DNA from: an uncultured Flavobacteriales bacterium
Lineage (GTDB): Bacteria; Bacteroidota; Bacteroidia; Flavobacteriales_D; Crocinitomicaceae
DNA: 64,000 nt
Assembly (NCBI GenBank): GCA_913054135.1
Contig: CAJXJK010000001.1
Location: 186,001-250,000, forward strand
Direction of reading: 5' to 3'
The notes below the pieces were generated by a model that was not told the DNA's origin, ran no database searches, and saw only the letters and a program-made list of their open reading frames with translations. This document shows, piece by piece, positions 1 through 64,000 of the stretch. The number at the start of each line of letters is the position of its first letter. Positions within the stretch are counted from its first letter, which is position 1. Position numbers and translations under genes: made by a program.

Positions 1-1117
1 GAGGATCAGCCTCTATAAGTTTTATTTGAGAAACTAGATCTTGAACGTCCTCTGGCTCAAATGACCAACCACATTTCCCCTCTTTAATAAAAAGATCTTT
101 GGCTTCACCTTTAACTCCTAACAAAATAGGTTTCTCCATTGCCAGAACTTCAAATATTTTAGAAGGAATTGCGCCCTCAAAAAGAGGTAAGTTTCTTAGC
201 GGAATAAGTGAAATATCAACTTCTTTAATGACACTTGCCACCTCTGTTCTACCCACAGGGTCGGCAAAAATAACGTTTGACGCATCAAGCTTTTGAGCAA
301 GAGCAACTAAGTCTTCTTTTAATGGCCCGCTCCCCATTATAACAAATTTGAATTTTGGATTTGACTTCACCTCTACGGCTGCCTTTATAATAACTTCTAA
401 ACCTTGAGCATGACCTAAAATTCCGCCATAAAAGAAGACAAAATCATCTTCTATAATCCCATATTTGGATCTAAAACCATATTCTGAAACAGAATCAGGC
501 TTAATGGCATCTGCATCAACACCATTGGGCAACCAATAAACATCCTTATCAGAGAATCGCTTGCGAATATCAGCAACAATACCTTGCGTTTGACCGGTAA
601 TTAGAGTAGACTTTTTGTAGCATTTCGCCTCTAATTTGTAAGCCATGTTCAGAAACATTTTATTAGAAACCAAACCAAGTTTCTCTGCTGATTCAGGCCA
701 AAGGTCAGAAACATTAAAAATAAGTTTAGCATTAAGTTTCTTGGCCAATTTCATAGCTGAATATCCTAAAAAAAGAGGTGGAGACTCTACTATGATAAAA
801 TCGAAATCATCAAGTTTTTTCCCCGCTTTATAAGAGCTTCTCACGAACGAAAAATAATTCATAAGTCTCTTAGCGATCCCTTTGCTCTTAGTGACATAAA
901 TACTAGACCTGTGGACAGTTAATCCATCCATTGTCTCCGTCATAGTTTTCTTCCCCTTGTACTCTTCAAAGACCTCCATCTTAGGGTAGTTAGGCATAGC
1001 GGTCAAAATTTCTACATCTAACCCATACTTTTTTAGTCGAATAGCAAGTTCGAAAAGCCGATTTTGTGGAGCACCAGTCTCAGGCGGGAAGTACTGTGTC
1101 AGAATTAGAAGTCTCAT
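1..1117 (-). CDS. GT4-family glycosyltransferase, WbuB-like (partial, 3' end off window)
   Basis: This open frame starts at an ATG at 1117 and reads leftward without a stop to base 1, so the C-terminal end is missing. Seen: the N-terminus MRLLILTQYFPPETGAP, then a PNYPK stretch, SDLWPESAEKLGL near the middle, and a GSGPLKEDL/EGAIPSKIFE donor-binding half. These are typical of WbuB/WcaI-type retaining GT4 enzymes with two Rossmann folds, which move a sugar from a nucleotide donor onto a lipid-linked oligosaccharide at the inner face of the membrane. The start lies inside the 3' end of the next upstream gene (38-base overlap), which suggests translational coupling with the O-antigen ligase-like gene. 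The sugar specificity cannot be told. Confidence 0.85.
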   Translation of the reverse strand, partial: MRLLILTQYFPPETGAPQNRLFELAIRLKKYGLDVEILTAMPNYPKMEVFEEYKGKKTMTETMDGLTVHRSSIYVTKSKGIAKRLMNYFSFVRSSYKAGKKLDDFDFIIVESPPLFLGYSAMKLAKKLNAKLIFNVSDLWPESAEKLGLVSNKMFLNMAYKLEAKCYKKSTLITGQTQGIVADIRKRFSDKDVYWLPNGVDADAIKPDSVSEYGFRSKYGIIEDDFVFFYGGILGHAQGLEVIIKAAVEVKSNPKFKFVIMGSGPLKEDLVALAQKLDASNVIFADPVGRTEVASVIKEVDISLIPLRNLPLFEGAIPSKIFEVLAMEKPILLGVKGEAKDLFIKEGKCGWSFEPEDVQDLVSQIKLIEADP

Positions 1118-2333
1118 TGTTTGAATTTGAAAAATTTATTGAATTAAATATTGCGAAAAAGACGGCAAAAAACACAACTCCAGCCTGTGTTTCCAATACT
1201 GATTCAGTAAAAAAGAAAACACCACTAATAAGTGAGAAAATAAGATTAAAGTATTTCATTCGTTTCATTCGAATAAGAGCTTGAAGCAACATAATCGCAA
1301 TTGTCAATAAGCCCAAAACACCTAGTGCTACAGAAGTTTGTAAAAACTGATTGTGGGCGTTGAGATTTTGTCTGACAGCTTGATTAATACCGGCATCCTC
1401 ATATCTTTCTAGCAACTCATCTTGTACGTCTCCTGTACCAACACCAATCCAAAAGTTGTCTAAAAAGAGTGATGTTGACTCATTCCAAATCACAGTTCTA
1501 AGTGAAGTAGATTCGAGCCAAGTTTTCTCGGTATCGGTATCTACTCCTTCAACAAACTCCTGCACTCTAGACTGCACCAAATCAGACCCTTTGTAGATTA
1601 CGTAAGACCCTAGAATAGAACAGAATGTAAATAGTAAAAATAATATCCACTTTCTTTTTATCAACCAATAAATGAGCAAGGACAGAAATAAGATAGCCGA
1701 AGTGAGGATTCCTATTTTAGAGAGTAGCAGGATCGAAAAACCTGTAAAAATTAAGATTAGCGCCACATACACCCAACGTCTTTTGAACAAACCTAAGGCA
1801 CCATTGAAATAGTCTATCAGCAAAATTCCAATTCCGACATTCATATAGAATGCCAAATATGAGGGATGAATTTCTTTACTTAAATGGATGTAAAGTAATT
1901 GTCTGGTATCACAAGTGCAATAATAATTATTAGCACCAATAACGAGTAACCAAATAACACAGACCAACAATCCAGCTATAAAAGTAAGTAAGAGCATCTT
2001 GATCTGTTCGACCTTATAATTTGAAAACATTATAACTATCGGGATTATCGCGAGACTCATTTTAACCTCTAAATCAAAGCCTGCATTTGCCGAATTTTCT
2101 GACCACAAAACTCCAAGACAATAGAGGCCAAAAAATGCTATTGAGGTCATTAACCTCCAGTTGAACTTTAGCCTGTGCTTTTTATAAATGCCCATCACCA
2201 AAGACAATAAAACCCATAGGGCAATCGTAATTGGAATAAATCTTCGGTAAAATGGAAATTGAAACACAACCAGACAAAGTGCCAAGATTGACAAATTAGA
2301 AAGATTAATATATGTTTTCAATTTTTGGATCAA
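1080..2333 (-). CDS. O-antigen ligase/polymerase-like membrane protein (Wzy_C family)
   Basis: The 417-residue product is almost entirely hydrophobic, with about ten to twelve predicted membrane segments and one larger periplasmic loop around residues 225-320. That loop contains SLRTVIWNES and FWIGVGTGD, followed by NAHNQFLQTSVALG. This R...W...G.G...AHN pattern is the usual signature of the Wzy_C/O-antigen ligase family, which polymerises repeat units or transfers finished glycan to an acceptor in the periplasm. Ligase and polymerase cannot be separated by sequence alone. The gene is followed by, and overlaps, the WbuB-like glycosyltransferase. It is divergent from a second ligase-like gene at 2488, with 154 bases between them. 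Confidence 0.82.
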   Translation of the reverse strand: MIQKLKTYINLSNLSILALCLVVFQFPFYRRFIPITIALWVLLSLVMGIYKKHRLKFNWRLMTSIAFFGLYCLGVLWSENSANAGFDLEVKMSLAIIPIVIMFSNYKVEQIKMLLLTFIAGLLVCVIWLLVIGANNYYCTCDTRQLLYIHLSKEIHPSYLAFYMNVGIGILLIDYFNGALGLFKRRWVYVALILIFTGFSILLLSKIGILTSAILFLSLLIYWLIKRKWILFLLFTFCSILGSYVIYKGSDLVQSRVQEFVEGVDTDTEKTWLESTSLRTVIWNESTSLFLDNFWIGVGTGDVQDELLERYEDAGINQAVRQNLNAHNQFLQTSVALGVLGLLTIAIMLLQALIRMKRMKYFNLIFSLISGVFFFTESVLETQAGVVFFAVFFAIFNSINFSNSNNETSNSDTVLPA

Positions 2334-2384
2334 AGAGTATGATTTTCAATAATCAAACGAGATCATTACTTTTTAATAGTTGCC

Positions 2385-2406
2385 GTAAAGCTACTACTTT
2401 TCCACA
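2385..2406. repeat. 22-base intergenic element, copy A
   Basis: Bases 2385-2406 match bases 5055-5076 at 21 of 22 positions. Both contain GTAAAGCTA, one variable base and TACTTTTCCACA. This copy sits between two divergent genes starting at 2333 and 2488. Read rightward it holds TACTTTTC, one base off the TANNTTTG -7 box of Bacteroidota. Read leftward it holds TAGCTTTA, also near that box. A pair of overlapping divergent promoters or a shared regulator site are both possible. Confidence 0.55.
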
Positions 2407-2487
2407 ATGTCTTATGAATTTGTTTTACAAAGTTAAAGTATTCTAGACCCCATTTTAGCTAACTTCACGGATTACAATATTGATTAA

Positions 2488-3900
2488 ATGACCAAACTAA
2501 TTTCTGAAAAAATTCTCACTCTGATTGGAGCATTCATTTTGGTCTCAATATTGTTTTTTCCTCCAATAAAAATCAGTAGTACTACGCCGGCACTAGAAAT
2601 TACGGATTTTCTTATTCCTGTGCTCGCAGGTATCGCCCTTTTGAAGCATAAAGATTGGAAAAACAAAAAGCTTATTTATTTGATTGCTGCTTTTGGAGCT
2701 TACATTCTCATATCTATTTTGGTGAATGGACGTTACAATCAAATTCGTGATTATTTTGAAATTGTCAAACTAATTAAGTTCGCATCCGTCATTGTGATCT
2801 TCAGTTTTATTAGTTCAATTGATTTCATAAAAAAACTGATTAAGCATGCCTTTATAATTCTTGTGATCTTCAATATTATCCATTTCATGGATTGGTTTGG
2901 ATTAAACGATTTTTTAAGTCAGTATTACCTGGGAGGATTTAGATACAGTGTTTTTGGTCTGGATTCAATTGGAACGCCAACAACAAAACGAATGCTTGGT
3001 TTTGTTGGAAACCCTAATGCGAATGCCATTGTATTTATGTTCTTCGTGATTTACTTCATACCAAAATCTGAGAGCCTAAAAAAAGCATTACCATGGATGG
3101 GTGTAGCTCTAATCATGATGTTCTTGTGTCAATCTAAAACGGCACTTGTATCTACAATACCCGTCATTTTAGCTTACGGCTATTTCCACTTTAAAGAGAA
3201 GACAAAAATCCTTGCTGTAATAGGAACTACCGTCATTTGCTTTTTCATCTCGTTCTTTATTTCTAAGTATTCTATATTTCCTGATGAGGCAGACAACCCA
3301 GAATATGTTGAATGCATTGAATGTCTTGATAACGTCAAGAATATTGATTGGTCAAATCTCGATACTACTACTGATACTTCGGGCGTATCATTCTCCACTG
3401 CAGAGGACTCTTTGGCCTATATAGACTCTTGTTTAGCTATTAAAAACAGTGGTCAAGAAACAACCTATTTGGAAACCATTGTTCATGGAGAGTTTCTCGG
3501 TGGTTCTTCAATGAAAGGTAGATATGAAATATGGAGGCATTTGTGGGCCATGATTAAGGACAAACCGATTTTTGGACATGCACCTTACAAGGAGTACTTC
3601 TATGAAAACGAACTGTATTTTGAAAATGAACTAATTTCAATGACTTGGCGCTATGGTTTTGTTGGATTAGGTATCTACCTCTCTATTCTTTTCTATTTGT
3701 TTAGACTGAGCTTAAAGAATAGACACCATGAAATGGGTATCAATTTATTTCTTTTGCTGATCGTAATACTAATGACCGGTTTAACCAATAACCCATTTGC
3801 GCACAAAACAGTAATTGTACTCTTTGCTCTTACCATTGGCCTGTTAATCAATACTACCAGAGAAGAGAAGAAAGAATCCCTTTCTGAGTCTGAAGATTAA
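2488..3900 (+). CDS. O-antigen ligase/polymerase-like membrane protein with Cys-containing loop
   Basis: The 470-residue protein has about ten membrane segments spread over residues 10-260 and 385-460. A large hydrophilic, presumably periplasmic, loop covers residues 262-385. In it, GGSSMKGRYEIWRHLW and KPIFGHAPYKEY fit the family pattern R...W...P.FG.. of Wzy_C O-antigen ligases/polymerases. The loop also carries CIEC (C276, C279) and C315, which could form a disulfide; this is unusual for the family as I know it. The gene is alone on its strand, divergent from the ligase-like gene at 1080-2333, and its stop lies 25 bases from that of the converging epimerase-like gene. Having two ligase-like proteins suggests one polymerises and the other transfers. 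Confidence 0.75.
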   Translation: MTKLISEKILTLIGAFILVSILFFPPIKISSTTPALEITDFLIPVLAGIALLKHKDWKNKKLIYLIAAFGAYILISILVNGRYNQIRDYFEIVKLIKFASVIVIFSFISSIDFIKKLIKHAFIILVIFNIIHFMDWFGLNDFLSQYYLGGFRYSVFGLDSIGTPTTKRMLGFVGNPNANAIVFMFFVIYFIPKSESLKKALPWMGVALIMMFLCQSKTALVSTIPVILAYGYFHFKEKTKILAVIGTTVICFFISFFISKYSIFPDEADNPEYVECIECLDNVKNIDWSNLDTTTDTSGVSFSTAEDSLAYIDSCLAIKNSGQETTYLETIVHGEFLGGSSMKGRYEIWRHLWAMIKDKPIFGHAPYKEYFYENELYFENELISMTWRYGFVGLGIYLSILFYLFRLSLKNRHHEMGINLFLLLIVILMTGLTNNPFAHKTVIVLFALTIGLLINTTREEKKESLSESED

Positions 3901-3925
3901 ATTAGAAGTCCAAGCGAAACCCAAT

Positions 3926-4987
3926 CTAGTATTGCCTAACAAAGTCGTCTTCAAAAAGACCGGCCATCTCTTCAAAGTACTCATCACCTGTCATAAGATA
4001 AAAGTGATGAAGTTGCTTACCATGAACTTCGTGATGATATGGACTTTGAACATCATGCTTAATGCAAAATAGACTCATGTCTCCTTCCATTCTATATCTA
4101 GAAATATTTGATTTAACGGTTGTTAAAGATGCCATTAATATCACTTTAGCCTCACGGCTTTTGGTGATTCTATAATAATCATAAACCCCATAAATTGCGA
4201 AGTTCATTCCGTTTAAAGTCATAGCCGGTATCTCTTCAGGATACTCTTCAAGCCAAAGCCCACCATCTTTATCTACACAAGACACCCAAGGTTTTGCATC
4301 ATTACCCTTGAGCGGTAAAAAGGACTGGAATATTCTTTTACTCATCTTCAAATACTGTTGATCACCTGTTTCTTCGTAGAGTCTAGTAAAAAAAGATAAG
4401 GCGATTCCCTGCGCCATTGAAGAATACCAGGGAGCGTTCAATGTCTCTTCTTCAATACCATGTAATGAAAAATCATAAGAATATGGAAAAAACATGGTGC
4501 TTTCTGTATTCAAGCTTAGGCCCTCTAATTTATCAGCAAGAACAAGTATTTGATCCATCAAGATCGTTTTTTTAGTATCGTGATATACATCTAAGATCTG
4601 CAGACCATATTCAGCAATTGAAACTGGGTGATAATGATTCATACCTTGGTAAAAATACATGGGAACACCGTTCACATCACAATCTCTCTTAAGACCGAAA
4701 ACACCATCATGTTCGACATAAGGTAAACTGTCATATGGTAAAATACTTATATCAAATTCTTGGTAAGAATATTCTGTTCCATTACAGCTATCTACTTGAC
4801 TGTAGGTTTGCGTAAGCAATTCATCAGGAACAACTAGAGAAGAGTCCACTATAAAAACAGTATCTACTTTGGTTATATTATCGGCGCAACCGCACATATC
4901 ACCAGAGCAACATGAGTTGAACACTTGAAAAATGAAAAGAAGGAGAAGCACACTAATCTTTCTTATAAACTTTATTTCAATCAACAT
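3926..4987 (-). CDS. D-glucuronyl C5-epimerase-like lipoprotein
   Basis: The 353-residue product begins with a hydrophobic signal (residues 10-24) ending in FNSC, a plausible lipobox with C26 as the lipidated residue. The rest resembles the C-terminal domain of heparosan glucuronate C5-epimerase (GLCE). Matching blocks are HPVSIAEYGL (120-129), SSMAQG (189-194), LWLEEYP (244-250), LNGMNFAIYGVYDYY (258-272) and SPYHHEVHGKQL (315-326). Animal GLCE has equivalent MAQG, EEYP, LNG and YHTTHINQL blocks. Known members flip glucuronate to iduronate within a finished polymer. The inference here is an envelope-anchored enzyme acting on a uronic-acid-containing exopolysaccharide; UDP-glucose dehydrogenase is encoded at 36317. 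A related (alpha/alpha)6-barrel lyase or hydrolase remains possible. Confidence 0.68.
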   Translation of the reverse strand: MLIEIKFIRKISVLLLLFIFQVFNSCCSGDMCGCADNITKVDTVFIVDSSLVVPDELLTQTYSQVDSCNGTEYSYQEFDISILPYDSLPYVEHDGVFGLKRDCDVNGVPMYFYQGMNHYHPVSIAEYGLQILDVYHDTKKTILMDQILVLADKLEGLSLNTESTMFFPYSYDFSLHGIEEETLNAPWYSSMAQGIALSFFTRLYEETGDQQYLKMSKRIFQSFLPLKGNDAKPWVSCVDKDGGLWLEEYPEEIPAMTLNGMNFAIYGVYDYYRITKSREAKVILMASLTTVKSNISRYRMEGDMSLFCIKHDVQSPYHHEVHGKQLHHFYLMTGDEYFEEMAGLFEDDFVRQY

Positions 4988-5054
4988 TATTAGTATAATT
5001 TATTTGAAGCATTTCATTTTCTAACCAATCGCAAACTGCTTGTTGTTCTTTTTT

Positions 5055-5076
5055 GTAAAGCTAATACTTTTCCACA
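5055..5076. repeat. 22-base intergenic element, copy B
   Basis: This is the second copy of the element at 2385-2406, differing at one position. It again lies between divergent genes (starts at 4987 and 5226). In the rightward direction a TTG at 5043-5045 stands 19 bases before TACTTTTC (5065-5072), which is promoter-like spacing. Leftward, TAGCTTTA at 5063-5056 could serve the epimerase-like gene. Confidence 0.55.
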
Positions 5077-5130
5077 TTTTTACTAGGGTTGTTTTAACTT
5101 GCCCCGATAGATCAGAGGCTTATTTTTGAT

Positions 5131-5138
5131 TATCTTTG
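5131..5138 (+). promoter_or_regulatory. Candidate -7 box TATCTTTG for the glycosyltransferase at 5226
   Basis: TATCTTTG is an exact match to the TANNTTTG -7 consensus of Bacteroidota. It lies 87 bases before the ATG at 5226. I find no TTTG at the usual 17-23 base spacing upstream, so support rests on the -7 box alone. Confidence 0.35.
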
Positions 5139-5167
5139 CTTACAACTAAACTAGATGACCAAATGTT

Positions 5168-5209
5168 TGAAAACCGTAATGTCTAGATGACTTTTTAGAG
5201 TGGTTTTCA
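5168..5209 (+). other. Inverted repeat and direct repeat in the leader of the gene at 5226
   Basis: TGAAAACC (5168-5175) is exactly complementary to GGTTTTCA (5202-5209), giving an 8-base stem with a 26-base loop. The loop contains CTAGATGAC (5183-5191), which also occurs at 5151-5159 just upstream. The hairpin would be in the untranslated leader and ends 16 bases before the ATG, so it could affect translation or elongation. Confidence 0.4.
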
Positions 5210-5225
5210 GACTCCAAAATAAATT

Positions 5226-6335
5226 ATGCCAGTTAAAGTTTGCCATATTACTACCGTTCACAAACCTAACGATAATAGAATTTTCTATAAAGAGTGCATT
5301 AGTTTAAAGAATGCCGGTTATGACGTTTCTTTAATTGTCGCAGGACAAGAAGACCATGTTGTAGACGGGGTGAAAATTTATGGGATTAAAAAAGGAAAAA
5401 GTAGGCCATCAAGAATTTTTATCACTGCCTTTTTTCGAGCTTTCAGAAAGGCACTCTCTTTGAAATGCGAAGTTTACCACTTTCACGATACCGAGTTAAT
5501 ACCAGCTGGGTTAATGCTCAGAATATTAGGAAAAAAAGTAATCTATGATATTCACGAGAATAATCCTGCAGCACTTCTTTCAAGACCTTATCTCAAAATA
5601 AAATTTTTCAGAGTGATTCTTTCAAAAATGGTACATGTTTTTGAAAAGATTTCGGTTCCTTTTTTCAGTGCTATTATTACGGCAAGGCCTGACATCAGCT
5701 TACGTTTTAGAAAAAAGAAAAAATTTTTATTGCGTAATTTTCCAATTTTACCAGATCTCGATAATATTCCTGAATTAAATTATCAGAAAACCAAGAAAAG
5801 CGCAATTTATGTAGGAGGAATGTCTCAAATTCGAGGAACGAAAGAGCTTATTAGCGCTTTTGAGAACTTAGAGGATGTAGAGTTATGGTTGCTTGGGGGC
5901 TTTGATTCAAAAGCTTTTGAAAATGAATGCAAACAACTTGCGGGCTGGAAAAATGTCGTTTATTTTGGTTCTGTCGAGCCATTTGAAATCTTCTCTTATA
6001 TAAAAAATGCGGATTTAGGCATCATTACATTTCTTCCAAAACCAAACCATTTGACAACCTTAGCAACAAAGCCATTTGAATACATGGCTTGTGGACTCCC
6101 ACTTATAATGTCAGATTTTGAGTATTGGAAATCATTTTTTAAGGATAGTTCTGATTACGTAAATCCAGAGAACAGTGAAGAAATTGCCAATGCTATTAGA
6201 ACCTTAATAGGAGACCCTTCTCGCATGGCGAGAATGGCAGAAAAGAATAGCTCTTTATCAAAGAATGACTACAACTGGGATTCTGATTCAAGAAATCTAT
6301 TTGATTGTTACAATATTATATTGAAAAAAAAATGA
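5226..6335 (+). CDS. GT4-family glycosyltransferase
   Basis: The 369-residue product begins VCHITTVHKPNDNRIF, the N-terminal pattern of GT4 enzymes of the EpsD/WbnH kind. It continues with YHFHDTELI and VIYDIHEN (acceptor domain), then SAIYVGGMSQIRGTKEL at the start of the second Rossmann domain. The block TKPFEYMACGLPLI (about residues 282-295) is the donor-sugar phosphate site. It should act at the cytoplasmic membrane face to extend the repeat unit. Its stop overlaps the start of the UDP-GlcNAc 2-epimerase gene by the ATGA arrangement, so the two are probably translated together. Confidence 0.85.
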   Translation: MPVKVCHITTVHKPNDNRIFYKECISLKNAGYDVSLIVAGQEDHVVDGVKIYGIKKGKSRPSRIFITAFFRAFRKALSLKCEVYHFHDTELIPAGLMLRILGKKVIYDIHENNPAALLSRPYLKIKFFRVILSKMVHVFEKISVPFFSAIITARPDISLRFRKKKKFLLRNFPILPDLDNIPELNYQKTKKSAIYVGGMSQIRGTKELISAFENLEDVELWLLGGFDSKAFENECKQLAGWKNVVYFGSVEPFEIFSYIKNADLGIITFLPKPNHLTTLATKPFEYMACGLPLIMSDFEYWKSFFKDSSDYVNPENSEEIANAIRTLIGDPSRMARMAEKNSSLSKNDYNWDSDSRNLFDCYNIILKKK

Positions 6336-7426
6336 GAAAGAAAGTACTTGTAGTAGTTGGTACACGACCAAACTTCATTAAAGTGACTCAATTTAGAAAG
6401 GTTGCTCAAATGTATGACCAATTTGATTTGAAGATATTACATACCGGCCAACATTACGATCATAAAATGTCATCTGTATTCTTTGAACAATTTGATCTCC
6501 GTCCTGACGATATTTTCGATTTAAAATCAAAGACACCTGCATCACAAATAGCTGAAATCATAACAAAACTAGAAGAATATTGTTTAGAATTCAAACCTGA
6601 TTTAATAATGGTTCCTGGAGATGTGAACTCGACTCTAGCCACTGCTATTTGCGCCAATAAACTAAACATTAAATTGGCTCACATTGAAAGCGGATTGCGA
6701 AGCTTTGATAACGAAATGCCAGAAGAGAACAATCGTATTCTCACCGATTTGATTTCTGATTATCTATTAGTAACCGAGCAAAGTGGCTTAGACAATCTAA
6801 GCAATGAAAAAAAATCAAAGAATAAAATTCACTTCGTCGGAAACACAATGATTGATACTATTGTGGCTTTCACGGATAAAATTGATTCTTCTGAAATCTT
6901 AGCTCGACTAGAACTAGAAGAAAAAAAGTTTGTGCTACTAACAATGCACAGGCCTTCAAATGTGGACAATGAAGAGGGTCTCCTTAAATTATGTAAAACT
7001 ATTGAAGGCATTACCAAGCACTTCAAAATTGTATTCCCAATTCACCCAAGAACTTTGAATCGAGCAGCAGAATTCGGATTGGTTGACAGATTGACAAATA
7101 ACCCCAAACTTGTTATCACAGATCCGTTGGATTACTTTTCATTTCAAAAGCTTATCAAAACATCATTTTTAGTGTTAACTGATAGTGGAGGAATACAAGA
7201 AGAAACCACTTTTTATCAAGTTCCTTGCTTAACCGCGAGAAACAACACAGAGCGACCTTCTACTATAACAGAAGGGACAAATGAACTCATTAAATTTGAA
7301 CCTGATCTAATCTTAACAAAATTGAAGGATGCGATTAATGGAAATATTAAATCAGGGAAAATCCCTCAATATTGGGATGGCCAGGCAACAAAAAGAATTT
7401 TTGAAGTGCTAAATAAAACACTGTAA
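6332..7426 (+). CDS. wecB: Non-hydrolysing UDP-GlcNAc 2-epimerase (WecB/WbpI type)
   Basis: The start is taken as the ATG at 6332, which overlaps the previous stop (ATGA) and directly precedes KKVLVVVGTRPNFIKV, the universal N-terminus of the family. An upstream in-frame TTG at 6305 is less likely. Other family blocks are GQHYDHKMS, PGDVNSTLA, HIESGLRSFDNEMPEE and TDSGGIQEE near residue 290. The enzyme interconverts UDP-GlcNAc and UDP-ManNAc through a 2-acetamidoglucal intermediate. WbpI homologues instead act on UDP-GlcNAc(3NAc)A. Since genes for that acid are present at 35182-41581, WbpI function is a real alternative. The gene ends directly against a converging gene with no spacer. Confidence 0.85.
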   Translation: MRKKVLVVVGTRPNFIKVTQFRKVAQMYDQFDLKILHTGQHYDHKMSSVFFEQFDLRPDDIFDLKSKTPASQIAEIITKLEEYCLEFKPDLIMVPGDVNSTLATAICANKLNIKLAHIESGLRSFDNEMPEENNRILTDLISDYLLVTEQSGLDNLSNEKKSKNKIHFVGNTMIDTIVAFTDKIDSSEILARLELEEKKFVLLTMHRPSNVDNEEGLLKLCKTIEGITKHFKIVFPIHPRTLNRAAEFGLVDRLTNNPKLVITDPLDYFSFQKLIKTSFLVLTDSGGIQEETTFYQVPCLTARNNTERPSTITEGTNELIKFEPDLILTKLKDAINGNIKSGKIPQYWDGQATKRIFEVLNKTL

Positions 7427-8458
7427 TTAGTTCTTTAACAAAGATTTGTAGATTTTAAGAAACTTTTCTCGACTAACATCTTTGGTTGCAAGTTTCATTA
7501 CAATTTCTTTATTCATTTCAATGACCTTAAGCCCATCCATTTCAGTAGCTCTATTCAAAGCGGTCAAAAGACTATCTTTTACTAGCACTCCATTTTGACC
7601 GTCTTTGACCCATTCTCGATTTGCCGGCAAGTCACTAGCAACAGGAATACAACCGTACCCCATAGCCTCTAATAAACTTATTGAAGTACCATCACTTGAA
7701 GGTATTGAAACCCAGATTTTGGCTTTTAAATAGTAATCTTTATTTGTTTCAGAATCCACGAAACCTATAAATTCAATTTGAGAATTTCCGGAGTTCTCTG
7801 CTGTTTTCTTCAATTCTTCTGTGCGAGCACCATTAGCTCCAATCACTAATTTCCAATCTGGATTGGTTTGCGAAAATTGAAGGAAAGTCTTTAAGATAGT
7901 GTCAATATTATAAAGATCGTGATGGAGTCGATTAGAATAAATTATTTTCTCTTTAACTGGGATCTGTACATCCTCGTAATCTATCCCAAAATTCACCAAT
8001 ACGACCTTTGACTTAGGATCTAACTTTTGAATAGCCTCAATCATGAACTTAGCATCAGCCGTGATAGAATCTGCATTTCTTAATACAAATTTCACCAACC
8101 AATGAAAAAAACGACTTCTCTTTGGCAGCAACAATACATCACTTCCCCAAGTCGTCAAAACCAATGGCACCCTATTCTTGTTTGCCTTTATGGCTAATAG
8201 AGCGCAAGAATTAGCTTGATGTACATGAATGAAATCAGGATTAAACTCTGCAATCAACTTTCTTATGACTTTGATTTTTTTTGGTATCGTTTGAGGTTTT
8301 TTTATCGAAAAATCAACGACCGCACCTCTAGCAAATGTCACCTCTTGTTCTGAAATCACAAAAACCTCTTCAAATTCATCAACGATTAAATTATAGTAAT
8401 TTTGAAGATGTACAGAACCGGCACTTGGTCCAATTAAAAGAAGTTTTTTATTTTTCAT
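7427..8458 (-). CDS. GT4-family glycosyltransferase
   Basis: The 343-residue protein starts KKLLLIGPSAGSVHLQNYY and has PDFIHVHQANSCALLA and LVLTTWGSDVLLLP in the N-terminal half. The C-terminal half contains KLVIGANGARTEEL, IEFIGFVDSETNKDYY and SIPSSDGTSISLLEAMGYG, the last being the EX7E-like donor block of GT4 retaining enzymes. It is probably another step in assembling the repeat unit. It lies downstream of a methyltransferase and flippase on the same strand, with 12 bases between it and the methyltransferase, so the three likely form one operon. Sugar specificity is unknown. Confidence 0.85.
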   Translation of the reverse strand: MKNKKLLLIGPSAGSVHLQNYYNLIVDEFEEVFVISEQEVTFARGAVVDFSIKKPQTIPKKIKVIRKLIAEFNPDFIHVHQANSCALLAIKANKNRVPLVLTTWGSDVLLLPKRSRFFHWLVKFVLRNADSITADAKFMIEAIQKLDPKSKVVLVNFGIDYEDVQIPVKEKIIYSNRLHHDLYNIDTILKTFLQFSQTNPDWKLVIGANGARTEELKKTAENSGNSQIEFIGFVDSETNKDYYLKAKIWVSIPSSDGTSISLLEAMGYGCIPVASDLPANREWVKDGQNGVLVKDSLLTALNRATEMDGLKVIEMNKEIVMKLATKDVSREKFLKIYKSLLKN

Positions 8459-8470
8459 CAGGCCTAAATT

Positions 8471-9136
8471 CTACGCTTTTAACTCGAAAAAGTAAAAGTC
8501 TGACACAAAAGGTTTGATTTTTCCTTGATATTTATTCTCAATAAATTTGTTCAACTCAAATCTTGGATAGTTTTTTTCAACCCAGTTTGTAAACTTTCTA
8601 TGCTTGATATATGTCGTGTCTTTATCGGTAGAATCATAATTTGTAGAAAAAATCAAAACACTACTTTCAGCTGAATCGAACAACCTCTTCATGTAGAGAT
8701 CAAAAACACTGTCTTCAACTAAGCAGTAAACAACATCTAGGCTTAATGTCAGATCAGCCTTCTCCTGTTTATATTCATCAAAATGTCTAAATATTTTTGA
8801 ATCATCCCCTTTGAACTTTTCCTTACAAAGGTCAACCGCGGCCTGACTGATCTCATATCCTGTAAATTTTTCTATCTCAAAATAACTCAATTGGTTGCCG
8901 TCTCCACAACTCATTTCAATAATTGATTTGAATCCTTTTGAAGAAACGTATTCATTGATCACTTCTGCCTTATAAATAGCAAGTTCATCATAGGACCCGA
9001 CTCCAGAATTGCCTCCCGAACTGTAACGTTCTTTCCAGTATTCTTCAGAAGATTCAAAGTCTTTTGCTCTTTGCTTTTTCTTCCATTTTACAGCTAAGGG
9101 GCCAATTATTGGAATTTTCTTAATTAACTTCTTCAT
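8471..9136 (-). CDS. Class I SAM-dependent methyltransferase
   Basis: The ATG at 9136 (MKKLIKKIPIIGPL) is preferred over an in-frame TTG at 9163. The 221-residue protein has SSEEYWKERYSSGGNSGVGS near the N-terminus, a pattern common in polysaccharide-locus methyltransferases. Then comes SIIEMSCGDGNQLSYFE, the SAM-binding motif I with GDG, and LTLSLDVVYCLVED as motif II/post-I. The C-terminal part covers SSVLIFSTNYD and ends in FFELKA. It probably methylates a sugar or glycan end. It lies between the flippase (36 bases upstream) and a glycosyltransferase (12 bases downstream). Confidence 0.78.
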   Translation of the reverse strand: MKKLIKKIPIIGPLAVKWKKKQRAKDFESSEEYWKERYSSGGNSGVGSYDELAIYKAEVINEYVSSKGFKSIIEMSCGDGNQLSYFEIEKFTGYEISQAAVDLCKEKFKGDDSKIFRHFDEYKQEKADLTLSLDVVYCLVEDSVFDLYMKRLFDSAESSVLIFSTNYDSTDKDTTYIKHRKFTNWVEKNYPRFELNKFIENKYQGKIKPFVSDFYFFELKA

Positions 9137-9172
9137 ATAAAAACGACCAATTTTAGTCTTCAAATTTAAGGT

Positions 9173-10549
9173 TTATATTGAACTATCCCGGGCTTTTAGC
9201 GTCTCTCTTGTCAACTTCAATGCCCAGAAGTATGCGTAAGTGTAAAAGAGAATTTGAATACTTGATAAAATCAAGAACCCTGTTGTGAGATCTTTAAAAA
9301 AGATACCACCTACCAAAATCGACCCAAGTATGATGACATTATGAATCATTGATATTATGAAATACTGCCCTTGTTTATTCAGGATTACAGAAACTTGAAG
9401 GACAGGTGCTATTGCAAAACTCAGATATAACCAAGGTGTCAAGTACTGAGCATACTCTCCTGCAACTCTCCATTTTTCTCCTAATACGAATTCAAATAAT
9501 GGAGGACCGAATAAAATAATGACTAAAAAAATTGGCGCCCCAATCAGAAGCATCTTCTTAACGGTTGATTTAATAAGTGGGATGAAGTTCTGCTCGTTTG
9601 CGTGCATTTCAGCCGCTTTTTGAAAAAACACCTGAGCAAATGAATTTCCAATCACAGAAAGAGGAGCCCTTAATACTCGAACTGTCATTCCATAAAAACC
9701 AAGAATTGCTTCATTAAAAGCATATAATATAGTAGATGTCACCCCAATATTTTTTAGTTCATCAAGCACTCCATGGACACTGTTAATTTTCGGAAACTTG
9801 TCATGTATTTTGGCCTGCTCTTTCATTCTCTTCCATGACACCTCTTTAAATAATACTTTGTCTTTTTTCAAAAACGGAAACAAGAAAACTAAGGTCCCTA
9901 AGAAAAAGCCAAGGGTAAAACTTAAAATAAGGGCTCCAACACCAATGTGAGTTATACCTGATGGATTTCCATGAGCCTTACTGAATATTGATTTGAAGAA
10001 CTTAACGATTCCTTCTTTGGCAGTAAATACATTGTATTTCTGTAAACCACCTACCATTTGAACCGCAACTCTACCTGTGGTTTGAACAACCACTGAAACA
10101 GAAGTCCCTTTGAATCTTTTATGCCTATTGCTCCAGAAAGTAAAAATCTTATATGCACTGCCGAAGAACACTGTTACCGGTATAAGCCACAGCCATGACG
10201 ACAATCCATCAACAGAAATCAGGTCGGCTAAAACATTGCCGAACACTAAAAAGACAATCAATAGAATAGACACAAAAACTGAAAGTATTGCAAAGCAAAG
10301 TGCCAAAATGTTAATTGCGTCCTTATCCTCCTTAGGTAACACAATTGCCTGCTCATATCTGCCGGCCGCAATTACTAACAAGAATGTCACAATTGACATG
10401 TAAAAAGTATAGGCCCCAAACTCTTCAGGAGAAAATAGTCGAGTTAAAACAGGGGTTAAAGCAATGGGCAAAATCTGCGCAAGGGTAGAACCAGTCATCA
10501 AGGTGAGGACATTCTTGCCAAATTCAGATTTTACAATTCTTTTTTTCAT
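9173..10549 (-). CDS. Wzx-type polysaccharide flippase (MOP/PST superfamily)
   Basis: The ATG at 10549 (MKKRIVKSEFGKNVLTL) is taken as start; an upstream TTG at 10576 is in frame. The product has about 12 membrane segments over roughly 458 residues. The N-terminal block LTLMTGSTLAQILPIALTPV is typical of Wzx/RfbX flippases, as is RLFSPEEFGAYTFY just after it. Such proteins move undecaprenyl-diphosphate-linked repeat units across the inner membrane, before polymerisation by a Wzy protein; two candidates for that lie at 1080 and 2488. It heads an apparent three-gene operon with the methyltransferase and the glycosyltransferase. A TATCTTTA sequence upstream on this strand may be the -7 box. Confidence 0.85.
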   Translation of the reverse strand: MKKRIVKSEFGKNVLTLMTGSTLAQILPIALTPVLTRLFSPEEFGAYTFYMSIVTFLLVIAAGRYEQAIVLPKEDKDAINILALCFAILSVFVSILLIVFLVFGNVLADLISVDGLSSWLWLIPVTVFFGSAYKIFTFWSNRHKRFKGTSVSVVVQTTGRVAVQMVGGLQKYNVFTAKEGIVKFFKSIFSKAHGNPSGITHIGVGALILSFTLGFFLGTLVFLFPFLKKDKVLFKEVSWKRMKEQAKIHDKFPKINSVHGVLDELKNIGVTSTILYAFNEAILGFYGMTVRVLRAPLSVIGNSFAQVFFQKAAEMHANEQNFIPLIKSTVKKMLLIGAPIFLVIILFGPPLFEFVLGEKWRVAGEYAQYLTPWLYLSFAIAPVLQVSVILNKQGQYFIISMIHNVIILGSILVGGIFFKDLTTGFLILSSIQILFYTYAYFWALKLTRETLKARDSSI

Positions 10550-10711
10550 TATTAAATCTTGGTGGTGAGTCACCAATCTGTAAAGATAGATGAATTGCAG
10601 CTCAGAGAAAATGAGAATAACAATAAGTACGAACAGCTAAAAAAGGAAAACTTTTGACTTTTGTCATTTTCTGTTTGCCGATTAATCTATATCCTTGTTG
10701 CTGCTAAGCAA

Positions 10712-11767
10712 ATGACAGTCAGAAAACATATCGCACTAATTGGGACAGGTCCAGTCTCTATACTAAAGGCATACCTCTTGGTTAAGAGAGATCCCACCTT
10801 AAAAGTTAGCCTTTTTGAAAGCAGCTCTAATCTTGGAGGGGCTTGGTATTCAGACATCAGCCCAAAAGGACATGAGATTGAAAGTGGATGCCACATTTGG
10901 TCATACGTACCTGAAGTTTACTCCTTTTTAAAATCAGAGTTTGCATTAGAATTGACTCCAATGAATCCTAGCCCAACTTTTGTGGGCAAAAAACTTAAGG
11001 TCAATTATTCTACAAAAAATACGCTCGACACTTACAAACACATTTTTAAAAGCTTACTCAAATTCAAAAAACCGGCTATTAAAAATCACCCAGGATTTTA
11101 CGGTAGAATTTTTGGCAAGAAGAATCAATATCCAAAATTGGGATCAGTAGAATTAATTAATGCCTTAAAACTCAAAATAGAAAAGGAAAAAAACATTGAA
11201 ATCATTCAAAATTTCATGGTTGATGAGATTAAAATATCTGACCAGGTTGAATTGATTGGCAAAGACAATACTTATGTGTGTGATCAATTATTCATGACAT
11301 CTGTCTCAGAGGTGCAGAAAATTTCAATGAAAGATCAGATCATTGAGATGGAGCAATCACAAATCGATTACATTCATTTCTTAATTGCTCTTTCAAATCC
11401 CACGAACAAAAAGATGTCGTACTGGAGATTAATGAACGACCCCGTAGTTCATAGAATATCAGACATCTCCTACCAAACTGCGAACGAAGAAAACCTTCTT
11501 CTAGTAGGAATCAAAGGAGATGCGTACCATTCAACATCAGAAGAAGATTTACTGAAACATTGTGAAAAAGTCTTCAGGTCTTTAAAGCTGATTGTCCCAG
11601 AAACTTCTGTTGAAAAATTAAAAACTTACATTTTCCCGACCTATTACATCAATGGTCAGATTAGAGAGAGAATCAATGAGATATCACCATCACAAATCCA
11701 ACTGATTCATTCAACTGATTTGATGCATGGATTTTATTACATTCTCAAAGAAGAAAATCTTATTTGA
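10712..11767 (+). CDS. FAD/NAD(P)-binding Rossmann-fold oxidoreductase-like protein
   Basis: The start is the ATG at 10712 (MTVRKHIALIGTGPVS); an in-frame TTG at 10661 would add 17 unlikely residues. HIALIGTGPVSILKAY is a dinucleotide-binding loop, followed by VSLFESSSNLGGAWYSD with the acidic residue and GG pair seen in amine oxidase/UDP-galactopyranose mutase-like flavoproteins. HEIESGCHIWSYVPEVY follows in the place of the substrate loop. The C-terminus contains LLVGIKGDAYHS and TYIFPTYYINGQIRE. I do not recognise the exact family; a flavin-dependent sugar or lipid-linked glycan modifying role is only inferred from context. Its 3' end overlaps the converging methyltransferase by 8 bases. 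Confidence 0.6.
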   Translation: MTVRKHIALIGTGPVSILKAYLLVKRDPTLKVSLFESSSNLGGAWYSDISPKGHEIESGCHIWSYVPEVYSFLKSEFALELTPMNPSPTFVGKKLKVNYSTKNTLDTYKHIFKSLLKFKKPAIKNHPGFYGRIFGKKNQYPKLGSVELINALKLKIEKEKNIEIIQNFMVDEIKISDQVELIGKDNTYVCDQLFMTSVSEVQKISMKDQIIEMEQSQIDYIHFLIALSNPTNKKMSYWRLMNDPVVHRISDISYQTANEENLLLVGIKGDAYHSTSEEDLLKHCEKVFRSLKLIVPETSVEKLKTYIFPTYYINGQIRERINEISPSQIQLIHSTDLMHGFYYILKEENLI

Positions 11768-12446
11768 TAAAAACTCCGAAGTAAATATACTTCCATTTTT
11801 TGGGAGTTAAAGGAGAGATGACCTTATCAAAAGAAGCCAAAGCAGACCTTTGTTTTTCTGAACGTCCAAAAAGTGCTGAAAAACCATGAGCTTTAAACCT
11901 TGATTTTGAAAACCCAGATGCCCAAAACTGTAAATCTTCATTTGTGATATACCTCCAACGATTAGCCCAGTTGATAAACTTTTTACGAGCCTTTTGATGA
12001 AACTTGCTAGCCTGTGCATTTTCGGCCATTAATAACGCACCCCCCGTTTTCAAAACTCGTCTAATCTCGTCAATTGATTGGTCTTGATCTTTCTTTTTAC
12101 CTAAAGCTCCAATAACAGATTTAAATACAACAACATCAAAAGTTTCATCTTCAAAATCAATTGATCTCATATCCACTTTTTTGTAGTGGATTCTTGATGA
12201 GACTCCTTTGTCTTCGTGCATTTTCTGAGTCACTGCTGGCATTTCATTATAATCGGTACACCAAACTTCACAGCCAAGTTTTGCAAAATAAAAGCTGAGT
12301 CCGCCTTCACGTTCTCCAATAGCAAGAACTTTCATTCCGCTTTTAACTGCAAAATGCGCATCCCAAAAAGGGAGCGCATTTTTCCAATTCTTCACATCCC
12401 ATTGGATGATCTCTTTTATTTCGTCTTTGGTGAAATTATTTTGCAT
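11760..12446 (-). CDS. Class I SAM-dependent methyltransferase
   Basis: The ATG at 12446 ([12 protein letters not shown]) is favoured; a GTG at 12467 is also in frame. The 228-residue product has [20 protein letters not shown] as motif [12 protein letters not shown] with the acidic ribose-binding residue, and [17 protein letters not shown] as the motif II region. [14 protein letters not shown] follows. These define a Rossmann methyltransferase. The substrate is unknown; a sugar or a glycan is suggested by the adjacent locus. The start lies within the last codons of rny, so it may be cotranscribed with that housekeeping gene, which is odd for a polysaccharide function. Confidence 0.75.
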
Positions 12447-13977
12447 AATGAACCGCTCTCTTCTCACGGATTACAGTCACTTTCACCTGACCTGGATAAG
12501 TCATTTCATTTTGAATCTTTTGAGATATGATGAACGATAATTCATCTGCTCTTTGATCATTAACTTTTTCAGCCTCTACCATAACACGTAGTTCTCTACC
12601 TGCTTGAATAGCGTATGACTTAAGTACACCATCAAATCCAAGTGCTGTAGTTTCAAGCTCTTTAATTCTCTTAATGTAAGATTCTGCAATTTCTCTTCTG
12701 GCACCTGGTCTAGCACCTGAAATAGCATCACAAACCTGAACAATTGGAGAAAGCAAAGATGTCATCTCGATCTCATCATGGTGAGCTCCGATTGCATTAC
12801 ACACATCACCCTTTTCTTTATACTTCTCGGCCAATTTCATACCCAAGATTGCGTGCGGTAATTCTGGCTCATCATCAGGCACTTTTCCAATATCATGTAA
12901 AAGACCAGCTCTTTTTGCCGCCTTAACGTTTAAGCCAAGTTCAGCTGCCATAATAGCACAAAGGTTTGCCACCTCTCTACTGTGCTGTAATAAGTTTTGA
13001 CCATAAGAAGAACGATATTTCATTCTTCCGACCATTCTCATTAACTCAGGGTGCAATCCGTGAATACCTAAATCAATACAAGTTCTTCTACCTGTTTCGA
13101 TAATCTCTTCATCTAAAGACTTCTTAGTTTTAGAAACTACTTCTTCAATTCTTGCAGGGTGAATTCTTCCATCAGAAACTAACTGATGTAATGCCAATCT
13201 TGCAATCTCTCTTCGCACTGAATCAAAACATGAAAGAATAATTGCTTCAGGCGTATCATCAACGATAATCTCTACTCCCGTAGCAGCCTCTAAGGCTCTA
13301 ATATTTCTTCCTTCTCTACCAATGATTCTACCTTTCATCTCGTCAGACTCAATGTTGAATACTGAAACTGAATTTTCGATAGCTTGCTCAGTTGCTACTC
13401 TTTGAATTGATTGAACAACAATTTTCTTCGCTTCTTTATTTGCGTTAATCTTTGCTTCGTCAACTACTTCCTTGATGTGAGCCATTGCGTCCGTTCTTGC
13501 TTCATCAGTTAATGTTTCCATTAATTGCTTTTTAGCCTCATCAACAGAAAGACCAGAGATTTTTGAAAGCTCGTTCACTTGCTTTTGATGCACTTTTGCT
13601 ATCTCAGCCTTCTTGCTTTCTAAAACTTCTAATTGATCTTCAACGTTTTTCTTTTGACTTTCAACCGATTTGTTTTTTCTGTTCAAGTCTTCAATTTTGT
13701 GATTAAGACTTTTCTCTTTACTCTTAGTTTTATCTTCTAAGCTTTGAAGGTTTCTCTCTCTATTACGAACAGCTTTTTCGTGCTCGTCTTTCAATTGTAA
13801 AAACTTCTCTTTTGCTTGGATAATCTTATCTTTTTTCAGTGATTCCCCTTCGGCCTCTGCCTCTTTAAGAATACCTTCTGTCTTAGATTTCAAGACACTT
13901 TTTTGAAGAATGAATACAATAATGGCTCCAATCACTACCCCAATCACGACTCCAATAATTATACTTACTACATCCAT
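12436..13977 (-). CDS. rny: Ribonuclease Y
   Basis: The 513-residue protein has the full layout of RNase Y: an N-terminal membrane anchor ([20 protein letters not shown]), a long Lys/Glu-rich coiled coil (about 25-160), a KH domain around 205-270 with [15 protein letters not shown], and an HD domain with [18 protein letters not shown] and AIGAHHDE. It is the endoribonuclease that starts mRNA decay at the cytoplasmic membrane. The HD motif and flanking histidines that bind metal are present. It follows a coiled-coil gene and zapA, the usual Bacteroidota order, and probably shares their promoter at 14642-14672. Confidence 0.96.
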
Positions 13978-13993
13978 AAATATTGTTTAGTGA

Positions 13994-14011
13994 TTTGATT
14001 TTAAAATCAAA
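13994..14011. repeat. 18-base perfect palindrome between zapA and rny
   Basis: TTTGATTTTAAAATCAAA is its own reverse complement. It lies in the 60-base gap between zapA and rny. It could fold as a hairpin in the transcript or be a dimeric protein site. No T-run follows directly, so an intrinsic terminator is unlikely. Confidence 0.5.
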
Positions 14012-14037
14012 CCTTGTTTATGCAAACACTGCAGCTT

Positions 14038-14325
14038 TTAAAGTGCGGCGTCTACTTTATCTAAAATCTTCTGAATGTCTTCGCTAAAGTCAGGTTGAGA
14101 GACGGGAGCAGGATTACCTCCTCCATTTTTCATTTGAACCGCAATTTGCAATGATGTCATTGCAAGCAGGTCCTGCATATCTTTAACCGCATAACTTCCT
14201 TGCAGTTTTTTGATATTTGAATTGATTCGATCAGCCGCTTCTTTGATAGCAGCCTCCTCTTCTTTTTTTATCGTCAAAGGATAAGTACGACCAGCAATTA
14301 TTATTTTGATTGATATCTTATCCAT
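14038..14325 (-). CDS. zapA: Cell division protein ZapA
   Basis: The 95-residue protein starts MDKISIKIIIAGRTYPLTI, then KEEEAAIKEAADRINSNIKKL and DLLAMTSLQIAVQ, the compact N-terminal sheet and long C-terminal helix of ZapA. ZapA binds and bundles FtsZ protofilaments at midcell. Its length agrees with the family. It is preceded by a coiled-coil gene 6 bases away and followed by rny. The genomic order coiled coil-zapA-rny is common in flavobacteria. Confidence 0.88.
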   Translation of the reverse strand: MDKISIKIIIAGRTYPLTIKKEEEAAIKEAADRINSNIKKLQGSYAVKDMQDLLAMTSLQIAVQMKNGGGNPAPVSQPDFSEDIQKILDKVDAAL

Positions 14326-14331
14326 GTCTTT

Positions 14332-14616
14332 TTAAACCTTAAGTAGCGAAATACATTTATCGATTTCTCTAACTAATCCATCAATTTTGACTTTTAATTC
14401 TTCAGAATTATCGGTTGATTCTTGAGGCTTATTTTTAAGCTCTTCATTTTCACCTTTCAATTTTGAAACCTCTGCTTGATGTGCTGAGATTTGCTGATTT
14501 AACTCATTAATTTGCTCCTGCTTTGATTTCAAAGCTGACTTTTCTTGGTTTAGTTTTGACACTAATTGACCAACTTTTTCGTCTAAAGAAGCTATTAATT
14601 GTTTTGTATCAGACAT
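14332..14616 (-). CDS. Small coiled-coil protein upstream of zapA
   Basis: The 94-residue protein is nearly all heptad-like, rich in Lys, Glu, Gln and Leu (IASLDEKVGQLVSKLNQEK, INELNQQISAHQ, ENEELKN), and has no signal peptide. It is probably a cytoplasmic parallel coiled coil. The position before zapA and its size recall ZapB-like division proteins, but sequence similarity to ZapB cannot be claimed by eye. It is the first gene of the operon behind the promoter at 14642-14672. Confidence 0.7.
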   Translation of the reverse strand: MSDTKQLIASLDEKVGQLVSKLNQEKSALKSKQEQINELNQQISAHQAEVSKLKGENEELKNKPQESTDNSEELKVKIDGLVREIDKCISLLKV

Positions 14617-14641
14617 CTGTTTTTTGTCAAAATGTGATAAG

Positions 14642-14672
14642 CAAAAGTACGCATCAATCCGTCATTTTCAAA
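14642..14672 (-). promoter_or_regulatory. Promoter of the zapA-rny operon (TTTG-N19-TACTTTTG)
   Basis: On the minus strand a TTTG (14672-14669) is followed after exactly 19 bases by TACTTTTG (14649-14642). This fits the Bacteroidota sigma-70 type consensus TTTG-N19-TANNTTTG. The start codon at 14616 is 25 bases downstream of the -7 box, giving a short leader. This is the best promoter I see in the window. Confidence 0.68.
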
Positions 14673-14749
14673 GTTCTAAATACTTAATTATTAAAATAGA
14701 TTTTTTGATAAGAAGCGCGAATAATAAAATGAACTGTGCCACAAGGCAT

Positions 14750-14757
14750 TAAATTTG
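14750..14757 (+). promoter_or_regulatory. Candidate -7 box TAAATTTG for the M23 peptidase
   Basis: TAAATTTG matches TANNTTTG and stands 20 bases before the ATG at 14778. No TTTG is found at normal spacing upstream, so this is a weak call. Confidence 0.3.
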
Positions 14758-14777
14758 TTATTTAGAACCTAAAACAG

Positions 14778-16535
14778 ATGACAAAACAATTTTCATTTCT
14801 TCTCTTCATTCTATTTTCAATTTCTGCTTCGGCTCAAGGATATGTTGAAAAGGATATTGATTTTGACAACATGGATTTGGCGCCACCAATGAAAATCCCC
14901 TTGATTTTAGCTGGGAACTTTGGAGAGATGAGATCGAATCACTTTCATACAGGTTTAGATATTAAAACGAAAGGTGTTGAAGGCCAAAACCTTTACTCAA
15001 TAGAAGAAGGTGTCGTATCAAGGGTAAGAGTATCACCCTGGGGCTACGGATTAGCTGTTTATATCGATCATCCAAACGGACTAACTTCATTATATGCCCA
15101 CATGAAATCGTTTTCACCTGCTATTGATTCTCTAGTTTACAGTGTACAAAAGGAGAAAGAAACTTACGTAGTTGATGAAAATGTTTTAGACAGAGGATTG
15201 AAAGTAAAAAGAGAGGAGTTTATTGGATTATCAGGGAATTCAGGCAGTTCAATGGCTGCTCATTTACATTTTGAATTAAGAGAAACCAAAACTGAGCATG
15301 TTTTGAACCCTTTAAAATTCAAGTGCTACCAACGAAAAATAAAAGATTCAACTAAGCCCACCTTGAAAGGAATCAAAGTTTATGCAGTGAACGAAAAAGG
15401 CTACATGGTGCCAGGTAGATCAAAATATTATCACTGTAAATATGTAAACGGAAAGTATCTTGTCAATAACGGCGCGCCAATAGATGTATCGGGAATCGTC
15501 ACTGACAATTCTTATTTGGGATTTGCTTTTCATGTGGTAGATAAACTGGATGCCGCACACAATATTTGCGGAGTACACAATACCTTTTTATCAAAGGGAG
15601 ATGAAACCTTTCATGAGCAAAAGATAGACTATATAGACTTCAGCTATAACCGATACTTGAATTCTCATCAAGATTACTACGAGTTCAAACAGAATAAAAG
15701 AAATGTTCACAAGAACTTTAAAACGCCAGTAAATGGTTTACCAATTTATCCGAAAGCCAATGGTCTCTTTGATTGGACAAACTGCGCCGGAAACTATAAA
15801 TTCAAAGCCTTTGACGTTCACGGAAATCTGACCTCAATCAACTTCACCATTAAAAATACTGGGACTTCATCATTATCGAATCCTTTAGATGAAACTCAAA
15901 ACTATTTTTATCCTGACTCGGTGAACACACTGATTTATGATGATTTTCAATTACTTTTTGAAGAAGGTTCTTTCTACGAACCTCTTGAGAGAATTTTTAG
16001 AATTGACTCCACTAACCGATACATGAGCCATGAGTTTACCTTCTCAGAATCTGAAATTCCGGCAAATAAATATTTTGATGTTAGACTAAAAACTCCAAAA
16101 TTGCCAGATAACTTTCCGATTAGCAAATTAGGAATTGGGGTAATATCTGACAAAGGATATTTAAGCTACCGAAGTGGTCAATATGTTGATGGATGGGTAG
16201 AAAGTACATCAAGAAGCTTCGGGAAGTTCGTTCTTATGGTTGACTCGGTACCACCTGTCCTTAAACCCTTAGATTTTATTGAAGGAAAAGTAATTTCAAA
16301 GTACCGAACAATGGAACTCAAGATTGAAGATAATCTATCAGGAGTTTGGAAATATCGAGCTTACATCAATGATGAGTGGTGCTTGATGTACTACAATAGA
16401 AAAAAGAAGAAGTATGTAATTCCGCTAGACAAAAGATCTAAACCGAACTTGGTGAAGGGAGAAAACAAGGTGAGAATTAACGCCTTAGATTCTGAAGGCA
16501 ACAAGGTTGAGAAGATCTGGACGGTGGTTTATTAA
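14778..16535 (+). CDS. Secreted M23-family zinc metallopeptidase
   Basis: The 585-residue protein has a signal peptide (residues 1-19, ending SASA-Q). The N-terminal third is an LytM/M23 domain: HFHTGLD gives H57 and D61, YAHMK gives H108, and AHLHFEL gives H162 and H164, so the Zn ligands are intact. Such enzymes cut peptidoglycan cross-bridges or stem peptides in the periplasm. The remaining 400 residues are beta-rich and carry no motif I recognise. M23 proteins of this length with a long C-terminal extension are usual in Bacteroidota. The gene is 132 bases upstream of a histidine kinase gene on the same strand. Confidence 0.88.
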   Translation: MTKQFSFLLFILFSISASAQGYVEKDIDFDNMDLAPPMKIPLILAGNFGEMRSNHFHTGLDIKTKGVEGQNLYSIEEGVVSRVRVSPWGYGLAVYIDHPNGLTSLYAHMKSFSPAIDSLVYSVQKEKETYVVDENVLDRGLKVKREEFIGLSGNSGSSMAAHLHFELRETKTEHVLNPLKFKCYQRKIKDSTKPTLKGIKVYAVNEKGYMVPGRSKYYHCKYVNGKYLVNNGAPIDVSGIVTDNSYLGFAFHVVDKLDAAHNICGVHNTFLSKGDETFHEQKIDYIDFSYNRYLNSHQDYYEFKQNKRNVHKNFKTPVNGLPIYPKANGLFDWTNCAGNYKFKAFDVHGNLTSINFTIKNTGTSSLSNPLDETQNYFYPDSVNTLIYDDFQLLFEEGSFYEPLERIFRIDSTNRYMSHEFTFSESEIPANKYFDVRLKTPKLPDNFPISKLGIGVISDKGYLSYRSGQYVDGWVESTSRSFGKFVLMVDSVPPVLKPLDFIEGKVISKYRTMELKIEDNLSGVWKYRAYINDEWCLMYYNRKKKKYVIPLDKRSKPNLVKGENKVRINALDSEGNKVEKIWTVVY

Positions 16536-16667
16536 ACTCTCGCTTTAATAATCTTACAGACAGTCATCACAGGCGTTTTCGAAATAAAAATAGTGACATT
16601 CCCTGCTAGATTTATTTAGGAATTTTTTAACAGCACCCTTAATTAAGAAAGTATAACTTAGTGGATT

Positions 16668-18026
16668 GTGAGTAATAAACGTATCAGAACGGTCATAATT
16701 TTCGGAATCATTTCTATTCTGTCTGTGCTTACCATTCAGATTTTCTGGATTCAAACTAATCTTGATTTTCAAGAAACCAACACAAAAATTCAAAACAGAC
16801 AAGACAGTCTAAACACTGCACAATTTAATGATGATGTAATTATCTCATTGAAAAATGTAGCAGATGAAATCTCAATGCTCAACCAATCAGGAGTTAATCT
16901 TTACGGTAATGTGCAACAAAGAACCCCCAATTACTTTACTGTTGAGATGCAAGACACAGTTCATCCATTCTTATTAGAAAGATTGTTGAAGTGGGAGTTT
17001 GATGAGAAAAACTTACAAGAAGATTTTCAATTCGGGATATATGATTGCTGGAGTGACAGCATAATGTTTGGGAATTACATGAAGTTTGAATCGGACTCTA
17101 TGTATGTAGTTGATAACAACTATGTGTATCAAGCAGAGATTGATGAAGTAGCCCTGAAGCTGAACACAGATCTTCATTATTTTGGAGTTATATTTCCTGC
17201 AAGAGGTCATGAAACTCTAAAAGAATCCCCCAGCACCCTCACACCATGGCTCTTTTTGACCGCCATCATTTTCTTCGTCATTATCTTTTTCACTTTCGCC
17301 ATAACCATAATTGTCAGACAGAAAAAATTGAGCGAAGTCAAAAACGACTTCATTAACAACATGACGCACGAGCTCAAAACGCCCATTGCCACCATACGAA
17401 TATCGGCCGAAACATTGCTCAATTTTAACGAGAACACTGACCTAGATAAGCGCTTACGTTATGCCGGAATCATTTACAAGGAGAACAAAAGATTAGAACA
17501 ACAAGTTGAGAGAGTTTTAAATATTGCGAAACTTGATAAGAAAGAATTGAAATTCAAGATCGAAACTTTTGACATTCATGAAATCATTGAAGAAGCAAAA
17601 GAAAATTTTGAATTCTCGCAAATTGAAGAAGCTGGCGGACAAATTTCAATGGATTTAAAGGCCGTTAAATTTGTTGTAAAGGCAGACCAAGTGCACATTA
17701 CCAATGTCATTCACAATCTTCTTGACAATGCAATCAAATATTGTGATGGCAAGCCTAACATTCATATTAGCACAGATAATGCTAAGAATAAATTTATGGT
17801 GAGCATCAAGGATAATGGAAAAGGAATATCAAAAGAAGATGTAAAATACATTTTCGATAAGTTTTATAGGGTACCTACAGGGAACCTTCATGATGTGAAG
17901 GGATTTGGCTTGGGACTTTATTATGTTAAAACTATATTAGAAGAACTCGGAGGATCAATTGCAGTAAAAAGTTCAATCGGAAAAGGATCTGAATTCACTG
18001 TGAGCCTACCAATTAATGACCTATAA
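16668..18026 (+). CDS. Sensor histidine kinase (RprX-like)
   Basis: The start is a GTG at 16668 (SNKRIRTVIIFGIISILS). Membrane segments at about residues 8-27 and 193-215 enclose a periplasmic sensor region. The kinase core follows: MTHELKTPIATIR with phospho-acceptor H234, N-box VIHNLLDNAIKY, G1 DNGKGIS and G2 GFGLGLYYVK. It is a classical HisKA/HATPase kinase and should phosphorylate the response regulator encoded 2 bases downstream. The pair is organised like RprX/RprY of Bacteroides. The signal sensed is unknown; proximity to an M23 hydrolase hints at envelope stress. Confidence 0.92.
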   Translation: MSNKRIRTVIIFGIISILSVLTIQIFWIQTNLDFQETNTKIQNRQDSLNTAQFNDDVIISLKNVADEISMLNQSGVNLYGNVQQRTPNYFTVEMQDTVHPFLLERLLKWEFDEKNLQEDFQFGIYDCWSDSIMFGNYMKFESDSMYVVDNNYVYQAEIDEVALKLNTDLHYFGVIFPARGHETLKESPSTLTPWLFLTAIIFFVIIFFTFAITIIVRQKKLSEVKNDFINNMTHELKTPIATIRISAETLLNFNENTDLDKRLRYAGIIYKENKRLEQQVERVLNIAKLDKKELKFKIETFDIHEIIEEAKENFEFSQIEEAGGQISMDLKAVKFVVKADQVHITNVIHNLLDNAIKYCDGKPNIHISTDNAKNKFMVSIKDNGKGISKEDVKYIFDKFYRVPTGNLHDVKGFGLGLYYVKTILEELGGSIAVKSSIGKGSEFTVSLPINDL

Positions 18027-18028
18027 TT

Positions 18029-18727
18029 ATGAATCAAGACATTAATATTTTATTCGTAGAAGACGACTACAACTTAGGTTTTGTGGTTCAAGACCAACTA
18101 AAAGGAGAAGGTTATAATGTTCATTTTGCGACTGATGGCGTTGAAGGCTTAAAAAAATTCAATGATGAGAAAATACACATGTGCATTTTTGATGTCATGA
18201 TGCCAAAAAAAGATGGTTTGACTTTAGCCAAAGATGTTAGAAAGGTTGACACAAATGTTCCTATTTTATTTTTGACAGCTAAAAATCAAACCGAAGATAA
18301 AATTGAAGGCTTCAAGGCCGGAGGTGATGACTACCTCACCAAACCATTCTCAACAGAAGAATTCTTGTTAAGAGTGAAAGCAATTTTAAAAAGAGTTGAC
18401 TTAATAGAAGCTGAAGAAGTTCAAACTGTATTTGATTTAGGAACCATTGTTTTTGATTCTGAAAACTATGTTCTGAAAATTAAAGGTGAGGATGACAAAA
18501 AGCTAACTAAGAAAGAAGCGAAAATCTTATTGCTGCTGGTTCAGAACTTAGATAAGGTATTACCTAGAGATGTTGTTCTAAATGCCGTTTGGGGACAGGA
18601 TGATTATTTTGTGGGAAGAAGTTTGGATGTATTCATAACAAAGCTCAGAAAGTATCTTAAACCTGAACCAAAGGTTGCAATCAACAACATTCATGGCGTT
18701 GGTTTCAAATTAACTATCGAAAGTTAA
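18029..18727 (+). CDS. OmpR-family response regulator (RprY-like)
   Basis: The 232-residue protein has a receiver domain (1-120) with EDD (11-13), phospho-acceptor D55 in FDVMMPKKDG, T83 in LTAKN and K105 in YLTKPF. A winged-helix DNA-binding domain follows (about 135-230), with LTKKEAKILLLLVQN, VWGQDDYFVGRSLDVFI and INNIHGVGFKL. This is the usual OmpR/PhoB layout and it should act as a transcription factor when phosphorylated by the adjacent kinase. The gene begins directly after the kinase stop and is followed after one base by a tRNA-binding-domain gene. Confidence 0.94.
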   Translation: MNQDINILFVEDDYNLGFVVQDQLKGEGYNVHFATDGVEGLKKFNDEKIHMCIFDVMMPKKDGLTLAKDVRKVDTNVPILFLTAKNQTEDKIEGFKAGGDDYLTKPFSTEEFLLRVKAILKRVDLIEAEEVQTVFDLGTIVFDSENYVLKIKGEDDKKLTKKEAKILLLLVQNLDKVLPRDVVLNAVWGQDDYFVGRSLDVFITKLRKYLKPEPKVAINNIHGVGFKLTIES

Positions 18728-18728
18728 A

Positions 18729-19061
18729 ATGGAAATTAGCTGGTCAGATTTTGAAAAAGTAGACATCAGAGTAGGTACCATTATTGCTGTTCAAGATTTT
18801 CCCAAAGCAAGAAAGCCCGCCTATCAATTAGAAATTGATTTTGGCGAAGCAGGAATCAAGAAAAGTAGCGCCCAAATTACTGCCAAGTATTCAAAAGAAG
18901 ATTTGATTGGAATGCAGGTGACTGCTGTTGTCAATTTCCCTGTTAAACAAATAGCGAACTTCTTCAGTGAATGTTTGGTACTTGGAGCAGTTGACAAGGA
19001 TGGAGAAGTGACATTATTAACTCCCTCATCCGGAACTGAAAATGGATTAAAAATCAGTTAG
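18729..19061 (+). CDS. csaA: CsaA-like tRNA-binding domain protein
   Basis: The 110-residue protein is a single EMAP/Trbp111-type OB fold: WSDFEKVDIRVGTIIAVQ at the N-terminus, KSSAQITAKYS and VVNFPVKQIANFFSECLVLG in the middle. CsaA-family proteins are homodimers that bind tRNA or act as chaperones linked to protein export. Length matches the family. It is the last gene after the kinase/regulator pair and ends at a strong terminator. Confidence 0.88.
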   Translation: MEISWSDFEKVDIRVGTIIAVQDFPKARKPAYQLEIDFGEAGIKKSSAQITAKYSKEDLIGMQVTAVVNFPVKQIANFFSECLVLGAVDKDGEVTLLTPSSGTENGLKIS

Positions 19062-19081
19062 AAATTATTTTAATAAACAAA

Positions 19082-19112
19082 AAAAGGGCCTTCATAATGT
19101 GAAAGCCCTTTT
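19082..19112. terminator. Bidirectional intrinsic terminator
   Basis: AAAAGGGC pairs with GCCCTTTT, then after one mismatch TTCA pairs with TGAA around a five-base loop. The stem is flanked by A and T runs on both sides. It lies between converging csaA and the T9SS cargo gene and would serve both. Confidence 0.8.
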
Positions 19113-19130
19113 CAATTAATGAACTATTTC

Positions 19131-20861
19131 CTAGTGAGAAACAGTAAATTTCTTAGTTGAATTAACTCCGTTCACGTTTACTGTATAGAAGTAAACTCCG
19201 TTAGCAAATTCAGAAGTATTTAAATCAACTTTGTAAGATCCTTTAACTTGAGAACCGTAGTTTTCAGTCATTACAACCTTACCAGTTAAATCAGTTACTG
19301 TTAATTTAACATCAGCTTCGTTAGTTAAGTTATAAACTAAGTTAGCCATGTTGTTAGTTGGATTAGGATAAACTGACATTCCTGTTGTTGTAGTTTCTTC
19401 TTCAACACCAGCAAATACCTCAACAGCTCTTAACATAAATGCAGAGTTTTGAGCAGATCCTTGACCATCATTGAAAATTACTGCACCTTCAGCAATTTGA
19501 GCAGCTAAAAATCTAACATCATCAGTTCCGTAGTGTCCAGCACCAATCATGAAAACATCTCCTGCAGCAGCAGTAACAGTTCCATTCATTGTGATTTCAG
19601 CCATTCCACCGATATCAGAAGCAGTAATGTTGTAATCATTTGATCCTTCTTCAAATACGAAATCAGATCCATTCCATTTTCTTACTTCAACATAAATTGG
19701 AGTACCTTCAACAGAAGTAGAGCTAATTCCAACTTGGATTTTACCGAATGACCAAGCATCAGCAAATTCGAAGTAGTTACCACAAAGTGTCGGTACAGCA
19801 GTAGAACCTAAGTATCCAATTGAACTTGTAGCGATATCATTATCTCTAGCATAAGTACCACCTCCAACAAAAATATCTTCTAAGATAATCTCGTTATCAG
19901 CTAATAATTGGTCTGTGTAATCAGCACTTTCAACATAGTAATCAACAGTGTGAGTTCCTGCAGCAGGAGTCCAAGCAGTTGCATCAACAGCTAAAGAATC
20001 AATAGTGAATGCAGAAACAGTTGAAGCAGATGAAGACTCAGAGTAATCAGTTCCACCATTAACTTCAACAGTTAAAGTAGTATTAGTTTGATCGTTAAGT
20101 CCACCATTGTTTGTCCAAGCAGCAAAGGTAGTTGGCATTGCTTGAGAAACAGGAATTTGATAGTAATCTAATCCTTCTGTTCCACCAAACATATAAGCTT
20201 GCGTTAATGTTAATTGATCATCATAACCTTCTACGAAAGCTACGTCATCAACCATCCAGTAGTAATCATCAGTACTTTCATATCTGAAACGCACCCAAAC
20301 AGTGGCTTGGTTTCCAGCAACTGTAGAAATATTAAGACTCACTAATTCTGGATTATCAGTTCCTTCATTAACAGGAATTAGGTCGTGAACAGGATAAGTT
20401 GTCCAAGCAGTTCCGTTATTTGAAATCTCAACAAATGCAGAACCTGTAAATTGTCTGTAGTAAGATTCAAACTGGATTCCAACATTGGCAAATGCACCAC
20501 AGTTAACTGGAGCAGCAAGTGTCAATATAGATGTACCTGTAAAACCATCACCTTGACATAATGCAAAGTTTCCACCAGAAGTTGAAGCGATAGCATCAGC
20601 TCCGCTTGTAAATGGACCATTTGGAGTAGTAGTACCGATTAACCAGTCTTGAGCGTTTCCGCCGTCATTTGCCCAGTCAGAGGGAGTATCAAAATTCATG
20701 ATGCTTCCTATTACGTCACCAGCAGCTCTATCAATTTCAGAGTGAGATGGGAATATTCTTACATCATCATAGTTTACATGAGTTTTAGTGGCCTGCATGT
20801 ATTGAGCTGATGCAGCACCACTCACTAATAGCAATGAAGCTAAAAAGTAGATTTTTTTCAT
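19131..20861 (-). CDS. Secreted T9SS type A cargo protein
   Basis: The 576-residue protein has a signal peptide (FLASLLLVSGAASA-Q) and a C-terminal Por secretion tail: MSVYPNPTNNMANLVY, LTVTDLTGKVV and FANGVYFYTVNVNG, ending STKKFTVSH. This tail sends it through the type IX secretion system to the cell surface, where it is normally cleaved and anchored or released. The body (about 50-490) is rich in Thr, Ser, Gly and Asp with two or more beta-sandwich-like parts (WVRFRYESTDDYYWMVDDV looks like a jelly-roll segment). No enzyme motif is visible. It could be an adhesin or matrix protein. A good promoter is at 20890-20921. Confidence 0.88.
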   Translation of the reverse strand: MKKIYFLASLLLVSGAASAQYMQATKTHVNYDDVRIFPSHSEIDRAAGDVIGSIMNFDTPSDWANDGGNAQDWLIGTTTPNGPFTSGADAIASTSGGNFALCQGDGFTGTSILTLAAPVNCGAFANVGIQFESYYRQFTGSAFVEISNNGTAWTTYPVHDLIPVNEGTDNPELVSLNISTVAGNQATVWVRFRYESTDDYYWMVDDVAFVEGYDDQLTLTQAYMFGGTEGLDYYQIPVSQAMPTTFAAWTNNGGLNDQTNTTLTVEVNGGTDYSESSSASTVSAFTIDSLAVDATAWTPAAGTHTVDYYVESADYTDQLLADNEIILEDIFVGGGTYARDNDIATSSIGYLGSTAVPTLCGNYFEFADAWSFGKIQVGISSTSVEGTPIYVEVRKWNGSDFVFEEGSNDYNITASDIGGMAEITMNGTVTAAAGDVFMIGAGHYGTDDVRFLAAQIAEGAVIFNDGQGSAQNSAFMLRAVEVFAGVEEETTTTGMSVYPNPTNNMANLVYNLTNEADVKLTVTDLTGKVVMTENYGSQVKGSYKVDLNTSEFANGVYFYTVNVNGVNSTKKFTVSH

Positions 20862-20889
20862 AATTGTTAATTTTTATTAATAGACAGAG

Positions 20890-20921
20890 TAAAAGTAGAC
20901 CTTTTTTTAACACAAAACAAA
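20890..20921 (-). promoter_or_regulatory. Promoter for the T9SS cargo gene
   Basis: On the minus strand TTTG (20921-20918) is followed after 20 bases by TACTTTTA (20897-20890), one base off TANNTTTG. The ATG at 20861 is 28 bases further. Confidence 0.48.
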
Positions 20922-21013
20922 CGATTTATTAACGTACCCCAATTATCAATTATCAATTTTGACAAACAAGACAATTGTTTAAATCCTTACTTTTACCAAC
21001 TAAAATTTAAATA

Positions 21014-21598
21014 ATGAAAAAGAATAATACCCTAATTACGATTTTCGCAGCCGGCTTATTAATGAGCTGCGGAGGAGCAGAAGAAAACACAGAAACAACT
21101 GAAGGAGAAGCAACTGACTCAGTTACAACTGAAGTTGTTGAAGAAGTTGAAGAGAGCACATTAGCCTTTGATGGCGTTGACGCAGGAGACTTTACCTTAT
21201 TTGGACATTCTGAGATAACTGCAGACGAAACTGCAACTGTTGATGAAATGTTTCAAGAATTTGAAAGCACTGGTGCTTTTAACAGAAAAGTTGAAGTAAA
21301 AATTGATCAAGTATGCCAGAAAGCTGGATGTTGGATCACATTTAAAGATGGTGAAGACAATGACGTACGTGTTTTCTTTAGAGACCATTTCACTATTCCT
21401 ACTGAAACTGCTAGCGAAACAGACGCAGTGCTTTATGGTGCTTTAGTGATGGATACTTTAGATGTTGATTTTCAAAAACATCTTTTAGATGATGCCAAAG
21501 AAGCTGGACAAGAAGTTGCGCAAGAAGAATATGACGCAATTACTGAAGACAAGATTGAAGTTTCATTCGATTGTGAATCTATCTTAGTTAGCAAATAA
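21014..21598 (+). CDS. DUF4920 lipoprotein
   Basis: The 194-residue product has a lipoprotein signal (IFAAGLLMSC, C18 lipidated), a Glu/Thr-rich linker (20-48) and a DUF4920 domain (about 55-190). The domain carries FGHSEITADETATVDEM, KIDQVCQKAGCWITFKDG and VRVFFRDHFTIPT. The CxxxGCW pair is well conserved in this family and suggests metal or redox chemistry, but no function is established to my knowledge. It is exposed in the periplasm or at the surface. It is monocistronic, with a strong terminator right after the stop. Confidence 0.85.
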   Translation: MKKNNTLITIFAAGLLMSCGGAEENTETTEGEATDSVTTEVVEEVEESTLAFDGVDAGDFTLFGHSEITADETATVDEMFQEFESTGAFNRKVEVKIDQVCQKAGCWITFKDGEDNDVRVFFRDHFTIPTETASETDAVLYGALVMDTLDVDFQKHLLDDAKEAGQEVAQEEYDAITEDKIEVSFDCESILVSK

Positions 21599-21619
21599 GA
21601 GACTTTCAAAATAATTTGA

Positions 21620-21654
21620 TCCCCTTTTTGTTTTTCAGAAAGGGGATTTTTTTT
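21620..21654 (+). terminator. Intrinsic terminator after the DUF4920 gene
   Basis: TCCCCTTT (21620-21627) pairs with AAAGGGGA (21639-21646), followed by eight T. The T-run reaches the stop codon of the converging CotH gene. Confidence 0.8.
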
Positions 21655-24643
21655 ATTCAAATCTCTGGTAGAGAGCATCAACATCAATTTTCTCAACACC
21701 TTCTTTGACCAAACCGTTAACTGTCAAAATAGATTTTAAATCAATGACTTCAAGTCCATCTTTGATTTGACTTTTCTCTAATTGTAGACTTGCAGGACCA
21801 TACTCTGGCTTTTTCTGAAAGACCATTAAGCTGTATTCGGTATTCTTAATTGAAACATTTTCTCCGTAAAGGTGTGATTTGTCTTTTGATGCAATTCCGG
21901 TTATAGCGCCGTCAATAGTAATATTACTCAAACTTAAAGTAGAGGCCTCTCCTCCTGAAACTCCTTTATCTCCACTATTCTTTATATAGACCTCATCAAT
22001 GGTAACGCGAGATCCAGAAAAATCAATACAGTCGTTTCCTGTGTTCTTAAAAACGGATGACCTCAAATAACCGCTACAAAAATCGGCATCAAAACCGTCA
22101 GACATACATCCTTCAATCAGCAATTCTGAAACGTTAAAATCCGATCTTATAATATTTAAGGCATCTTCACATTGCGCATTAAATATTTGTAGATTTTCAA
22201 TAGCTACATTTGATTCGTAAATACTTATTGCACCAGTCAAAATCCAACTTTCATGATTAAGATTTGAAAGGTCATTGGCAATGACATTTTTCAGCTGTAC
22301 CGATTCAGCATTAAGAATAGTTATACCGTTATTGGTTTCAGAAACTCCGTTTAAAATTATTGGATTTTGAGCCGAACTCACTGCGCGAAAATTTCCATTC
22401 ACAATTAATCCACCTTTTTCAACAAAGTCAATTTTTGAGCCCGGAGTAATTTCCAAATCAATACCTTCAGGCAAATAGAGTAAGTTGCTAATTTCAACAT
22501 CTCCAGAAATTTTAGCTTTGTTGCCGTTAAGTACACAGTGCTTTTGCCATAACGTTTCTCTCTTTAATTCCATTCTTGTTGTTAAACCATTAGGTTTAGA
22601 CCATGGCAACACTTCACTTTCGTAATATCTTCTTTCTCGGTTTGAAACTTTGAAAAAGATTTTGGTTGGCTTATATAAAGCCAAATATTCTGCAGTATTG
22701 TTTTCACTCTTGAAGCCATCCAGCTTAATTTTTTCTTCAATTTCAAAGACATGCCCTGGCCAATGATCAGATGCATAGCCACAAATTTCAATTGAATTCA
22801 AATGATAATTTTCTAAACGAACATTAAAACCGAGCGAAGTTGAATCTTCTAGGTGTGAATTAAGAGAAATCCCTTCAAAAAATACTTTATCTGCTCTTGG
22901 ACTATAATCATCATCCAGAATCCACCCAGACGTATCATTCAACACAGGAATCGAAGACACCCACAATTTCTCAAACGCAGTGACATTAGATCTTAAGAAC
23001 TTTGCATTTTCAAAGAAACGCTCTTGGGCAACCACATATGAAGGTTCTTCTAACTGAATGGCATTTTCAAAACCATCAATCTCTACTTGATGCTGAGCAA
23101 AGAACTCAGCTAAATAGGGTTGAGATGATATTCTTTCAAAATTCTTAAAGTATAGCTCTCTATATTCTTCGTTTCTCATCAAGGCGTAATCAAGACTTTC
23201 TTCGAGCGGATGTCCTGAATGAGAAAAGGTAGATTCATAAATAAAAGGTGGATTCTCACCATAGCCAAATGCCATGAGATCATAAAGAATCACTTCTAAC
23301 TTTTGAGTTACCGGATTAAAATAGAACCTTCTATTGTGCCAAGCAGAGGCATGAACCCCAGTTGAAATATCACAAAGAACCTGAAACTTTGCGAGCTCGT
23401 TCAAATCAAATAATTCTTCAGGATGATCATATCCGTTTTTAAATAATTCAAGCAGCTTAGCCCCTTCTTCAAAGTCACTTTTTAATTTTGGATTTGAGAG
23501 TGTTCTTCCATCCTTAAAGCATTTTATTTGGCTGGCTTCAAAAAACGGAAACTCTCCTAGATACCCCAACTCCATTTGAGCATAAGTAAGCTCCCACAAA
23601 CCAGTTTCATCTAGCTTCAAGATTGGTCCTTCTCTTCGGTTTCTACTTTCTAATAACTGTTTGTCAAAATGTTCTTCTAGTGCATATACGCCATGGTTCA
23701 CTCCGTTTATATTTAAATTGACGAAATCAAATGTCGTAGTCAAAACATCTTCTTGATCAGCCATTTTATGCACAATCCACTCATCTACGTAATTTCTTGT
23801 TTTGGGGTGCTGCAAAGAAAAAGTCTTCATTCCATTATAAGAATCTGATTTCATCTTTACCCTACAAGATATTTTACCCGAACTCAAGTGGTCAGTCCAA
23901 TCTCCTTTAAGTTTCAATTTGATTTTAAAACGATTTTCACCATCATATAAAAATGCCTTCACGTATTTCTTATGCTCTGGTCGAATAACTTGACCTTTCT
24001 TGGCGTCCTTTATCAGAGCTGAGATTTTTTGAAGCGACTTTGTTGGTAAATGAATTTGTAATTGATTTTCTAGTTTATTTGCCGGTAAATTATCAAACCT
24101 TTCAACTTTGAAATCATCAAAGTAGGCTAATCGACCTCCGCTAAACACCACCGCTTCAACTTCTTTTGTTCCTGGAGCCACGACAATAGAAAGAGTATGC
24201 ATCACCCAACCGTCTTCAATCCTTCTAAGCATATTGTAATGTGTACGGTTCTTCATCACACCGGAAGTACCATAAGAAGAGGTGTAAAGAGTACCATGAC
24301 CTGTTCCTCTCTTTTGCCAAACTGTAAACCTTATAAATTCGCCTGGTTTGGGATCTTTAATTTTGAGTCCAAAACCATACTTATTGATAGAATCTAACTT
24401 AACTGAAAAATCTCCAGTTCTACTATTTTCAGACGATTGTGTCTCACCTCCATTTACCTCGCAGCCATCTGCCGAAGAAAGCAAGAAGAGGCCGTTTTCT
24501 TTTGTGATTACTTCTTCAGCACCACAGGTCAATACTTCAGGAACACTTACGAAGTCTTCTTCAACCGGGGACACCTCCTTCTCTTCAGCCTTTTGACAAG
24601 ACATCATTGCACCTAAAAAAAGAAAAATGATTAATCGTTTCAT
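21653..24643 (-). CDS. CotH-kinase-like lipoprotein with C-terminal beta-helix
   Basis: The 996-residue protein has a lipoprotein signal (FLFLGAMMSC, C16). A carbohydrate-binding-like jelly roll may cover 35-180. The CotH domain follows (about 200-510): KGDWTDHL, SFSLQHPKTR, NGVNHGVYALEEHFDKQLLE, GPILKLDE and LEVILYDLMAFGYGEN. The paired acidic/Lys motifs correspond to those of CotH atypical protein kinases, known from Bacillus spore coat. From about 730 on, repeated short NGI/SNITIDGAITGI-type strands look like a right-handed parallel beta-helix. The function in a Gram-negative envelope is not known; phosphorylation or glycan binding on the surface are possibilities. Confidence 0.78.
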   Translation of the reverse strand: MKRLIIFLFLGAMMSCQKAEEKEVSPVEEDFVSVPEVLTCGAEEVITKENGLFLLSSADGCEVNGGETQSSENSRTGDFSVKLDSINKYGFGLKIKDPKPGEFIRFTVWQKRGTGHGTLYTSSYGTSGVMKNRTHYNMLRRIEDGWVMHTLSIVVAPGTKEVEAVVFSGGRLAYFDDFKVERFDNLPANKLENQLQIHLPTKSLQKISALIKDAKKGQVIRPEHKKYVKAFLYDGENRFKIKLKLKGDWTDHLSSGKISCRVKMKSDSYNGMKTFSLQHPKTRNYVDEWIVHKMADQEDVLTTTFDFVNLNINGVNHGVYALEEHFDKQLLESRNRREGPILKLDETGLWELTYAQMELGYLGEFPFFEASQIKCFKDGRTLSNPKLKSDFEEGAKLLELFKNGYDHPEELFDLNELAKFQVLCDISTGVHASAWHNRRFYFNPVTQKLEVILYDLMAFGYGENPPFIYESTFSHSGHPLEESLDYALMRNEEYRELYFKNFERISSQPYLAEFFAQHQVEIDGFENAIQLEEPSYVVAQERFFENAKFLRSNVTAFEKLWVSSIPVLNDTSGWILDDDYSPRADKVFFEGISLNSHLEDSTSLGFNVRLENYHLNSIEICGYASDHWPGHVFEIEEKIKLDGFKSENNTAEYLALYKPTKIFFKVSNRERRYYESEVLPWSKPNGLTTRMELKRETLWQKHCVLNGNKAKISGDVEISNLLYLPEGIDLEITPGSKIDFVEKGGLIVNGNFRAVSSAQNPIILNGVSETNNGITILNAESVQLKNVIANDLSNLNHESWILTGAISIYESNVAIENLQIFNAQCEDALNIIRSDFNVSELLIEGCMSDGFDADFCSGYLRSSVFKNTGNDCIDFSGSRVTIDEVYIKNSGDKGVSGGEASTLSLSNITIDGAITGIASKDKSHLYGENVSIKNTEYSLMVFQKKPEYGPASLQLEKSQIKDGLEVIDLKSILTVNGLVKEGVEKIDVDALYQRFE

Positions 24644-24690
24644 GACTTCTTCGAATTCGCGAAAATACTGATTTTAATTAATCCTTAGAA

Positions 24691-26967
24691 CTAATCCCCG
24701 ATTTCAGAAGCCATGGTCAACTCCTTCTTTTCACCTTTTATATTTGAATTGATAGTTAACCTAGAAAAGGTTATTCCAGTTTTTGATGAAGTATCCCAAC
24801 TGAGCAATATCTTACCACTTTCACCGGCCTGAAAGACTGACTGAGACAATTCAAATGTGAGACAATCACAATCAGAGGTAATTTCGCCAATCTCTAATAC
24901 TTCTTCTCCGTCATTCTTAAAGTTAAATTCATACGTTAGAACATCACCTTGTTTAGAAGGACCAAAATCATGAGCCTGTTTATCAAACGACATTTTCGCG
25001 TAACTAGAATCTTTAGTAACAAGACTTACTGATTGAATTTCGATTTTTCTTTCTAGGGCTGCTTTTCGACTATAAACTGAATTTTTAGCATCATTCGGAT
25101 TATCTGAAATCAATTGATCAGCCGTGTATTCTCCAAAAGGAATTTTCACGAAAGACAAACTTCCTCCATTTGATGCTGACCCATTTAGATAAGGTTTTAA
25201 AATTCCGCCTTTGTAAATCCTTAGGTACTTCATTAAACTAGATATTCTTCTCTTGGTTAGCCAAATATTGTAATCTGTTTTTGCCAGAGGTGATGCAAAT
25301 CCTTTAACGGTCACTTCAATTTCGAATCCTTTTTCTAATTCGGGTAAAAGTAATCTCAAAAACTCTTCTAAATCCAAAACTCCTTGCTCAACATATTGCA
25401 CGAAGAAATCTTCAATATCCTCTTTTGCATCTTCTGCTGCATCTCCATCTAAGCCTTGGGCATATTGCTTATAATAGTCAGGCTTGAGTTTGATATAATC
25501 ATCATATGACTTCATGTAAGTCACGGTAGAAACCGAATCTCTAGTTCTAGGGTTTGGTTCATCATTGTGAAAATACAATTTCACTGGGAGGTGTTTATTT
25601 AAATCCTCTAAACTTTCAAAACGAGTGGGCGGAACAATAACTAGCGGTAAAGCCGCCGAAAATAAATCGTTACAGCAAGTAGGGTTTTTGGCAAACTTAA
25701 CACCTACTCTGTTGGATGACCAGTAAAATTTATCTTCATCTGTATCCTTTACTAAGTAGGTATCATTTTGAGAAGTATTAAAAGGAATACCCATATTAAT
25801 GGCCTTCATAAATCTCATTTGCTTATTCTTATCCTGAGCATAAAACAAATCATGGCCACCAAATCCTGGGTGATATGAAGAACTGAAATACAGCTTGTTC
25901 TCAAGCGTGTCATAAAAAGGGCTAATATCATCATCAATTGAATTGACCCCTCTACCTAAATTTCGCGGCTTTCCATATTGATTTTCATTACGTAAGGCCG
26001 AGTACCAAATATCTAAGCCTCCTTGGGTTTTCTTTCTATTTGAACAGAAAAACAAATATTCTTTGCCATCAATTTCAGTAATGTGGGGCATGGTTGCAAT
26101 GGTACCAGGAGTATTAATTACATCCCCTAAACTATCAATCTCAGTAATCTTATCACCATTTACTCGACCTACAAATATTTTACATTCGTATTTATTGTTA
26201 CATCTTGAAAAGTAGAACCTAGTTCCATCAGGACTATATGATCCGTTAGCCGAGTTGCTTCCTTTTTTGTAAACGTCTTTTAACCTAACAGGCGTTTGAA
26301 AAATACTGTCTTGCTGTTCAGAAGAATAGATCTGAAGCGAATACTCGTCCGTATATATTTCTTCAATGAAGTTAATTGAATCAGCCTTTAATGAAGTATA
26401 GTATAGCTTTTTGCCATGCAAAAAAGGAGCTAATTCGGTATCCTTTGTGTTAATTGGTTCTTCCAATTGAGTGAGTATATAATCAGTCGTATCTATCACC
26501 GCCTTTTTCGCCCATAAACAGGACTTTATCTCGGCTTGACTTTTTTTATACTCATAGCTTTTCTTCTTTTTCTTGAAAGCCTTTTTACATAATTTCCAGT
26601 TTTCAATGGCCTCTTCATACTTCCCATTATAATGTTGCATACTCGCCAACCAGAATATGGATCTTGGATAGATTTTCGCGTTTTCTTTTTGATAAACTAT
26701 TCCGTAATACTTTTCAGCTTTTGGATAGTCTTTATACCTTCTTAAAGCCTCTGCATACTTCCAGTTTATTTCTACACCTGCTGAATCAATCAACATAGCC
26801 TTTTCATAATACTCAATAGCATAATAAAAGTCTCCTTCGATCATTTTTTCATCTGCAAACTCAACTAATTGACTATACGATTGAGCATAAGAATTATTAA
26901 AAGAAGATGAGGCAACGACCAACATCAAAAGAATTAACCTTTTAGAAAAAGTGCAAAGCGCTATCAT
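24691..26967 (-). CDS. TPR/PD40/OmpA-like envelope protein with C-terminal DUF1573-like domain
   Basis: The 758-residue protein has a signal peptide (residues 1-28) and TPR-like helices at about 35-140 (YAIEYYEKAMLIDS, YGIVYQKENAKIYPRS). WD40-like PD40 strands follow at about 170-440 (SYSPDGTRFYFSR, EYLFFCSNRKKTQGG, LYFSSSYHPGFGGHDLFYA). An OmpA-like peptidoglycan-binding part spans about 540-660 (TVKGFASPLAKTDYN, LTKRRISSLMKYL). The last 95 residues (HDFGPSKQGDVLTYEFNF, EITSDCDCLTFE) resemble DUF1573/ASPM-like sandwiches. The first three parts match PorE/OmpA proteins of T9SS gene sets. Its ATG overlaps the PorP/SprF stop (ATGA), so both are cotranslated. Confidence 0.82.
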   Translation of the reverse strand: MIALCTFSKRLILLMLVVASSSFNNSYAQSYSQLVEFADEKMIEGDFYYAIEYYEKAMLIDSAGVEINWKYAEALRRYKDYPKAEKYYGIVYQKENAKIYPRSIFWLASMQHYNGKYEEAIENWKLCKKAFKKKKKSYEYKKSQAEIKSCLWAKKAVIDTTDYILTQLEEPINTKDTELAPFLHGKKLYYTSLKADSINFIEEIYTDEYSLQIYSSEQQDSIFQTPVRLKDVYKKGSNSANGSYSPDGTRFYFSRCNNKYECKIFVGRVNGDKITEIDSLGDVINTPGTIATMPHITEIDGKEYLFFCSNRKKTQGGLDIWYSALRNENQYGKPRNLGRGVNSIDDDISPFYDTLENKLYFSSSYHPGFGGHDLFYAQDKNKQMRFMKAINMGIPFNTSQNDTYLVKDTDEDKFYWSSNRVGVKFAKNPTCCNDLFSAALPLVIVPPTRFESLEDLNKHLPVKLYFHNDEPNPRTRDSVSTVTYMKSYDDYIKLKPDYYKQYAQGLDGDAAEDAKEDIEDFFVQYVEQGVLDLEEFLRLLLPELEKGFEIEVTVKGFASPLAKTDYNIWLTKRRISSLMKYLRIYKGGILKPYLNGSASNGGSLSFVKIPFGEYTADQLISDNPNDAKNSVYSRKAALERKIEIQSVSLVTKDSSYAKMSFDKQAHDFGPSKQGDVLTYEFNFKNDGEEVLEIGEITSDCDCLTFELSQSVFQAGESGKILLSWDTSSKTGITFSRLTINSNIKGEKKELTMASEIGD

Positions 26968-27968
26968 AAGTAATCAGGACAAATTCTATGTTGGATGTCT
27001 TTTGGTTTAAAGACACAGAGTATATATTGCAAAGAAAATTCAAGGCCTCCTCTTAAATTAGAAGCTGGGGTAAGTTTAGAAAAGTTTATGTCGTAGCTAA
27101 TTCCACCTTTCCAATTATTATACTCTAAACCGGCAACTAAATAGGCTGCATCTTGGTTCCTGAACCAAACCCCGGCATATGGAGCAAGTAATTCTCCCTT
27201 TCTATCTTTGATTAAATATCTCGCATTAGTTCCGAAAATAATTTCTTTGTACTTGCCTTGAAACTGAAGAAACAAACCAGGTTGAATATCCCATTCAAAA
27301 TTCAATGGATAATTTGCTTTCGCATGAATAACAACTCTTCTATCTCTTTTAATTAAGTCATCACCATAAAAACTCTGTTTGATTGTCGGAATATTAAACC
27401 ATCCCAAACCTGCAACAACTTCTTTTCGGTATTCAGGTCTGTAAGCATAAATTGCTCCGACTGCCATATTGAATCCTGTCTTTTTATTCGTTCCAAAATT
27501 CTCTTGAGTAGGCAAAGAAGGATCGTAATAATATCCATTGAATTGATTGTCAAAACTTAGTAATGAGAAATTAATATTTCTATGATTCACGCCTAATTGA
27601 AGACCAGGCGTCACTGAATGAACTGAATCATTATCTAAGTACATTTGATATGCCGTAGAAATGTTAAACTCGAGTGTTCTATAATTCCCATCTCCTGCCG
27701 CATCATGAAATAAATTTACTGCATGATAAAGACCTGGAATAATCCATCCTTCTCTATTTTCAGCAGATACCGAAATAGTGTTATAAGGTCGAGATACCGA
27801 CCTCCATTGGCTTCTTTGATTCGCGGTAAATCTCCAATCGCAAGTATGATTTCCCGTCAAGGCAGGATTCAGATAAACTGGATTCATATCAAATTGCGAG
27901 AAGTGAATGTCTTGACTAAAAGAAGAACATCCTACTACTAAAAAGAATATTGAAAAAAGTAACTTCAA
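26964..27968 (-). CDS. PorP/SprF-family type IX secretion outer-membrane protein
   Basis: The 334-residue protein has a signal peptide (FSIFFLVVGCSSFS-Q) and starts the mature part with DIHFSQFDMNPVYLNPALTG, the hallmark of PorP/SprF. The rest alternates beta strands, ending with GGLEFSLQYIL near the C-terminus, as expected for an outer-membrane barrel. SprF-type proteins are needed to secrete or retain large type B T9SS cargo. Here the likely partner is the type B cargo gene directly upstream (one base between stop and start). The Cys in the signal region could also make it a lipoprotein, though this is less usual. Confidence 0.9.
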   Translation of the reverse strand: MKLLFSIFFLVVGCSSFSQDIHFSQFDMNPVYLNPALTGNHTCDWRFTANQRSQWRSVSRPYNTISVSAENREGWIIPGLYHAVNLFHDAAGDGNYRTLEFNISTAYQMYLDNDSVHSVTPGLQLGVNHRNINFSLLSFDNQFNGYYYDPSLPTQENFGTNKKTGFNMAVGAIYAYRPEYRKEVVAGLGWFNIPTIKQSFYGDDLIKRDRRVVIHAKANYPLNFEWDIQPGLFLQFQGKYKEIIFGTNARYLIKDRKGELLAPYAGVWFRNQDAAYLVAGLEYNNWKGGISYDINFSKLTPASNLRGGLEFSLQYILCVFKPKDIQHRICPDYL

Positions 27969-27969
27969 C

Positions 27970-30900
27970 TTATTTGAGTACGGTTATGTTTCCTTTAATG
28001 AGCGATTCTTGTCCATCAAAACAGATTGCCTGTAAATGATACACATAAACATCAGGATCAACTGGTTCTCCCTTAAAAGTCCCATCCCATCCAATGCCTT
28101 GATCAGTGGTTTCAAACATAAGTTCACCCCAACGATCAAATATTTTTAGATCAACTTCAAGTAAGTTATCACCTCGCACATACAAAATGTCATTTTCATT
28201 ATCACCATTTGGTGTAAATGCTGAAGGGACAAAAATATAAATGTCTCCACAAATAAATTCTCTTGTATAAACTGTAACAGGTGTTTTTGCTTCACAACCA
28301 TTACCACTTATTGTCACTTCAAAAGTTGTCGTTTCATCAAGAGTAGCTGTCACGGTTTGACCCAAAGAAGTATTTAGAAATTCATCTGGAGACCAAACGT
28401 AATTAAAGCCAGCAGGGAAAGCTGTTAAAACAGAAGTTCCTCCTTCTGGAATGGTATCAGGATTTGCCACCGCAAGTACATCTGCGGGATCAATATAAGA
28501 GACGTTAATGAATATAGAATCGTAAATCGTACACCCTAAATTGGTAACAGCTGTAAGGTAGTACCACTGTGAAGAAGGAGGAGAAACAATTGCGATTGAG
28601 TCTCCAGGTAGAACCGTAACAATACCCAAATTTGGTGTCCACGTATAATCCATCTGAACGCCTTGTATTAAATTGTGCGCCTCAAGAGCCAAGGTATCAC
28701 CAAGGCACATAGAGTCAACTCCAACAAGTTCAGCTCCGCCATCTACAAATTGAACGACAACCGAATCTACTAAATCACAGTCTGGCCAACCGTTCGTAGC
28801 GGTTAGATAATAAGTAGTGGTGGTTGTTGGACTAATCGTTATGACCGAATCCATTACTCCAGCGTTTAAGACATTCGTAAAAGTTGGATCATCTGACCAG
28901 GTAAAACTAATTGCAGAGCCTTGAGAGTCAGCTGTCAAATCTTGTGTAAAAGGCGCACAAACAACCGTGTCATTTAGTCCAAGAATATCTAATTGTAATT
29001 CTTCATAAACCGTCACCACCTTCTTTGCAGTATCTACCAAATTACAAATCGTATCGGTAATTGAAATGATAATTTCATAAGTACCAGGATCATTAAAAAG
29101 CAATTCAGGGTTAACACCACCATTCACAACAATAGCTTCAGGAGGAAACGTCCAAACAGAATTAACTGTGTCATTACTTTCATTATCTAAGATTAGCGTA
29201 AAAGGAGCACAACCTTCAAACGAGCTCAGTTCAAAATCAGCATCCGGAATCAATTCAAAATCAAATTTGAAAACAAGATTATTACAATTCAAAGCGTCAT
29301 TCGTAGATGACCAGGCTCCAGTGGTTGTAGGAAAATCGCTATCAGCTCCACATCCTCCGCAAACGCTTTGATAAACAACACCATATTTATCGAATCGAGA
29401 TGTGCCGCCATCCACATGTTCTCCAGCACCCGGACTTCCGATATAAGAACCATACAAGACATCCTCTGCATCTCGCTCAAGAACAAACAAATAGAAATCG
29501 TTACCCGTTGGCGGGGTAGATTGAAATGCGTCTGTTGTAATGGGCATTCCTGACATTGGAGGCCCCGTAATCCCACTCCAACCTGTACAGTATGCATTTC
29601 CACAAACATCAACTAAGAATGCCGCAGGTGAAATATCAAACACTCCAGATCCAGAACCAAAAACTGTACTATAATCTATTACATCTAAATCGGGCTCTAA
29701 CTTCATGATAAACTGCCCACTATTGGGATTGGAATAAACCGCATTCACCACAGGCATGTTACCATTGGACTGTCCTAATAGGTAGACGTTATCCCAACGA
29801 TCAACCTCAATAAAGAAAGCCTGATCATAATCATTCGTTCCTATGTATGATGTTCTAACCAATGTACTTCCATCTGGACTTATTTTGGCAACATATCCAT
29901 CAGTTTCACCACCTTGATATGTGGTAGCAAGAGCTCCTGCTGTTGACGGTAAATCAATTGAACTGGTACCACCGGCAATAATTATATTATAGGAAGAATC
30001 AATCTTAACTGAATAACATGCATCATTATCAGTTCCACCATAATAAGTTGACCAAAGCATGGTTGAAAAATCTGCACTCAATTTAAAAACAACTCCATCC
30101 TGGCCACCAACTGGAGTTGATTGAAAGCTATTAGAAGTAGGGAAATTCGTAGAATTTGTGCTTGATCCGATCAAGACATTGTTCATTGAGTCTAACATGA
30201 TTTCTCCTCTAAATTGATCTCCATAATTGGTTGTGAGCGAATCATTATTTTGAAGGGCATTATTATTAAGACCGTCGTTTCCATTACCTCCGACATAGGT
30301 TGAACCCATTAAACTCAATCCGTCAGCACTCAGTTTAGAAACATAGATGTCGGTTCCGTTATTTAAAAAGTAAGTTCCGTTCCCGGTAAAGTTGGCACCT
30401 GCAATTCCTCCACCATGAAGAGATTGAAAAGCGTTCATCATTGGAAAATCTTGAGAAGAAGTTGCCCCATACAAGTAAATATTATTGAGCGTATCACAAA
30501 TCAATGAATGCACAGTCTCTGTTCCATCCAAATTGGTTCCACCACCCAAAATACAAGTCCACAACATCTGTGTCCCATCTGATGAATATTTTGAAACGAA
30601 CACATCTGTCACACCATATTGAACCGCCTGATTGGCCTGAGCATTTAGCTCTGGAATTGTTGAAGTAACATTCCATGCTGGTCCAGGAGTTGGATAATCA
30701 CTACCAAATGTAATCCCCGCACTGTATGCCTCACCAGTATATGCATAAGTAGCAGTCATACCAAAATTATCTGTATCACTTCCACAATAAGTAGCAAAGA
30801 CTAAAACCGGGTCAATTACCAGTTCTAATGACTCATCATAATCTCCCAATTCATAAGAAATTACATTTTTATCTAATTTAAAACTCGCTTCTATTTCTAC

Positions 30901-31539
30901 GATTTTTCCGTTCTTGACTTGATAAACGTATGGCTTATCTTCAATAAGCTCTCCTAATGACGTTTTCAATTGTAACGATCCATCAGGTCTAATTTTCATT
31001 TTGTCTTGACCTTTAAATGATAATTTTATCTCAGAAGGGTCTGCAGATGGTGCGACATGAAACTCATATTTTAACTCCCCCTCTTCTTCAAGCATGATCA
31101 TGTCTATTCCAGAGTAAAGGTTTTTATAGCTAACATGTCCGTAACCTTTAAGACCACTCGCCCATTTAGATTCATCTTGACCCTTAAAAAAACTGTAGTA
31201 TTCAGTAGTTGCGTGTTTTTGAGAAAATTCACATTCTAAGTTTGCCCCCTCGAATTGCATGTAAATCAATGCACTCTTTAGAGCAGCTTCGGCATCATGA
31301 TCATGTCCGTGATGAATTGCTTCAAGGTTAGAAAAATCTTTAAATTGATATAAAACTCCTTGATTCTCTAGCCATATCGCACCCGCCGGACTTTCAGCTT
31401 TATATTGGACACCTTGTGGCCATTGTCCCTTATTCTTGATGAACTTATAAATTCCTTTATCATGATCCGTTTCTTGACCAACTGAATTAAAGCCGCCAAT
31501 AACAAATAAAATAATGAATATGCTCTTCAATAAACGCAT
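27970..31539 (-). CDS. T9SS type B cargo protein with SBBP repeats and PKD domain
   Basis: The 1189-residue protein has a signal peptide (FIILFVIGGFNSVG-Q). The N-terminal domain (25-250) has FIKNKGQWPQGVQYKAE and resembles the DUF7948 family. SBBP beta-propeller-like repeats at about 260-730 recur as YVSKLSADG/FKLSADFSTMLWSTYYGG/AKISPDGSTLVRTSYIG. A PKD-like domain follows (about 735-830), then two further Ig-like parts. The C-terminus has FVPSAFTPNGDNENDILYV and IFDRWGELMF, the gliding-motility-associated type B sorting signal. It should be exported by T9SS and kept at the surface. It forms an operon with PorP/SprF and the OmpA-like gene. Confidence 0.9.
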   Translation of the reverse strand: MRLLKSIFIILFVIGGFNSVGQETDHDKGIYKFIKNKGQWPQGVQYKAESPAGAIWLENQGVLYQFKDFSNLEAIHHGHDHDAEAALKSALIYMQFEGANLECEFSQKHATTEYYSFFKGQDESKWASGLKGYGHVSYKNLYSGIDMIMLEEEGELKYEFHVAPSADPSEIKLSFKGQDKMKIRPDGSLQLKTSLGELIEDKPYVYQVKNGKIVEIEASFKLDKNVISYELGDYDESLELVIDPVLVFATYCGSDTDNFGMTATYAYTGEAYSAGITFGSDYPTPGPAWNVTSTIPELNAQANQAVQYGVTDVFVSKYSSDGTQMLWTCILGGGTNLDGTETVHSLICDTLNNIYLYGATSSQDFPMMNAFQSLHGGGIAGANFTGNGTYFLNNGTDIYVSKLSADGLSLMGSTYVGGNGNDGLNNNALQNNDSLTTNYGDQFRGEIMLDSMNNVLIGSSTNSTNFPTSNSFQSTPVGGQDGVVFKLSADFSTMLWSTYYGGTDNDACYSVKIDSSYNIIIAGGTSSIDLPSTAGALATTYQGGETDGYVAKISPDGSTLVRTSYIGTNDYDQAFFIEVDRWDNVYLLGQSNGNMPVVNAVYSNPNSGQFIMKLEPDLDVIDYSTVFGSGSGVFDISPAAFLVDVCGNAYCTGWSGITGPPMSGMPITTDAFQSTPPTGNDFYLFVLERDAEDVLYGSYIGSPGAGEHVDGGTSRFDKYGVVYQSVCGGCGADSDFPTTTGAWSSTNDALNCNNLVFKFDFELIPDADFELSSFEGCAPFTLILDNESNDTVNSVWTFPPEAIVVNGGVNPELLFNDPGTYEIIISITDTICNLVDTAKKVVTVYEELQLDILGLNDTVVCAPFTQDLTADSQGSAISFTWSDDPTFTNVLNAGVMDSVITISPTTTTTYYLTATNGWPDCDLVDSVVVQFVDGGAELVGVDSMCLGDTLALEAHNLIQGVQMDYTWTPNLGIVTVLPGDSIAIVSPPSSQWYYLTAVTNLGCTIYDSIFINVSYIDPADVLAVANPDTIPEGGTSVLTAFPAGFNYVWSPDEFLNTSLGQTVTATLDETTTFEVTISGNGCEAKTPVTVYTREFICGDIYIFVPSAFTPNGDNENDILYVRGDNLLEVDLKIFDRWGELMFETTDQGIGWDGTFKGEPVDPDVYVYHLQAICFDGQESLIKGNITVLK

Positions 31540-31711
31540 GATTGCAAGATAAGAAATTAAAACTTAAAAAACTGTCCTTATGTTTAAGACGTAACGCATT
31601 GGTGAAAAGTTGAACGGACAATTGAAAAGCTAAATCAAAGAACTTTAGATAATTTCTGAGTAAGTAGATTTTACTATTCAAAAAATAATTATTTTTACCC
31701 CACTTATTTAG

Positions 31712-33079
<1,368 letters not shown>

Positions 33080-33099
33080 CCATTCCTTTAAAAAATATA

Positions 33100-33134
33100 A
33101 ACCGGGCCTTCTCTCAAGAATGTCCGGTTTTTTT
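33100..33134 (+). terminator. Intrinsic terminator after gdhA
   Basis: AACCGGGC (33100-33107) pairs with GTCCGGTT (33122-33129) and an inner TTCT/AGAA extends the stem, followed by seven T. It abuts the stop codon of the converging Kdo transferase gene. Confidence 0.82.
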
Positions 33135-34329
33135 ATGCGATAGTTTCACGGACAATAAGTTCTGTAGCGCCTCTTTGAGATTTCATAAACTGTAAAACCT
33201 CGCTCTTACGATCAACAGACTTCACATCATTGAACACTTTTTGAAAAGCCTCTTTGCCTGATACTTCGAAGCCAATTTTTTGATCTCTAAATATTTTTGC
33301 TTCTGGGAACTTATCTGTTTTTGGACCAAAGATTACAGGTAAACCAAAAGCAGCTGGCTCCAATATATTATGAAGACCTGTTTTAAATCCGCCTCCAACA
33401 TATGCAAAATGCCCGTATTGATAGATATCCATGAGCATTCCTACATTATCAATAATCAGAAGTTCACAATTGGTTGACTCTGAATCCAAGCCAGAATAGC
33501 GAACACTTTTCTTTTGAATAGATTTTTCAATCAAGGAATAGATAGACTCAGACAGCTCATGAGGAGCAGCAATAATCTTCACATCTTTTTGTGTTGCCAA
33601 TACATGCGCGATAACGGCAATATCTTCTGGCCAAACTGAGCCACAAACTAGCACCTTCTCAGTTGAGCAGAACTGTTTGATTAAGGGATATTCTTTTACC
33701 ACCTCAGAGTTTTGTAAAACCCTATCAAACCTGGTGTCTCCACAAATAACTGAATCCAATTTAATTGAAGCTAACAGCTTTTGAGAAGATTCGTTTTGAA
33801 CCAAAATTTTATCAAAAGAAGCCAAAACTTTTCTCATAAACCCGCCATGAGATTTAAAAAACATTTGATCTTTTCTGAATAAGGCGGCTATCGAATAAAC
33901 AGGGATTTTTCTGGTCTTTGACTCGAATATATAGTTTGCCCAAAACTCATATTTAACAAAGTAGACTTGTATTGGTTTCAACAGGTCAAATAGCTTTTTT
34001 GCGTTTCTTTCACTGTCTTTTGGGAGGTAAAAAATGAGGTCAGCTCCTTCGTAATTTTTTCGGACGTTATAACCCGAAGGGGAAAAAAAACTAACTACGA
34101 TTTGGCAGCTTCTTTCAGACTTAATACGTTCCATCACTGGCCTTCCCTGTTCAAATTCCCCCAAGCTTGCACAATGAAACCAAACGACATTCTCACCCCT
34201 AAACGCTTCTATTTTCTCCCACTGATTCTTGCGGCCTCTAACCCAATCTCTTGCTTTCTTATTCCATAAAGAAGCAACATGAACACCCAATACATAAGCG
34301 TTAACACCAAGTGAATAGAAAAATTTCAT
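33133..34329 (-). CDS. waaA: 3-deoxy-D-manno-octulosonate (Kdo) transferase
   Basis: The 398-residue product has a short N-terminal hydrophobic anchor. VVWFHCASLGEFEQGRPVME is the family's acceptor motif with the catalytic Glu. IYFVKYEFWANYIF-like residues (VYFVKYEFWANYIFESK), CGSVWPEDI, IAAPHEL and YVGGGFKTGLHNILEPAAFG form the donor half. The enzyme adds Kdo from CMP-Kdo to lipid A precursor at the inner membrane. Length is slightly short compared with E. coli WaaA (425). It is 4 bases downstream of an outer-membrane barrel gene. Confidence 0.93.
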   Translation of the reverse strand: MKFFYSLGVNAYVLGVHVASLWNKKARDWVRGRKNQWEKIEAFRGENVVWFHCASLGEFEQGRPVMERIKSERSCQIVVSFFSPSGYNVRKNYEGADLIFYLPKDSERNAKKLFDLLKPIQVYFVKYEFWANYIFESKTRKIPVYSIAALFRKDQMFFKSHGGFMRKVLASFDKILVQNESSQKLLASIKLDSVICGDTRFDRVLQNSEVVKEYPLIKQFCSTEKVLVCGSVWPEDIAVIAHVLATQKDVKIIAAPHELSESIYSLIEKSIQKKSVRYSGLDSESTNCELLIIDNVGMLMDIYQYGHFAYVGGGFKTGLHNILEPAAFGLPVIFGPKTDKFPEAKIFRDQKIGFEVSGKEAFQKVFNDVKSVDRKSEVLQFMKSQRGATELIVRETIA

Positions 34330-34333
34330 TGAC

Positions 34334-35080
34334 CTAATCTATGTAATATGCTTTAGGAGCTCTTTTGTAAATCGGGATTAACCAACCAGCCTTTACACCC
34401 CACAAAAAGTCTTGTTTAATTCCAGAATCTGGACCTCCCAAATCAAAATTATAATTCCTTTGATTTTCAGTCCAGCCTTGAATGAATTCAAAACCGGCAT
34501 AGAAATTCAAGAACTTATGATTTGCCTGATAAAGGTAGCCGACAAATTGCCTAGTTTGAAACCCCATGTGCAATCTATCATATCCTTTTCTATATTCCCC
34601 TTCTAACTGAGGAATATCATCATACAAACTTTCAATTCTAATTTTATGCATTAAGAATCCTGCTCCTCCTTGCAACCATAAGCCCGAATTAGGATTATTT
34701 CCCAATCGACTAAAAACATACCCGACATTGACATTTGCTGTCATGCCTCTCATCAGAAATAAAATCTCGGCTTGACCTCCTCCTAAATTTGTGATTTGCC
34801 CGAAGTCGTTAACGAGTGGTGCAAAAATTGTTGAATCTAAGAGTCTGTCTCCAAAAATGAAGCCTGAGCTAAGACCCACCGTCAAATTATTCTTGAATTT
34901 ATTGTCATACGAAAACCCAATTTCGTGATTGTATCCCCAAAGCTTTTGCAAATCCCCAGAAGTCAGATTGAACTTGTAATTCAATCCAACGATCATTGTA
35001 TTCAAAGTTGAATCTTTAAGATTTCTTTGACCAAATGCTGAAGTGCTCAAAATGATAGACAATAAAAGTACTATTCTCAT
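34334..35080 (-). CDS. Outer-membrane beta-barrel-like protein, unknown function
   Basis: The 248-residue protein has a signal peptide (LLLSIILSTSAFG-Q) and then amphipathic strands (TMIVGLNYKFNLTSGDL, NNLTVGLSSGFIFGD, TANVNVGYVFSRLG, FLNFYAGFEFIQG) with a basic C-terminal segment. This looks like an eight-to-ten strand outer-membrane barrel. I do not recognise a family. It is cotranscribed with waaA, so a role in outer-membrane or LPS biology is conceivable but not shown. TATTTTTG lies six bases before its ATG; this may be coincidental. Confidence 0.65.
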   Translation of the reverse strand: MRIVLLLSIILSTSAFGQRNLKDSTLNTMIVGLNYKFNLTSGDLQKLWGYNHEIGFSYDNKFKNNLTVGLSSGFIFGDRLLDSTIFAPLVNDFGQITNLGGGQAEILFLMRGMTANVNVGYVFSRLGNNPNSGLWLQGGAGFLMHKIRIESLYDDIPQLEGEYRKGYDRLHMGFQTRQFVGYLYQANHKFLNFYAGFEFIQGWTENQRNYNFDLGGPDSGIKQDFLWGVKAGWLIPIYKRAPKAYYID

Positions 35081-35181
35081 AGGCTCAAAAATATGAATTG
35101 TATACCAAAGAAACGAGCATTTCAGTAGATAATTGGTTATATTCGTGCTCTATTTACAACACTTAACATTTTTTGTAGAAA

Positions 35182-36315
35182 ATGAAGCAAATTCAGATGG
35201 TCGACTTGAAATCTCAGTATGAGAAAATCAAAGGAGAAGTTGACAAAGCAACAGTTGAGGTAATTTCTTCTTCGGCGTACATAAATGGACCCGAAGTTAA
35301 AGCCTTTCAGACAGAACTAGAATCTTACCTAGGAGTAAAGCATGTTATACCTTGTGCTAACGGAACTGATGCTCTACAAATCGCGTTAATGTCCCTTGGT
35401 CTTGAACCTGGTGATGAAGTAATAACTTCAGACTTTACTTTTGCTGCAACTGTTGAGGTGGTTGGATTATTGAGATTAAAACACGTATTGGTTGATGTTG
35501 ACCCCGATACTTTTAGCATCTCGTTAGAAGCTATCAAAGCAGCCATCACTCCAAAAACCAAAGCAATAATACCTGTTCACTTATTTGGTCAATGTGCCCA
35601 AATGGATGAAATCATGGAAATCGCGAATGAACATGGAATTCATGTAATCGAAGATAATGCCCAAGCAATTGGTGCAGATTACACTTCAAAGGATGGTAGT
35701 ACTAAGAAGGCTGGCACAATTGGAAAAGTTGGAACCACGTCTTTCTTTCCTTCAAAAAATCTTGGGTGTTATGGAGATGGTGGAGCACTTTTTACGAATG
35801 ATGATGAATTAGCTGAAATAATCAGATCTATTGTCAATCATGGAATGGGTAAGAGATATTACTATGATAGACTTGGAGTGAACTCAAGACTAGATTCTAT
35901 TCAAGCAGCTGTACTGAGAATCAAACTGCGAAAGCTTGATGAGTATATTGCAAATAGACAGTCGGCTGCGACTTTTTACAACCAAGCCTTATCTGCTCAC
36001 GCTAGAATCTCAACTCCGGCTGTACATCCTCAATCAACTCATGTCTTTCATCAGTATACAATGAAAATTGACGGAATTGACCAATTTCACATGCAAGAGT
36101 TTATGAAGTCAAAAGGGATTCCGGCAATGATTTATTACCCTATGCCGCTTCACACACAAGAAGCATATGATGCAGAGAGATACAATGATGATGACTTTGA
36201 AATCACGAACATGCTTTGCAAATGCGTGATATCACTACCAATGCATACAGAATTAGAAAATGATCAGCTTAAGTTTATCACGGATGCTGTTTTAGAATAT
36301 TTAGAAAAAAATTAG
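35182..36315 (+). CDS. DegT/DnrJ/EryC1-family sugar aminotransferase (WbpE-like)
   Basis: The 377-residue protein starts KQIQMVDLKSQYEKIKGEVD. HVIPCANGTDALQIALMSLG, VIEDNAQAIGA and TTSFFPSKNLGCYGDGGAL (PLP-binding Lys in PSKNLG) define the PLP-dependent nucleotide-sugar aminotransferase family. The N-terminal and DKATV patterns resemble WbpE/WlbC, which convert UDP-3-keto-GlcNAcA to UDP-GlcNAc3NA. The presence of the dehydrogenase and acetyltransferase for this route at 38631-40246 supports that. It is the first gene of a tight operon, the next starting 1 base after its stop. Confidence 0.88.
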   Translation: MKQIQMVDLKSQYEKIKGEVDKATVEVISSSAYINGPEVKAFQTELESYLGVKHVIPCANGTDALQIALMSLGLEPGDEVITSDFTFAATVEVVGLLRLKHVLVDVDPDTFSISLEAIKAAITPKTKAIIPVHLFGQCAQMDEIMEIANEHGIHVIEDNAQAIGADYTSKDGSTKKAGTIGKVGTTSFFPSKNLGCYGDGGALFTNDDELAEIIRSIVNHGMGKRYYYDRLGVNSRLDSIQAAVLRIKLRKLDEYIANRQSAATFYNQALSAHARISTPAVHPQSTHVFHQYTMKIDGIDQFHMQEFMKSKGIPAMIYYPMPLHTQEAYDAERYNDDDFEITNMLCKCVISLPMHTELENDQLKFITDAVLEYLEKN

Positions 36316-36316
36316 A

Positions 36317-37630
36317 ATGAAAAGAATTGCAGTAATTGGCTCAGGCTATGTAGGTCTAGTTTCAGGAACATGTTTTGCAGAAACCGGTAATAATGTAATT
36401 TGCGTTGACATTGACGAAAACAAAGTGAATAAAATGAAAGCTGGAGAGGTTCCGATTTACGAACCGCATCTAGATGTAATTTTTGAAAGAAATATCAAGC
36501 AAGGAAGACTAACCTTTACTACTGACTTAAAGGCTGCCGTTGACGCGTCTGAAATCATCTTTCTGGCTTTACCCACTCCTCCTGGAGAAGATGGATCAGC
36601 TGATCTTTCTTACGTATTAGGGGTAGCTGAAGAATTGGGTAAAATCATTACGGATTATAAAGTCATTGTAGACAAATCAACAGTGCCAGTTGGAACAGCT
36701 GAACAAGTTCATGCTGCCGTAGCTAAAAATGCGAAAGTGGATTTTGATATCGTCTCAAATCCTGAATTTTTAAGAGAAGGATTCGCAGTAGATGACTTCT
36801 TAAAACCTGACAGAGTAGTCATTGGAGCGAGTTCAGACAGAGCTAGAACAATGATGAGAGAGCTATACAAACCTTTCGTTCGCCAAGGAAACCCAATCAT
36901 CTTTATGGATGAGAAATCAGCTGAGCTTACAAAATATGCAGCAAACTCATTTTTGGCAACGAAAATTACTTTCATGAATGAGATAGCTAACTTTTGTGAA
37001 AAAGTTGGGGCGAATGTTGATGACGTAAGAATAGGAATGGGATCAGATACAAGAATCGGAAAGAGATTTTTATTCCCAGGTATTGGATTTGGTGGATCAT
37101 GTTTCCCGAAAGACGTTCAAGCACTCGTAAAATCTGGAAACGAAGCAAACTATAGATTTTCAATTATTGATGCTGTTTTAGATGTAAACCATAAACAGAA
37201 ATTCAAATTAATTGAAAAAGTTAAAAATCACTACGGAGATTTAAATGGAAAGAATTTTGGACTTTGGGGGCTTGCTTTCAAACCAGACACAGATGATATT
37301 AGAGAAGCCCCAGCACTATATATGATTGACGCATTACTCGAAGCAGGTGCTTCAATCACAGCATATGATCCTGAAGCAATGGAAAATGTTCAAGAATTAT
37401 ATGGTGATAAAGTGAGATTTGCAGAGAATGCTTATGAGGCTATAGCCAATAAAGACGCACTTTTAATTGCTACTGAATGGGGCGCATTCAGAAATCCGGA
37501 TTTCGAAAAAATCCTAGATTCATTAGTGGAGCCTAAAATCTTTGACGGAAGAAACTTATTTGATCTAGAAGAGATGGAAGGAAAAGGATTTTATTATGAA
37601 AGTATAGGAAGAAGAACAGTATTAGGATAA
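36317..37630 (+). CDS. ugd: UDP-glucose 6-dehydrogenase
   Basis: The 437-residue protein has the NAD-binding start [21 protein letters not shown], the substrate region [31 protein letters not shown], and the catalytic Cys block [13 protein letters not shown]. The C-terminal part has [16 protein letters not shown]. It oxidises UDP-glucose to UDP-glucuronate with two NAD. Its ATG follows the aminotransferase by one base and its stop overlaps the next start. UDP-GlcA is used by the decarboxylase that follows, and may also supply glucuronate for the polymer acted on by the epimerase-like protein at 3926. Confidence 0.95.
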
Positions 37631-38622
37631 TGGCCGAAAGAAAAAAAATATTGATTACCGGAGCTGCAGGATTTTTAGGTTCGCACCTCTGTGATAGGTT
37701 TATCAAAGACGACTATCATGTGATCGCAATGGATAATTTGATTACAGGTAGACTCAAAAATATTGAGCACCTTTTCAAATTAGAGAATTTCGAATTCTAC
37801 CATCATGATGTTAGCACATTTATTAATGTGCCAGGTAAATTGGATTACATTTTACATTTTGCTTCACCAGCAAGCCCAATCGATTATTTAAAAATCCCCA
37901 TTCAAACATTGAAGGTAGGGTCTTTAGGAATTCACAATTGTTTAGGTCTTGCAAAAGCAAAAGATGCAACATTAATGATTGCTTCTACATCTGAAGTTTA
38001 TGGTGACCCTGAAGTTCATCCTCAAACCGAAGACTATTGGGGGCATGTGAATCCTATAGGTCCTAGAGGTGTTTATGATGAGGCAAAAAGATTTCAAGAG
38101 GCCATGACTATGGCGTATCACACATACCACAAAGTAGACACGAGAATTATTCGAATCTTCAATACTTACGGACCTAGAATGAGATTAAATGATGGGCGAG
38201 TTTTACCAGCCTTCATAGGACAAGCTTTGAGAGGAGAAGATTTAACTGTTTTTGGAGATGGCTCTCAAACAAGATCCTTTTGCTATGTCGACGACTTAGT
38301 TGAAGGTATTGTGAGATTACTTCATTCAGGATATCACCAACCGGTCAATATCGGAAATCCAGATGAAATTTCAATTGGTGATTTTGCTGAAGAAATTATT
38401 GAATTAACAGGAACTGATCAAAAGGTCATCTACAAAGACTTACCGGTCAATGACCCTAAACAAAGACAACCAGACATCAGTCGTGCTATTGAAATACTTG
38501 ACTGGAAACCTTCTATTGACAGAGCCGAAGGCTTAAAGCGCACTTATGCTTACTTCAAGAGCTTGACAGAAGAAGAGTTGAATGAGAAAGATCATTACAA
38601 TTTCGATAAGTATATTAAATAA
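37630..38622 (+). CDS. uxs: UDP-glucuronate decarboxylase (UDP-xylose synthase)
   Basis: The 330-residue protein is an extended [23 protein letters not shown] (NAD site) and [32 protein letters not shown] and [17 protein letters not shown] hold the Ser/Thr-Tyr-Lys catalytic set, and [20 protein letters not shown] is near the C-terminus. The [10 protein letters not shown] sequence is diagnostic of UDP-xylose synthase. It converts UDP-GlcA to UDP-xylose and CO2. The start codon overlaps the ugd stop by one base (TAATG), so coupling is expected. Confidence 0.93.
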
Positions 38623-38630
38623 GTTCAATT

Positions 38631-39203
38631 ATGAGTGACTTTTTTGCCCATGAAACGGCTGTTATTGATGAGGGATGCACGATTGGTGAAGGAACCAAGA
38701 TTTGGCACTTCTCTCACATTATGCCGAATTGCACAATTGGAAGCAAATGTAATATTGGTCAAAATGTTGTCGTTTCACCTGAAGTGATATTGGGTAATAA
38801 TGTCAAAGTTCAAAACAACGTTTCTATTTATACCGGCGTGGAATGTGCTGATGATGTTTTTTTAGGACCTTCAATGGTATTCACGAATGTCATGAATCCA
38901 AGATCTGCTGTTAATCGCAGAGACCAATATTTAAAGACAAAAGTAGGTGTCGGAGCGAGCATTGGTGCAAATGCAACAATAGTATGTGGAAACCCTATCG
39001 GAAAATTTGCGTTTATAGGTGCCGGGGCCGTGGTCACAAAAGAAGTTCTTGATTATGCTTTGTTGGTAGGAAACCCTGCAAAGCAAATTGGATGGATGAG
39101 TGAATTCGGTCACCGACTTAATTTTGATAATAACAACTTTGCAACCTGCCCTGAGTCAGGTGATAAGTATGAACTATCTGATAACCAAGTTAAAAAAGTA
39201 TAA
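38631..39203 (+). CDS. Left-handed beta-helix N-acetyltransferase (WbpD/WlbB-like)
   Basis: The 190-residue protein has hexapeptide repeats: TIGEGTKIWHFSHIMPNC, IGSKCNIGQNVVVSPEVI and LGNNVKVQNNVSIYTGVEC, then VGVGASIGANATIVCGNPIG. The combination matches WbpD/WlbB, which acetylate the 3-amino group of UDP-GlcNAc3NA using acetyl-CoA. The C-terminal tail TCPESGDKYELS is typical. The gene starts 8 bases after uxs and its stop overlaps the next start. Confidence 0.9.
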   Translation: MSDFFAHETAVIDEGCTIGEGTKIWHFSHIMPNCTIGSKCNIGQNVVVSPEVILGNNVKVQNNVSIYTGVECADDVFLGPSMVFTNVMNPRSAVNRRDQYLKTKVGVGASIGANATIVCGNPIGKFAFIGAGAVVTKEVLDYALLVGNPAKQIGWMSEFGHRLNFDNNNFATCPESGDKYELSDNQVKKV

Positions 39204-40246
39204 TGTCTGAAGATAAAAAAGTAAAATTTGCTGTAATCGGTTGTGGCCATATCGGAAAACGACACGCTACTATGGTTACAAGAAATGAAGAGTCAGAATT
39301 AGTAGGCTTGGTGGACACTGCTGACAAAGGGAATTTGGACCTTGAAGAATTTCAAGGCGTGCCTTTTTTCAATTCAATTGACGACTTACTTGCTGCCGGG
39401 ATTGACATTGATGTTGTTTGTATTTGCACTCCAAACGGAAAACATTCAGATCAAGCAAAGAAAGCACTAGCTAAAGGGCACCACGTAGTTTGTGAAAAAC
39501 CAATGGGACTTTCTAAAGACAATTGTGAAAGTGTAATTTACACAGCCCTTCAAAATTCAAAGCAAGTTTTTTGTGTAATGCAAAACAGATATTCACCACC
39601 CTCTGAATGGATTAAGGATGTGATTAGCAAAAAATTAATGGGTGAAATCTATATGGTGCAACTCAATTGTTACTGGAATAGAGATGACAGATATTATAAA
39701 GCTGGAGGCTGGAAAGGAACTCAAGAACTTGACGGAGGTACCTTGTTCACACAATTCTCTCACTTCATTGATATCATGTACTGGTTATTTGGTGACGTGA
39801 AAAACATACAAGGTAAATTTGCAGACTTCAGTCATAAGGACTCTACAGACTTTGAAGATTCAGGATTCGTTTCTTTCGACTTTGTGAATGGTGGAATGGG
39901 CTCACTAAACTATTCAACCTCAGTTTGGAATCAGAATTTAGAAAGCTCAATGACCATCATTGGTGAGAAAGGTTCTGTGAAAATAGGAGGTCAATACATG
40001 AATGAGATTGAGGTGTGCAATATTGAAGATTATGAAATGCCAGAATTGGCGGCTTCAAACCCGGCTAATGACTATGGATCTTATAAAGGATCTGCTGCAA
40101 ATCATCACTACATCATTGAAAATGTGGTCGATTCTCTAAAAAAGAGAACAGCACCCACAACAAACGCTCTCGAAGGGCTTAAAGTTGTTGAGATAATTGA
40201 ACGTATTTACGAAGTGAGAGATGCTCACTTCAATAAAAAAAACTAA
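39203..40246 (+). CDS. Gfo/Idh/MocA oxidoreductase, UDP-GlcNAcA 3-dehydrogenase (WlbA/WbpB-like)
   Basis: The 347-residue protein has KFAVIGCGHIGKRHATMV at the NAD site. CICTPNGKHSDQAKKAL and HVVCEKPMGLSKDNCE (with the catalytic Lys of EKP) follow, and GGWKGTQELDGGTLFTQFSHF is the Gfo/Idh C-terminal substrate motif. WlbA/WbpB oxidises the C3 hydroxyl of UDP-GlcNAcA, giving the keto sugar that the aminotransferase at 35182 would use. The start overlaps the acetyltransferase stop by one base (TAATG). Confidence 0.88.
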   Translation: MSEDKKVKFAVIGCGHIGKRHATMVTRNEESELVGLVDTADKGNLDLEEFQGVPFFNSIDDLLAAGIDIDVVCICTPNGKHSDQAKKALAKGHHVVCEKPMGLSKDNCESVIYTALQNSKQVFCVMQNRYSPPSEWIKDVISKKLMGEIYMVQLNCYWNRDDRYYKAGGWKGTQELDGGTLFTQFSHFIDIMYWLFGDVKNIQGKFADFSHKDSTDFEDSGFVSFDFVNGGMGSLNYSTSVWNQNLESSMTIIGEKGSVKIGGQYMNEIEVCNIEDYEMPELAASNPANDYGSYKGSAANHHYIIENVVDSLKKRTAPTTNALEGLKVVEIIERIYEVRDAHFNKKN

Positions 40247-40248
40247 TT

Positions 40249-40262
40249 GGTACTTTTGTACC
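40249..40262 (+). promoter_or_regulatory. Possible internal promoter -7 box inside an inverted repeat
   Basis: GGTAC-TTTT-GTACC is a perfect 5-base inverted repeat with a four-T loop. It includes TACTTTTG (40251-40258), an exact TANNTTTG match, 21 bases before the ATG at 40280. No TTTG is present upstream at normal spacing. It could provide an extra promoter for the last two sugar genes. Confidence 0.35.
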
Positions 40263-40279
40263 GAAAAAATTCTTAAGAA

Positions 40280-41581
40280 ATGAAATCGATTTACGATAAA
40301 CTAGTAGATAAAGAAGTAACATTAGCAGTCATTGGATTGGGTTATGTTGGTTTACCTATTGCACTAGAATTTGCAAGGAAAATCAAGGTTATTGGATTTG
40401 ACATCAACGCAAAACGAGTTGATTTAATGAAAAATAATATTGACCCGAGTAACGAACTTGAAGCATCTGATTTTGAAGGATGTGATATTAACTTCACTGC
40501 AAATTTAGACGACCTTAAGGAGGCTAGCTTTTACATTGTAGCTGTTCCAACTCCTATTGACGACAGCAAACTTCCTGACTTGAGACCATTATTGGGTGCG
40601 AGCGGGACTGTAGGTAAAGTGCTAAGCAAAGGAGACTATGTTGTATTTGAATCAACTGTTTACCCAGGATGTACTGAAGAAGATTGTATTCCAGTTTTGG
40701 AAGCTGAGTCTGGATTGAAATTCAGAGATGACTTTATGGTTGGGTATTCACCTGAAAGAATTAACCCGGGAGACAAAGTGAATACTTTGGCTTCTATTGT
40801 AAAAGTTTCTTCTGGATGTTGTGAAGAATCTGCTGAGAATATTGCCAAGACATACGAATTGGTAGTTACAGCTGGTGTTCACAGAGCGGCATCAATAAAA
40901 GTTGCTGAAGCAGCAAAGATTATAGAGAATACGCAAAGAGATGTAAACATTGCCTTGATTAACGAGCTTTCAATCATATTCGGAAAGTTAGGAATCAATA
41001 CTTATGATGTTTTAGAGGCGGCAGGAACCAAATGGAATTTCTTGAATTTCAGACCTGGTTTAGTTGGTGGACACTGTATTGGTGTTGACCCTTACTACCT
41101 AACTCACAAAGCGAAACAAGTAGGTTATCATGCGAAAATCATTAATTCTGGTAGATATGTAAATGACTCAATGGGCTTTTATGTAGGTAAACAGACTGTA
41201 AAGAAGATGATTGGTCATGGTAAAAACCCAATGGAAGCTAGAGTACTCATTATGGGAGCTACTTTCAAAGAAGATGTTTCAGACATTAGAAATTCAAAAG
41301 TTGTTGACGTTATAAAAGAACTAGAATCATTCGCATGTACTGTTGATGTTATCGACCCTCATGCTGATTCTGCTGAAGTTCAAGAAGAGTACGGATTTTC
41401 AATTGCTCCAAAATCAACAGATGATTATGACGCAATAATAGTTGCAGTAAACCACCAAGAATACAGCAATCTTTCAGAAAATGATTTCAAATCAATGATG
41501 AAAGATGATAAAGGAATTGTTGTAGACTTGAAAGGAATTTATAAAGGAAAAATTAAAGATTTAGACTACTGGTCACTTTAA
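40280..41581 (+). CDS. Nucleotide-sugar dehydrogenase, UDP-N-acetylhexosamine 6-dehydrogenase (WbpA/TviB-like)
   Basis: The 433-residue protein has AVIGLGYVGLPIALEFARK, VAVPTPIDDSKLPDLRPL and VFESTVYPGCTEEDCIP. GYSPERINPGDK and LVGGHCIGVDPYYLTHKA give the active-site Cys and the G-HCIGVDPYYL pattern of the UDP-GlcNAc/UDP-GalNAc dehydrogenases, not that of Ugd. The product is UDP-N-acetyl-hexosaminuronate, the first intermediate for UDP-GlcNAc(3NAc)A; the later enzymes are encoded upstream. TviB and WbpO types act on either hexosamine, so gluco or galacto is not certain. Confidence 0.88.
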   Translation: MKSIYDKLVDKEVTLAVIGLGYVGLPIALEFARKIKVIGFDINAKRVDLMKNNIDPSNELEASDFEGCDINFTANLDDLKEASFYIVAVPTPIDDSKLPDLRPLLGASGTVGKVLSKGDYVVFESTVYPGCTEEDCIPVLEAESGLKFRDDFMVGYSPERINPGDKVNTLASIVKVSSGCCEESAENIAKTYELVVTAGVHRAASIKVAEAAKIIENTQRDVNIALINELSIIFGKLGINTYDVLEAAGTKWNFLNFRPGLVGGHCIGVDPYYLTHKAKQVGYHAKIINSGRYVNDSMGFYVGKQTVKKMIGHGKNPMEARVLIMGATFKEDVSDIRNSKVVDVIKELESFACTVDVIDPHADSAEVQEEYGFSIAPKSTDDYDAIIVAVNHQEYSNLSENDFKSMMKDDKGIVVDLKGIYKGKIKDLDYWSL

Positions 41582-41624
41582 GCTTTCTTAACAAATAGTC
41601 TTTAATTTTTGACGTTATATAGGT

Positions 41625-42671
41625 ATGAAGAAGAAAATTCTTATCACTGGAGGAGCAGGTTTTATTGGCTCTCATCTTGTAAGACTCTTTGTCAATAAAT
41701 ATCCTGATTATGACATCATCAATTTGGATAAATTGACCTATGCCGGTAATCTCAAAAACATCACAGATATTGAGAATTCTGCGAATTACAAATTTGTAAA
41801 AGGTGATATTCAAGACAAAGATTTCTTAGACTCACTTTTTAAATCTGAAAAAATAACTGATGTTATTCACCTAGCGGCAGAATCGCATGTTGATAGATCA
41901 ATTTCAGGACCAATGGAATTCATCATAACAAACATTGTAGGAACTGCTAATCTATTAGAAGTTGCCCGTTCAAATTGGGAAGGTGAAGACCACACATTTT
42001 ATCATATTTCTACTGACGAAGTTTATGGTTCTTTAGGAGAAGAAGGCTTCTTTTATGAAGACACTGCTTACGATCCTAGAAGCCCATATTCAGCTTCAAA
42101 AGCATCTTCTGATCACTTGGTAAGGGCTTATCATCACACTTATAATTTCCCTATCAAAATTTCGAACTGTTCTAATAATTATGGCTCACATCAATTTCCC
42201 GAAAAGTTGATTCCGCTTATGATTAATAACATTCGAAACAATAAACCACTACCCGTTTACGGAACTGGAGAAAACGTTAGAGATTGGCTTTGGGTTGAAG
42301 ATCATGCGAGAGCGATTGATGTAATTTTTCATAAAGGAAAAGTGGGAGAAACTTACAACATTGGTGGCTGGAACGAGTGGACAAACATTGCTTTGGTAAA
42401 AGAAATGTGCCGTATCATGGATGAAAAATTGGGCAGAGATACAGGTACATCTGAAAAACTAATCACATACGTTACAGATAGAGCGGGCCATGATATGCGT
42501 TATGCAATTGATGCCACAAAAATCAAAGACGAATTGGGATGGGTGCCTTCTTTAGAATTTGAAGAAGGCCTAGACAAAACAATCGACTGGTATTTGAATA
42601 ATGAAGATTGGATAAATAATGTCACTTCTGGCGATTACCAAAAGTATTATGATGAGCACTACTCATCATAA
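41625..42671 (+). CDS. rfbB: dTDP-glucose 4,6-dehydratase
   Basis: The 348-residue SDR has KILITGGAGFIGSHLVR, HLAAESHVDRSISGP, YHISTDEVYGSLG, PRSPYSASKASSDHLVRAYHH (YxxxK pair) and NNYGSHQFPEKLIP. Also VRDWLWVEDHARA. These are specific for RmlB/RfbB, which makes dTDP-4-keto-6-deoxyglucose, precursor of rhamnose and other deoxysugars. No rmlA, rmlC or rmlD is visible in the window, so the final sugar cannot be named. Its 3' end overlaps the converging gene by 13 bases. Confidence 0.94.
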   Translation: MKKKILITGGAGFIGSHLVRLFVNKYPDYDIINLDKLTYAGNLKNITDIENSANYKFVKGDIQDKDFLDSLFKSEKITDVIHLAAESHVDRSISGPMEFIITNIVGTANLLEVARSNWEGEDHTFYHISTDEVYGSLGEEGFFYEDTAYDPRSPYSASKASSDHLVRAYHHTYNFPIKISNCSNNYGSHQFPEKLIPLMINNIRNNKPLPVYGTGENVRDWLWVEDHARAIDVIFHKGKVGETYNIGGWNEWTNIALVKEMCRIMDEKLGRDTGTSEKLITYVTDRAGHDMRYAIDATKIKDELGWVPSLEFEEGLDKTIDWYLNNEDWINNVTSGDYQKYYDEHYSS

Positions 42672-43435
42672 CCTGATAAGCTCAACTTAATCTTTTCTGG
42701 CTGATCAAACTTTGGACTTTGCTTACCACTAAAAATCACCACAGCATAAAGAAATGGCCTCTTACTTCTATTCAGGCTTTTCTCTTCTATTCGAACTGAA
42801 ATTCCGATTTGAGAATAATTCCCTTTTTTCAATTTGTTAAAGGCTTTACTCTTCTTCATTTGCTCTAAAAATGCCTGACATAATTGCGCCTCTGATTTTG
42901 CCTCGAGAGGAACAGGCTCAACATAATCAGGATGATTTTCATTCATGATTTTAGGTCGTACTCCTTCGTACAAACTCAAGTCAGATGTTTTCACTCTTCT
43001 ATCAAAGAAAAACTTCTCATTCTTTTCAAGATCTAAGAGATCAACCATTATCCCGAAAGAAACAAACCTTCGGTGAGGCACCTTTGCCAACTTCAAAGCG
43101 TAATCGAAATTCTTTTGTTCTCTTTGCCAATAAACCTTATTCTTAAATCTCGAAGACGAAAATTTGAGAACGGCAGAATTACAAATCTTATTGAGCGAAG
43201 AATCTTGCTCAAGACGTTTTAACTCCAATGATTCAATCCAGCCATTTGCAGCACTTATGAAATAACCTGAAATTTCTTTTCTATCAAAATCTTCTACATC
43301 TATTTTTGAGGATCCACCCGAAGTTTCCTCAACCAAGAATGGATAAGCTTTGTTCAAATGAACCAAAAATTTTCGGTTTTGAGAATAGGCGTTTGCAAAA
43401 GCGAATAGCGATATGTAAACAAGAATTATTCTCAT
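42659..43435 (-). CDS. Secreted protein of unknown function
   Basis: The 258-residue protein has a signal peptide (VYISLFAFANAYS-Q). The C-terminal segment YSQIGISVRIEEKSLN/RPFLYAVVIFSGK vaguely resembles the end of CAP/SCP domains (IG-hydrophobic strand then Y-V-F-G), and SSRFKNKVYWQREQKNFDY precedes, but the His/Glu residues of that family are not evident. It is best left as unknown. It starts directly after the stop of the LRR protein gene (no spacer) and is therefore probably in the same operon. Confidence 0.55.
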   Translation of the reverse strand: MRIILVYISLFAFANAYSQNRKFLVHLNKAYPFLVEETSGGSSKIDVEDFDRKEISGYFISAANGWIESLELKRLEQDSSLNKICNSAVLKFSSSRFKNKVYWQREQKNFDYALKLAKVPHRRFVSFGIMVDLLDLEKNEKFFFDRRVKTSDLSLYEGVRPKIMNENHPDYVEPVPLEAKSEAQLCQAFLEQMKKSKAFNKLKKGNYSQIGISVRIEEKSLNRSKRPFLYAVVIFSGKQSPKFDQPEKIKLSLSGYDE

Positions 43436-46009
43436 TTATGGCTTCAACTCTTTTATGAAATCTCCGGCAGATGTCTCTCCAACATCTATCATTTTCAACT
43501 CAATCTTTTTGTCATCCATCTTCTCTTTCCAATTTCGGTAAACACCTACTAAAGTTCCGGTAAAGAATACCACAAAGACGTTCTTAGATTCACCATCAAA
43601 AAAGGCTTTTCTCTTATCCTTAAAAGTAATTACACCATTGGTGGTTCTATCCAAAACAGTAATTGCAGTTGGCTCCTCATCAATCATTCCGCCGGCTACT
43701 GAACTGAAGGCTTGAGAGAATGAGGTTGGACGCATCATTCTTCTTCTCGCGTCACAATTCCACAATCCAAATCCATTTATATTCAATGCCCTTTGAACTG
43801 AGGTTGAACTGGCGTCAGCATCCATATCGGCTTTGTACTTACGCTCCATATCCCACAGTCTTTCTTGTCTCATCTCTTCGTCTTTTTTTGCTTTCTTCAT
43901 TATCGCCTTTTTTTGCTTTTCCAATAGCGGACGAATCTTATCAGCATTTCTTTCTCTCTCTGACTTGTATTCACCATGTGAAATCAAGTATTTTTTATAG
44001 AACTTCTCTATTTCTTTTGAACTCGCTTTCTTTCCCTTTTTTCCAATCAATAAAACAGGCAAATTGAAAGTGGTGTCTTTAAAATTAAATGTCAGGATAA
44101 AATTATCTTTTGAATTATTCGGTTTCAATGATAATTCAGGTGAAAAGTTTGGGCCATTTTTGCTGTATGAATTTTCGGTTCCCTTAATTTTTAATCGACC
44201 ATATTTATGATTCATTTCTCTTGAAATATCCATAAGAACCTCATTTGTAGCCCTTGAAGCATCACCATCATACACAAAAGTGTACTGAGATAAAAAATGA
44301 GATCGCTCATCACGTATAGTTTCTTCAATGTTCAAACCAGTAAATTTTACATCTTCTTCAGGTAAAACCGAAACTAGTCTATCAAATGATATCGTAAAAT
44401 CTTCAAGACGTTCTCCTCTCCCCACCATTGGTTTATACCTGTGTCTATATCTCTTTATTTGATTCAATTGTATCTCATAAAAATCTTGATTCATCACTGA
44501 ATCCAACAACCTTTGATCAACCTTAAAAACCTCTTCAACCTTGTCGGTTCCTTGCATTTGCCAAACTCCATTTTGATCCATTTGCCAAACAGGCATTGAT
44601 TGGTTATCGGCAGTTGCAGCAAAAGTCACATCTACCGTCTTTCCTGGCTTTAATGCTAATTCATTACCCTTATTATCTTTTGCCTCAATGTTAAACATCC
44701 CACCTGATGAAAGCATAAAGGTTTCATCTTCAGAAGTTGTTGTCATTGAAATTCCGGATAAAAATATTTCTTCAGGTGTGGTGTATTCAGTGTACTCTAA
44801 CTTAACTGGGCCAGTATATAAACTTCCATCAGCAGAAACAAAACTCTCTTCAGGGAAGTCAAAAGTTGCTTTTCCAATTCTTACTTTCTGAGCTTTATCT
44901 GCCTTAATTTTTTTGATTGTTGGTTTTTGGACGTACTCTGCAAATGGAGGCGCAATGCCTACTGAAGGTTGAATCACTTCACCATAAACCATATTCATTT
45001 CAGGCTTATTCTCAGCCAAAGCTTTTAATGACGATTGCGGAATTGAATTCCCTCTAATATCCAGCCATGAAACGGTTGACATTTCACTAATTGCAGTAAT
45101 ATCAGAGATCACATTTGATTGAATATCCAAACTGTCTATCTCCAATTGCAAGAAAGGAATCAGGTCTACTGAAACCATTTTTCTTAGGCCAACATAATTA
45201 GTAGTTTCGCTTGTATTAATTGAAGCTATAGTAGCTTCAGCATTATTAAAGACACAATCTTCAAAAACGAGTTTGCCGATTTTAGGAGAATACTCTGTTC
45301 TCGGAAACTTAGAAATTGTAGATGATTTGATGATCAATTCTTTTGCACCAAATAGGGCAAACTGCTCAGGGATTGCTGTTAGGTAAGAAACTGTTACACT
45401 TTCTAATCCATCCATAAAGCTCAAGCTCATCAGTAACTTCTCACTGTTCACACCTGAATTCCCAGAGGCATCAATTGTTTTTAATCCCCACCAATAATCC
45501 GCAATGCTGCTGATGTCTTTGAGTTTGTTGTTTGCTAAATTAATATCTCTGAGTTTGCTCATAGACATCATTGAATAAGGCAAAACAGTCAAATAGTTGT
45601 CGGCCAAGTTTAATTTTCGCAGTTCTCTTTGTATTGGAACTCCGTCAGGCAAAAAGAATAATGCGCTAGCCGAAAGATCAAGGCTGTTTAATGAAAAGCT
45701 GCAGCTATCAAAAAGGTTCATCAAATCAAACTGACTCATATTTTGATTCTTAGATAAGTCAAGATGCTTAAGTGTTGAAATCTTACCTAAATCAGAAGGA
45801 ACTTTGACAAAACCGTTATTCGCGACACTCAGCCAGGTCAAGTTTTTGCAGGCCAAGACCTCAGAAGGAAACTTTGTTAAGCCCTTGTTTGATAAATCAA
45901 TTTCGGTAATCTCCATTTCATTCCCCTTGATTTCGCTTATCTCTGTTACTCGATAAGCAAAGAGGAAGGAAGTTATGAAGAGGGAAAAAGTTAGTAATAA
46001 GAGTTTCAT
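43436..46009 (-). CDS. Leucine-rich-repeat protein with two lipoprotein-shared C-terminal domains
   Basis: The 857-residue protein has a signal peptide (residues 1-18). About ten leucine-rich repeats cover residues 35-345 (LSNKGLTKFPSEV, LSVANNGFVKVPSDL, LNLADNYLTVLPYS, IDSLDIQSN). Residues 375-490 form a beta-rich domain with GKATFDFPEESF, LSSGGMFNIEAKDNKGNEL, LALKPGKTVDV and DQNGVW. Residues 744-857 start INGFGLWNCD and end around a GVYRNW...IELKMIDVG block. Both align with the lipoprotein at 47448. A Lys/Glu-rich helical stretch (about 660-730) lies between. No enzymatic motif is seen. It is probably surface or periplasmic, and heads an operon with the gene at 42659. Confidence 0.78.
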   Translation of the reverse strand: MKLLLLTFSLFITSFLFAYRVTEISEIKGNEMEITEIDLSNKGLTKFPSEVLACKNLTWLSVANNGFVKVPSDLGKISTLKHLDLSKNQNMSQFDLMNLFDSCSFSLNSLDLSASALFFLPDGVPIQRELRKLNLADNYLTVLPYSMMSMSKLRDINLANNKLKDISSIADYWWGLKTIDASGNSGVNSEKLLMSLSFMDGLESVTVSYLTAIPEQFALFGAKELIIKSSTISKFPRTEYSPKIGKLVFEDCVFNNAEATIASINTSETTNYVGLRKMVSVDLIPFLQLEIDSLDIQSNVISDITAISEMSTVSWLDIRGNSIPQSSLKALAENKPEMNMVYGEVIQPSVGIAPPFAEYVQKPTIKKIKADKAQKVRIGKATFDFPEESFVSADGSLYTGPVKLEYTEYTTPEEIFLSGISMTTTSEDETFMLSSGGMFNIEAKDNKGNELALKPGKTVDVTFAATADNQSMPVWQMDQNGVWQMQGTDKVEEVFKVDQRLLDSVMNQDFYEIQLNQIKRYRHRYKPMVGRGERLEDFTISFDRLVSVLPEEDVKFTGLNIEETIRDERSHFLSQYTFVYDGDASRATNEVLMDISREMNHKYGRLKIKGTENSYSKNGPNFSPELSLKPNNSKDNFILTFNFKDTTFNLPVLLIGKKGKKASSKEIEKFYKKYLISHGEYKSERERNADKIRPLLEKQKKAIMKKAKKDEEMRQERLWDMERKYKADMDADASSTSVQRALNINGFGLWNCDARRRMMRPTSFSQAFSSVAGGMIDEEPTAITVLDRTTNGVITFKDKRKAFFDGESKNVFVVFFTGTLVGVYRNWKEKMDDKKIELKMIDVGETSAGDFIKELKP

Positions 46010-46194
46010 AATGTAGTATTTGTAGATGACACAGCTTTTTTTGCAGCATCATCAAGATAATAAAATTGAATTCTACCCTGCATATTTACAGCTTTTATTT
46101 TTCAGACATTTTAGGTTTGTAAGTACCTCAACCACAATAATCAAACCAGGTTAAGAACAGTTTCCTTTTATTAAATGTAAGACAATTTAAAAGG

Positions 46195-46219
46195 TAACTA
46201 TGTTACATAAGAATAGTTA
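46195..46219. repeat. Inverted repeat in the 46010-46269 gap
   Basis: TAACTAT (46195-46201) is complementary to ATAGTTA (46213-46219) around an 11-base loop. It lies between the LRR gene start and the DUF2891 gene end. The remainder of this 260-base gap is AT-rich with no recognisable gene. Confidence 0.35.
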
Positions 46220-46223
46220 AAAT

Positions 46224-46277
46224 AGGGTTAATGGTTACAATAAACGATAATTGAAATTAGATTATTGTTTCAACCCT
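46224..46277 (-). terminator. Possible long hairpin at the end of the DUF2891 gene
   Basis: AGGGTT (46224-46229) pairs with AACCCT (46272-46277), and CAATAA (46238-46243) with TTATTG (46262-46267). The structure spans the DUF2891 stop. On the minus strand it is followed by ATTTTAAC, so a weak terminator or 3' stabiliser is possible. Confidence 0.28.
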
Positions 46278-47346
46278 CCTTAATCTCTAAAGCATAAACT
46301 AAGAAAGAGGCCAACCAATGGCTGCCCATATAGTCAGAACCTATCACTTGACCTTTTGAAGCCTTCAAATGCTCATCAGCCAGTTCTCTCAACATCTCCG
46401 ATTGCTTTGGAAGCGACTTAGACAAGGTGAATAAGCACCATGCTCTTGAGAAATTTAAACCGTCTAAGTGGACTAGCTTACCATCTGTTCGGTCAATCAC
46501 TTTTCCTGGCTCTAAGTCAAAATCTTTCTCAAAAATTTGAGGTAAGAATTCTTCAATCCATTTTTTAAACTCCTTTGGCTCTAACACTTTTGACATGAGT
46601 TCTGCCTCTTGCAAACAAGGCGAAATGAAGTCAAATCCACTTGGTTCCCAGCTTAAAGGACATCCATTATCATTCATATAAAAATCTTTAGCTCTACTTT
46701 TTAAAAGAGTCAAGAACTCATCATCTTGGGCAATTACAGCATAATCAAAAGCCAGTGATAAACCAAAGGCTGAGTTGGTATGCTCCCCTACTCTAATTGG
46801 GTAAGACATTTTAGGTAAGAATTTTTTATAATTAGTCACTACTTGATCAACAAGAGATTGAAGATTTGCTGACCATTGATGCTCTTTATTCAAAGGGCTT
46901 TGTGTAAGCTCAGCTTGAAGTTTTAATAACCAAGCCCAGCCATAAGTACGCTCATATGATTGATTCACTTTAGGCTGAAAATACAATAGCTCTTTTTGCA
47001 CATTGGGTGTAGAAAACTGCTGGTCAAACAACTCTGATATTTCTTTTGCTTTTTGAGAATCTGGAAATTTATTCATGACCTTAGCCATCAACCAATGTCC
47101 GTGTACTGACGAATGCCAATCAAAACATCCATAAAAAATGGGATGCAATGATTTTGGATTATCTATATGAGACGAGTCGGCAAGCACCTGACCTAACTTA
47201 TTAGGATACTCTTGATGAATACAATCTATTGGCACCTGAACCAACTTTTCAGCATTTTCTAAAGTCAATTCTAAACTCTGAATTTGATTCTGAGCTAATA
47301 CATTGATTGAAAGGATGATTGCCAAAAAGATTCCTAGAATTCTCAT
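46270..47346 (-). CDS. DUF2891 family secreted protein
   Basis: The ATG at 47346 is used (MRILGIFLAIILSINVLA-Q gives a good signal peptide); the TTG at 47364 is part of a -7-like box. The mature protein (about 340 residues) has FYGCFDWHSSVHGHWLM (about 65-81), the DUF2891 signature. Also RTYGWAWLLKLQAEL, RVGEHTNSAFGLSLAFDYA, GCPLSWEPSGFDFISPCLQEAEL, FSRAWCLF and SDYMGSHWLASF. The family is an (alpha/alpha)6-barrel-like group related to glycoside-active enzymes, but its reaction is not established to my knowledge. It is single on its strand. Upstream, TATTTTTG at 47369-47362 is an exact -7 box match. Confidence 0.85.
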   Translation of the reverse strand: MRILGIFLAIILSINVLAQNQIQSLELTLENAEKLVQVPIDCIHQEYPNKLGQVLADSSHIDNPKSLHPIFYGCFDWHSSVHGHWLMAKVMNKFPDSQKAKEISELFDQQFSTPNVQKELLYFQPKVNQSYERTYGWAWLLKLQAELTQSPLNKEHQWSANLQSLVDQVVTNYKKFLPKMSYPIRVGEHTNSAFGLSLAFDYAVIAQDDEFLTLLKSRAKDFYMNDNGCPLSWEPSGFDFISPCLQEAELMSKVLEPKEFKKWIEEFLPQIFEKDFDLEPGKVIDRTDGKLVHLDGLNFSRAWCLFTLSKSLPKQSEMLRELADEHLKASKGQVIGSDYMGSHWLASFLVYALEIKEG

Positions 47347-47361
47347 ATCTCTAATTTTGCT

Positions 47362-47369
47362 CAAAAATA
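47362..47369 (-). promoter_or_regulatory. Candidate -7 box TATTTTTG for the DUF2891 gene
   Basis: TATTTTTG on the minus strand ends 15 bases before the ATG at 47346. A TTTG lies 24 bases upstream, slightly beyond the normal spacing. Confidence 0.35.
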
Positions 47370-47447
47370 AGGTATTCTACCTACTTTCCATTTCAAACGT
47401 TTTGTTACTTTTATTAGAAATACCCATTATTCTATTAAACACGAATT

Positions 47448-48746
47448 ATGAGAACAGTTATACCTACATTGATACTTTCAGGTCTATTATTCAGTTGCGG
47501 AGGAGATAATCCCGCAGATGACGGAGAGTTAACATCAGAAGAAGTAAACAGCATTATAAACTCACCTTTAGAAGGTGATTTTCAAAATGATGCCGAATTT
47601 AAATTTGACCCAACAAAACCGGCCACATTTGAAACACCAAATGGCAGCTCAATTGAAATACCAGCCAATGCTATCGTAGATGAGAATGGAGACCCGGTTA
47701 AGAAAAAGGTTGACTTAACATTCACGCAATATCACTCAGCTGCTGATCTAATGGCTTCGGGAATTCCTATGGAATATGATTCTGCCGGAACTTCAAATCA
47801 TTTTGAATCAGCCGGAATGTTCTCATTGGATGCAAGAGTAAAAAAGAAAAAGGTGTTTTTAAAAGAAGGAGAGTCCATCAAAGTGAACCTGGCCTCTGAT
47901 AAAAATGATCAAATGAATTTTTATGAATTAGATGAGAAAACTGGAGATTGGACTTATGACCCAGCACCAGTCACACCAATTGCAAACCCTAGTTTTGATC
48001 GTTCAAAATATCCAATCAAACCTGTTAAGAGAAATAAGAATGCTTTTGTACTTGACCTTGATTTTGACCTTTCTGACTTTGATGAATTAGAAGCCTTTTC
48101 AGGGATTGTTTGGGAGTACTCAGGAGATCACGATTCTTTAGACCCAAGAAAAAACCCAGTTGTTTCAAGCACAGAATGGACTGATTTTGATTTGGAGCCA
48201 ACATATGATGAAGCATTTGAATACTGGTTAGTAATGAACAGAAATAGAAAGTTGACATATAAAACCAAAGTGAAGGCTGCTCTTCAAGGAGAAGATTTTG
48301 AAAATGCAATGGCACAATACAAAGACAAGAAAATTGAAATTGCAGCAAAAAGAGATAGTTTGAAAAAGCCATTTATCAGATCAGTTGAAATTGGCGGATT
48401 CGGAACCTTCAATTGCGACTATATTCATAGCATGATGGATCCTGAAGAGATGATTGCTGACTTTGATTTTGGGAGCGAAGATTTAAAAGCTAGATCAGCT
48501 GTTTTCGTTATGTACCCTGAAACTGAAGTGGTAGTGAATTATTATCAACCACCTTATACAATGTTTGCCTTAGATAAGGCACAACCATACGAAATTCTAG
48601 CAATTTTACCTGGAAACAAAGTAGCAGCTTATAAAGGTGACGCTACAAAGTCATATGGTAAAAGTGAATTCACTTTCAAAATGGATATTGTAGCTGAAGG
48701 TGTGCAGACCAAAGCTGATTTTGAAAGAACAATTGCGGGGCTGTAA
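47448..48746 (+). CDS. Lipoprotein homologous to the C-terminal half of the LRR protein
   Basis: The 432-residue protein has a lipobox (ILSGLLFSC, C17). Residues 58-170 contain PATFETPNGSSIEIPANA, DLMASGIPMEY, ESAGMFSLDARV, VFLKEGESIKV and DEKTGDW. They align in order with residues 375-490 of the LRR protein (44540-44887). Residues 315-432 start IGGFGTFNCDYIHSMMDP and end in EFTFKMDIV, matching INGFGLWNCD/RRRMMRP/IELKMIDVG there. A Lys-rich helical stretch lies just before, as in the LRR protein. The fold may be ZU5-like, but I do not recognise a named family. It is joined to the WG-repeat gene with no spacer. Confidence 0.75.
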   Translation: MRTVIPTLILSGLLFSCGGDNPADDGELTSEEVNSIINSPLEGDFQNDAEFKFDPTKPATFETPNGSSIEIPANAIVDENGDPVKKKVDLTFTQYHSAADLMASGIPMEYDSAGTSNHFESAGMFSLDARVKKKKVFLKEGESIKVNLASDKNDQMNFYELDEKTGDWTYDPAPVTPIANPSFDRSKYPIKPVKRNKNAFVLDLDFDLSDFDELEAFSGIVWEYSGDHDSLDPRKNPVVSSTEWTDFDLEPTYDEAFEYWLVMNRNRKLTYKTKVKAALQGEDFENAMAQYKDKKIEIAAKRDSLKKPFIRSVEIGGFGTFNCDYIHSMMDPEEMIADFDFGSEDLKARSAVFVMYPETEVVVNYYQPPYTMFALDKAQPYEILAILPGNKVAAYKGDATKSYGKSEFTFKMDIVAEGVQTKADFERTIAGL

Positions 48747-51700
48747 ATGAAGCAATTCTTAATCGCCATCATATGTCTTATTGGTTTTCCTTTGATAGGG
48801 AAATCTCAAGATGTGTTGCCCATTGCCAAAGATGGTAAATGGGGATTGATTGACAATAACGGAAACTTTGCTCTCAAGCCAATATACGATTACATTGAAT
48901 TCAAATGGAGAGGCAATAAGTTCATCTATAACATCAATGGTAAGGTTGGCGTTTTAAATGTGGACGGTTCAGTTTACTCAGAGCCAGAATATGAAGCCAT
49001 AGAGTTTTATAGTAAGGTGATGGTCAGTTCAAAACTGAATGGAAAATGGAAATTAGAAGAGAACGGAGAACTCATCACACCTTCAACTTTTGACACCATT
49101 TATGAGTTGAACCAAAATTTAATGGCCCTTCAAAATGATGAAGAGTTCACAATTTACAAGAGAGACAATAAGGCCTTTTCAGATCGTACCTACGAAGCAA
49201 TTTCTAGATACGGTGGATTTTTACATGGTCATATTTTGAATAGTGAGAACCATGACCTAATGGACATGGAGACATTAGAGATCATTGCTAGTGATGTCGT
49301 GAAACTTGCAACTTTCGGAAGAAGACATGGCATCATCAAGTTTGCGGATAGTATGCAGCTTTATGGGAAAAAAGATCTGGAGCTAATCGGACCGAGATTT
49401 CAATATATCGAACATCAATTTGATGAGTATTTCCTTTGCAAGAATGACACAAACTGCTTTTTGTTGAATCAAAACACCAAAAGCTACAAACCAATCAAAA
49501 ACGTAGATGATATCAATGACATTCAAGGAAATTTGATGGTTTATACCAAAGATGGTCTATCCGGAATTGTTAATCTCAAAACAGGAAAACAGGTATTCCC
49601 CGCAAAATATACTTCCCTCGCTCTCAAAGGATCTACCATTTTCACTAAGAATGGAAATTTAATTGGGATTGCAAAAACGTCAGGAAAAGAGATTTTGCCC
49701 GCTATTTACAATGACATAGAAGATTATGGTAATTTATATGTTGTAAGAAAGGCCAGGTTTTTTGGCATCTGCAATTTATCAGGAAAAGAAGTAGAAAGAT
49801 GCAGGTATCGAGAGATTTCTGTCTTTGACAAAAACATTAAATGCTACCACAAAAAAACACTCACAACTTTAAATATCAGTGAGGCAGGAACCGTAGAAGA
49901 CAGAACAGTTTACGATACGTACATGAAGGTAAGTTTCACTAAAGCAAGAAAGCCAAGAAATAGTAGTACTGACGTTTCGTTTGGTAGATCAAATGGAAAT
50001 AGAAATAGAATTAACACTGCTGCAAACATGAAAGGTTGGTATCAGAGAGAGATGAAAAGGGTCAAAAATGATACTGTTACAACTGTATATGGAAGTTGGG
50101 GCCTAAAAGGAGATGACGATTCGCTCTTAATCAAATATCAGTACAGACATCTTGAATTTCCGAGCGATAAATACACTTTTGGATATAGAAAAAGACCTCT
50201 AAAAAACTTAAATAGTGATCGAGCATTATTGACTGCAAGAAAAAGACAACTTGTGTATGATATCACAAAAAAATCAGCAAGTGACTATAAGGCAGTTGCA
50301 GCCACGGCTTATTGTCTAGGACTATTTCAGGTAGTGAATCAAATTGGAAAATACAAATTAAACCCTCGGGCAAAATTTAAGGCCCTCAATTATTTTGATT
50401 GGGATTACTATGCATTAGCAAGAGGTTGCACAAAAACAGGAGTATTGGTTGACTCAGGTGGATATGTTCGTTTTGATAGCTTAACATACATAGGTAACTA
50501 CTCTGAAAACAAACTCTTGGTTTGTGAAGGTGGAGAAGCTGAGTTAAGAAAAAAGGAGAATGAATCATCTACAAAAGGTGTTAGATCATTTTACTGGAAT
50601 ATGGGCTTTACTGCTATTGATGGAGACCGTGAATATCCTTATTATAGAATTAAAAAAGGCAAATGGTTTTTCATTAATAAAGATGGAGAGCGCATGAATG
50701 AAGAGCCGTTTGATTTTGCTTTTGATTTTCGAAACAACACAGCAATAGTTTTGAGAAAAGGAAAATGGGGTGTGGTTGACACAAATATGACTGAGATTGT
50801 TCCTATCGCTTATGAATATGTTTCTAGAAGTTTTGTTGAAAATCAACAGTTCTTTACGGTTACGACCACTTCAAAAGGAAGCTACTTATACAACAGAGGC
50901 AACAGCTCTTATGAACCAACAGAAATCAGTTCATTTTCAAACTATAATGATGAGGTTCTATTAATGCGCAAACCAGGTATTAAACACGGCCCGTACGGAT
51001 TAATTGATACTAACTATCGTCAAATATATGATTACAAAATAGAAGAGGTTATTTCATATTGCAATGATTATATGGTCATTAGAGAAGGACAAGGAGATGA
51101 AGAAATACACAAAGTGATTAACAGTTCTGGTAAAGTCATATTTGATGATATAAAAGGAATCAGAATCTTCCCTTTACCATACGGACGTTATAAAATTCAA
51201 AAATCAAAGTCTAATTTTTATGTGATTGATAAATCAGGAAAAATTCTAATTGATAGGTTTAAGGCTTATAAGCTCATTGACATGAATGAAGATTGTATCG
51301 TGTATTTTGATTCTAATTTAGAAGTAAAGGTTTGGAGCAAAAATCAAATCCAAATTCCACCTAAGAAATTTGTTTTAAAAGGGTTCAACCCAAAAAACAA
51401 TTATGCATTGCTGCAAAAAGGCAAGAAATGGCAATTCATATACTCTCTAAACGAAAAGAAGTTTTTGCTTTCTAAATTGACTAATGTCTATCGATTAGAG
51501 GATGAAGGATATCTTTTTAAAGATGATAACGAGAAGATTGGAATGGCACATTATAATGGAACTGACACCTTGTTTCAACCAACTTATTCTGATTTCTTGT
51601 TTGAAGGAAAAGACTGGACATTTGCGAAGTTAGACTACAAAACAAAAGTATTGATCAACCGAAAGGGAGAAAACATTAATGGAAAAGAGTATGCAGAAGT

Positions 51701-52199
51701 TATTAGAAACGAAGATCATTATATCGTCAAAGAGAAAAATGATAGTTCAGGCATCATGCTCTTAGATGGCAAAATGTTGATTCCAACACATTGCAGTACG
51801 GTAAGCAAAAAGAACAATTGGTATTATGACGCGAATTTGAAAGATAAATCAGTCAGATACAATTTGGATGCTGAAATCATACACACCTATGAAGCCAAGG
51901 CCGGATGGGGACTATTTCCTAAGGGCGTAGCATTTTCAGATACAAAATTTGATTACTTCAGTTCTTATGAAAATCCGTACTTAAGATTTAAGGATATCCA
52001 ACCAATTTCACAAGATCAATTCATTGTAGGCCAAGAAAAAGTTTATGGTGTTTACAATGATATTGGAGATACAATTGTTCCTATTGAGTTTCACCGCATT
52101 TCGTCAACAGTGAGAACATTTAGTGTAAGATACTTCAATTCTTATGGACAAATAGATACAAAAGGAACCGTATTATTTGATGCTAAAACAGCCAAATGA
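48747..52199 (+). CDS. WG-repeat secreted protein
   Basis: The 1150-residue protein has a signal peptide (AIICLIGFPLIGKS-Q) and many WG (KWG/YWG) repeats of roughly 25-35 residues, such as KDGKWGLIDNNGNFALKPI, NGKVGVLNVDGS, KGKWGVVDTNMTEIVPIA, KIGMAHYNGTDTLF and YGVYNDIGDTIVPIEF. The repeats occupy about 20-370 and 620-1150. A basic, different segment lies between (about 390-600, with RNSSTDVSFGRSNGNRNR and ATAYCLGLFQVVNQIGKY). WG repeats are thought to form beta-hairpin binding modules; no enzymatic role is known here. It begins immediately at the stop of the lipoprotein gene, so the two are cotranscribed and likely interact in the envelope. Confidence 0.82.
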   Translation: MKQFLIAIICLIGFPLIGKSQDVLPIAKDGKWGLIDNNGNFALKPIYDYIEFKWRGNKFIYNINGKVGVLNVDGSVYSEPEYEAIEFYSKVMVSSKLNGKWKLEENGELITPSTFDTIYELNQNLMALQNDEEFTIYKRDNKAFSDRTYEAISRYGGFLHGHILNSENHDLMDMETLEIIASDVVKLATFGRRHGIIKFADSMQLYGKKDLELIGPRFQYIEHQFDEYFLCKNDTNCFLLNQNTKSYKPIKNVDDINDIQGNLMVYTKDGLSGIVNLKTGKQVFPAKYTSLALKGSTIFTKNGNLIGIAKTSGKEILPAIYNDIEDYGNLYVVRKARFFGICNLSGKEVERCRYREISVFDKNIKCYHKKTLTTLNISEAGTVEDRTVYDTYMKVSFTKARKPRNSSTDVSFGRSNGNRNRINTAANMKGWYQREMKRVKNDTVTTVYGSWGLKGDDDSLLIKYQYRHLEFPSDKYTFGYRKRPLKNLNSDRALLTARKRQLVYDITKKSASDYKAVAATAYCLGLFQVVNQIGKYKLNPRAKFKALNYFDWDYYALARGCTKTGVLVDSGGYVRFDSLTYIGNYSENKLLVCEGGEAELRKKENESSTKGVRSFYWNMGFTAIDGDREYPYYRIKKGKWFFINKDGERMNEEPFDFAFDFRNNTAIVLRKGKWGVVDTNMTEIVPIAYEYVSRSFVENQQFFTVTTTSKGSYLYNRGNSSYEPTEISSFSNYNDEVLLMRKPGIKHGPYGLIDTNYRQIYDYKIEEVISYCNDYMVIREGQGDEEIHKVINSSGKVIFDDIKGIRIFPLPYGRYKIQKSKSNFYVIDKSGKILIDRFKAYKLIDMNEDCIVYFDSNLEVKVWSKNQIQIPPKKFVLKGFNPKNNYALLQKGKKWQFIYSLNEKKFLLSKLTNVYRLEDEGYLFKDDNEKIGMAHYNGTDTLFQPTYSDFLFEGKDWTFAKLDYKTKVLINRKGENINGKEYAEVIRNEDHYIVKEKNDSSGIMLLDGKMLIPTHCSTVSKKNNWYYDANLKDKSVRYNLDAEIIHTYEAKAGWGLFPKGVAFSDTKFDYFSSYENPYLRFKDIQPISQDQFIVGQEKVYGVYNDIGDTIVPIEFHRISSTVRTFSVRYFNSYGQIDTKGTVLFDAKTAK

Positions 52200-52242
52200 T
52201 AATTGAATCTTGTACTTTAGATTAAGATTCAAAATTTTGCCA

Positions 52243-52989
52243 ATGGGATTTTTATCCAATCTATTCAAAAAAACACCCAAACTAGACCCAATTGACTTGG
52301 CAGTCTTGCATACAGATTTGCATTCACATTTGATTCCTGGAATTGATGATGGATCAAAATCTCTTGATGAATCAATGGCAATGCTCAGAAAATTTTCAGA
52401 GCTGGGATACAAAAAAGTAATAACGACTCCTCACGTGATGAGTGACTTTTACAAGAACAACCCAAGGATCATACTTGGTGGATTGGAAACTGTAAGAGAA
52501 GCCATTAAAAAGGAGGGACTGGCAATAGAAATTGAGGCAGCAGCTGAATACTATTTAGACCTACATTTTGAAGAGTTAATTGCGAAGAAAGAAGTGCTGA
52601 CCTTTGGAGACAATCATGTATTGTTTGAGTTATCTTTTTCAGCTGAGCAGAGCAGAATTAAAGAAGTAATATTCGAATTATTGTCATCAGGCTATAAACC
52701 AATTTTAGCACATGTAGAGCGATACCCTTTCTATTTTGAAGAGTATGAAAAGATTCAAAATTACATTGACAGAGGATGTTTAATGCAATTAAACATCAAC
52801 TCATTGAGTGGTCAATATGGTCCTGGAGTTAAAAAAATGGCCGAATCTTTGATTGACAAAGACATGATTGACGTTATTGGCTCAGATTGTCACCATTTGG
52901 GACATCTTGAGTTATTAGATTCAGTAAGAACAAATCCGCACTTGCATAAAATCATCAACAAGCCGGGATTACTGAATAAAGAATTATAG
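52243..52989 (+). CDS. PHP-type tyrosine-protein phosphatase (CpsB/YwqE family)
   Basis: The ATG at 52243 (MGFLSNLFKKTPKLD) is chosen over a TTG at 52210. The 248-residue product has HTDLHSHLIPGIDDGS, VITTPHVMSDFYKN, EIEAAAEYYLD, PILAHVERYPFY and DVIGSDCHHLGH, the metal-binding histidines and aspartates of the PHP fold in CpsB/YwqE phosphatases. In other bacteria they remove phosphate from BY-kinases (Wzc/CpsD) and so regulate capsule chain length. No BY-kinase or wza gene is in the window. It should act in the cytoplasm. It is 10 bases before a TPR-like secreted protein. Confidence 0.88.
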   Translation: MGFLSNLFKKTPKLDPIDLAVLHTDLHSHLIPGIDDGSKSLDESMAMLRKFSELGYKKVITTPHVMSDFYKNNPRIILGGLETVREAIKKEGLAIEIEAAAEYYLDLHFEELIAKKEVLTFGDNHVLFELSFSAEQSRIKEVIFELLSSGYKPILAHVERYPFYFEEYEKIQNYIDRGCLMQLNINSLSGQYGPGVKKMAESLIDKDMIDVIGSDCHHLGHLELLDSVRTNPHLHKIINKPGLLNKEL

Positions 52990-52999
52990 AATAAGATTT

Positions 53000-54283
53000 A
53001 TGAAAATTGTATTATCGATATTGATCGCCTTTATAGGGTTTAATGGTTTTTCACAAAAAGACTCTAAAGTGGCTGATTGCATTAGCCTATTTGAAAAGGA
53101 CCCAGAGAAAGCGACTAGTAAACTCAAAAAACTAATTGACAAGGCCGGTGATGAAGCAAAGTATGAGGCTTGGGACTTGTTTGTAGAGATGAAAGAAAAC
53201 ATCTACAATACTAAGCTAACTAAGGTTGGCGATTCGTTTGACTATTTTGTGATTACACAAGAATTCAATCGCTTGTCATTCGCAAGAGATTCATTACTAT
53301 CAGGTAATGTTGAACTGACGGATGGTGAGATAAAGTATTACCTCAATGAAATTGATAACGAGCAAACCATTCTTGACAACAAAGCATACGCCATGTATGC
53401 AGACGAGTACGAGAGTTATCTTTTTGCAATGAGAGAGGCAAGCTTGAAATCTAAATCAGTTAGAGCAGATGCCAATATGAGAGCCATGTATTTTGATGGT
53501 GACCCAGATACAATGACTGCCGACACGGCCGAAATTAGAATGTTTGGAATGGCTTATGATAACATCAATACGGGAAAACTAGAAGAAGGAAAAACTGTTC
53601 TCGACAATATTGCAAAAGCCTACCCCAACTCTTACAGTGTAAATATGACGTATTACTTGTACTACTATTATAAGGAGCAATTTGACAGTAGCAAGATGTA
53701 CTTGAAAAAGACCATTGAACTATACCCTAATCAAATTGAGCCAAGAGAAAATTTAGCGAAGATTCTTTTTGGTGAAGGCAATACCTTTAGAGCCAAAAAG
53801 CAAGTAGAGGTGCTGATGGTGTTATTCCCAGGGCAGGACATGAAGAATTACATGTCTGAAATACTATTCGTAGAGGACAAAAAGTTGGCTGAGAAGCGGT
53901 TGATTAGACCAATATTCCCTAACCAAATTGGATTGAATTTCCCTATGGAGAAAAACCATTGGAAAGATTACCAAGAAGCAAAGCTTAAGGTTGAGGCCTT
54001 TACTGAAGTAACTGGAATCATTAAAGAGAATGATGTTACCAAAGAAAAGTATCTTGAAATGTATTCTTGGAAAAGGATGCTAGAAAAGAATAGAACAAAA
54101 AAACCAGAGGAATTGGCTTTTGCATATCAAATGGAAGAAGCCGGTTTACTTGATTGTTATGTTTTCTTTTCAAACTATCATATTGACTTCGCCGCTCAAG
54201 CTGAAGACTGGGCAAAATCAGACGAAAACAAAGAAAGAACCAAGAACTTTGTCTATAAGTACTTGGTTGAATTAGCTGATTAA
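53000..54283 (+). CDS. Secreted TPR-like protein, unknown function
   Basis: The 427-residue protein has a signal peptide (SILIAFIGFNGFS-Q). The mature region is almost all helical; ENLAKILFGEGNTFRAKKQVEVL and GKTVLDNIAKAYPNSYSVNM resemble tetratricopeptide helices, and YYLYYYYKEQFDSSKMYLKK follows the pattern of a TPR pair. No catalytic motif. It lies directly after the PHP phosphatase gene (10 bases), which suggests one transcript. A periplasmic scaffold role is possible. Confidence 0.68.
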   Translation: MKIVLSILIAFIGFNGFSQKDSKVADCISLFEKDPEKATSKLKKLIDKAGDEAKYEAWDLFVEMKENIYNTKLTKVGDSFDYFVITQEFNRLSFARDSLLSGNVELTDGEIKYYLNEIDNEQTILDNKAYAMYADEYESYLFAMREASLKSKSVRADANMRAMYFDGDPDTMTADTAEIRMFGMAYDNINTGKLEEGKTVLDNIAKAYPNSYSVNMTYYLYYYYKEQFDSSKMYLKKTIELYPNQIEPRENLAKILFGEGNTFRAKKQVEVLMVLFPGQDMKNYMSEILFVEDKKLAEKRLIRPIFPNQIGLNFPMEKNHWKDYQEAKLKVEAFTEVTGIIKENDVTKEKYLEMYSWKRMLEKNRTKKPEELAFAYQMEEAGLLDCYVFFSNYHIDFAAQAEDWAKSDENKERTKNFVYKYLVELAD

Positions 54284-54357
54284 ACTTCTTTTTCTGCAAC
54301 TCACCGATAAATTATTGCAATCCATCCAATAAACCTACTTAGGTCTTAGCATTGTCT

Positions 54358-54369
54358 GTACGTTTGTAC
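54358..54369 (+). promoter_or_regulatory. Candidate promoter -7 box TACGTTTG
   Basis: TACGTTTG (54359-54366) matches TANNTTTG and sits within GTAC-GTTT-GTAC, a 4-base inverted repeat. The ATG at 54389 is 22 bases further. I see no clear TTTG at the expected upstream distance. Confidence 0.4.
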
Positions 54370-54388
54370 TGAACAAATCAAAGAAACT

Positions 54389-54838
54389 ATGTTTGGATTA
54401 GAAGATATAATGAAGAAGATTGACTTAGGCGATATCATGTCAAAGTTCAATTTAGGCGATAAAGAAAAAGAAGAAGTGACTAAGCAGGCTGCAGACGCAG
54501 TTAACTACAGAGCTCAAAAAGAGAAGAAAAGAGGAAATGATAACATCATGGAGAACTTATTCGCTAACAAAGATAATTCTGATGATGCGAACACAATGCA
54601 AAAGAAATTAGAAGGTGACTTGGCATTCAATTTGAAAAACAAATCAAATATGGAACCAAGCATGATCGATAAAATCAAAGGAGAAATCATGAGCAAATTC
54701 TTAGGTGGTGCAACTAACGCCGCTAAAGAAAAAGGTGATGAAGAAGGAAAAGGTCTTATGGGGCTTTTCGGTGGAGGTGATGTCATGAAAAACATCATGG
54801 ATGGTGATATCGGAAAAAAGTTAAAAGGTCTATTTTAA
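54389..54838 (+). CDS. Small cytosolic protein of unknown function
   Basis: The 149-residue protein has no signal peptide. It is Lys/Asp/Met/Gly-rich, starting MFGLEDIMKKIDLGDIMSKF and ending NIMDGDIGKKLKGLF, with a related pattern (DLGDIM / DGDIGKK) at both ends and a glycine-rich GLMGLFGGGD stretch. The composition suggests helical segments linked by flexible glycine loops. I do not recognise a family. A strong bidirectional terminator follows the stop by 18 bases, and a -7 box lies before it, so it is probably a single transcription unit. Confidence 0.6.
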   Translation: MFGLEDIMKKIDLGDIMSKFNLGDKEKEEVTKQAADAVNYRAQKEKKRGNDNIMENLFANKDNSDDANTMQKKLEGDLAFNLKNKSNMEPSMIDKIKGEIMSKFLGGATNAAKEKGDEEGKGLMGLFGGGDVMKNIMDGDIGKKLKGLF

Positions 54839-54856
54839 CATAGATTGAGGTTCAAG

Positions 54857-54891
54857 AAAAGCGGCTGCCTGTTTACAGGTCAGCCGCTTTT
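54857..54891. terminator. Strong bidirectional intrinsic terminator
   Basis: AAAAGCGGCTG (54857-54867) pairs with CAGCCGCTTTT (54881-54891); CCTG and CAGG extend the stem. A and T ends on both sides let it serve the gene at 54389 and the converging GatB/YqeY gene. Confidence 0.88.
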
Positions 54892-54907
54892 CGATTATAA
54901 GAACTTT

Positions 54908-55354
54908 TTATTTATTCAACTCTTCTTTGACAATAGAAGAAATCAGTGAACCATCAGCTTTTCCCTTAAGTTGCCCCATTATTGGTCCCATCACTTTACC
55001 TATATCTTGAGGTCCTGAAGCACCCATGGCAGCAATCTTATCTTGAACTACTTTTCTGATATCATCTTCTGACATCATTTCTGGCATGTAAACACCAATT
55101 ACTTCGGCCTGAAATTTTTCATCTTTCGCTAAATCTTCTCTTCCTTCTTTGATGTACAAATCATAAGTGTCCATTCTTTGCTTGTACAGTTTCATCACAA
55201 TTTTATTTGCAGCCTCTTCAGAGACTTCTCCTCCTCCACTTGTAGCTTCCAATAATAGCTTTGATTTAATATCTCTCAAGGCAGCTAATTTATCGGCCTC
55301 ACGTGCCTTCATTGCTGCTTTTATATCATCATTGATTCTTTCTGCTAAACTCAT
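54908..55354 (-). CDS. GatB/YqeY domain protein
   Basis: The 148-residue protein starts MSLAERINDDIKAAMKA, then LRDIKSKLLLEATSG, AANKIVMKLYKQRMDTYDLY, YMPEMMSEDDIRKVVQDKIA and MGPIMGQLKGKADGSLISSIV, matching the YqeY family along its whole length. The domain resembles the tail of GatB, which binds tRNA, but the free-standing protein has no settled role. Position downstream of ftsZ is conserved in Bacteroidota. It is separated from ftsZ by a terminator and probably has its own promoter. Confidence 0.9.
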   Translation of the reverse strand: MSLAERINDDIKAAMKAREADKLAALRDIKSKLLLEATSGGGEVSEEAANKIVMKLYKQRMDTYDLYIKEGREDLAKDEKFQAEVIGVYMPEMMSEDDIRKVVQDKIAAMGASGPQDIGKVMGPIMGQLKGKADGSLISSIVKEELNK

Positions 55355-55407
55355 TGTTGTTTGTTTTGTATAAAGTTAGGAAATTGCATTTGATAACTCA
55401 GAACAAA

Positions 55408-55435
55408 AAACCCTGCTTCTTTCGAAACAGGGTTT
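55408..55435 (-). terminator. Intrinsic terminator of the ftsZ operon
   Basis: Read leftward, AAACCCTG (55435-55428) pairs with CAGGGTTT (55415-55408), followed by TTT and TGTTC. It ends the dcw transcript ahead of the GatB/YqeY gene. Confidence 0.75.
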
Positions 55436-55453
55436 AAAAATTAAATCAAAATA

Positions 55454-55465
55454 CCTGACGTCAGG
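55454..55465. repeat. 12-base palindrome downstream of ftsZ
   Basis: CCTGACGTCAGG is a perfect palindrome. It lies between the ftsZ stop and the terminator, next to a second hairpin at 55471-55493. Confidence 0.5.
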
Positions 55466-55470
55466 ATCAG

Positions 55471-55493
55471 GATTAACCAAAAATGGTTTAATC
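55471..55493 (-). other. Hairpin over the ftsZ stop codon
   Basis: GATTAACCA (55471-55479) pairs with TGGTTTAATC (55484-55493) with one unpaired T and an AAAA loop. The ftsZ stop codon (55488-55490) lies in one arm. A 3' stabilising or translation-end role is conceivable. Confidence 0.4.
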
Positions 55494-57194
55494 TACGTTA
55501 TCGTGTAGGAACGAGTTATTCTCTTTTAATTCAATCTTAGTTTGACCATCATTGTCAGTTCCTTCAGAAAGCGTGAATTTGCTCATGTTTTCTTCAGATG
55601 AATGAGGCACATCATTTAACTCAATCTTCTTTCTTTTGTATGCTGGTTCTTTTTCAAGATCCGTAATACCTTCAGATGATTTTAATTTAGAAGTGTAAGA
55701 TTGGATTCTATCCATTCTATCTTTTGCTCTCGCCGCTTGCTCTTCAGGAGACAATACTGTTTTAGGTTCAGCCTCCGTCATTTCTACTTTTTCTTCTAAA
55801 TCGTCAGTCAAATAATGTTTTATAACCTCTTCTTCTTCAACTGATGACTCCTCTTCTTTCTTAGCCCACATCTCTGTTTGCTCTTCTTCAGCTTTTGGAG
55901 TTTCTGTCTTAGCTTCCCAAGTCAGTTCAGTTTGTGATGTAACTTCTTCTTCCTCTTCTTTAATCATCAAGAAAGGTTCAGCTTCAGTTGTTTCTTCTTC
56001 GTTCCAAGAAGTTGTTTCTTCAGTTTTATTCTCCCAATTGTTTTTAGGTGTTGCCTCAACTGGCGACTCAATTGGTTGTGATATCATTGTTGGTACAGAC
56101 TCGTCATCTAAGCTTACCTTTTTCTTCTCAGGTGCTTTTTCAAATCCTGTAATCGGAGATGAACTGAATCCTGTTGCGATTAATGTGATACAAATTCCAT
56201 CTTCTAATGATTCATCATATCCATGACCCCAGATTACATCTGCAGTTGATCCCGCTTCATCTTGAATGTAATCAGTGATTTCACCAATTTCATCCATTAA
56301 GATTTCTTGATTACCGTAAGTGATATTCAATAATACATACTTAGCTCCGCTAATGTCATTATCATTCAACAATGGTGATTCTAATGCAGTTTTAACTGCT
56401 TCAATTGCTCTGTTTTCTCCAGACGCAGTAGCTGACCCCATAATTGCCACACCTGAATCTTTCATCACTGTGCTTACATCATTGAAATCCACGTTAATCA
56501 TTCCTGTCACAGAAATCACTTCAGCAATTCCTTTTGCGGCAGTTGCTAAAACGTCATCAGCTTTAGAGAATGCATTTCCTAAAGAAAGATTACCAAACAT
56601 CTCTCTTAATCTGTCATTATTAATGATCAATAATGTATCAACACTATTTCTTAATTCTTCTAAACCTTCTTCGGCTTGAATTTTTCTTTTACGACCTTCA
56701 AATCCGAATGGTACTGTTACGATTCCAACGGTAAGAATATCCATTTCTCTAGCAACTCTTGCAATAACCGGAGCAGCTCCAGTACCTGTTCCACCACCCA
56801 TTCCGGCAGTGATAAACACCATCTTAGTACTATTACCAAGAATAGATTTAATATCCTCTATATTTTCAATGGCTGCGCTCTTACCAATTTCAGGAATTGC
56901 ACCTGCACCTCTACCTTCAGTCAAACTTTGACCTAACTGAATTTTGATTGGTACTGGCGAAATGTCTAATGCCTGTTGGTCAGTATTACATATCACAAAG
57001 TCTACACCTTTAATACCTTGGTTGTACATGTGATTCACTGCGTTTCCTCCGCCTCCTCCAATACCAATTACCTTGATGATTGAAGACTGATCTTTTGGTA
57101 AATCGAATTCCATAACTTCTGTTTTTGTTGTTGTTTGATGATGCTGCTCAATGCTTGTTAAAATGTCTAGTAATCCTTGAACGTTTTGCTTCAT
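55488..57194 (-). CDS. ftsZ: Cell division protein FtsZ
   Basis: Tubulin-like GTPase that forms the midcell ring. IKVIGIGGGGGNAVNHM, FITAGMGGGTGTGAAPVIA (signature loop GGGTGTG) and VTVPFGFEGRKRK are present, with MINVDFNDVSTVM as the T7 loop. The globular part ends near residue 345. A Glu/Thr-rich linker of about 180 residues follows, ending in KIELKENNSFLHDNVD, a short C-terminal peptide. The long linker gives a total of 568 residues, longer than most FtsZ. The ATG at 57194 would add 27 odd residues (QHHQTTTKTEV); an internal ATG at 57113, directly before EFDLPKDQSS, is more like homologues and may be the true start. It is the last gene of the division cluster. Confidence 0.96.
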   Translation of the reverse strand: MKQNVQGLLDILTSIEQHHQTTTKTEVMEFDLPKDQSSIIKVIGIGGGGGNAVNHMYNQGIKGVDFVICNTDQQALDISPVPIKIQLGQSLTEGRGAGAIPEIGKSAAIENIEDIKSILGNSTKMVFITAGMGGGTGTGAAPVIARVAREMDILTVGIVTVPFGFEGRKRKIQAEEGLEELRNSVDTLLIINNDRLREMFGNLSLGNAFSKADDVLATAAKGIAEVISVTGMINVDFNDVSTVMKDSGVAIMGSATASGENRAIEAVKTALESPLLNDNDISGAKYVLLNITYGNQEILMDEIGEITDYIQDEAGSTADVIWGHGYDESLEDGICITLIATGFSSSPITGFEKAPEKKKVSLDDESVPTMISQPIESPVEATPKNNWENKTEETTSWNEEETTEAEPFLMIKEEEEEVTSQTELTWEAKTETPKAEEEQTEMWAKKEEESSVEEEEVIKHYLTDDLEEKVEMTEAEPKTVLSPEEQAARAKDRMDRIQSYTSKLKSSEGITDLEKEPAYKRKKIELNDVPHSSEENMSKFTLSEGTDNDGQTKIELKENNSFLHDNVD

Positions 57195-57220
57195 CTTTAT
57201 TGTTTTTTGTTTAGCTCCGG

Positions 57221-57239
57221 GGCTTCGAGTGCCTCAGCC
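57221..57239 (-). other. GC-rich hairpin in the ftsA-ftsZ gap
   Basis: The 75-base gap holds a GC-rich patch. GGCT (57221-57224) pairs with AGCC (57236-57239), and GAG (57227-57229) with CTC (57233-57235). It lies 27 bases before the upstream ftsZ start and may tune ftsZ relative to ftsA. Confidence 0.35.
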
Positions 57240-57269
57240 ACCTTTACTATTTACTTCTATTAATTATTC

Positions 57270-58547
57270 TCAATCTTCTTCTTCAAACCAAGCTCTACTT
57301 TTATTCAGAATCTTGTCAAAGAAACTTCCCTTAGTTTTTGTTGAGTGATTTTTAGCTGCTGCGACATTTGACTCAGCTGCTTCATTACCGTATGAATGAG
57401 TAAATCCTTTGATAACAAGACCAATCCCGGTAGCATACATAGGACTTGTGATATTGTCAACCAAAGTTGAAGGTGCTAAATGCTCGTTCGGATATCCGAT
57501 TCGCGCATCCATACCCGTGATATACTCAAACAATTGGGTAATATGCTTCATTTGTGCGCCACCACCAGTAACGACAATTCCGCCAATTAATTTTTTCTCA
57601 TATCCTGAGTTCTTAATCTCAAAATAAACGTGCTCAATGATCTCTTCCATTCTTGCTTGAATGATAGAAGCAAGATTTCTAACTGAAATCTCTTTTGGCT
57701 CACGTCCTCTTAATCCAGGAATGCAAACAATCTCGTTTTCTTGACATTCAGAAGCTAAAGCTGATCCGAATTTCACTTTCAACAATTCAGCTTGACGCTT
57801 CATGATTGTACATCCTTCTTTTATATCTTCAGTGATTACGTTTCCTCCGAAAGGAATCACTGCTGTATGTCTTATAATTCCATCTTGGAAAATGGCAACA
57901 TCAGTTGTACCACCTCCTATATCAACAAGAACAACTCCTGCTTCTTTTTCTTCTTCAGATAAAACAGATTCAGATGAAGCCAATGGCTCAAGAATCATTT
58001 CATCCACTTCTAATCCGGCTTTATCAACACATTTTTTAATGTTTTTAGCCGCAGCAATTTGACCAGTGATAATGTGAAAATTAGCTTCAAGCCTCACTCC
58101 CGCCATTCCGATAGGATCTTTAATTCCTTGTTCGTTATCTACTATATACTCTTGCGGTAATACATGAATGATTTCTTCACCAGGTTGCATTACCAACTTG
58201 TACATATCTTCAACAAGTGCATCAATATCTAATTGCGCAATTTCAGTTTCTAAATCATTTCTCATCAACATACCTCTATGTTGCAATGAGCTAATGTGCT
58301 GACCTGCGATTCCAACATTCACTACTCTTACCGTCAATTCTCCATCTACTCTACTTTGTGCTTCTTCAACAGCAGCCTTAATAGAGTGTACAGTTTTCTC
58401 AATGTTAGAAACAACTCCTCTTGTTACCCCAACACTTTCAAACTTACCCATAGACAAAATCTCTATTTTGCTATGCTCAGTTTTTCTACCAACGATACAT
58501 GCTATCTTGGTAGTCCCGATATCTAATCCAACAACAATTTCTGACAT
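57270..58547 (-). CDS. ftsA: Cell division protein FtsA
   Basis: The 425-residue actin-like ATPase starts IVVGLDIGTTKIACIVG (phosphate 1). It has the 1C subdomain region around 85-160 (VVNVGIAGQHISSLQHRG), VVLVDIGGGTTDVAIF (phosphate 2), and GGIVVTGGGAQMKHI (adenosine). The C-terminus KGSFFDKILNKSRAWFEEED is an amphipathic helix expected to hold it at the membrane. It links FtsZ to the membrane and recruits later division proteins. It starts 8 bases after ftsQ. Confidence 0.96.
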   Translation of the reverse strand: MSEIVVGLDIGTTKIACIVGRKTEHSKIEILSMGKFESVGVTRGVVSNIEKTVHSIKAAVEEAQSRVDGELTVRVVNVGIAGQHISSLQHRGMLMRNDLETEIAQLDIDALVEDMYKLVMQPGEEIIHVLPQEYIVDNEQGIKDPIGMAGVRLEANFHIITGQIAAAKNIKKCVDKAGLEVDEMILEPLASSESVLSEEEKEAGVVLVDIGGGTTDVAIFQDGIIRHTAVIPFGGNVITEDIKEGCTIMKRQAELLKVKFGSALASECQENEIVCIPGLRGREPKEISVRNLASIIQARMEEIIEHVYFEIKNSGYEKKLIGGIVVTGGGAQMKHITQLFEYITGMDARIGYPNEHLAPSTLVDNITSPMYATGIGLVIKGFTHSYGNEAAESNVAAAKNHSTKTKGSFFDKILNKSRAWFEEED

Positions 58548-58555
58548 ATCTTATT

Positions 58556-59344
58556 CTAATTTCTATGTGAGCACACTACTTGGCTCTTATACATTATATT
58601 AATCGTATCGTAATTCTCCCAACCTTTTCTGCTAATCCCCTCAGTGTAGAAATACTCTAACTTTTTAAACTTTCCTGCCACATAATCGGCATCCCCAAAC
58701 ATCACTCTCTGATCTCCAACTCTCGGAATTAGCTCAAACTCGTTATATCCATTTATGTGGATATGAGTGAATTGAGCTGAAAGGAAAGCATCATGACAAA
58801 CATAATTTGAAATCTCATACAAATCGTCCAAGATTTCTAGAGTTATCAATGAGTCATTGTTGATTATGTCGTCTACTGTCTTTGTAAAATCAGTTTCATT
58901 AATGTTGCCATCAACTGTCACCACATGAGCAGTGTAATTAGGTGAAAGCGGCATCAAAGTTCCGTCTTTATCTAAATAACATGAGGTACCGTCAATGTTA
59001 TAAATTCGTGCAATCGGCTGTCTCAACTCCACCTCAATTTTCCATTTTCCACTTAAGTAAGTATAGGCCTGAGCCCTCTTTATTTCTGGCATATCCAATA
59101 AAACAGATTCGATTTTCTCGAGCTCCATTTCTGTATACACTTTTTCTTCGCCAATGAGGTGTTTATCAAGTAATCTCTGCTTAATATCTTCTTCAGTTAA
59201 GAATATCATATCTTCAAACAAATCAATCTCAACCTCTGGCAAGCCAACAATTCTGTTCTCTTGTTCGGTCTCAACAAATCCCATCACAATCCACACTGTC
59301 ACCAGTAAGCAAACCCACAATATGTTTTTCAACCAAGGCTTCAT
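58556..59344 (-). CDS. ftsQ: Cell division protein FtsQ
   Basis: The 262-residue protein has one N-terminal membrane segment (ILWVCLLVTVWIVMGFV) and a POTRA-like region around residues 45-110 (FLTEEDIKQRLLDKHLIGEE, VELRQPIARIYNIDG). The remainder has RVGDQRVMFGDADYVAGKFKK, common in bacteroidetal FtsQ/DivIB. It is a periplasmic scaffold joining the FtsB/FtsL complex. Its 5' end overlaps the end of murC by 4 bases, and sequence divergence is high as is usual for FtsQ. Confidence 0.88.
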   Translation of the reverse strand: MKPWLKNILWVCLLVTVWIVMGFVETEQENRIVGLPEVEIDLFEDMIFLTEEDIKQRLLDKHLIGEEKVYTEMELEKIESVLLDMPEIKRAQAYTYLSGKWKIEVELRQPIARIYNIDGTSCYLDKDGTLMPLSPNYTAHVVTVDGNINETDFTKTVDDIINNDSLITLEILDDLYEISNYVCHDAFLSAQFTHIHINGYNEFELIPRVGDQRVMFGDADYVAGKFKKLEYFYTEGISRKGWENYDTINIMYKSQVVCSHRN

Positions 59345-60714
59345 TTTGAATAATGATCAGTTATTGGTTGAACAGTTGTATCAATATCACCTGCGCCTAT
59401 TATACAAATGACCTCATGCTCTGATTGTGACAGATCGTCAACTATAGTTGAAAGAGAAGATATTTGCTTTTCATACATATTCACCTCTTCTAACAATGCT
59501 TCTGAAGTGATTCCTTCAATAGGTTTTTCTCTTGCCGGATAAATAGGCAGTAAATAAAGTTCATCTGCAGTAGCAAGACTATTTGCAAACTCATCCATAA
59601 AATCTCTTGTTCGAGAGAATAAATGCGGCTGAAATACAGCAGTAATTTTCTTTTTCGGATATAGTTTTTTCACTGATCTTAAAAAGGCGTCAATCTCAGT
59701 GGGATGATGTGCATAATCATCAATTACCACCATATCTTCTTTTCTGACTTTAAAGTCGAATCTTCGCTTAACTCCTTTGAAGGTTTTGAATGCGCTTCTG
59801 ATATCTTCTTCATCTATACCTAACTCAAAGCATAAGGCGAAAACAGCTGTAGCATTTTCAGCATTGTGCTGCCCCGGTAATCCAAACTCAATATTCCTAA
59901 ATATTTTGGAGTGACTGATGATATCAAAAAAGAACTTGCCATCTGTATATCTTAAAGCATGAAGTCTCCAATCTGGATTATCATCAATTCCGTAAGTATT
60001 GATTCTTAAACTCGTAGAAATGTCGAAGTTCGATAAATCAATATTTGAATTGATCATTAACACCCCATAAGCCTTAGATAAGTTTATGAAGTCATTAAAT
60101 GATGTTTGCATGTGTTCGCCGTCACCATATATATCTAAATGATCAGCATCCATAGATGTGATGATGGAATAGTTTGGCTGTAACTCTAAGAATGACCTAT
60201 CAAATTCATCCGCCTCAACCACCACTCTTTGTGAACCTGGATTAATAATGCAGTTTGAATTATAGTTTGAAGCGATTCCGCCAATAAAGGCATTCACTTT
60301 ATCAGTTGTGCAATTGAGAACATGAGCCAAAATTGTTGATGTGGTAGTTTTACCGTGAGTTCCAGCAACCGCATAAGTTTCCATTTCGTTAGATACGATT
60401 CCTAACGCCTTGGCTCTTTTAATGACTGTGTAATTATACTCTTGAAATGTTTTCAGCTCTTCCATTTCAGCAGGAATTGCCGGCGTATAAACCACCAAAG
60501 TATCTATTCGTCCGTAATGATCTAGCACATCTCTACCAGTATCATCATAGTGAATTGAAATACCTTCTTCAACCAATTGTTTTGTTAAAACGGTTTCTGT
60601 TTTATCATAACCTGAAACTGCTCTACCTTGAGAATGAAAATACCTTGCGAGTGCAGACATTCCGATTCCTCCGATTCCAATAAAATAGACCTTATTTATT
60701 TGGTTAAAATTCAT
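59341..60714 (-). CDS. murC: UDP-N-acetylmuramate-L-alanine ligase
   Basis: The 457-residue enzyme has FIGIGGIGMSALARYF (Rossmann, residues 11-26), VAGTHGKTTTSTILAHVL (ATP P-loop, 116-133), EADEFDRSF and NATAVFALCFELG, as in MurC ligases. It joins L-alanine to UDP-MurNAc in the cytoplasm, the first amino-acid step of peptidoglycan precursor synthesis. Length matches the family. It is 14 bases after murG and overlaps ftsQ by 4 bases. Confidence 0.96.
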   Translation of the reverse strand: MNFNQINKVYFIGIGGIGMSALARYFHSQGRAVSGYDKTETVLTKQLVEEGISIHYDDTGRDVLDHYGRIDTLVVYTPAIPAEMEELKTFQEYNYTVIKRAKALGIVSNEMETYAVAGTHGKTTTSTILAHVLNCTTDKVNAFIGGIASNYNSNCIINPGSQRVVVEADEFDRSFLELQPNYSIITSMDADHLDIYGDGEHMQTSFNDFINLSKAYGVLMINSNIDLSNFDISTSLRINTYGIDDNPDWRLHALRYTDGKFFFDIISHSKIFRNIEFGLPGQHNAENATAVFALCFELGIDEEDIRSAFKTFKGVKRRFDFKVRKEDMVVIDDYAHHPTEIDAFLRSVKKLYPKKKITAVFQPHLFSRTRDFMDEFANSLATADELYLLPIYPAREKPIEGITSEALLEEVNMYEKQISSLSTIVDDLSQSEHEVICIIGAGDIDTTVQPITDHYSK

Positions 60715-60728
60715 TTTTAATTCAAATC

Positions 60729-61829
60729 TTACTTTACAATCTTTTCAATTTCATTTAAAATTCTGTCAGGCGCATCAGCTATTCCCAACTTCAATATATT
60801 TTCAGAGAGCGACTTGCATTGCTCTTCGTTTTCAATCACTTTAATTATTTGAGAAACTAATTGCTCTCTTGCGTCAACGTCCTTAACCAAAACTGCCGCA
60901 TCAACATCTACCAAGGCCATGGCGTTTTTGGTTTGATGATCTTCAGACACGTTTGGTGAGGGAACCAATATCACAGGCTTACCTATCAAGCAAACTTCTG
61001 AAACCGACATAGCTCCAGCCCTAGAAACAATAACATCAGCCGCCGCATATGCTAAATCCATTTTATATACAAAGTCAGACAAATAGATGTTTTCACTATT
61101 CAATTCTTCAACAAATGGTTTCAGATTTTGCAGATATACTTTTCCGCATTGCCAAATCACTTGAATATCCTTTTCAATCAATTCTTTAACGTGCATCTTA
61201 AGACTTTCATTCAAGGTTCTAGCCCCTAAGCTTCCGCCAATAATCAATACTGTTTTTTTGGTTGGGTTTAATCCAAAGTGTTTAAAAGCCGCTTCTTTCT
61301 TACCCGCTATTTGGACAACCTCAGTTCTCACTGGATTACCAGTTTTTACAATTTTTGCTTTATCAAAAAAGCGATCTAAATTGTCATATGCCACGCAAAT
61401 CACCTTGGCTTTTTTAGCCAACCACTTATTTGTTATACCAGGATAAGAATTTTGTTCCTGCACCATTGTTGGCACCTTCTTTTTTGCTGCTACTCGAACA
61501 ACCGCAGCACTTGCATAGCCACCAACACCTATTGCCACATCAGGCTTAAAACTCTTTACAATCTTTTTAGATCGCATTAAACTTTGAATCAATTTGAAAG
61601 GAACTGCAAAGTTTTTGAAAGTCAGTTTCCTCTGTAATCCTCTAATAGGCAATCCTACTATTTCATAGCCAGCCTTAGGCACCTTCTCCATTTCCATTTT
61701 ACCCTCTGCACCTACAAATAATATTTCAGCATCAGGATATTTCTCCTTAATTTTATTTGCAATAGCAATAGCCGGAAAGATATGTCCTCCGGTTCCGCCT
61801 CCTGATATGATAACTTTACGCAATGGCAT
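60729..61829 (-). CDS. murG: UDP-GlcNAc:undecaprenyl-PP-MurNAc-pentapeptide GlcNAc transferase
   Basis: The 366-residue GT28 enzyme has ISGGGTGGHIFPAIAIANKI (G-loop 1), VGVGGYASAAVVRVA, MVQEQNSYPGITNKWLAK, LIIGGSLGARTLNES (G-loop 3) and DVIVSRAGAMSVSEVCLIGKP. It transfers GlcNAc from UDP-GlcNAc to lipid I to make lipid II at the inner face of the membrane. The start ATG at 61829 overlaps the end of ftsW by 14 bases. Confidence 0.96.
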   Translation of the reverse strand: MPLRKVIISGGGTGGHIFPAIAIANKIKEKYPDAEILFVGAEGKMEMEKVPKAGYEIVGLPIRGLQRKLTFKNFAVPFKLIQSLMRSKKIVKSFKPDVAIGVGGYASAAVVRVAAKKKVPTMVQEQNSYPGITNKWLAKKAKVICVAYDNLDRFFDKAKIVKTGNPVRTEVVQIAGKKEAAFKHFGLNPTKKTVLIIGGSLGARTLNESLKMHVKELIEKDIQVIWQCGKVYLQNLKPFVEELNSENIYLSDFVYKMDLAYAAADVIVSRAGAMSVSEVCLIGKPVILVPSPNVSEDHQTKNAMALVDVDAAVLVKDVDAREQLVSQIIKVIENEEQCKSLSENILKLGIADAPDRILNEIEKIVK

Positions 61830-63015
61830 CTTCTAGTTCATTATTAATTTCATTTTTATTAGAAGTCGATTTTGATTTCTTTTCTCCTTTTTCTTGCTCT
61901 CTACTAACCCCCAACACAATCCCAAAAGCAATACATGTAAACCAAGCTGATGTTCCTCCCATACTGAGTAATGGCATATTTTGACCAGTTACAGGCATTA
62001 ACTGCGTGCTCACCATCATATTCACCATCACTTGTGACATCATCATTATTCCAATCCCTATCACCATATAGGTGGAGAAGGTATTCTCGGCTCCCAAACC
62101 TGTTTTTATAAACCTAAAAAAGAGCCACATATAGAGCATAATAACGACAATTGCAGTGGGCAGGCCTCCCTCCTCAATAAGCGCAGCAAAGTAAAAATCG
62201 GCGTAGGCCTCTGGAATATAATGCTTCAATACACCCCTTCCCGGACCCTTTGGAATCGCTCCATTCTTAATAGCGGCCAAGGCATTATTGGCCTGCATAT
62301 TCTCGGTGGGATCCATATTTTCTCCGTCTCCAAAAGCCTTCACAATTCTACTTCTCCAAGTTTCAACTCTCGGCAATGCTTCAGGTGCAACTGACGAGAT
62401 TAGAAGTAAAAGAGAAAACAAACCTGTAACGGCTAAACCAGAAAAACCAATCCATTTCCAAGGGAATTTTGCAATGATCATCATCACCAAGGCAATCACT
62501 CCTACCAAAACGGCAGTTGATAAATTTGAAGGAAGAATCAAGAACATTGTAAGCCCGACCGGTAAAAGAATGTATCTAAAGACAGTATTAAAGTCATTAA
62601 ACTGATCTTTGCGTTTCACTAATTGTCGTGCCAAATAAATGATCAAAGCCAACTTGGCAAAATCAGATGTTTGAAACGAAAAGGGCAGAAAAGGAATCTT
62701 AAGCCATCTATCTGCTCCATTAACACTTTCTCCCATAAACATGGTGAGCACAAGCAATGCTATAGCCACATAGAAAAGGATTTTGGATAGTTTTGAAAAG
62801 ATCTTGGAGGGTACACGGTGGATGACATACATCAAACCGAATCCTAAAATCAAAAGAATTAAGTGTTTAAAAAAGAGATAGGAATAGCTCATTCCTTTCA
62901 CCTTAACCAAGATGGGAATAAAACTAAATACAGAAACCACAGAAAGTATGCCCAGCATAAATGCCAGCATCCAAATATTGCGGTCTCCGCCTAAATATTT
63001 AAACAGCTTATCCAA
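61816..63015 (-). CDS. ftsW: Peptidoglycan polymerase FtsW
   Basis: The start is a TTG at 63015, the first possible codon after an in-frame stop; a later ATG at 62970 would lose KYLGGDRNIW, conserved in this family. About ten membrane segments of the SEDS family are present. LMPVTGQNMPLLSMGGTSAW and GRGVLKHYIPEAYADFYFA are hallmark loops, the latter carrying the E/D residues of the active site. It polymerises lipid II during division, together with a class B PBP (ftsI) not in this window. The C-terminal tail is Lys/Glu rich and overlaps murG by 14 bases. Confidence 0.93.
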   Translation of the reverse strand: MDKLFKYLGGDRNIWMLAFMLGILSVVSVFSFIPILVKVKGMSYSYLFFKHLILLILGFGLMYVIHRVPSKIFSKLSKILFYVAIALLVLTMFMGESVNGADRWLKIPFLPFSFQTSDFAKLALIIYLARQLVKRKDQFNDFNTVFRYILLPVGLTMFLILPSNLSTAVLVGVIALVMMIIAKFPWKWIGFSGLAVTGLFSLLLLISSVAPEALPRVETWRSRIVKAFGDGENMDPTENMQANNALAAIKNGAIPKGPGRGVLKHYIPEAYADFYFAALIEEGGLPTAIVVIMLYMWLFFRFIKTGLGAENTFSTYMVIGIGIMMMSQVMVNMMVSTQLMPVTGQNMPLLSMGGTSAWFTCIAFGIVLGVSREQEKGEKKSKSTSNKNEINNELEDAIA

Positions 63016-63026
63016 AAGAGTTCAAT

Positions 63027-64000
63027 TTAAAGTGCTCTTACTGCAGACTTAAATTGAGCGCCTCTATCTTCGTAGCTCTCGAATAAATCAAAAGATGCGC
63101 AAGCAGGAGATAAAAGAACTGTTTGTTCTTTCTTCGCTAATTGATAACCTAAAGCCACTGCTTCTAGCGCAGTTCCTGCCTCAGCAATCACATCAACTTT
63201 TCCTGAAAATGCTTCTTTAATTTTCTCATTGTCTTTTCCAAGGCAAATAACTGCTGTTACTTTATCTTGAACTAACTCTAACAAAGTGTCATAATCATTT
63301 CCTTTGTCTACTCCACCAACAATCCATACAGTTGGTTTATCCATGCTCTCAAGGGCATACCATGCTGAATTTACGTTAGTAGCTTTAGAGTCATTAATGA
63401 ATTCAATACCGTTAACTTTTGCCACAAACTCTAATCTGTGTTCAACGTTTTTGAAGTCAGAAAGACTTTCTTTAATAGACTCATTTCGAATCTGTAATAT
63501 TTTTGACGTAATGCCTGACGCCAGGGAATTTTGTGCATTGTGCTTCCCTTTGAGGGATAAATCGTGAATCGACATAGCAAATTCTGGTTTAGTTTCTGCA
63601 GGGTTGTTAACAGCAGATAGGTTTATATTGATTTGTTTGTTGTTTGTGTATCCAACCATTCCTTCAACTTTTTCAAGCGAGAATGGCGCCAGCTGAGCTT
63701 TGATATCTCTTTTGGCTATTTCTTCGATTAGAATAGGATCATCAGCATTGTAGATGAACCAATCGTTCTCGGTAAGATTTTGAGTGATTCTGAATTTAGA
63801 ATCAACGTAGTTTTGCATCTCGTAGTTATACCTGTCAAGATGGTCAGGTGTAATATTTAATAGAATGGCAATATCAGCCTTGAAGTCGAACATTCCGTCT
63901 AACTGAAATGAGCTCAACTCAACTACATAATATCCTGGCTTATCTTCTACAACTTGTCTTGCAAGTGATTCCCCAACATTACCAGCCATAGCCACTTCTA
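63027..64000 (-). CDS. murD: UDP-N-acetylmuramoylalanine-D-glutamate ligase (partial, 5' end off window)
   Basis: The open frame enters from the right edge, so the N-terminus, with the ATP P-loop, is missing. Seen: AMAGNVGESLARQV (the AGNIG motif of MurD), YVVELSSFQLDG, ITPDHLDRYNYEMQNYVDSK, NSLASGIT, FINDSKATNVNSAWYALESM and VLLSPACASFDLFESYEDRG at the C-terminus. These belong to MurD, which adds D-glutamate to UDP-MurNAc-L-Ala in the cytoplasm. Eleven bases separate its stop from the ftsW start. Confidence 0.95.
   Translation of the reverse strand, partial: EVAMAGNVGESLARQVVEDKPGYYVVELSSFQLDGMFDFKADIAILLNITPDHLDRYNYEMQNYVDSKFRITQNLTENDWFIYNADDPILIEEIAKRDIKAQLAPFSLEKVEGMVGYTNNKQININLSAVNNPAETKPEFAMSIHDLSLKGKHNAQNSLASGITSKILQIRNESIKESLSDFKNVEHRLEFVAKVNGIEFINDSKATNVNSAWYALESMDKPTVWIVGGVDKGNDYDTLLELVQDKVTAVICLGKDNEKIKEAFSGKVDVIAEAGTALEAVALGYQLAKKEQTVLLSPACASFDLFESYEDRGAQFKSAVRAL

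Follow-up and report, generated by a model that had tools for sequence, protein, structure and literature searches.

A helical-domain relative of glucuronyl C5-epimerase with an altered active site in a Wzx/Wzy polysaccharide locus of an uncultured Flavobacteriales bacterium

Introduction

The closest described relatives of the protein reported here are the human and zebrafish glucuronyl C5-epimerases, GLCE (PDB 6hzz, 6i01, 4pw2). GLCE architecture includes a beta-hairpin and a beta-sandwich besides the helical domain, and the key residues of the human enzyme are E499, Y500, N510, Y560 and Y578 (PMC13308652); a review names Tyr578 and Glu499 as the acid/base pair (PMC12834895). Among bacteria, RED65_08024 of Bermanella marisrubri is described as a GLCE homolog (PMC4432689, PMC12834895, PMC13308652), with reported glucuronyl C5-epimerase activity (PMC4432689, PMC12834895) and an alignment suggesting a GLCE-like mechanism (PMC13308652). 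We liken our protein to it by description only, and two of the tyrosines are changed in ours. The archaeal C5-epimerase Agl32 of Halobacterium also consists of a single helical domain with neither beta-sandwich nor beta-hairpin, but is reported to have no GLCE residues at the corresponding positions (PMC13308652), whereas Glu499, Tyr500 and Asn510 are kept here. Histidine takes part in uronate C5 epimerization in DS-epimerase 1 (dermatan sulfate; H205, Y261, H450, Y473; PMC13308652). That enzyme has another domain arrangement, and the likeness is limited to the idea of histidine as acid/base. The literature that we searched, largely without subscription papers, yielded no Bacteroidota lipoprotein C5-epimerase.

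The window analyzed in this study is a stretch of 64,000 nucleotides from an uncultured Flavobacteriales bacterium (assembly GCA_913054135.1, contig CAJXJK010000001.1, positions 186,001 to 250,000). It encodes a genuine homolog of GLCE whose active site is unexpected, in a locus of the type that such an enzyme would suit. Shared with GLCE are the C5-epim_C domain, the fold, the WYSxMAQG, EEYP and LNG blocks, and the equivalents of Glu499, Tyr500 and Asn510. Unlike GLCE, the protein is bacterial, has a lipobox-like N-terminus and lacks the beta-hairpin and beta-sandwich, and its equivalents of Tyr560 and Tyr578 are Phe and His.

Domain Family and Predicted Fold

An earlier reading of the sequence alone (the original prediction) placed a GLCE-like lipoprotein gene at 3926-4987. 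Those coordinates are correct and the strand is minus; the plus strand over the same interval is full of stops.

3926-4987, minus strand: C5-epimerase-like gene of a putative lipoprotein, 353 aa, ATG start at 4987
3956-4489, minus strand: C5-epim_C domain, residues 167-344 (Pfam match)

The protein is a member of Pfam domain family PF06662 (C5-epim_C). The profile search suggested with the original prediction gave an E-value of 1.6e-32 and 112.9 bits (curated cut-off 23.3) across nearly the whole profile (positions 5-185 of 188). When the 353-aa sequence was used as a phmmer query against the PDB, human GLCE 6hzz was matched at 1.6e-9 and zebrafish 4pw2 at 8.7e-9; a profile built from 12 relatives reached 6hzz at 1.7e-24, with GH76 as the next family at 1.5e-6. 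Homology to PF06662 is thus far beyond chance, and the predicted likeness to the C-terminal domain of GLCE is borne out. The blocks WYSSMAQG, EEYP and LNG are conserved in alignments with relatives. No NCBIfam model matched the protein.

AlphaFold was run on two small alignments, of 3 and 7 rows; the better of the two models has a mean pLDDT of 66.8 and a pTM of 0.71. With this predicted model, the top 8 Foldseek rows were GLCE chains (E 7e-6 to 3e-5), followed by GH76 at 3e-4. Human and zebrafish GLCE were also the closest folds by VIA-align, with Z about 22 (6hzz: Z 22.3, rmsd 3.5, 252 aligned residues), ahead of cellobiose 2-epimerase (Z 15.7) and GH76-like chains (about 15). The part aligned with 6hzz begins at residue 81 and is preceded by low-confidence coil and the signal helix. 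The model contains only a few short strands, and the N-terminal beta-hairpin and central beta-sandwich domains are absent from it; the protein is a helical (alpha/alpha) domain only, and 353 aa leave no space for the other two. Structure prediction therefore upholds the GLCE fold, while the model is too weak at residues 301-313 (pLDDT <50) to compare the tyrosine sites or to fix where H318 lies.

It is highly improbable that the protein is an (alpha/alpha)6 glycoside hydrolase or a polysaccharide lyase misread as an epimerase. Weak likenesses exist: GH127 in Pfam (7e-4; 19 bits against a cut-off of 24.9) and GH88 (13 bits against 26.6) both fall below threshold, and GH76, which has no Pfam match up to E 1, is reached by the clade profile and by structure at Z about 15 and lower. 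A better match of this kind was sought with Pfam, the PDB profile search, Foldseek and VIA-align. GLCE came out ahead in all four: its E-value in the profile search was lower by some 18 orders of magnitude, and in structure it reached Z 22 against 15.7 or less.

Active-Site Residues

The residues of the window protein that correspond to those listed for human GLCE are as follows.

4241-4246, minus strand: E248-Y249, equivalents of human Glu499-Tyr500 (PDB phmmer and alignments)
4211-4213, minus strand: N259, equivalent of human Asn510 (PDB phmmer and alignments)
4067-4069, minus strand: F307, codon TTT, in the human Tyr560 column (codons and alignments)
4034-4039, minus strand: Y317-H318, codons TAT CAT, with H318 in the human Tyr578 column and Y317 one residue earlier (codons and alignments)

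By sequence alignment, E248, Y249 and N259 are kept, and Tyr560 and Tyr578 are replaced by F307 and H318. Loss of the catalytic tyrosines on structural alignment was named with the original prediction as evidence against it; on sequence alignment, two of the three, Y560 and Y578, are lost, with Y500 retained as Y249. Hidden Markov models from 11 and from 35 relatives, both excluding the window protein, run gapless through F307 and H318, and the posterior mark there is the highest. An alignment of 12 rows from the clade to which the window protein belongs is likewise gapless at H318, and 11 of its 12 rows have both tyrosines, the window being the exception. Because neither the models nor this alignment needs a gap, we take H318 as the equivalent of Tyr578.

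Two other explanations of these residues are less favored. A general MAFFT run set Y317 as the catalytic tyrosine, with one inserted residue, and one relative, L015 (relatives and their loci are given by our handles), reads Y-H-I-E-T-H; the gapless models and 12-row alignment speak against this placement, but it is possible that Y317 could stand in for Tyr578 if the loop shifts by one. Each of the codons for F307 and H318 is one base from a Tyr codon, and two independent sequencing errors at these sites are unlikely.

The replaced positions are otherwise nearly invariant. Tyr occupies the 578 column in 70 of 71 distinct relatives (64 of 65 in a smaller set), the exception being Asp in L029, and the 560 column in 68 of 71 (62 of 65), where L039 and L040 have Phe and L029 has Ser. 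Glu is found in the 499 column of 70 of the 71. Among all 72 proteins, therefore, His in the Tyr578 column is seen only in the window, which is also one of four without Tyr at 560; the other three deviate elsewhere in the active site too. The structure alignment leaves out L102, L105, L106 and L108. L039 and L040 make up another set of proteins whose active site has changed: position 560 is Phe, 510 is Asp, and His is lacking at 582.

In the PDB alignment with the clade profile, the human substrate and product complexes 6i01 and 6i02 have Phe at 578, and Debarnot in 2019 reportedly found the GLCE variant with Phe at this position inactive. Because it lacks the accessory domains and two of the tyrosines listed as catalytic, we do not file the protein as a GLCE-type glucuronyl C5-epimerase, yet it may work like one.

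N-Terminus

Envelope anchoring of the protein is likely, judging from its N-terminal sequence.

4910-4987, minus strand: putative N-terminal signal, residues 1-26, ending in a lipobox-like FNSC with Cys26 (pattern and eye; Phe at -3 is atypical)

The lipoprotein signal of the original prediction is a candidate one: residues 1-26 include a hydrophobic stretch and close in VFNSC with Cys26, an atypical lipobox called by a simple pattern and by eye. Cleaner lipoboxes occur in several relatives (VLSC, LLSC, VLGC). The simple pattern labels 8 of 66 rows, window included, and by eye L034 (ISGC) and L003 (VAGC) can be added; L020, L023 and L111 have no lipobox by pattern or eye (L112 is masked in that alignment). 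Lipidation at Cys26 would leave the protein facing the periplasm or the cell surface.

The Polysaccharide Locus

The polysaccharide locus around the epimerase-like gene is of the Wzx/Wzy type and includes a priming transferase. Pfam confirmed the polymerase/flippase set named in the original prediction, finding two Wzy_C proteins and a Wzx flippase.

1080-2333, minus strand: Wzy_C-type polymerase/ligase A (Pfam)
2488-3900, plus strand: Wzy_C-type polymerase/ligase B (Pfam)
5226-6335, plus strand: GT4 glycosyltransferase (Pfam)
6305-7426, plus strand: UDP-sugar 2-epimerase, WbpI or WecB type (Pfam, NCBIfam; PDB 8sxv 246 bits, 4neq 252 bits)
7427-8458, minus strand: GT4 glycosyltransferase (Pfam)
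8471-9163, minus strand: methyltransferase-like, below the Pfam cut-off
9173-10576, minus strand: Wzx-type flippase (Pfam)

The sequence upstream of the window carries genes for a priming transferase (Bac_transf) and an aminotransferase (DegT), then a GT4-like ORF (labeled by eye). The epimerase-like gene is antiparallel to both of its neighbors (2488-3900 and 5226-6335) and so forms its own transcription unit, outside their operon. No heparosan synthase was recognized among the locus genes scanned by Pfam, the neighboring glycosyltransferases being GT4.

Sugar-Nucleotide Genes

The window holds a second sugar cluster at 35182-42671, with WbpE-, ugd-, UXS-, WbpD-, WbpB-, WbpA- and RmlB-like genes, apparently a supply of diacetamido-uronic acid, UDP-xylose and dTDP-sugars. 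A DUF2891 protein (437 bits) is encoded near it at 46270-47364.

35182-36315, plus strand: WbpE-like aminotransferase (best PDB match WbpE 3nyu)
36317-37630, plus strand: UDP-glucose 6-dehydrogenase-like, ugd (best PDB matches are UDP-glucose dehydrogenases)
38631-39203, plus strand: WbpD/WlbB-like N-acetyltransferase (PDB 3mqg)
39203-40246, plus strand: WbpB/WlbA-like 3-dehydrogenase (PDB 3q2i)
40280-41581, plus strand: UDP-GlcNAc 6-dehydrogenase-like, TviB/WbpA type (NF011729 507 bits, below the cut-off of 592)

We take chain 3mqg to be WlbB and chain 3q2i to be WlbA. The pathway to ManNAc3NAcA comprises five enzymes, WbpA, B, E, D and I (PMC10622841). Homologs of all five lie within the window, with the qualifications that the 2-epimerase, encoded 1.3 kb from the epimerase-like gene, matches WecB and WbpI types equally and that the WbpA-like protein is below its model cut-off and has no PDB match at 1e-60. 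The original prediction had joined the epimerase-like gene to ugd, which is in fact 31 kb away, in this other cluster.

Given the homologs of a diacetamido-uronic acid pathway in the window, a uronic acid other than GlcA is at least as likely the target, and we infer that the substrate could equally well be an amino-uronic acid or GlcA. The genome has no Sulfotransfer_3 domain and no heparinase II/III C-terminal (Hepar_II_III_C) domain.

Relatives and Their Loci

PF06662 is present as a single copy in this genome, in one of four genomes of the genus (the other three have no such gene), and in 32 of the 299 genomes sampled from the order. In a tree with 65 distinct relatives, the window protein pairs with that of L002, from a Flavobacteriales MAG (48% identity; support 90/81). 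The pair falls inside a 20-row clade (support 100/98) that holds all rows labeled lipobox; L003, from an archaeon, and eight proteins from IMG/VR also belong to it. A second tree, with 22 rows and the further members L111 and L112, does not resolve the finer branching. The end branch of the window protein (0.77; 0.61 in the second tree) is not longer than those of its neighbors, and thus gives no sign of decay.

Short members of this clade (L002, L018, L020/L023, L022, L034-L036, L054, L055, L111, L112 and archaeal L003) resemble the window protein in being lipobox-bearing or membrane-anchored, in having the helical domain only and in sharing the same conserved columns at roughly 30-48% identity. 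They differ from it in that all keep Tyr at 560 and 578 and in that most do not adjoin polysaccharide genes as far as tested.

Gene context was examined for 14 short-clade loci (window, L002, L003, L047, L048, L049, L054, L055, L056, L059, L060, L066, L118, L119), using 19 window proteins as phmmer references, a test that would miss unrelated glycosyltransferases. Four of the 14 are Wzx/Wzy loci: the window, L047, L118 and L119, the latter three from other families. The epimerase-like gene of L047 overlaps the flippase gene by 4 nt, and a WecB/WbpI homolog is encoded in the same locus. In L118 and L119 the gene is co-directional with glycosyltransferase, Wzy and flippase genes, with a priming transferase nearby; matched to the window proteins, their flippases and wzyA products reach 288/216 and 161/189 bits. 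A WbpP-like 4-epimerase (best match 1sb8) lies beside the L118 locus, and no WecB/WbpI homolog was found in the stretch seen of L118 or L119.

At the ten other loci, none of the other 18 reference proteins matched by phmmer. Pfam annotation of neighbors at these loci was partial (six ORFs for L002, one for L003, four for L048, one for L055, four for L056, three for L059, one for L060, and none for L049, L054 and L066) and returned housekeeping, transport or other unrelated genes. One weak GT4 match (32 bits) occurs in the stretch beside L056 (L070), at a distance of about 14 kb from the epimerase-like gene. At L048:6672-13165, and in the matching L049, the relative is flanked by genes for an FAD oxidoreductase and an FAD-linked oxidase, with a SusD-like gene close by; this is not a locus for polysaccharide synthesis, and another role is possible there.

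Proposed Function

Our main reading, to which we give a probability of about 0.5, is that of a C5-epimerase-type protein with the helical domain only, anchored in the envelope, whose target is a uronic acid in the local polysaccharide and whose active site is altered (Glu/His) or lost. The protein would act after export, on a uronic acid residue of the polymer made by the locus. E248 would stand on one face of the ring, with H318 (or Y317) taking the part of Tyr578 on the opposite face, the C5 proton being removed and returned between them; histidine is able to act as an acid/base. Should neither H318 nor Y317 serve, the window copy would be a sugar-binding pseudoenzyme. The reading is weakened because the acid/base Tyr578 is replaced (the human complexes were solved with Phe there), because no polysaccharide genes were seen, within the limits of the test, at ten of the 14 clade loci, because the gene lies outside its neighbors' operon and is absent from three other genomes of the genus, and because the structural model is weak. 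A narrower form of it must be called speculative and improbable: a polymer-level epimerase that works at the envelope with Glu/His instead of Glu/Tyr and whose substrate is an amino-uronic acid (ManNAc3NAcA, for instance), so that residues of L-configured diacetamido-uronic acid arise once the polymer is assembled.

Loss of both tyrosines suggests a catalytically dead paralog, kept as a uronate-binding envelope protein or in the process of being lost, and to this we assign a minority share of the probability, though a substantial one. The histidine unique among 72 proteins, the further active-site deviations of the other three proteins without Tyr560, and a single copy patchily distributed in the genus agree with it; an intact ORF, the retention of the other conserved blocks, a branch of ordinary length and a histidine competent as acid/base, with a tyrosine at -1, do not. 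An active glucuronyl C5-epimerase making iduronate in a GAG-like exopolysaccharide, as originally predicted, is improbable. It draws on the PF06662 domain and GLCE fold, on a ugd-like gene in the genome and on the Bermanella precedent, and is opposed by the replacements at Y560 and Y578, by the distance of ugd, which stands beside UXS-, WbpA-, WbpB-, WbpD- and WbpE-like genes, and by the lack of a recognized heparosan synthase among the locus genes scanned by Pfam and of a Sulfotransfer_3 domain in the genome. With diacetamido-uronic acid pathway homologs in the window as well, the iduronate/GAG reading has no support beyond homology.

Regarding the target, our main reading leaves the substrate free and so overlaps with a proposal to which we give about the same minority probability as to a dead copy: the substrate would be an amino-uronic acid, and an enzyme of this clade might turn ManNAc3NAcA, for example, into the diacetamido-guluronic acid that is its C5 epimer. 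The five pathway homologs, one of them 1.3 kb away, and the sugar-nucleotide genes at L047 and L118 speak for this, whereas the equal closeness of the 2-epimerase to a UDP-GlcNAc enzyme (4neq), the low score of the WbpA-like protein and the lack of a WecB/WbpI homolog in the L118 and L119 stretches speak against it. We know of no member of the family shown to carry out this conversion. It is unlikely that the protein works alone in the envelope on uronans of foreign or nutrient origin, with its position in a polysaccharide locus incidental: ten of 14 clade loci without polysaccharide genes, as far as tested, and the surroundings of the L048 gene would fit, but the remaining four have homologous Wzx/Wzy partners, one with the flippase overlap.

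An envelope-anchored, helical-domain-only clade found partly in Wzx/Wzy loci would carry post-polymerization C5-epimerization into bacterial surface sugars, and the natural Tyr to His change at the catalytic acid/base position offers a ready-made test of the GLCE mechanism. If the amino-uronate Glu/His reading is true, it would represent a polymer-level route to L-configured diacetamido-uronic acids; if only the window copy is dead, it cautions against naming a product from a Pfam match.

Viral-Collection and Archaeal Members

Eight IMG/VR (viral-collection) contigs, L101-L108, encode C5-epim_C relatives, all within the short clade; none of them is among the proteins found to depart from Tyr in the 560 or 578 column. 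Four of them (L101, L103, L104 and L107, read in frame) have an extra C-terminal region of >100 residues after the C5-epim_C domain. The archaeal member (L003:9635-10711), from the haloarchaeon Halegenticoccus tardaugens, has a lipobox-like N-terminus and sits in a clade mostly of Bacteroidota, possibly as a result of gene transfer.

Follow-up and report, generated by a model that had tools for sequence, protein, structure and literature searches.

Gene content of the locus and its shared core

The window, the whole stretch of 64,000 nucleotides that was analysed, carries two gene modules within a region of polysaccharide genes (nucleotide-sugar dehydrogenase, dehydratase and CpsB-like genes). 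In the first module, on the minus strand, the ORF at 43436..46009 encodes an LRR-core protein of 857 aa, for which reading of the N-terminus identified a Sec-type signal peptide without a lipobox. The protein passes the PF13855 cut-off (52.7 bits versus 27; LRR_8, 3.6e-14), and its LRR domain (residues 20-345, 44975..45952, minus strand), delimited by LRR_8/LRR_4 and by the match of the predicted model to LRR structures, is closest to Leptospira 4u06 (Z 26.8). A gene for a secreted 258-aa protein (42659..43435, minus strand) begins right after the stop codon of the LRR gene. The second module, on the plus strand, consists of a gene for a 432-aa lipoprotein (47448..48746; lipobox LFSC with Cys17) and, beginning right after its stop codon, a gene for a secreted WG-repeat protein of 1150 aa (48747..52199, plus strand), which passes the PF14903 cut-off (49.5 bits versus 25.6; E 4.1e-13). 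A gene for a DUF2891 protein (46270..47364, minus strand; PF11199, E 4.9e-131) lies between the modules.

An earlier note on this sequence had reported that residues 375-490 of the LRR-core protein, which correspond to 44540-44887 on the minus strand, match the lipoprotein, and both ORFs were found where it had placed them. Pairwise BLASTP aligned the two proteins at 27% over 104 residues (E 2e-8) and in a second block (RALNINGFGLWNCDARRRMMRP/RSVEIGGFGTFNCDYIHSMMDP, E 1e-4), and the real pair scored 43.5 bits, as compared with 26.9 bits for the best of 1000 shuffles of the C-terminal part of the LRR protein. The profile-profile comparison that the note had called for, performed with 25 lipoprotein-type and six LRR-type cores, gave a probability of 100% and E 6e-46 over 402 columns, with the homologous span extending from the end of the LRRs through the C-terminus. 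A single conserved core, either fused to LRRs or free of them, is thus present in neighbouring operons, as had been suggested. All of the motif pairs quoted in support of the match were right except ATFDF/ATFET, which is out of register in both BLASTP and hhalign; the correct register pairs ATFDFPEESF with SSIEIPANAI. The C-terminal parts are also homologous, but the first strands assigned to them belong, in the predicted structure, to the first domain, and the Lys-rich helix described ahead of the C-terminal match is present but sits inside an insert of that domain. The first block and the GFG.[YWF]N.D motif form one split domain in the predicted structure, and the insert between them, 130-245 aa long across the core, carries the helix.

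Predicted fold of the core

In the predicted models the core has an undescribed domain architecture, in which a split ZU5/GAIN-like beta domain is followed by a small beta domain. The AlphaFold2 model of the lipoprotein (pLDDT 89.6, pTM 0.81), together with the alignment, places the first part of the ZU5/GAIN-like domain, with SGIPM, SAGMF and W168, at about residues 45-180 (47580..47987). This is followed in the model by the insert (residues 181-308, 47988..48371) with a helix at 281-300, by closing strands (residues 309-327, 48372..48428) with R311 and then F318-G319-x-x-N322-x-D324, and by the C-terminal beta domain (residues 328-432, 48429..48743), all on the plus strand. In the model itself, residues 48-179 and 309-327 make up the split domain, and the second domain spans 328-430. 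The closing strands were defined by conservation in 168 core members and pair with the cleavage end of GAIN/GPS structures. The predicted model of the LRR-core protein is less certain (pLDDT 80, pTM 0.49). In this protein, the first part of the domain (residues 360-492, 44534..44932) was assigned by hhalign (E 6e-46) and has the same strand order as in the lipoprotein model. A 245-aa insert with a long charged helix at 664-733 (43799..44533; hhalign and model), closing strands with INGFGLWNCD (residues 738-756, 43742..43798; alignment and model) and the C-terminal beta domain (residues 757-857, 43439..43741; hhalign and model) complete the core, all on the minus strand.

The structure search for the core fold was made with the lipoprotein model. 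As judged by VIA-align, the predicted domain resembles ankyrin ZU5 most closely, at Z 10.1 and 2.7 A over 122 residues, with Z 9.8-10.1 for entries 3kbt, 4d8o, 6m3r, 3ud2 and 3f59. Folds of adhesion-GPCR GAIN domains followed at Z 8.6-9.7, and the next unrelated fold scored Z 4.7. With Foldseek by itself, no match fell under 0.001, and a search of a viral structure library found none. The C-terminal beta domain had only matches of Z 4-5 (SleC, CGTase and the BT_0210 LRR protein), the best for the lipoprotein being Z 4.7. The ZU5 Pfam profile PF00791 was absent among the families matched by 65 core members at E 0.1 and had no match in the window genome; neither Pfam nor PDB sequences yielded a supporting hit, and hhalign of the core against eight bacterial ZU5-like regions gave a probability of just 2-3%. 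Because Pfam, PDB sequences and hhalign gave no convincing sequence link, the likeness to the human ankyrin ZU5 and adhesion-receptor GAIN domains is claimed here as a likeness of predicted fold. No model for the core was found in Pfam or NCBIfam either, in agreement with the earlier note, which had recognised no named family, and the family is now described.

Gene partners and sigma-linked members

The core family is widespread in Bacteroidota; among others, Crocinitomix catalasitica has a core gene. The survey of pairing proposed in the earlier note found the WG gene immediately downstream, on the same strand and usually at a gap of a few bases, in 49 of 78 non-redundant lipoprotein-type loci, and the 258-aa gene immediately downstream in all eight LRR-core loci (gap -8 to +1); the WG protein is thus borne out as partner of the lipoprotein, and the 258-aa protein as that of the LRR protein. 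Gaps were mostly -4 to +30 across the WG, sigma and 258-aa classes. Linkage of this operon-like kind points to products that are expressed and work together, and not to contact between them. A literature search found no paper on a lipoprotein partner of WG-repeat (PF14903) proteins. Assignment of the 258-aa protein to the CAP family was not adopted, as it had a weak match alone (E 0.17 in one of six members), and remains a lead. A family of ~230-aa proteins adjoining another core branch was likewise considered as a lysozyme-like hydrolase, but had no Pfam or PDB match.

The class of partner tracks the core tree, with 13 changes on 139 rows as compared with 69.6 in shuffles, and the LRR and lipoprotein clades are separate, well-supported, old branches. 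As judged by this sequence tree, the two modules in the window are ancient paralogues; tandem duplication as the source of the pair is rejected on the position of the two genes in separate old clades.

Most core members outside a sigma-linked class carry a lipobox, and the sigma-linked members have a transmembrane segment instead. An ECF sigma gene lies upstream in 19 of the 24 cores of the 521-620 aa class, and these membrane-anchored cores are located directly behind it. Their hydrophobic segment begins near residue 43-59, giving the topology class of a cytoplasmic N-terminus and one transmembrane helix. The cytoplasmic segment of ~45 residues is conserved, with the motif KINxDRxxLSxEEIxxxKNFD, and a profile search with this segment only found it in 91 of 296 Bacteroidia genomes. 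The segment marks a sigma-linked protein family: in all 64 examples examined, the gene immediately follows that of an ECF sigma factor (Pfam Sigma70_r2 and r4, TIGR02937) on the same strand, regardless of the periplasmic part. Together with the hydrophobic segment, this gives the layout of an anti-sigma factor. The sigma-linked proteins scanned had no match to the FecR Pfam domain, nor any other Pfam match. The sigma-linked branch, the most informative context of the family, was out of reach of the earlier note.

Bacteroidota encode many ECF sigma factors. Class I anti-sigma domains adjoin only 6% of Bacteroidetes ECFs (PMC7406223). For the remainder, the question of control becomes directly testable through the recognisable segment, which immediately follows an ECF sigma factor in 64 of 64 cases. 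The membrane-anchored cores may reveal a missing class of sigma-factor regulators. It is possible, and suggested here tentatively, that the segment represents an anti-sigma domain of a new class, accounting for a good part of the seemingly partnerless ECF sigma factors of Bacteroidia. Its commonest periplasmic sensor would then be the ZU5/GAIN-like domain, used also in free lipoproteins with WG-repeat partners and in LRR fusions as a shared currency of envelope sensing.

Proposed role of the core and related systems

Given the ZU5/GAIN-like fold and the membrane anchor beside a stress-type sigma gene, we infer that the core probably senses or docks envelope partners. With moderate confidence, the core is proposed to be an extracytoplasmic partner-binding module of Bacteroidota, presented in three ways, that registers whether an envelope partner is present or what state it is in. 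The lipoprotein core would dock the co-transcribed secreted WG-repeat protein (the pair at 47448-52199), and the LRR-fused core would work with the co-transcribed 258-aa secreted protein (42659-46009). Carried on one transmembrane helix with the ~45-residue cytoplasmic segment, the core would act in the periplasm as sensor for a putative anti-sigma factor whose gene directly follows that of an ECF sigma factor, relaying its reading across the membrane to the sigma factor. The two genes in the window, set in the polysaccharide-gene region, would serve for docking or as a scaffold in the envelope. The analysis shows homology, the fold match of the predicted model, invariant residues, partner genes, topology class and the tree, whereas we infer physical partner binding, co-transcription, sensing and sigma inhibition.

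A rather unlikely alternative gives the core a structural or adhesive role as a surface scaffold, holding for example exopolysaccharide or another matrix, rather than a sensing one, with the sigma-linked branch co-opted late. Both window modules do lie within the polysaccharide-gene region, repeats of the LRR and WG types serve as scaffolds for binding, and most members are lipoproteins accompanied by a large secreted repeat protein, as expected of adhesive pairs. However, the polysaccharide setting is common to near relatives only. Sigma-linked members make up ~40% of the 139 non-redundant rows and do not form a late twig in the unrooted tree.

The earlier note had further suggested that the LRR protein, the lipoprotein, the WG protein, the 258-aa protein and the DUF2891 protein form one envelope complex, for which we see little likelihood. 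The five genes are adjacent in the window genome and in G010, and nearly so in one Crocinitomix MAG (L120), but among the genomes seen these are the only three with both modules side by side; elsewhere the modules, which are old separate clades, are mostly apart (49 lipoprotein-WG loci versus eight LRR loci). G001, G002 and G013 have the LRR, 258-aa and DUF2891 genes without lipoprotein-WG at the locus, and G022 has lipoprotein-WG and DUF2891 without the LRR module there. Nor was DUF2891 a conserved partner: it joins the modules only in the syntenic polysaccharide region of near relatives, is absent at most other lipoprotein-WG loci, and represents local synteny.

Among the 168 members, G123, M124, N322 and D324 are invariant, G319 and W168 are conserved at 99%, and R311 at 91%. 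In four GAIN structures, the cleavage site is where the structure alignment with the predicted core stops, and the P1 residue of the cleaved chains pairs with F318. The GAIN nucleophile, a Thr/Ser at P1' represented by T383 of GPR56 (PMC7948743), pairs with G319, and most members have Ile, Val or Leu at position 320. Since Gly stands in place of the nucleophile, GAIN-type self-cleavage is not expected; a signalling role in which the core would cleave itself, as GAIN and the PIDD/NLRP1 ZU5 domains do, and set its last strand free as the signal is highly improbable despite the fold match, the end of the alignment at the cleavage site, the Thr found at position 320 after G319 in 20% of members and the self-cleavage at Gly-Thr discussed as a proposal for FoxR, a FecR-type anti-sigma factor (PMC7186176).

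As a proposed partner-binding module, the core can be compared with several known systems. FecR, PupR and FoxR are also single-pass inner-membrane proteins beside an ECF sigma gene, cytoplasmic in one segment and rich in beta structure on the periplasmic side, but the sigma-linked proteins have a different periplasmic core; the periplasmic domain of PupR combines a novel fold of its own with an STN domain (PMC7186176). Class I anti-sigma domains likewise are cytoplasmic N-terminal segments adjoining an ECF sigma factor, whereas the segment described here has only ~45 residues, its own motif and no Pfam match. The partner of the lipoprotein belongs to the WG-repeat proteins (PF14903). The last GAIN strand acts as a tethered agonist, and in the structure alignment it pairs with the last strand of the predicted core. 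The likeness to ZU5 (PF00791; ankyrin, UNC5, PIDD) is one of fold; the core, in contrast, is bacterial, secreted or periplasmic and split by its insert, and has its own invariant motif. In PIDD, ZU5 is placed after LRRs, the same order as in the LRR-core protein. By its predicted fold, the core would thus be a bacterial counterpart of animal ZU5/GAIN signalling domains, already joined with LRRs.

The core shared by the LRR protein and the lipoprotein

The LRR protein (857 aa, 43436..46009, minus strand) and the lipoprotein (432 aa, 47448..48746, plus strand) were found at the positions reported in the earlier note. BLASTP gave a pairwise match of 104 residues (E 2e-8) and a second, C-terminal block (E 1e-4), the real score being 43.5 bits as compared with 26.9 bits for the best of 1000 shuffles. 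Profile-profile comparison of 25 lipoprotein-type with 6 LRR-type relatives gave a probability of 100% (E 6e-46, 402 columns). On these results, homology from the LRR end through the C-terminus is certain. Of the motif pairs previously quoted, one (ATFDF/ATFET) is misaligned by nine residues. The common core has no match in Pfam, NCBIfam or PDB sequences, in line with the earlier note, which recognised no named family in it; known families matched around it are LRRs (Pfam LRR_8), DUF2891 and WG repeats. Individual members of the 65-row alignment gave hits to 25 families, none common to more than two members.

The AlphaFold2 model of the lipoprotein, predicted using 65 relatives, is confident (pLDDT 89.6, pTM 0.81). 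Foldseek alone returned no match below 0.001 with this model, its second row being the ankyrin-B ZU5-ZU5-UPA-DD tandem. VIA-align matched the model to six ankyrin ZU5 entries (Z 9.3-10.1, 2.7-3.5 Å, 122-130 residues), three GAIN domains (Z 8.6-9.7, with further GAIN entries scoring 5.9-6.7) and a single chain from a sperm axoneme map (9.2), the next unrelated fold scoring 4.7. As the aligned range spans residues 48 to about 326, the ZU5/GAIN-like domain is predicted to be split, with its first strands at residues 48-179, closing strands at 309-327 bearing R311 and G319-x-x-N322-x-D324, and between them an insert of about 130 residues containing the Lys-rich helix. The moderate model of the LRR protein has the same element order with an insert of 245 residues. 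The profile homology bears out the proposal that one core is used with and without LRRs.

Distribution and gene partners of the core

The core was present in 37 of 59 related genomes; in a set of 84,980 species genomes it was found in 285 stretches. Of these, 80 were kept, nearly all with Bacteroidota titles (Crocinitomix, Fluviicola, Flavobacteriales, Cytophagales, Saprospiraceae, Bacteroidales), and a few metagenome bins bear other names. Across the phylum, the first domain by itself is more widespread, in shorter proteins (326-401 aa) that match just this part of the core profile. At one sampled locus (L101:7703-8689), a 328-aa distant two-part relative adjoins a core lipoprotein-WG pair.

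Partners were surveyed for 120 non-redundant core genes, with neighbours taken from simple ORF calling and home-made profiles. A WG-repeat gene lies directly downstream in 49 of 78 core genes of 410-520 aa (lipoprotein-type), the 258-aa gene downstream in 8 of 8 LRR-type genes (gaps -8 to +1), and an ECF sigma gene directly upstream in 19 of 24 core genes of 521-620 aa, class shares that are not population frequencies because loci were sampled by similarity to the window lipoprotein. Two minor contexts are a 230-aa gene and a PQQ/BamB-like plus CHAP pair. At L098 and L102, the core gene has a PQQ/BamB-like beta-propeller gene on one side and a gene for a CHAP-domain protein on the other. An exported family of 230-280 aa with a conserved DFSIG.FQMKPSF core and no Pfam or PDB match occurs beside another core-lipoprotein branch (L082, L096, L107, L115, L123, L124, L133, L168, L174, L189, L191, L195). 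Core proteins of 558 aa with an extra ~130-aa N-terminal domain (G000:C6:49436-50680 at L089; L092; L094) had no conserved neighbour among the genes inspected.

On the 139-row tree, context labels required 13 changes vs 69.6 after shuffling. All eight LRR proteins fall into a single clade (support 99); another (support 100) unites the lipoprotein of the window with four WG-linked relatives. As the LRR and lipoprotein genes fall in separate supported clades, those in the window are old paralogues that later came to lie side by side. Start codons abut stop codons in both window pairs, namely the lipoprotein with the WG protein (48747..52199, plus strand) and the LRR protein with the secreted 258-aa protein (42659..43435, minus strand). 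The surrounding region contains what we take, from their sequences, to be nucleotide-sugar and CpsB-like genes.

The cytoplasmic segment of the sigma-linked class

Most core members outside the sigma-linked class have a lipobox. Sigma-linked members have a hydrophobic segment from about residue 43-59, corresponding to an N-in single-pass topology, and their first 45 residues carry the motif K-I-N-x-D-R-x-x-L-S-x-E-E-I-x-x-x-K-N-F-D (approximate). A profile of this segment only, excluding the transmembrane helix and core, matched in 91 of 296 Bacteroidia genomes. Neighbourhoods were read for 64 segment proteins, and all 64 are encoded right behind an ECF sigma gene of the same strand, independent cases being slightly fewer as some loci overlap (e.g. 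L213/L235, L216/L236). The core is borne by 48 of the 64; the other 16 have a different or almost no periplasmic part (7 mini-proteins of 75-91 aa, 9 with other domains). The mini-proteins (L238, L240, L241, L242, L244, L270) consist of barely more than the segment with a single transmembrane helix, and their genes immediately follow the ECF sigma gene. On contig 4 of the window genome (L234:3992-4795, about 202-203 kb), a 267-aa sigma-linked protein combines the same segment with another periplasmic part, and its C-terminal part shows a faint likeness to the C-terminal domain of GldM, with E 0.04 here and 0.0023 in relative L235. According to PMC7406223, just 6% of Bacteroidetes ECFs have a class I anti-sigma domain beside them, and other classes are suggested there. 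The segment is a candidate for one of these.

Function of the core and comparison with GAIN domains

The best reading, which we favour somewhat, is that the core would be a module for extracytoplasmic docking and sensing that occurs in three settings. A role that is structural or adhesive and nothing more is distinctly less probable. The single complex envisaged in the earlier note, which included the product of the DUF2891 gene between the modules (46270..47364, minus strand), is unlikely. LRR or lipoprotein modules have DUF2891 nearby in the window genome, in five related genomes (G001, G002, G010, G013, G022) and in some MAGs of Crocinitomix. Most of the WG-linked loci in other genomes lack it; it is a regional companion.

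That the core cleaves itself is very improbable. Aligned with four GAIN structures (5kvm, 4dlq, 8vti, 7qu8), the lipoprotein model has F318 as its last aligned residue, and it is the agreement of all four on this residue that counts; should these four chains stop at the cleavage site, the alignment could not extend beyond it. At the next position, G319, 99% of 168 members have Gly, and GAIN-type self-cleavage is therefore not expected. In GPR56 (5kvm), F318 pairs with residue 382; the residue that follows it, Thr383, is the one whose mutation serves to block GPS cleavage (PMC7948743).
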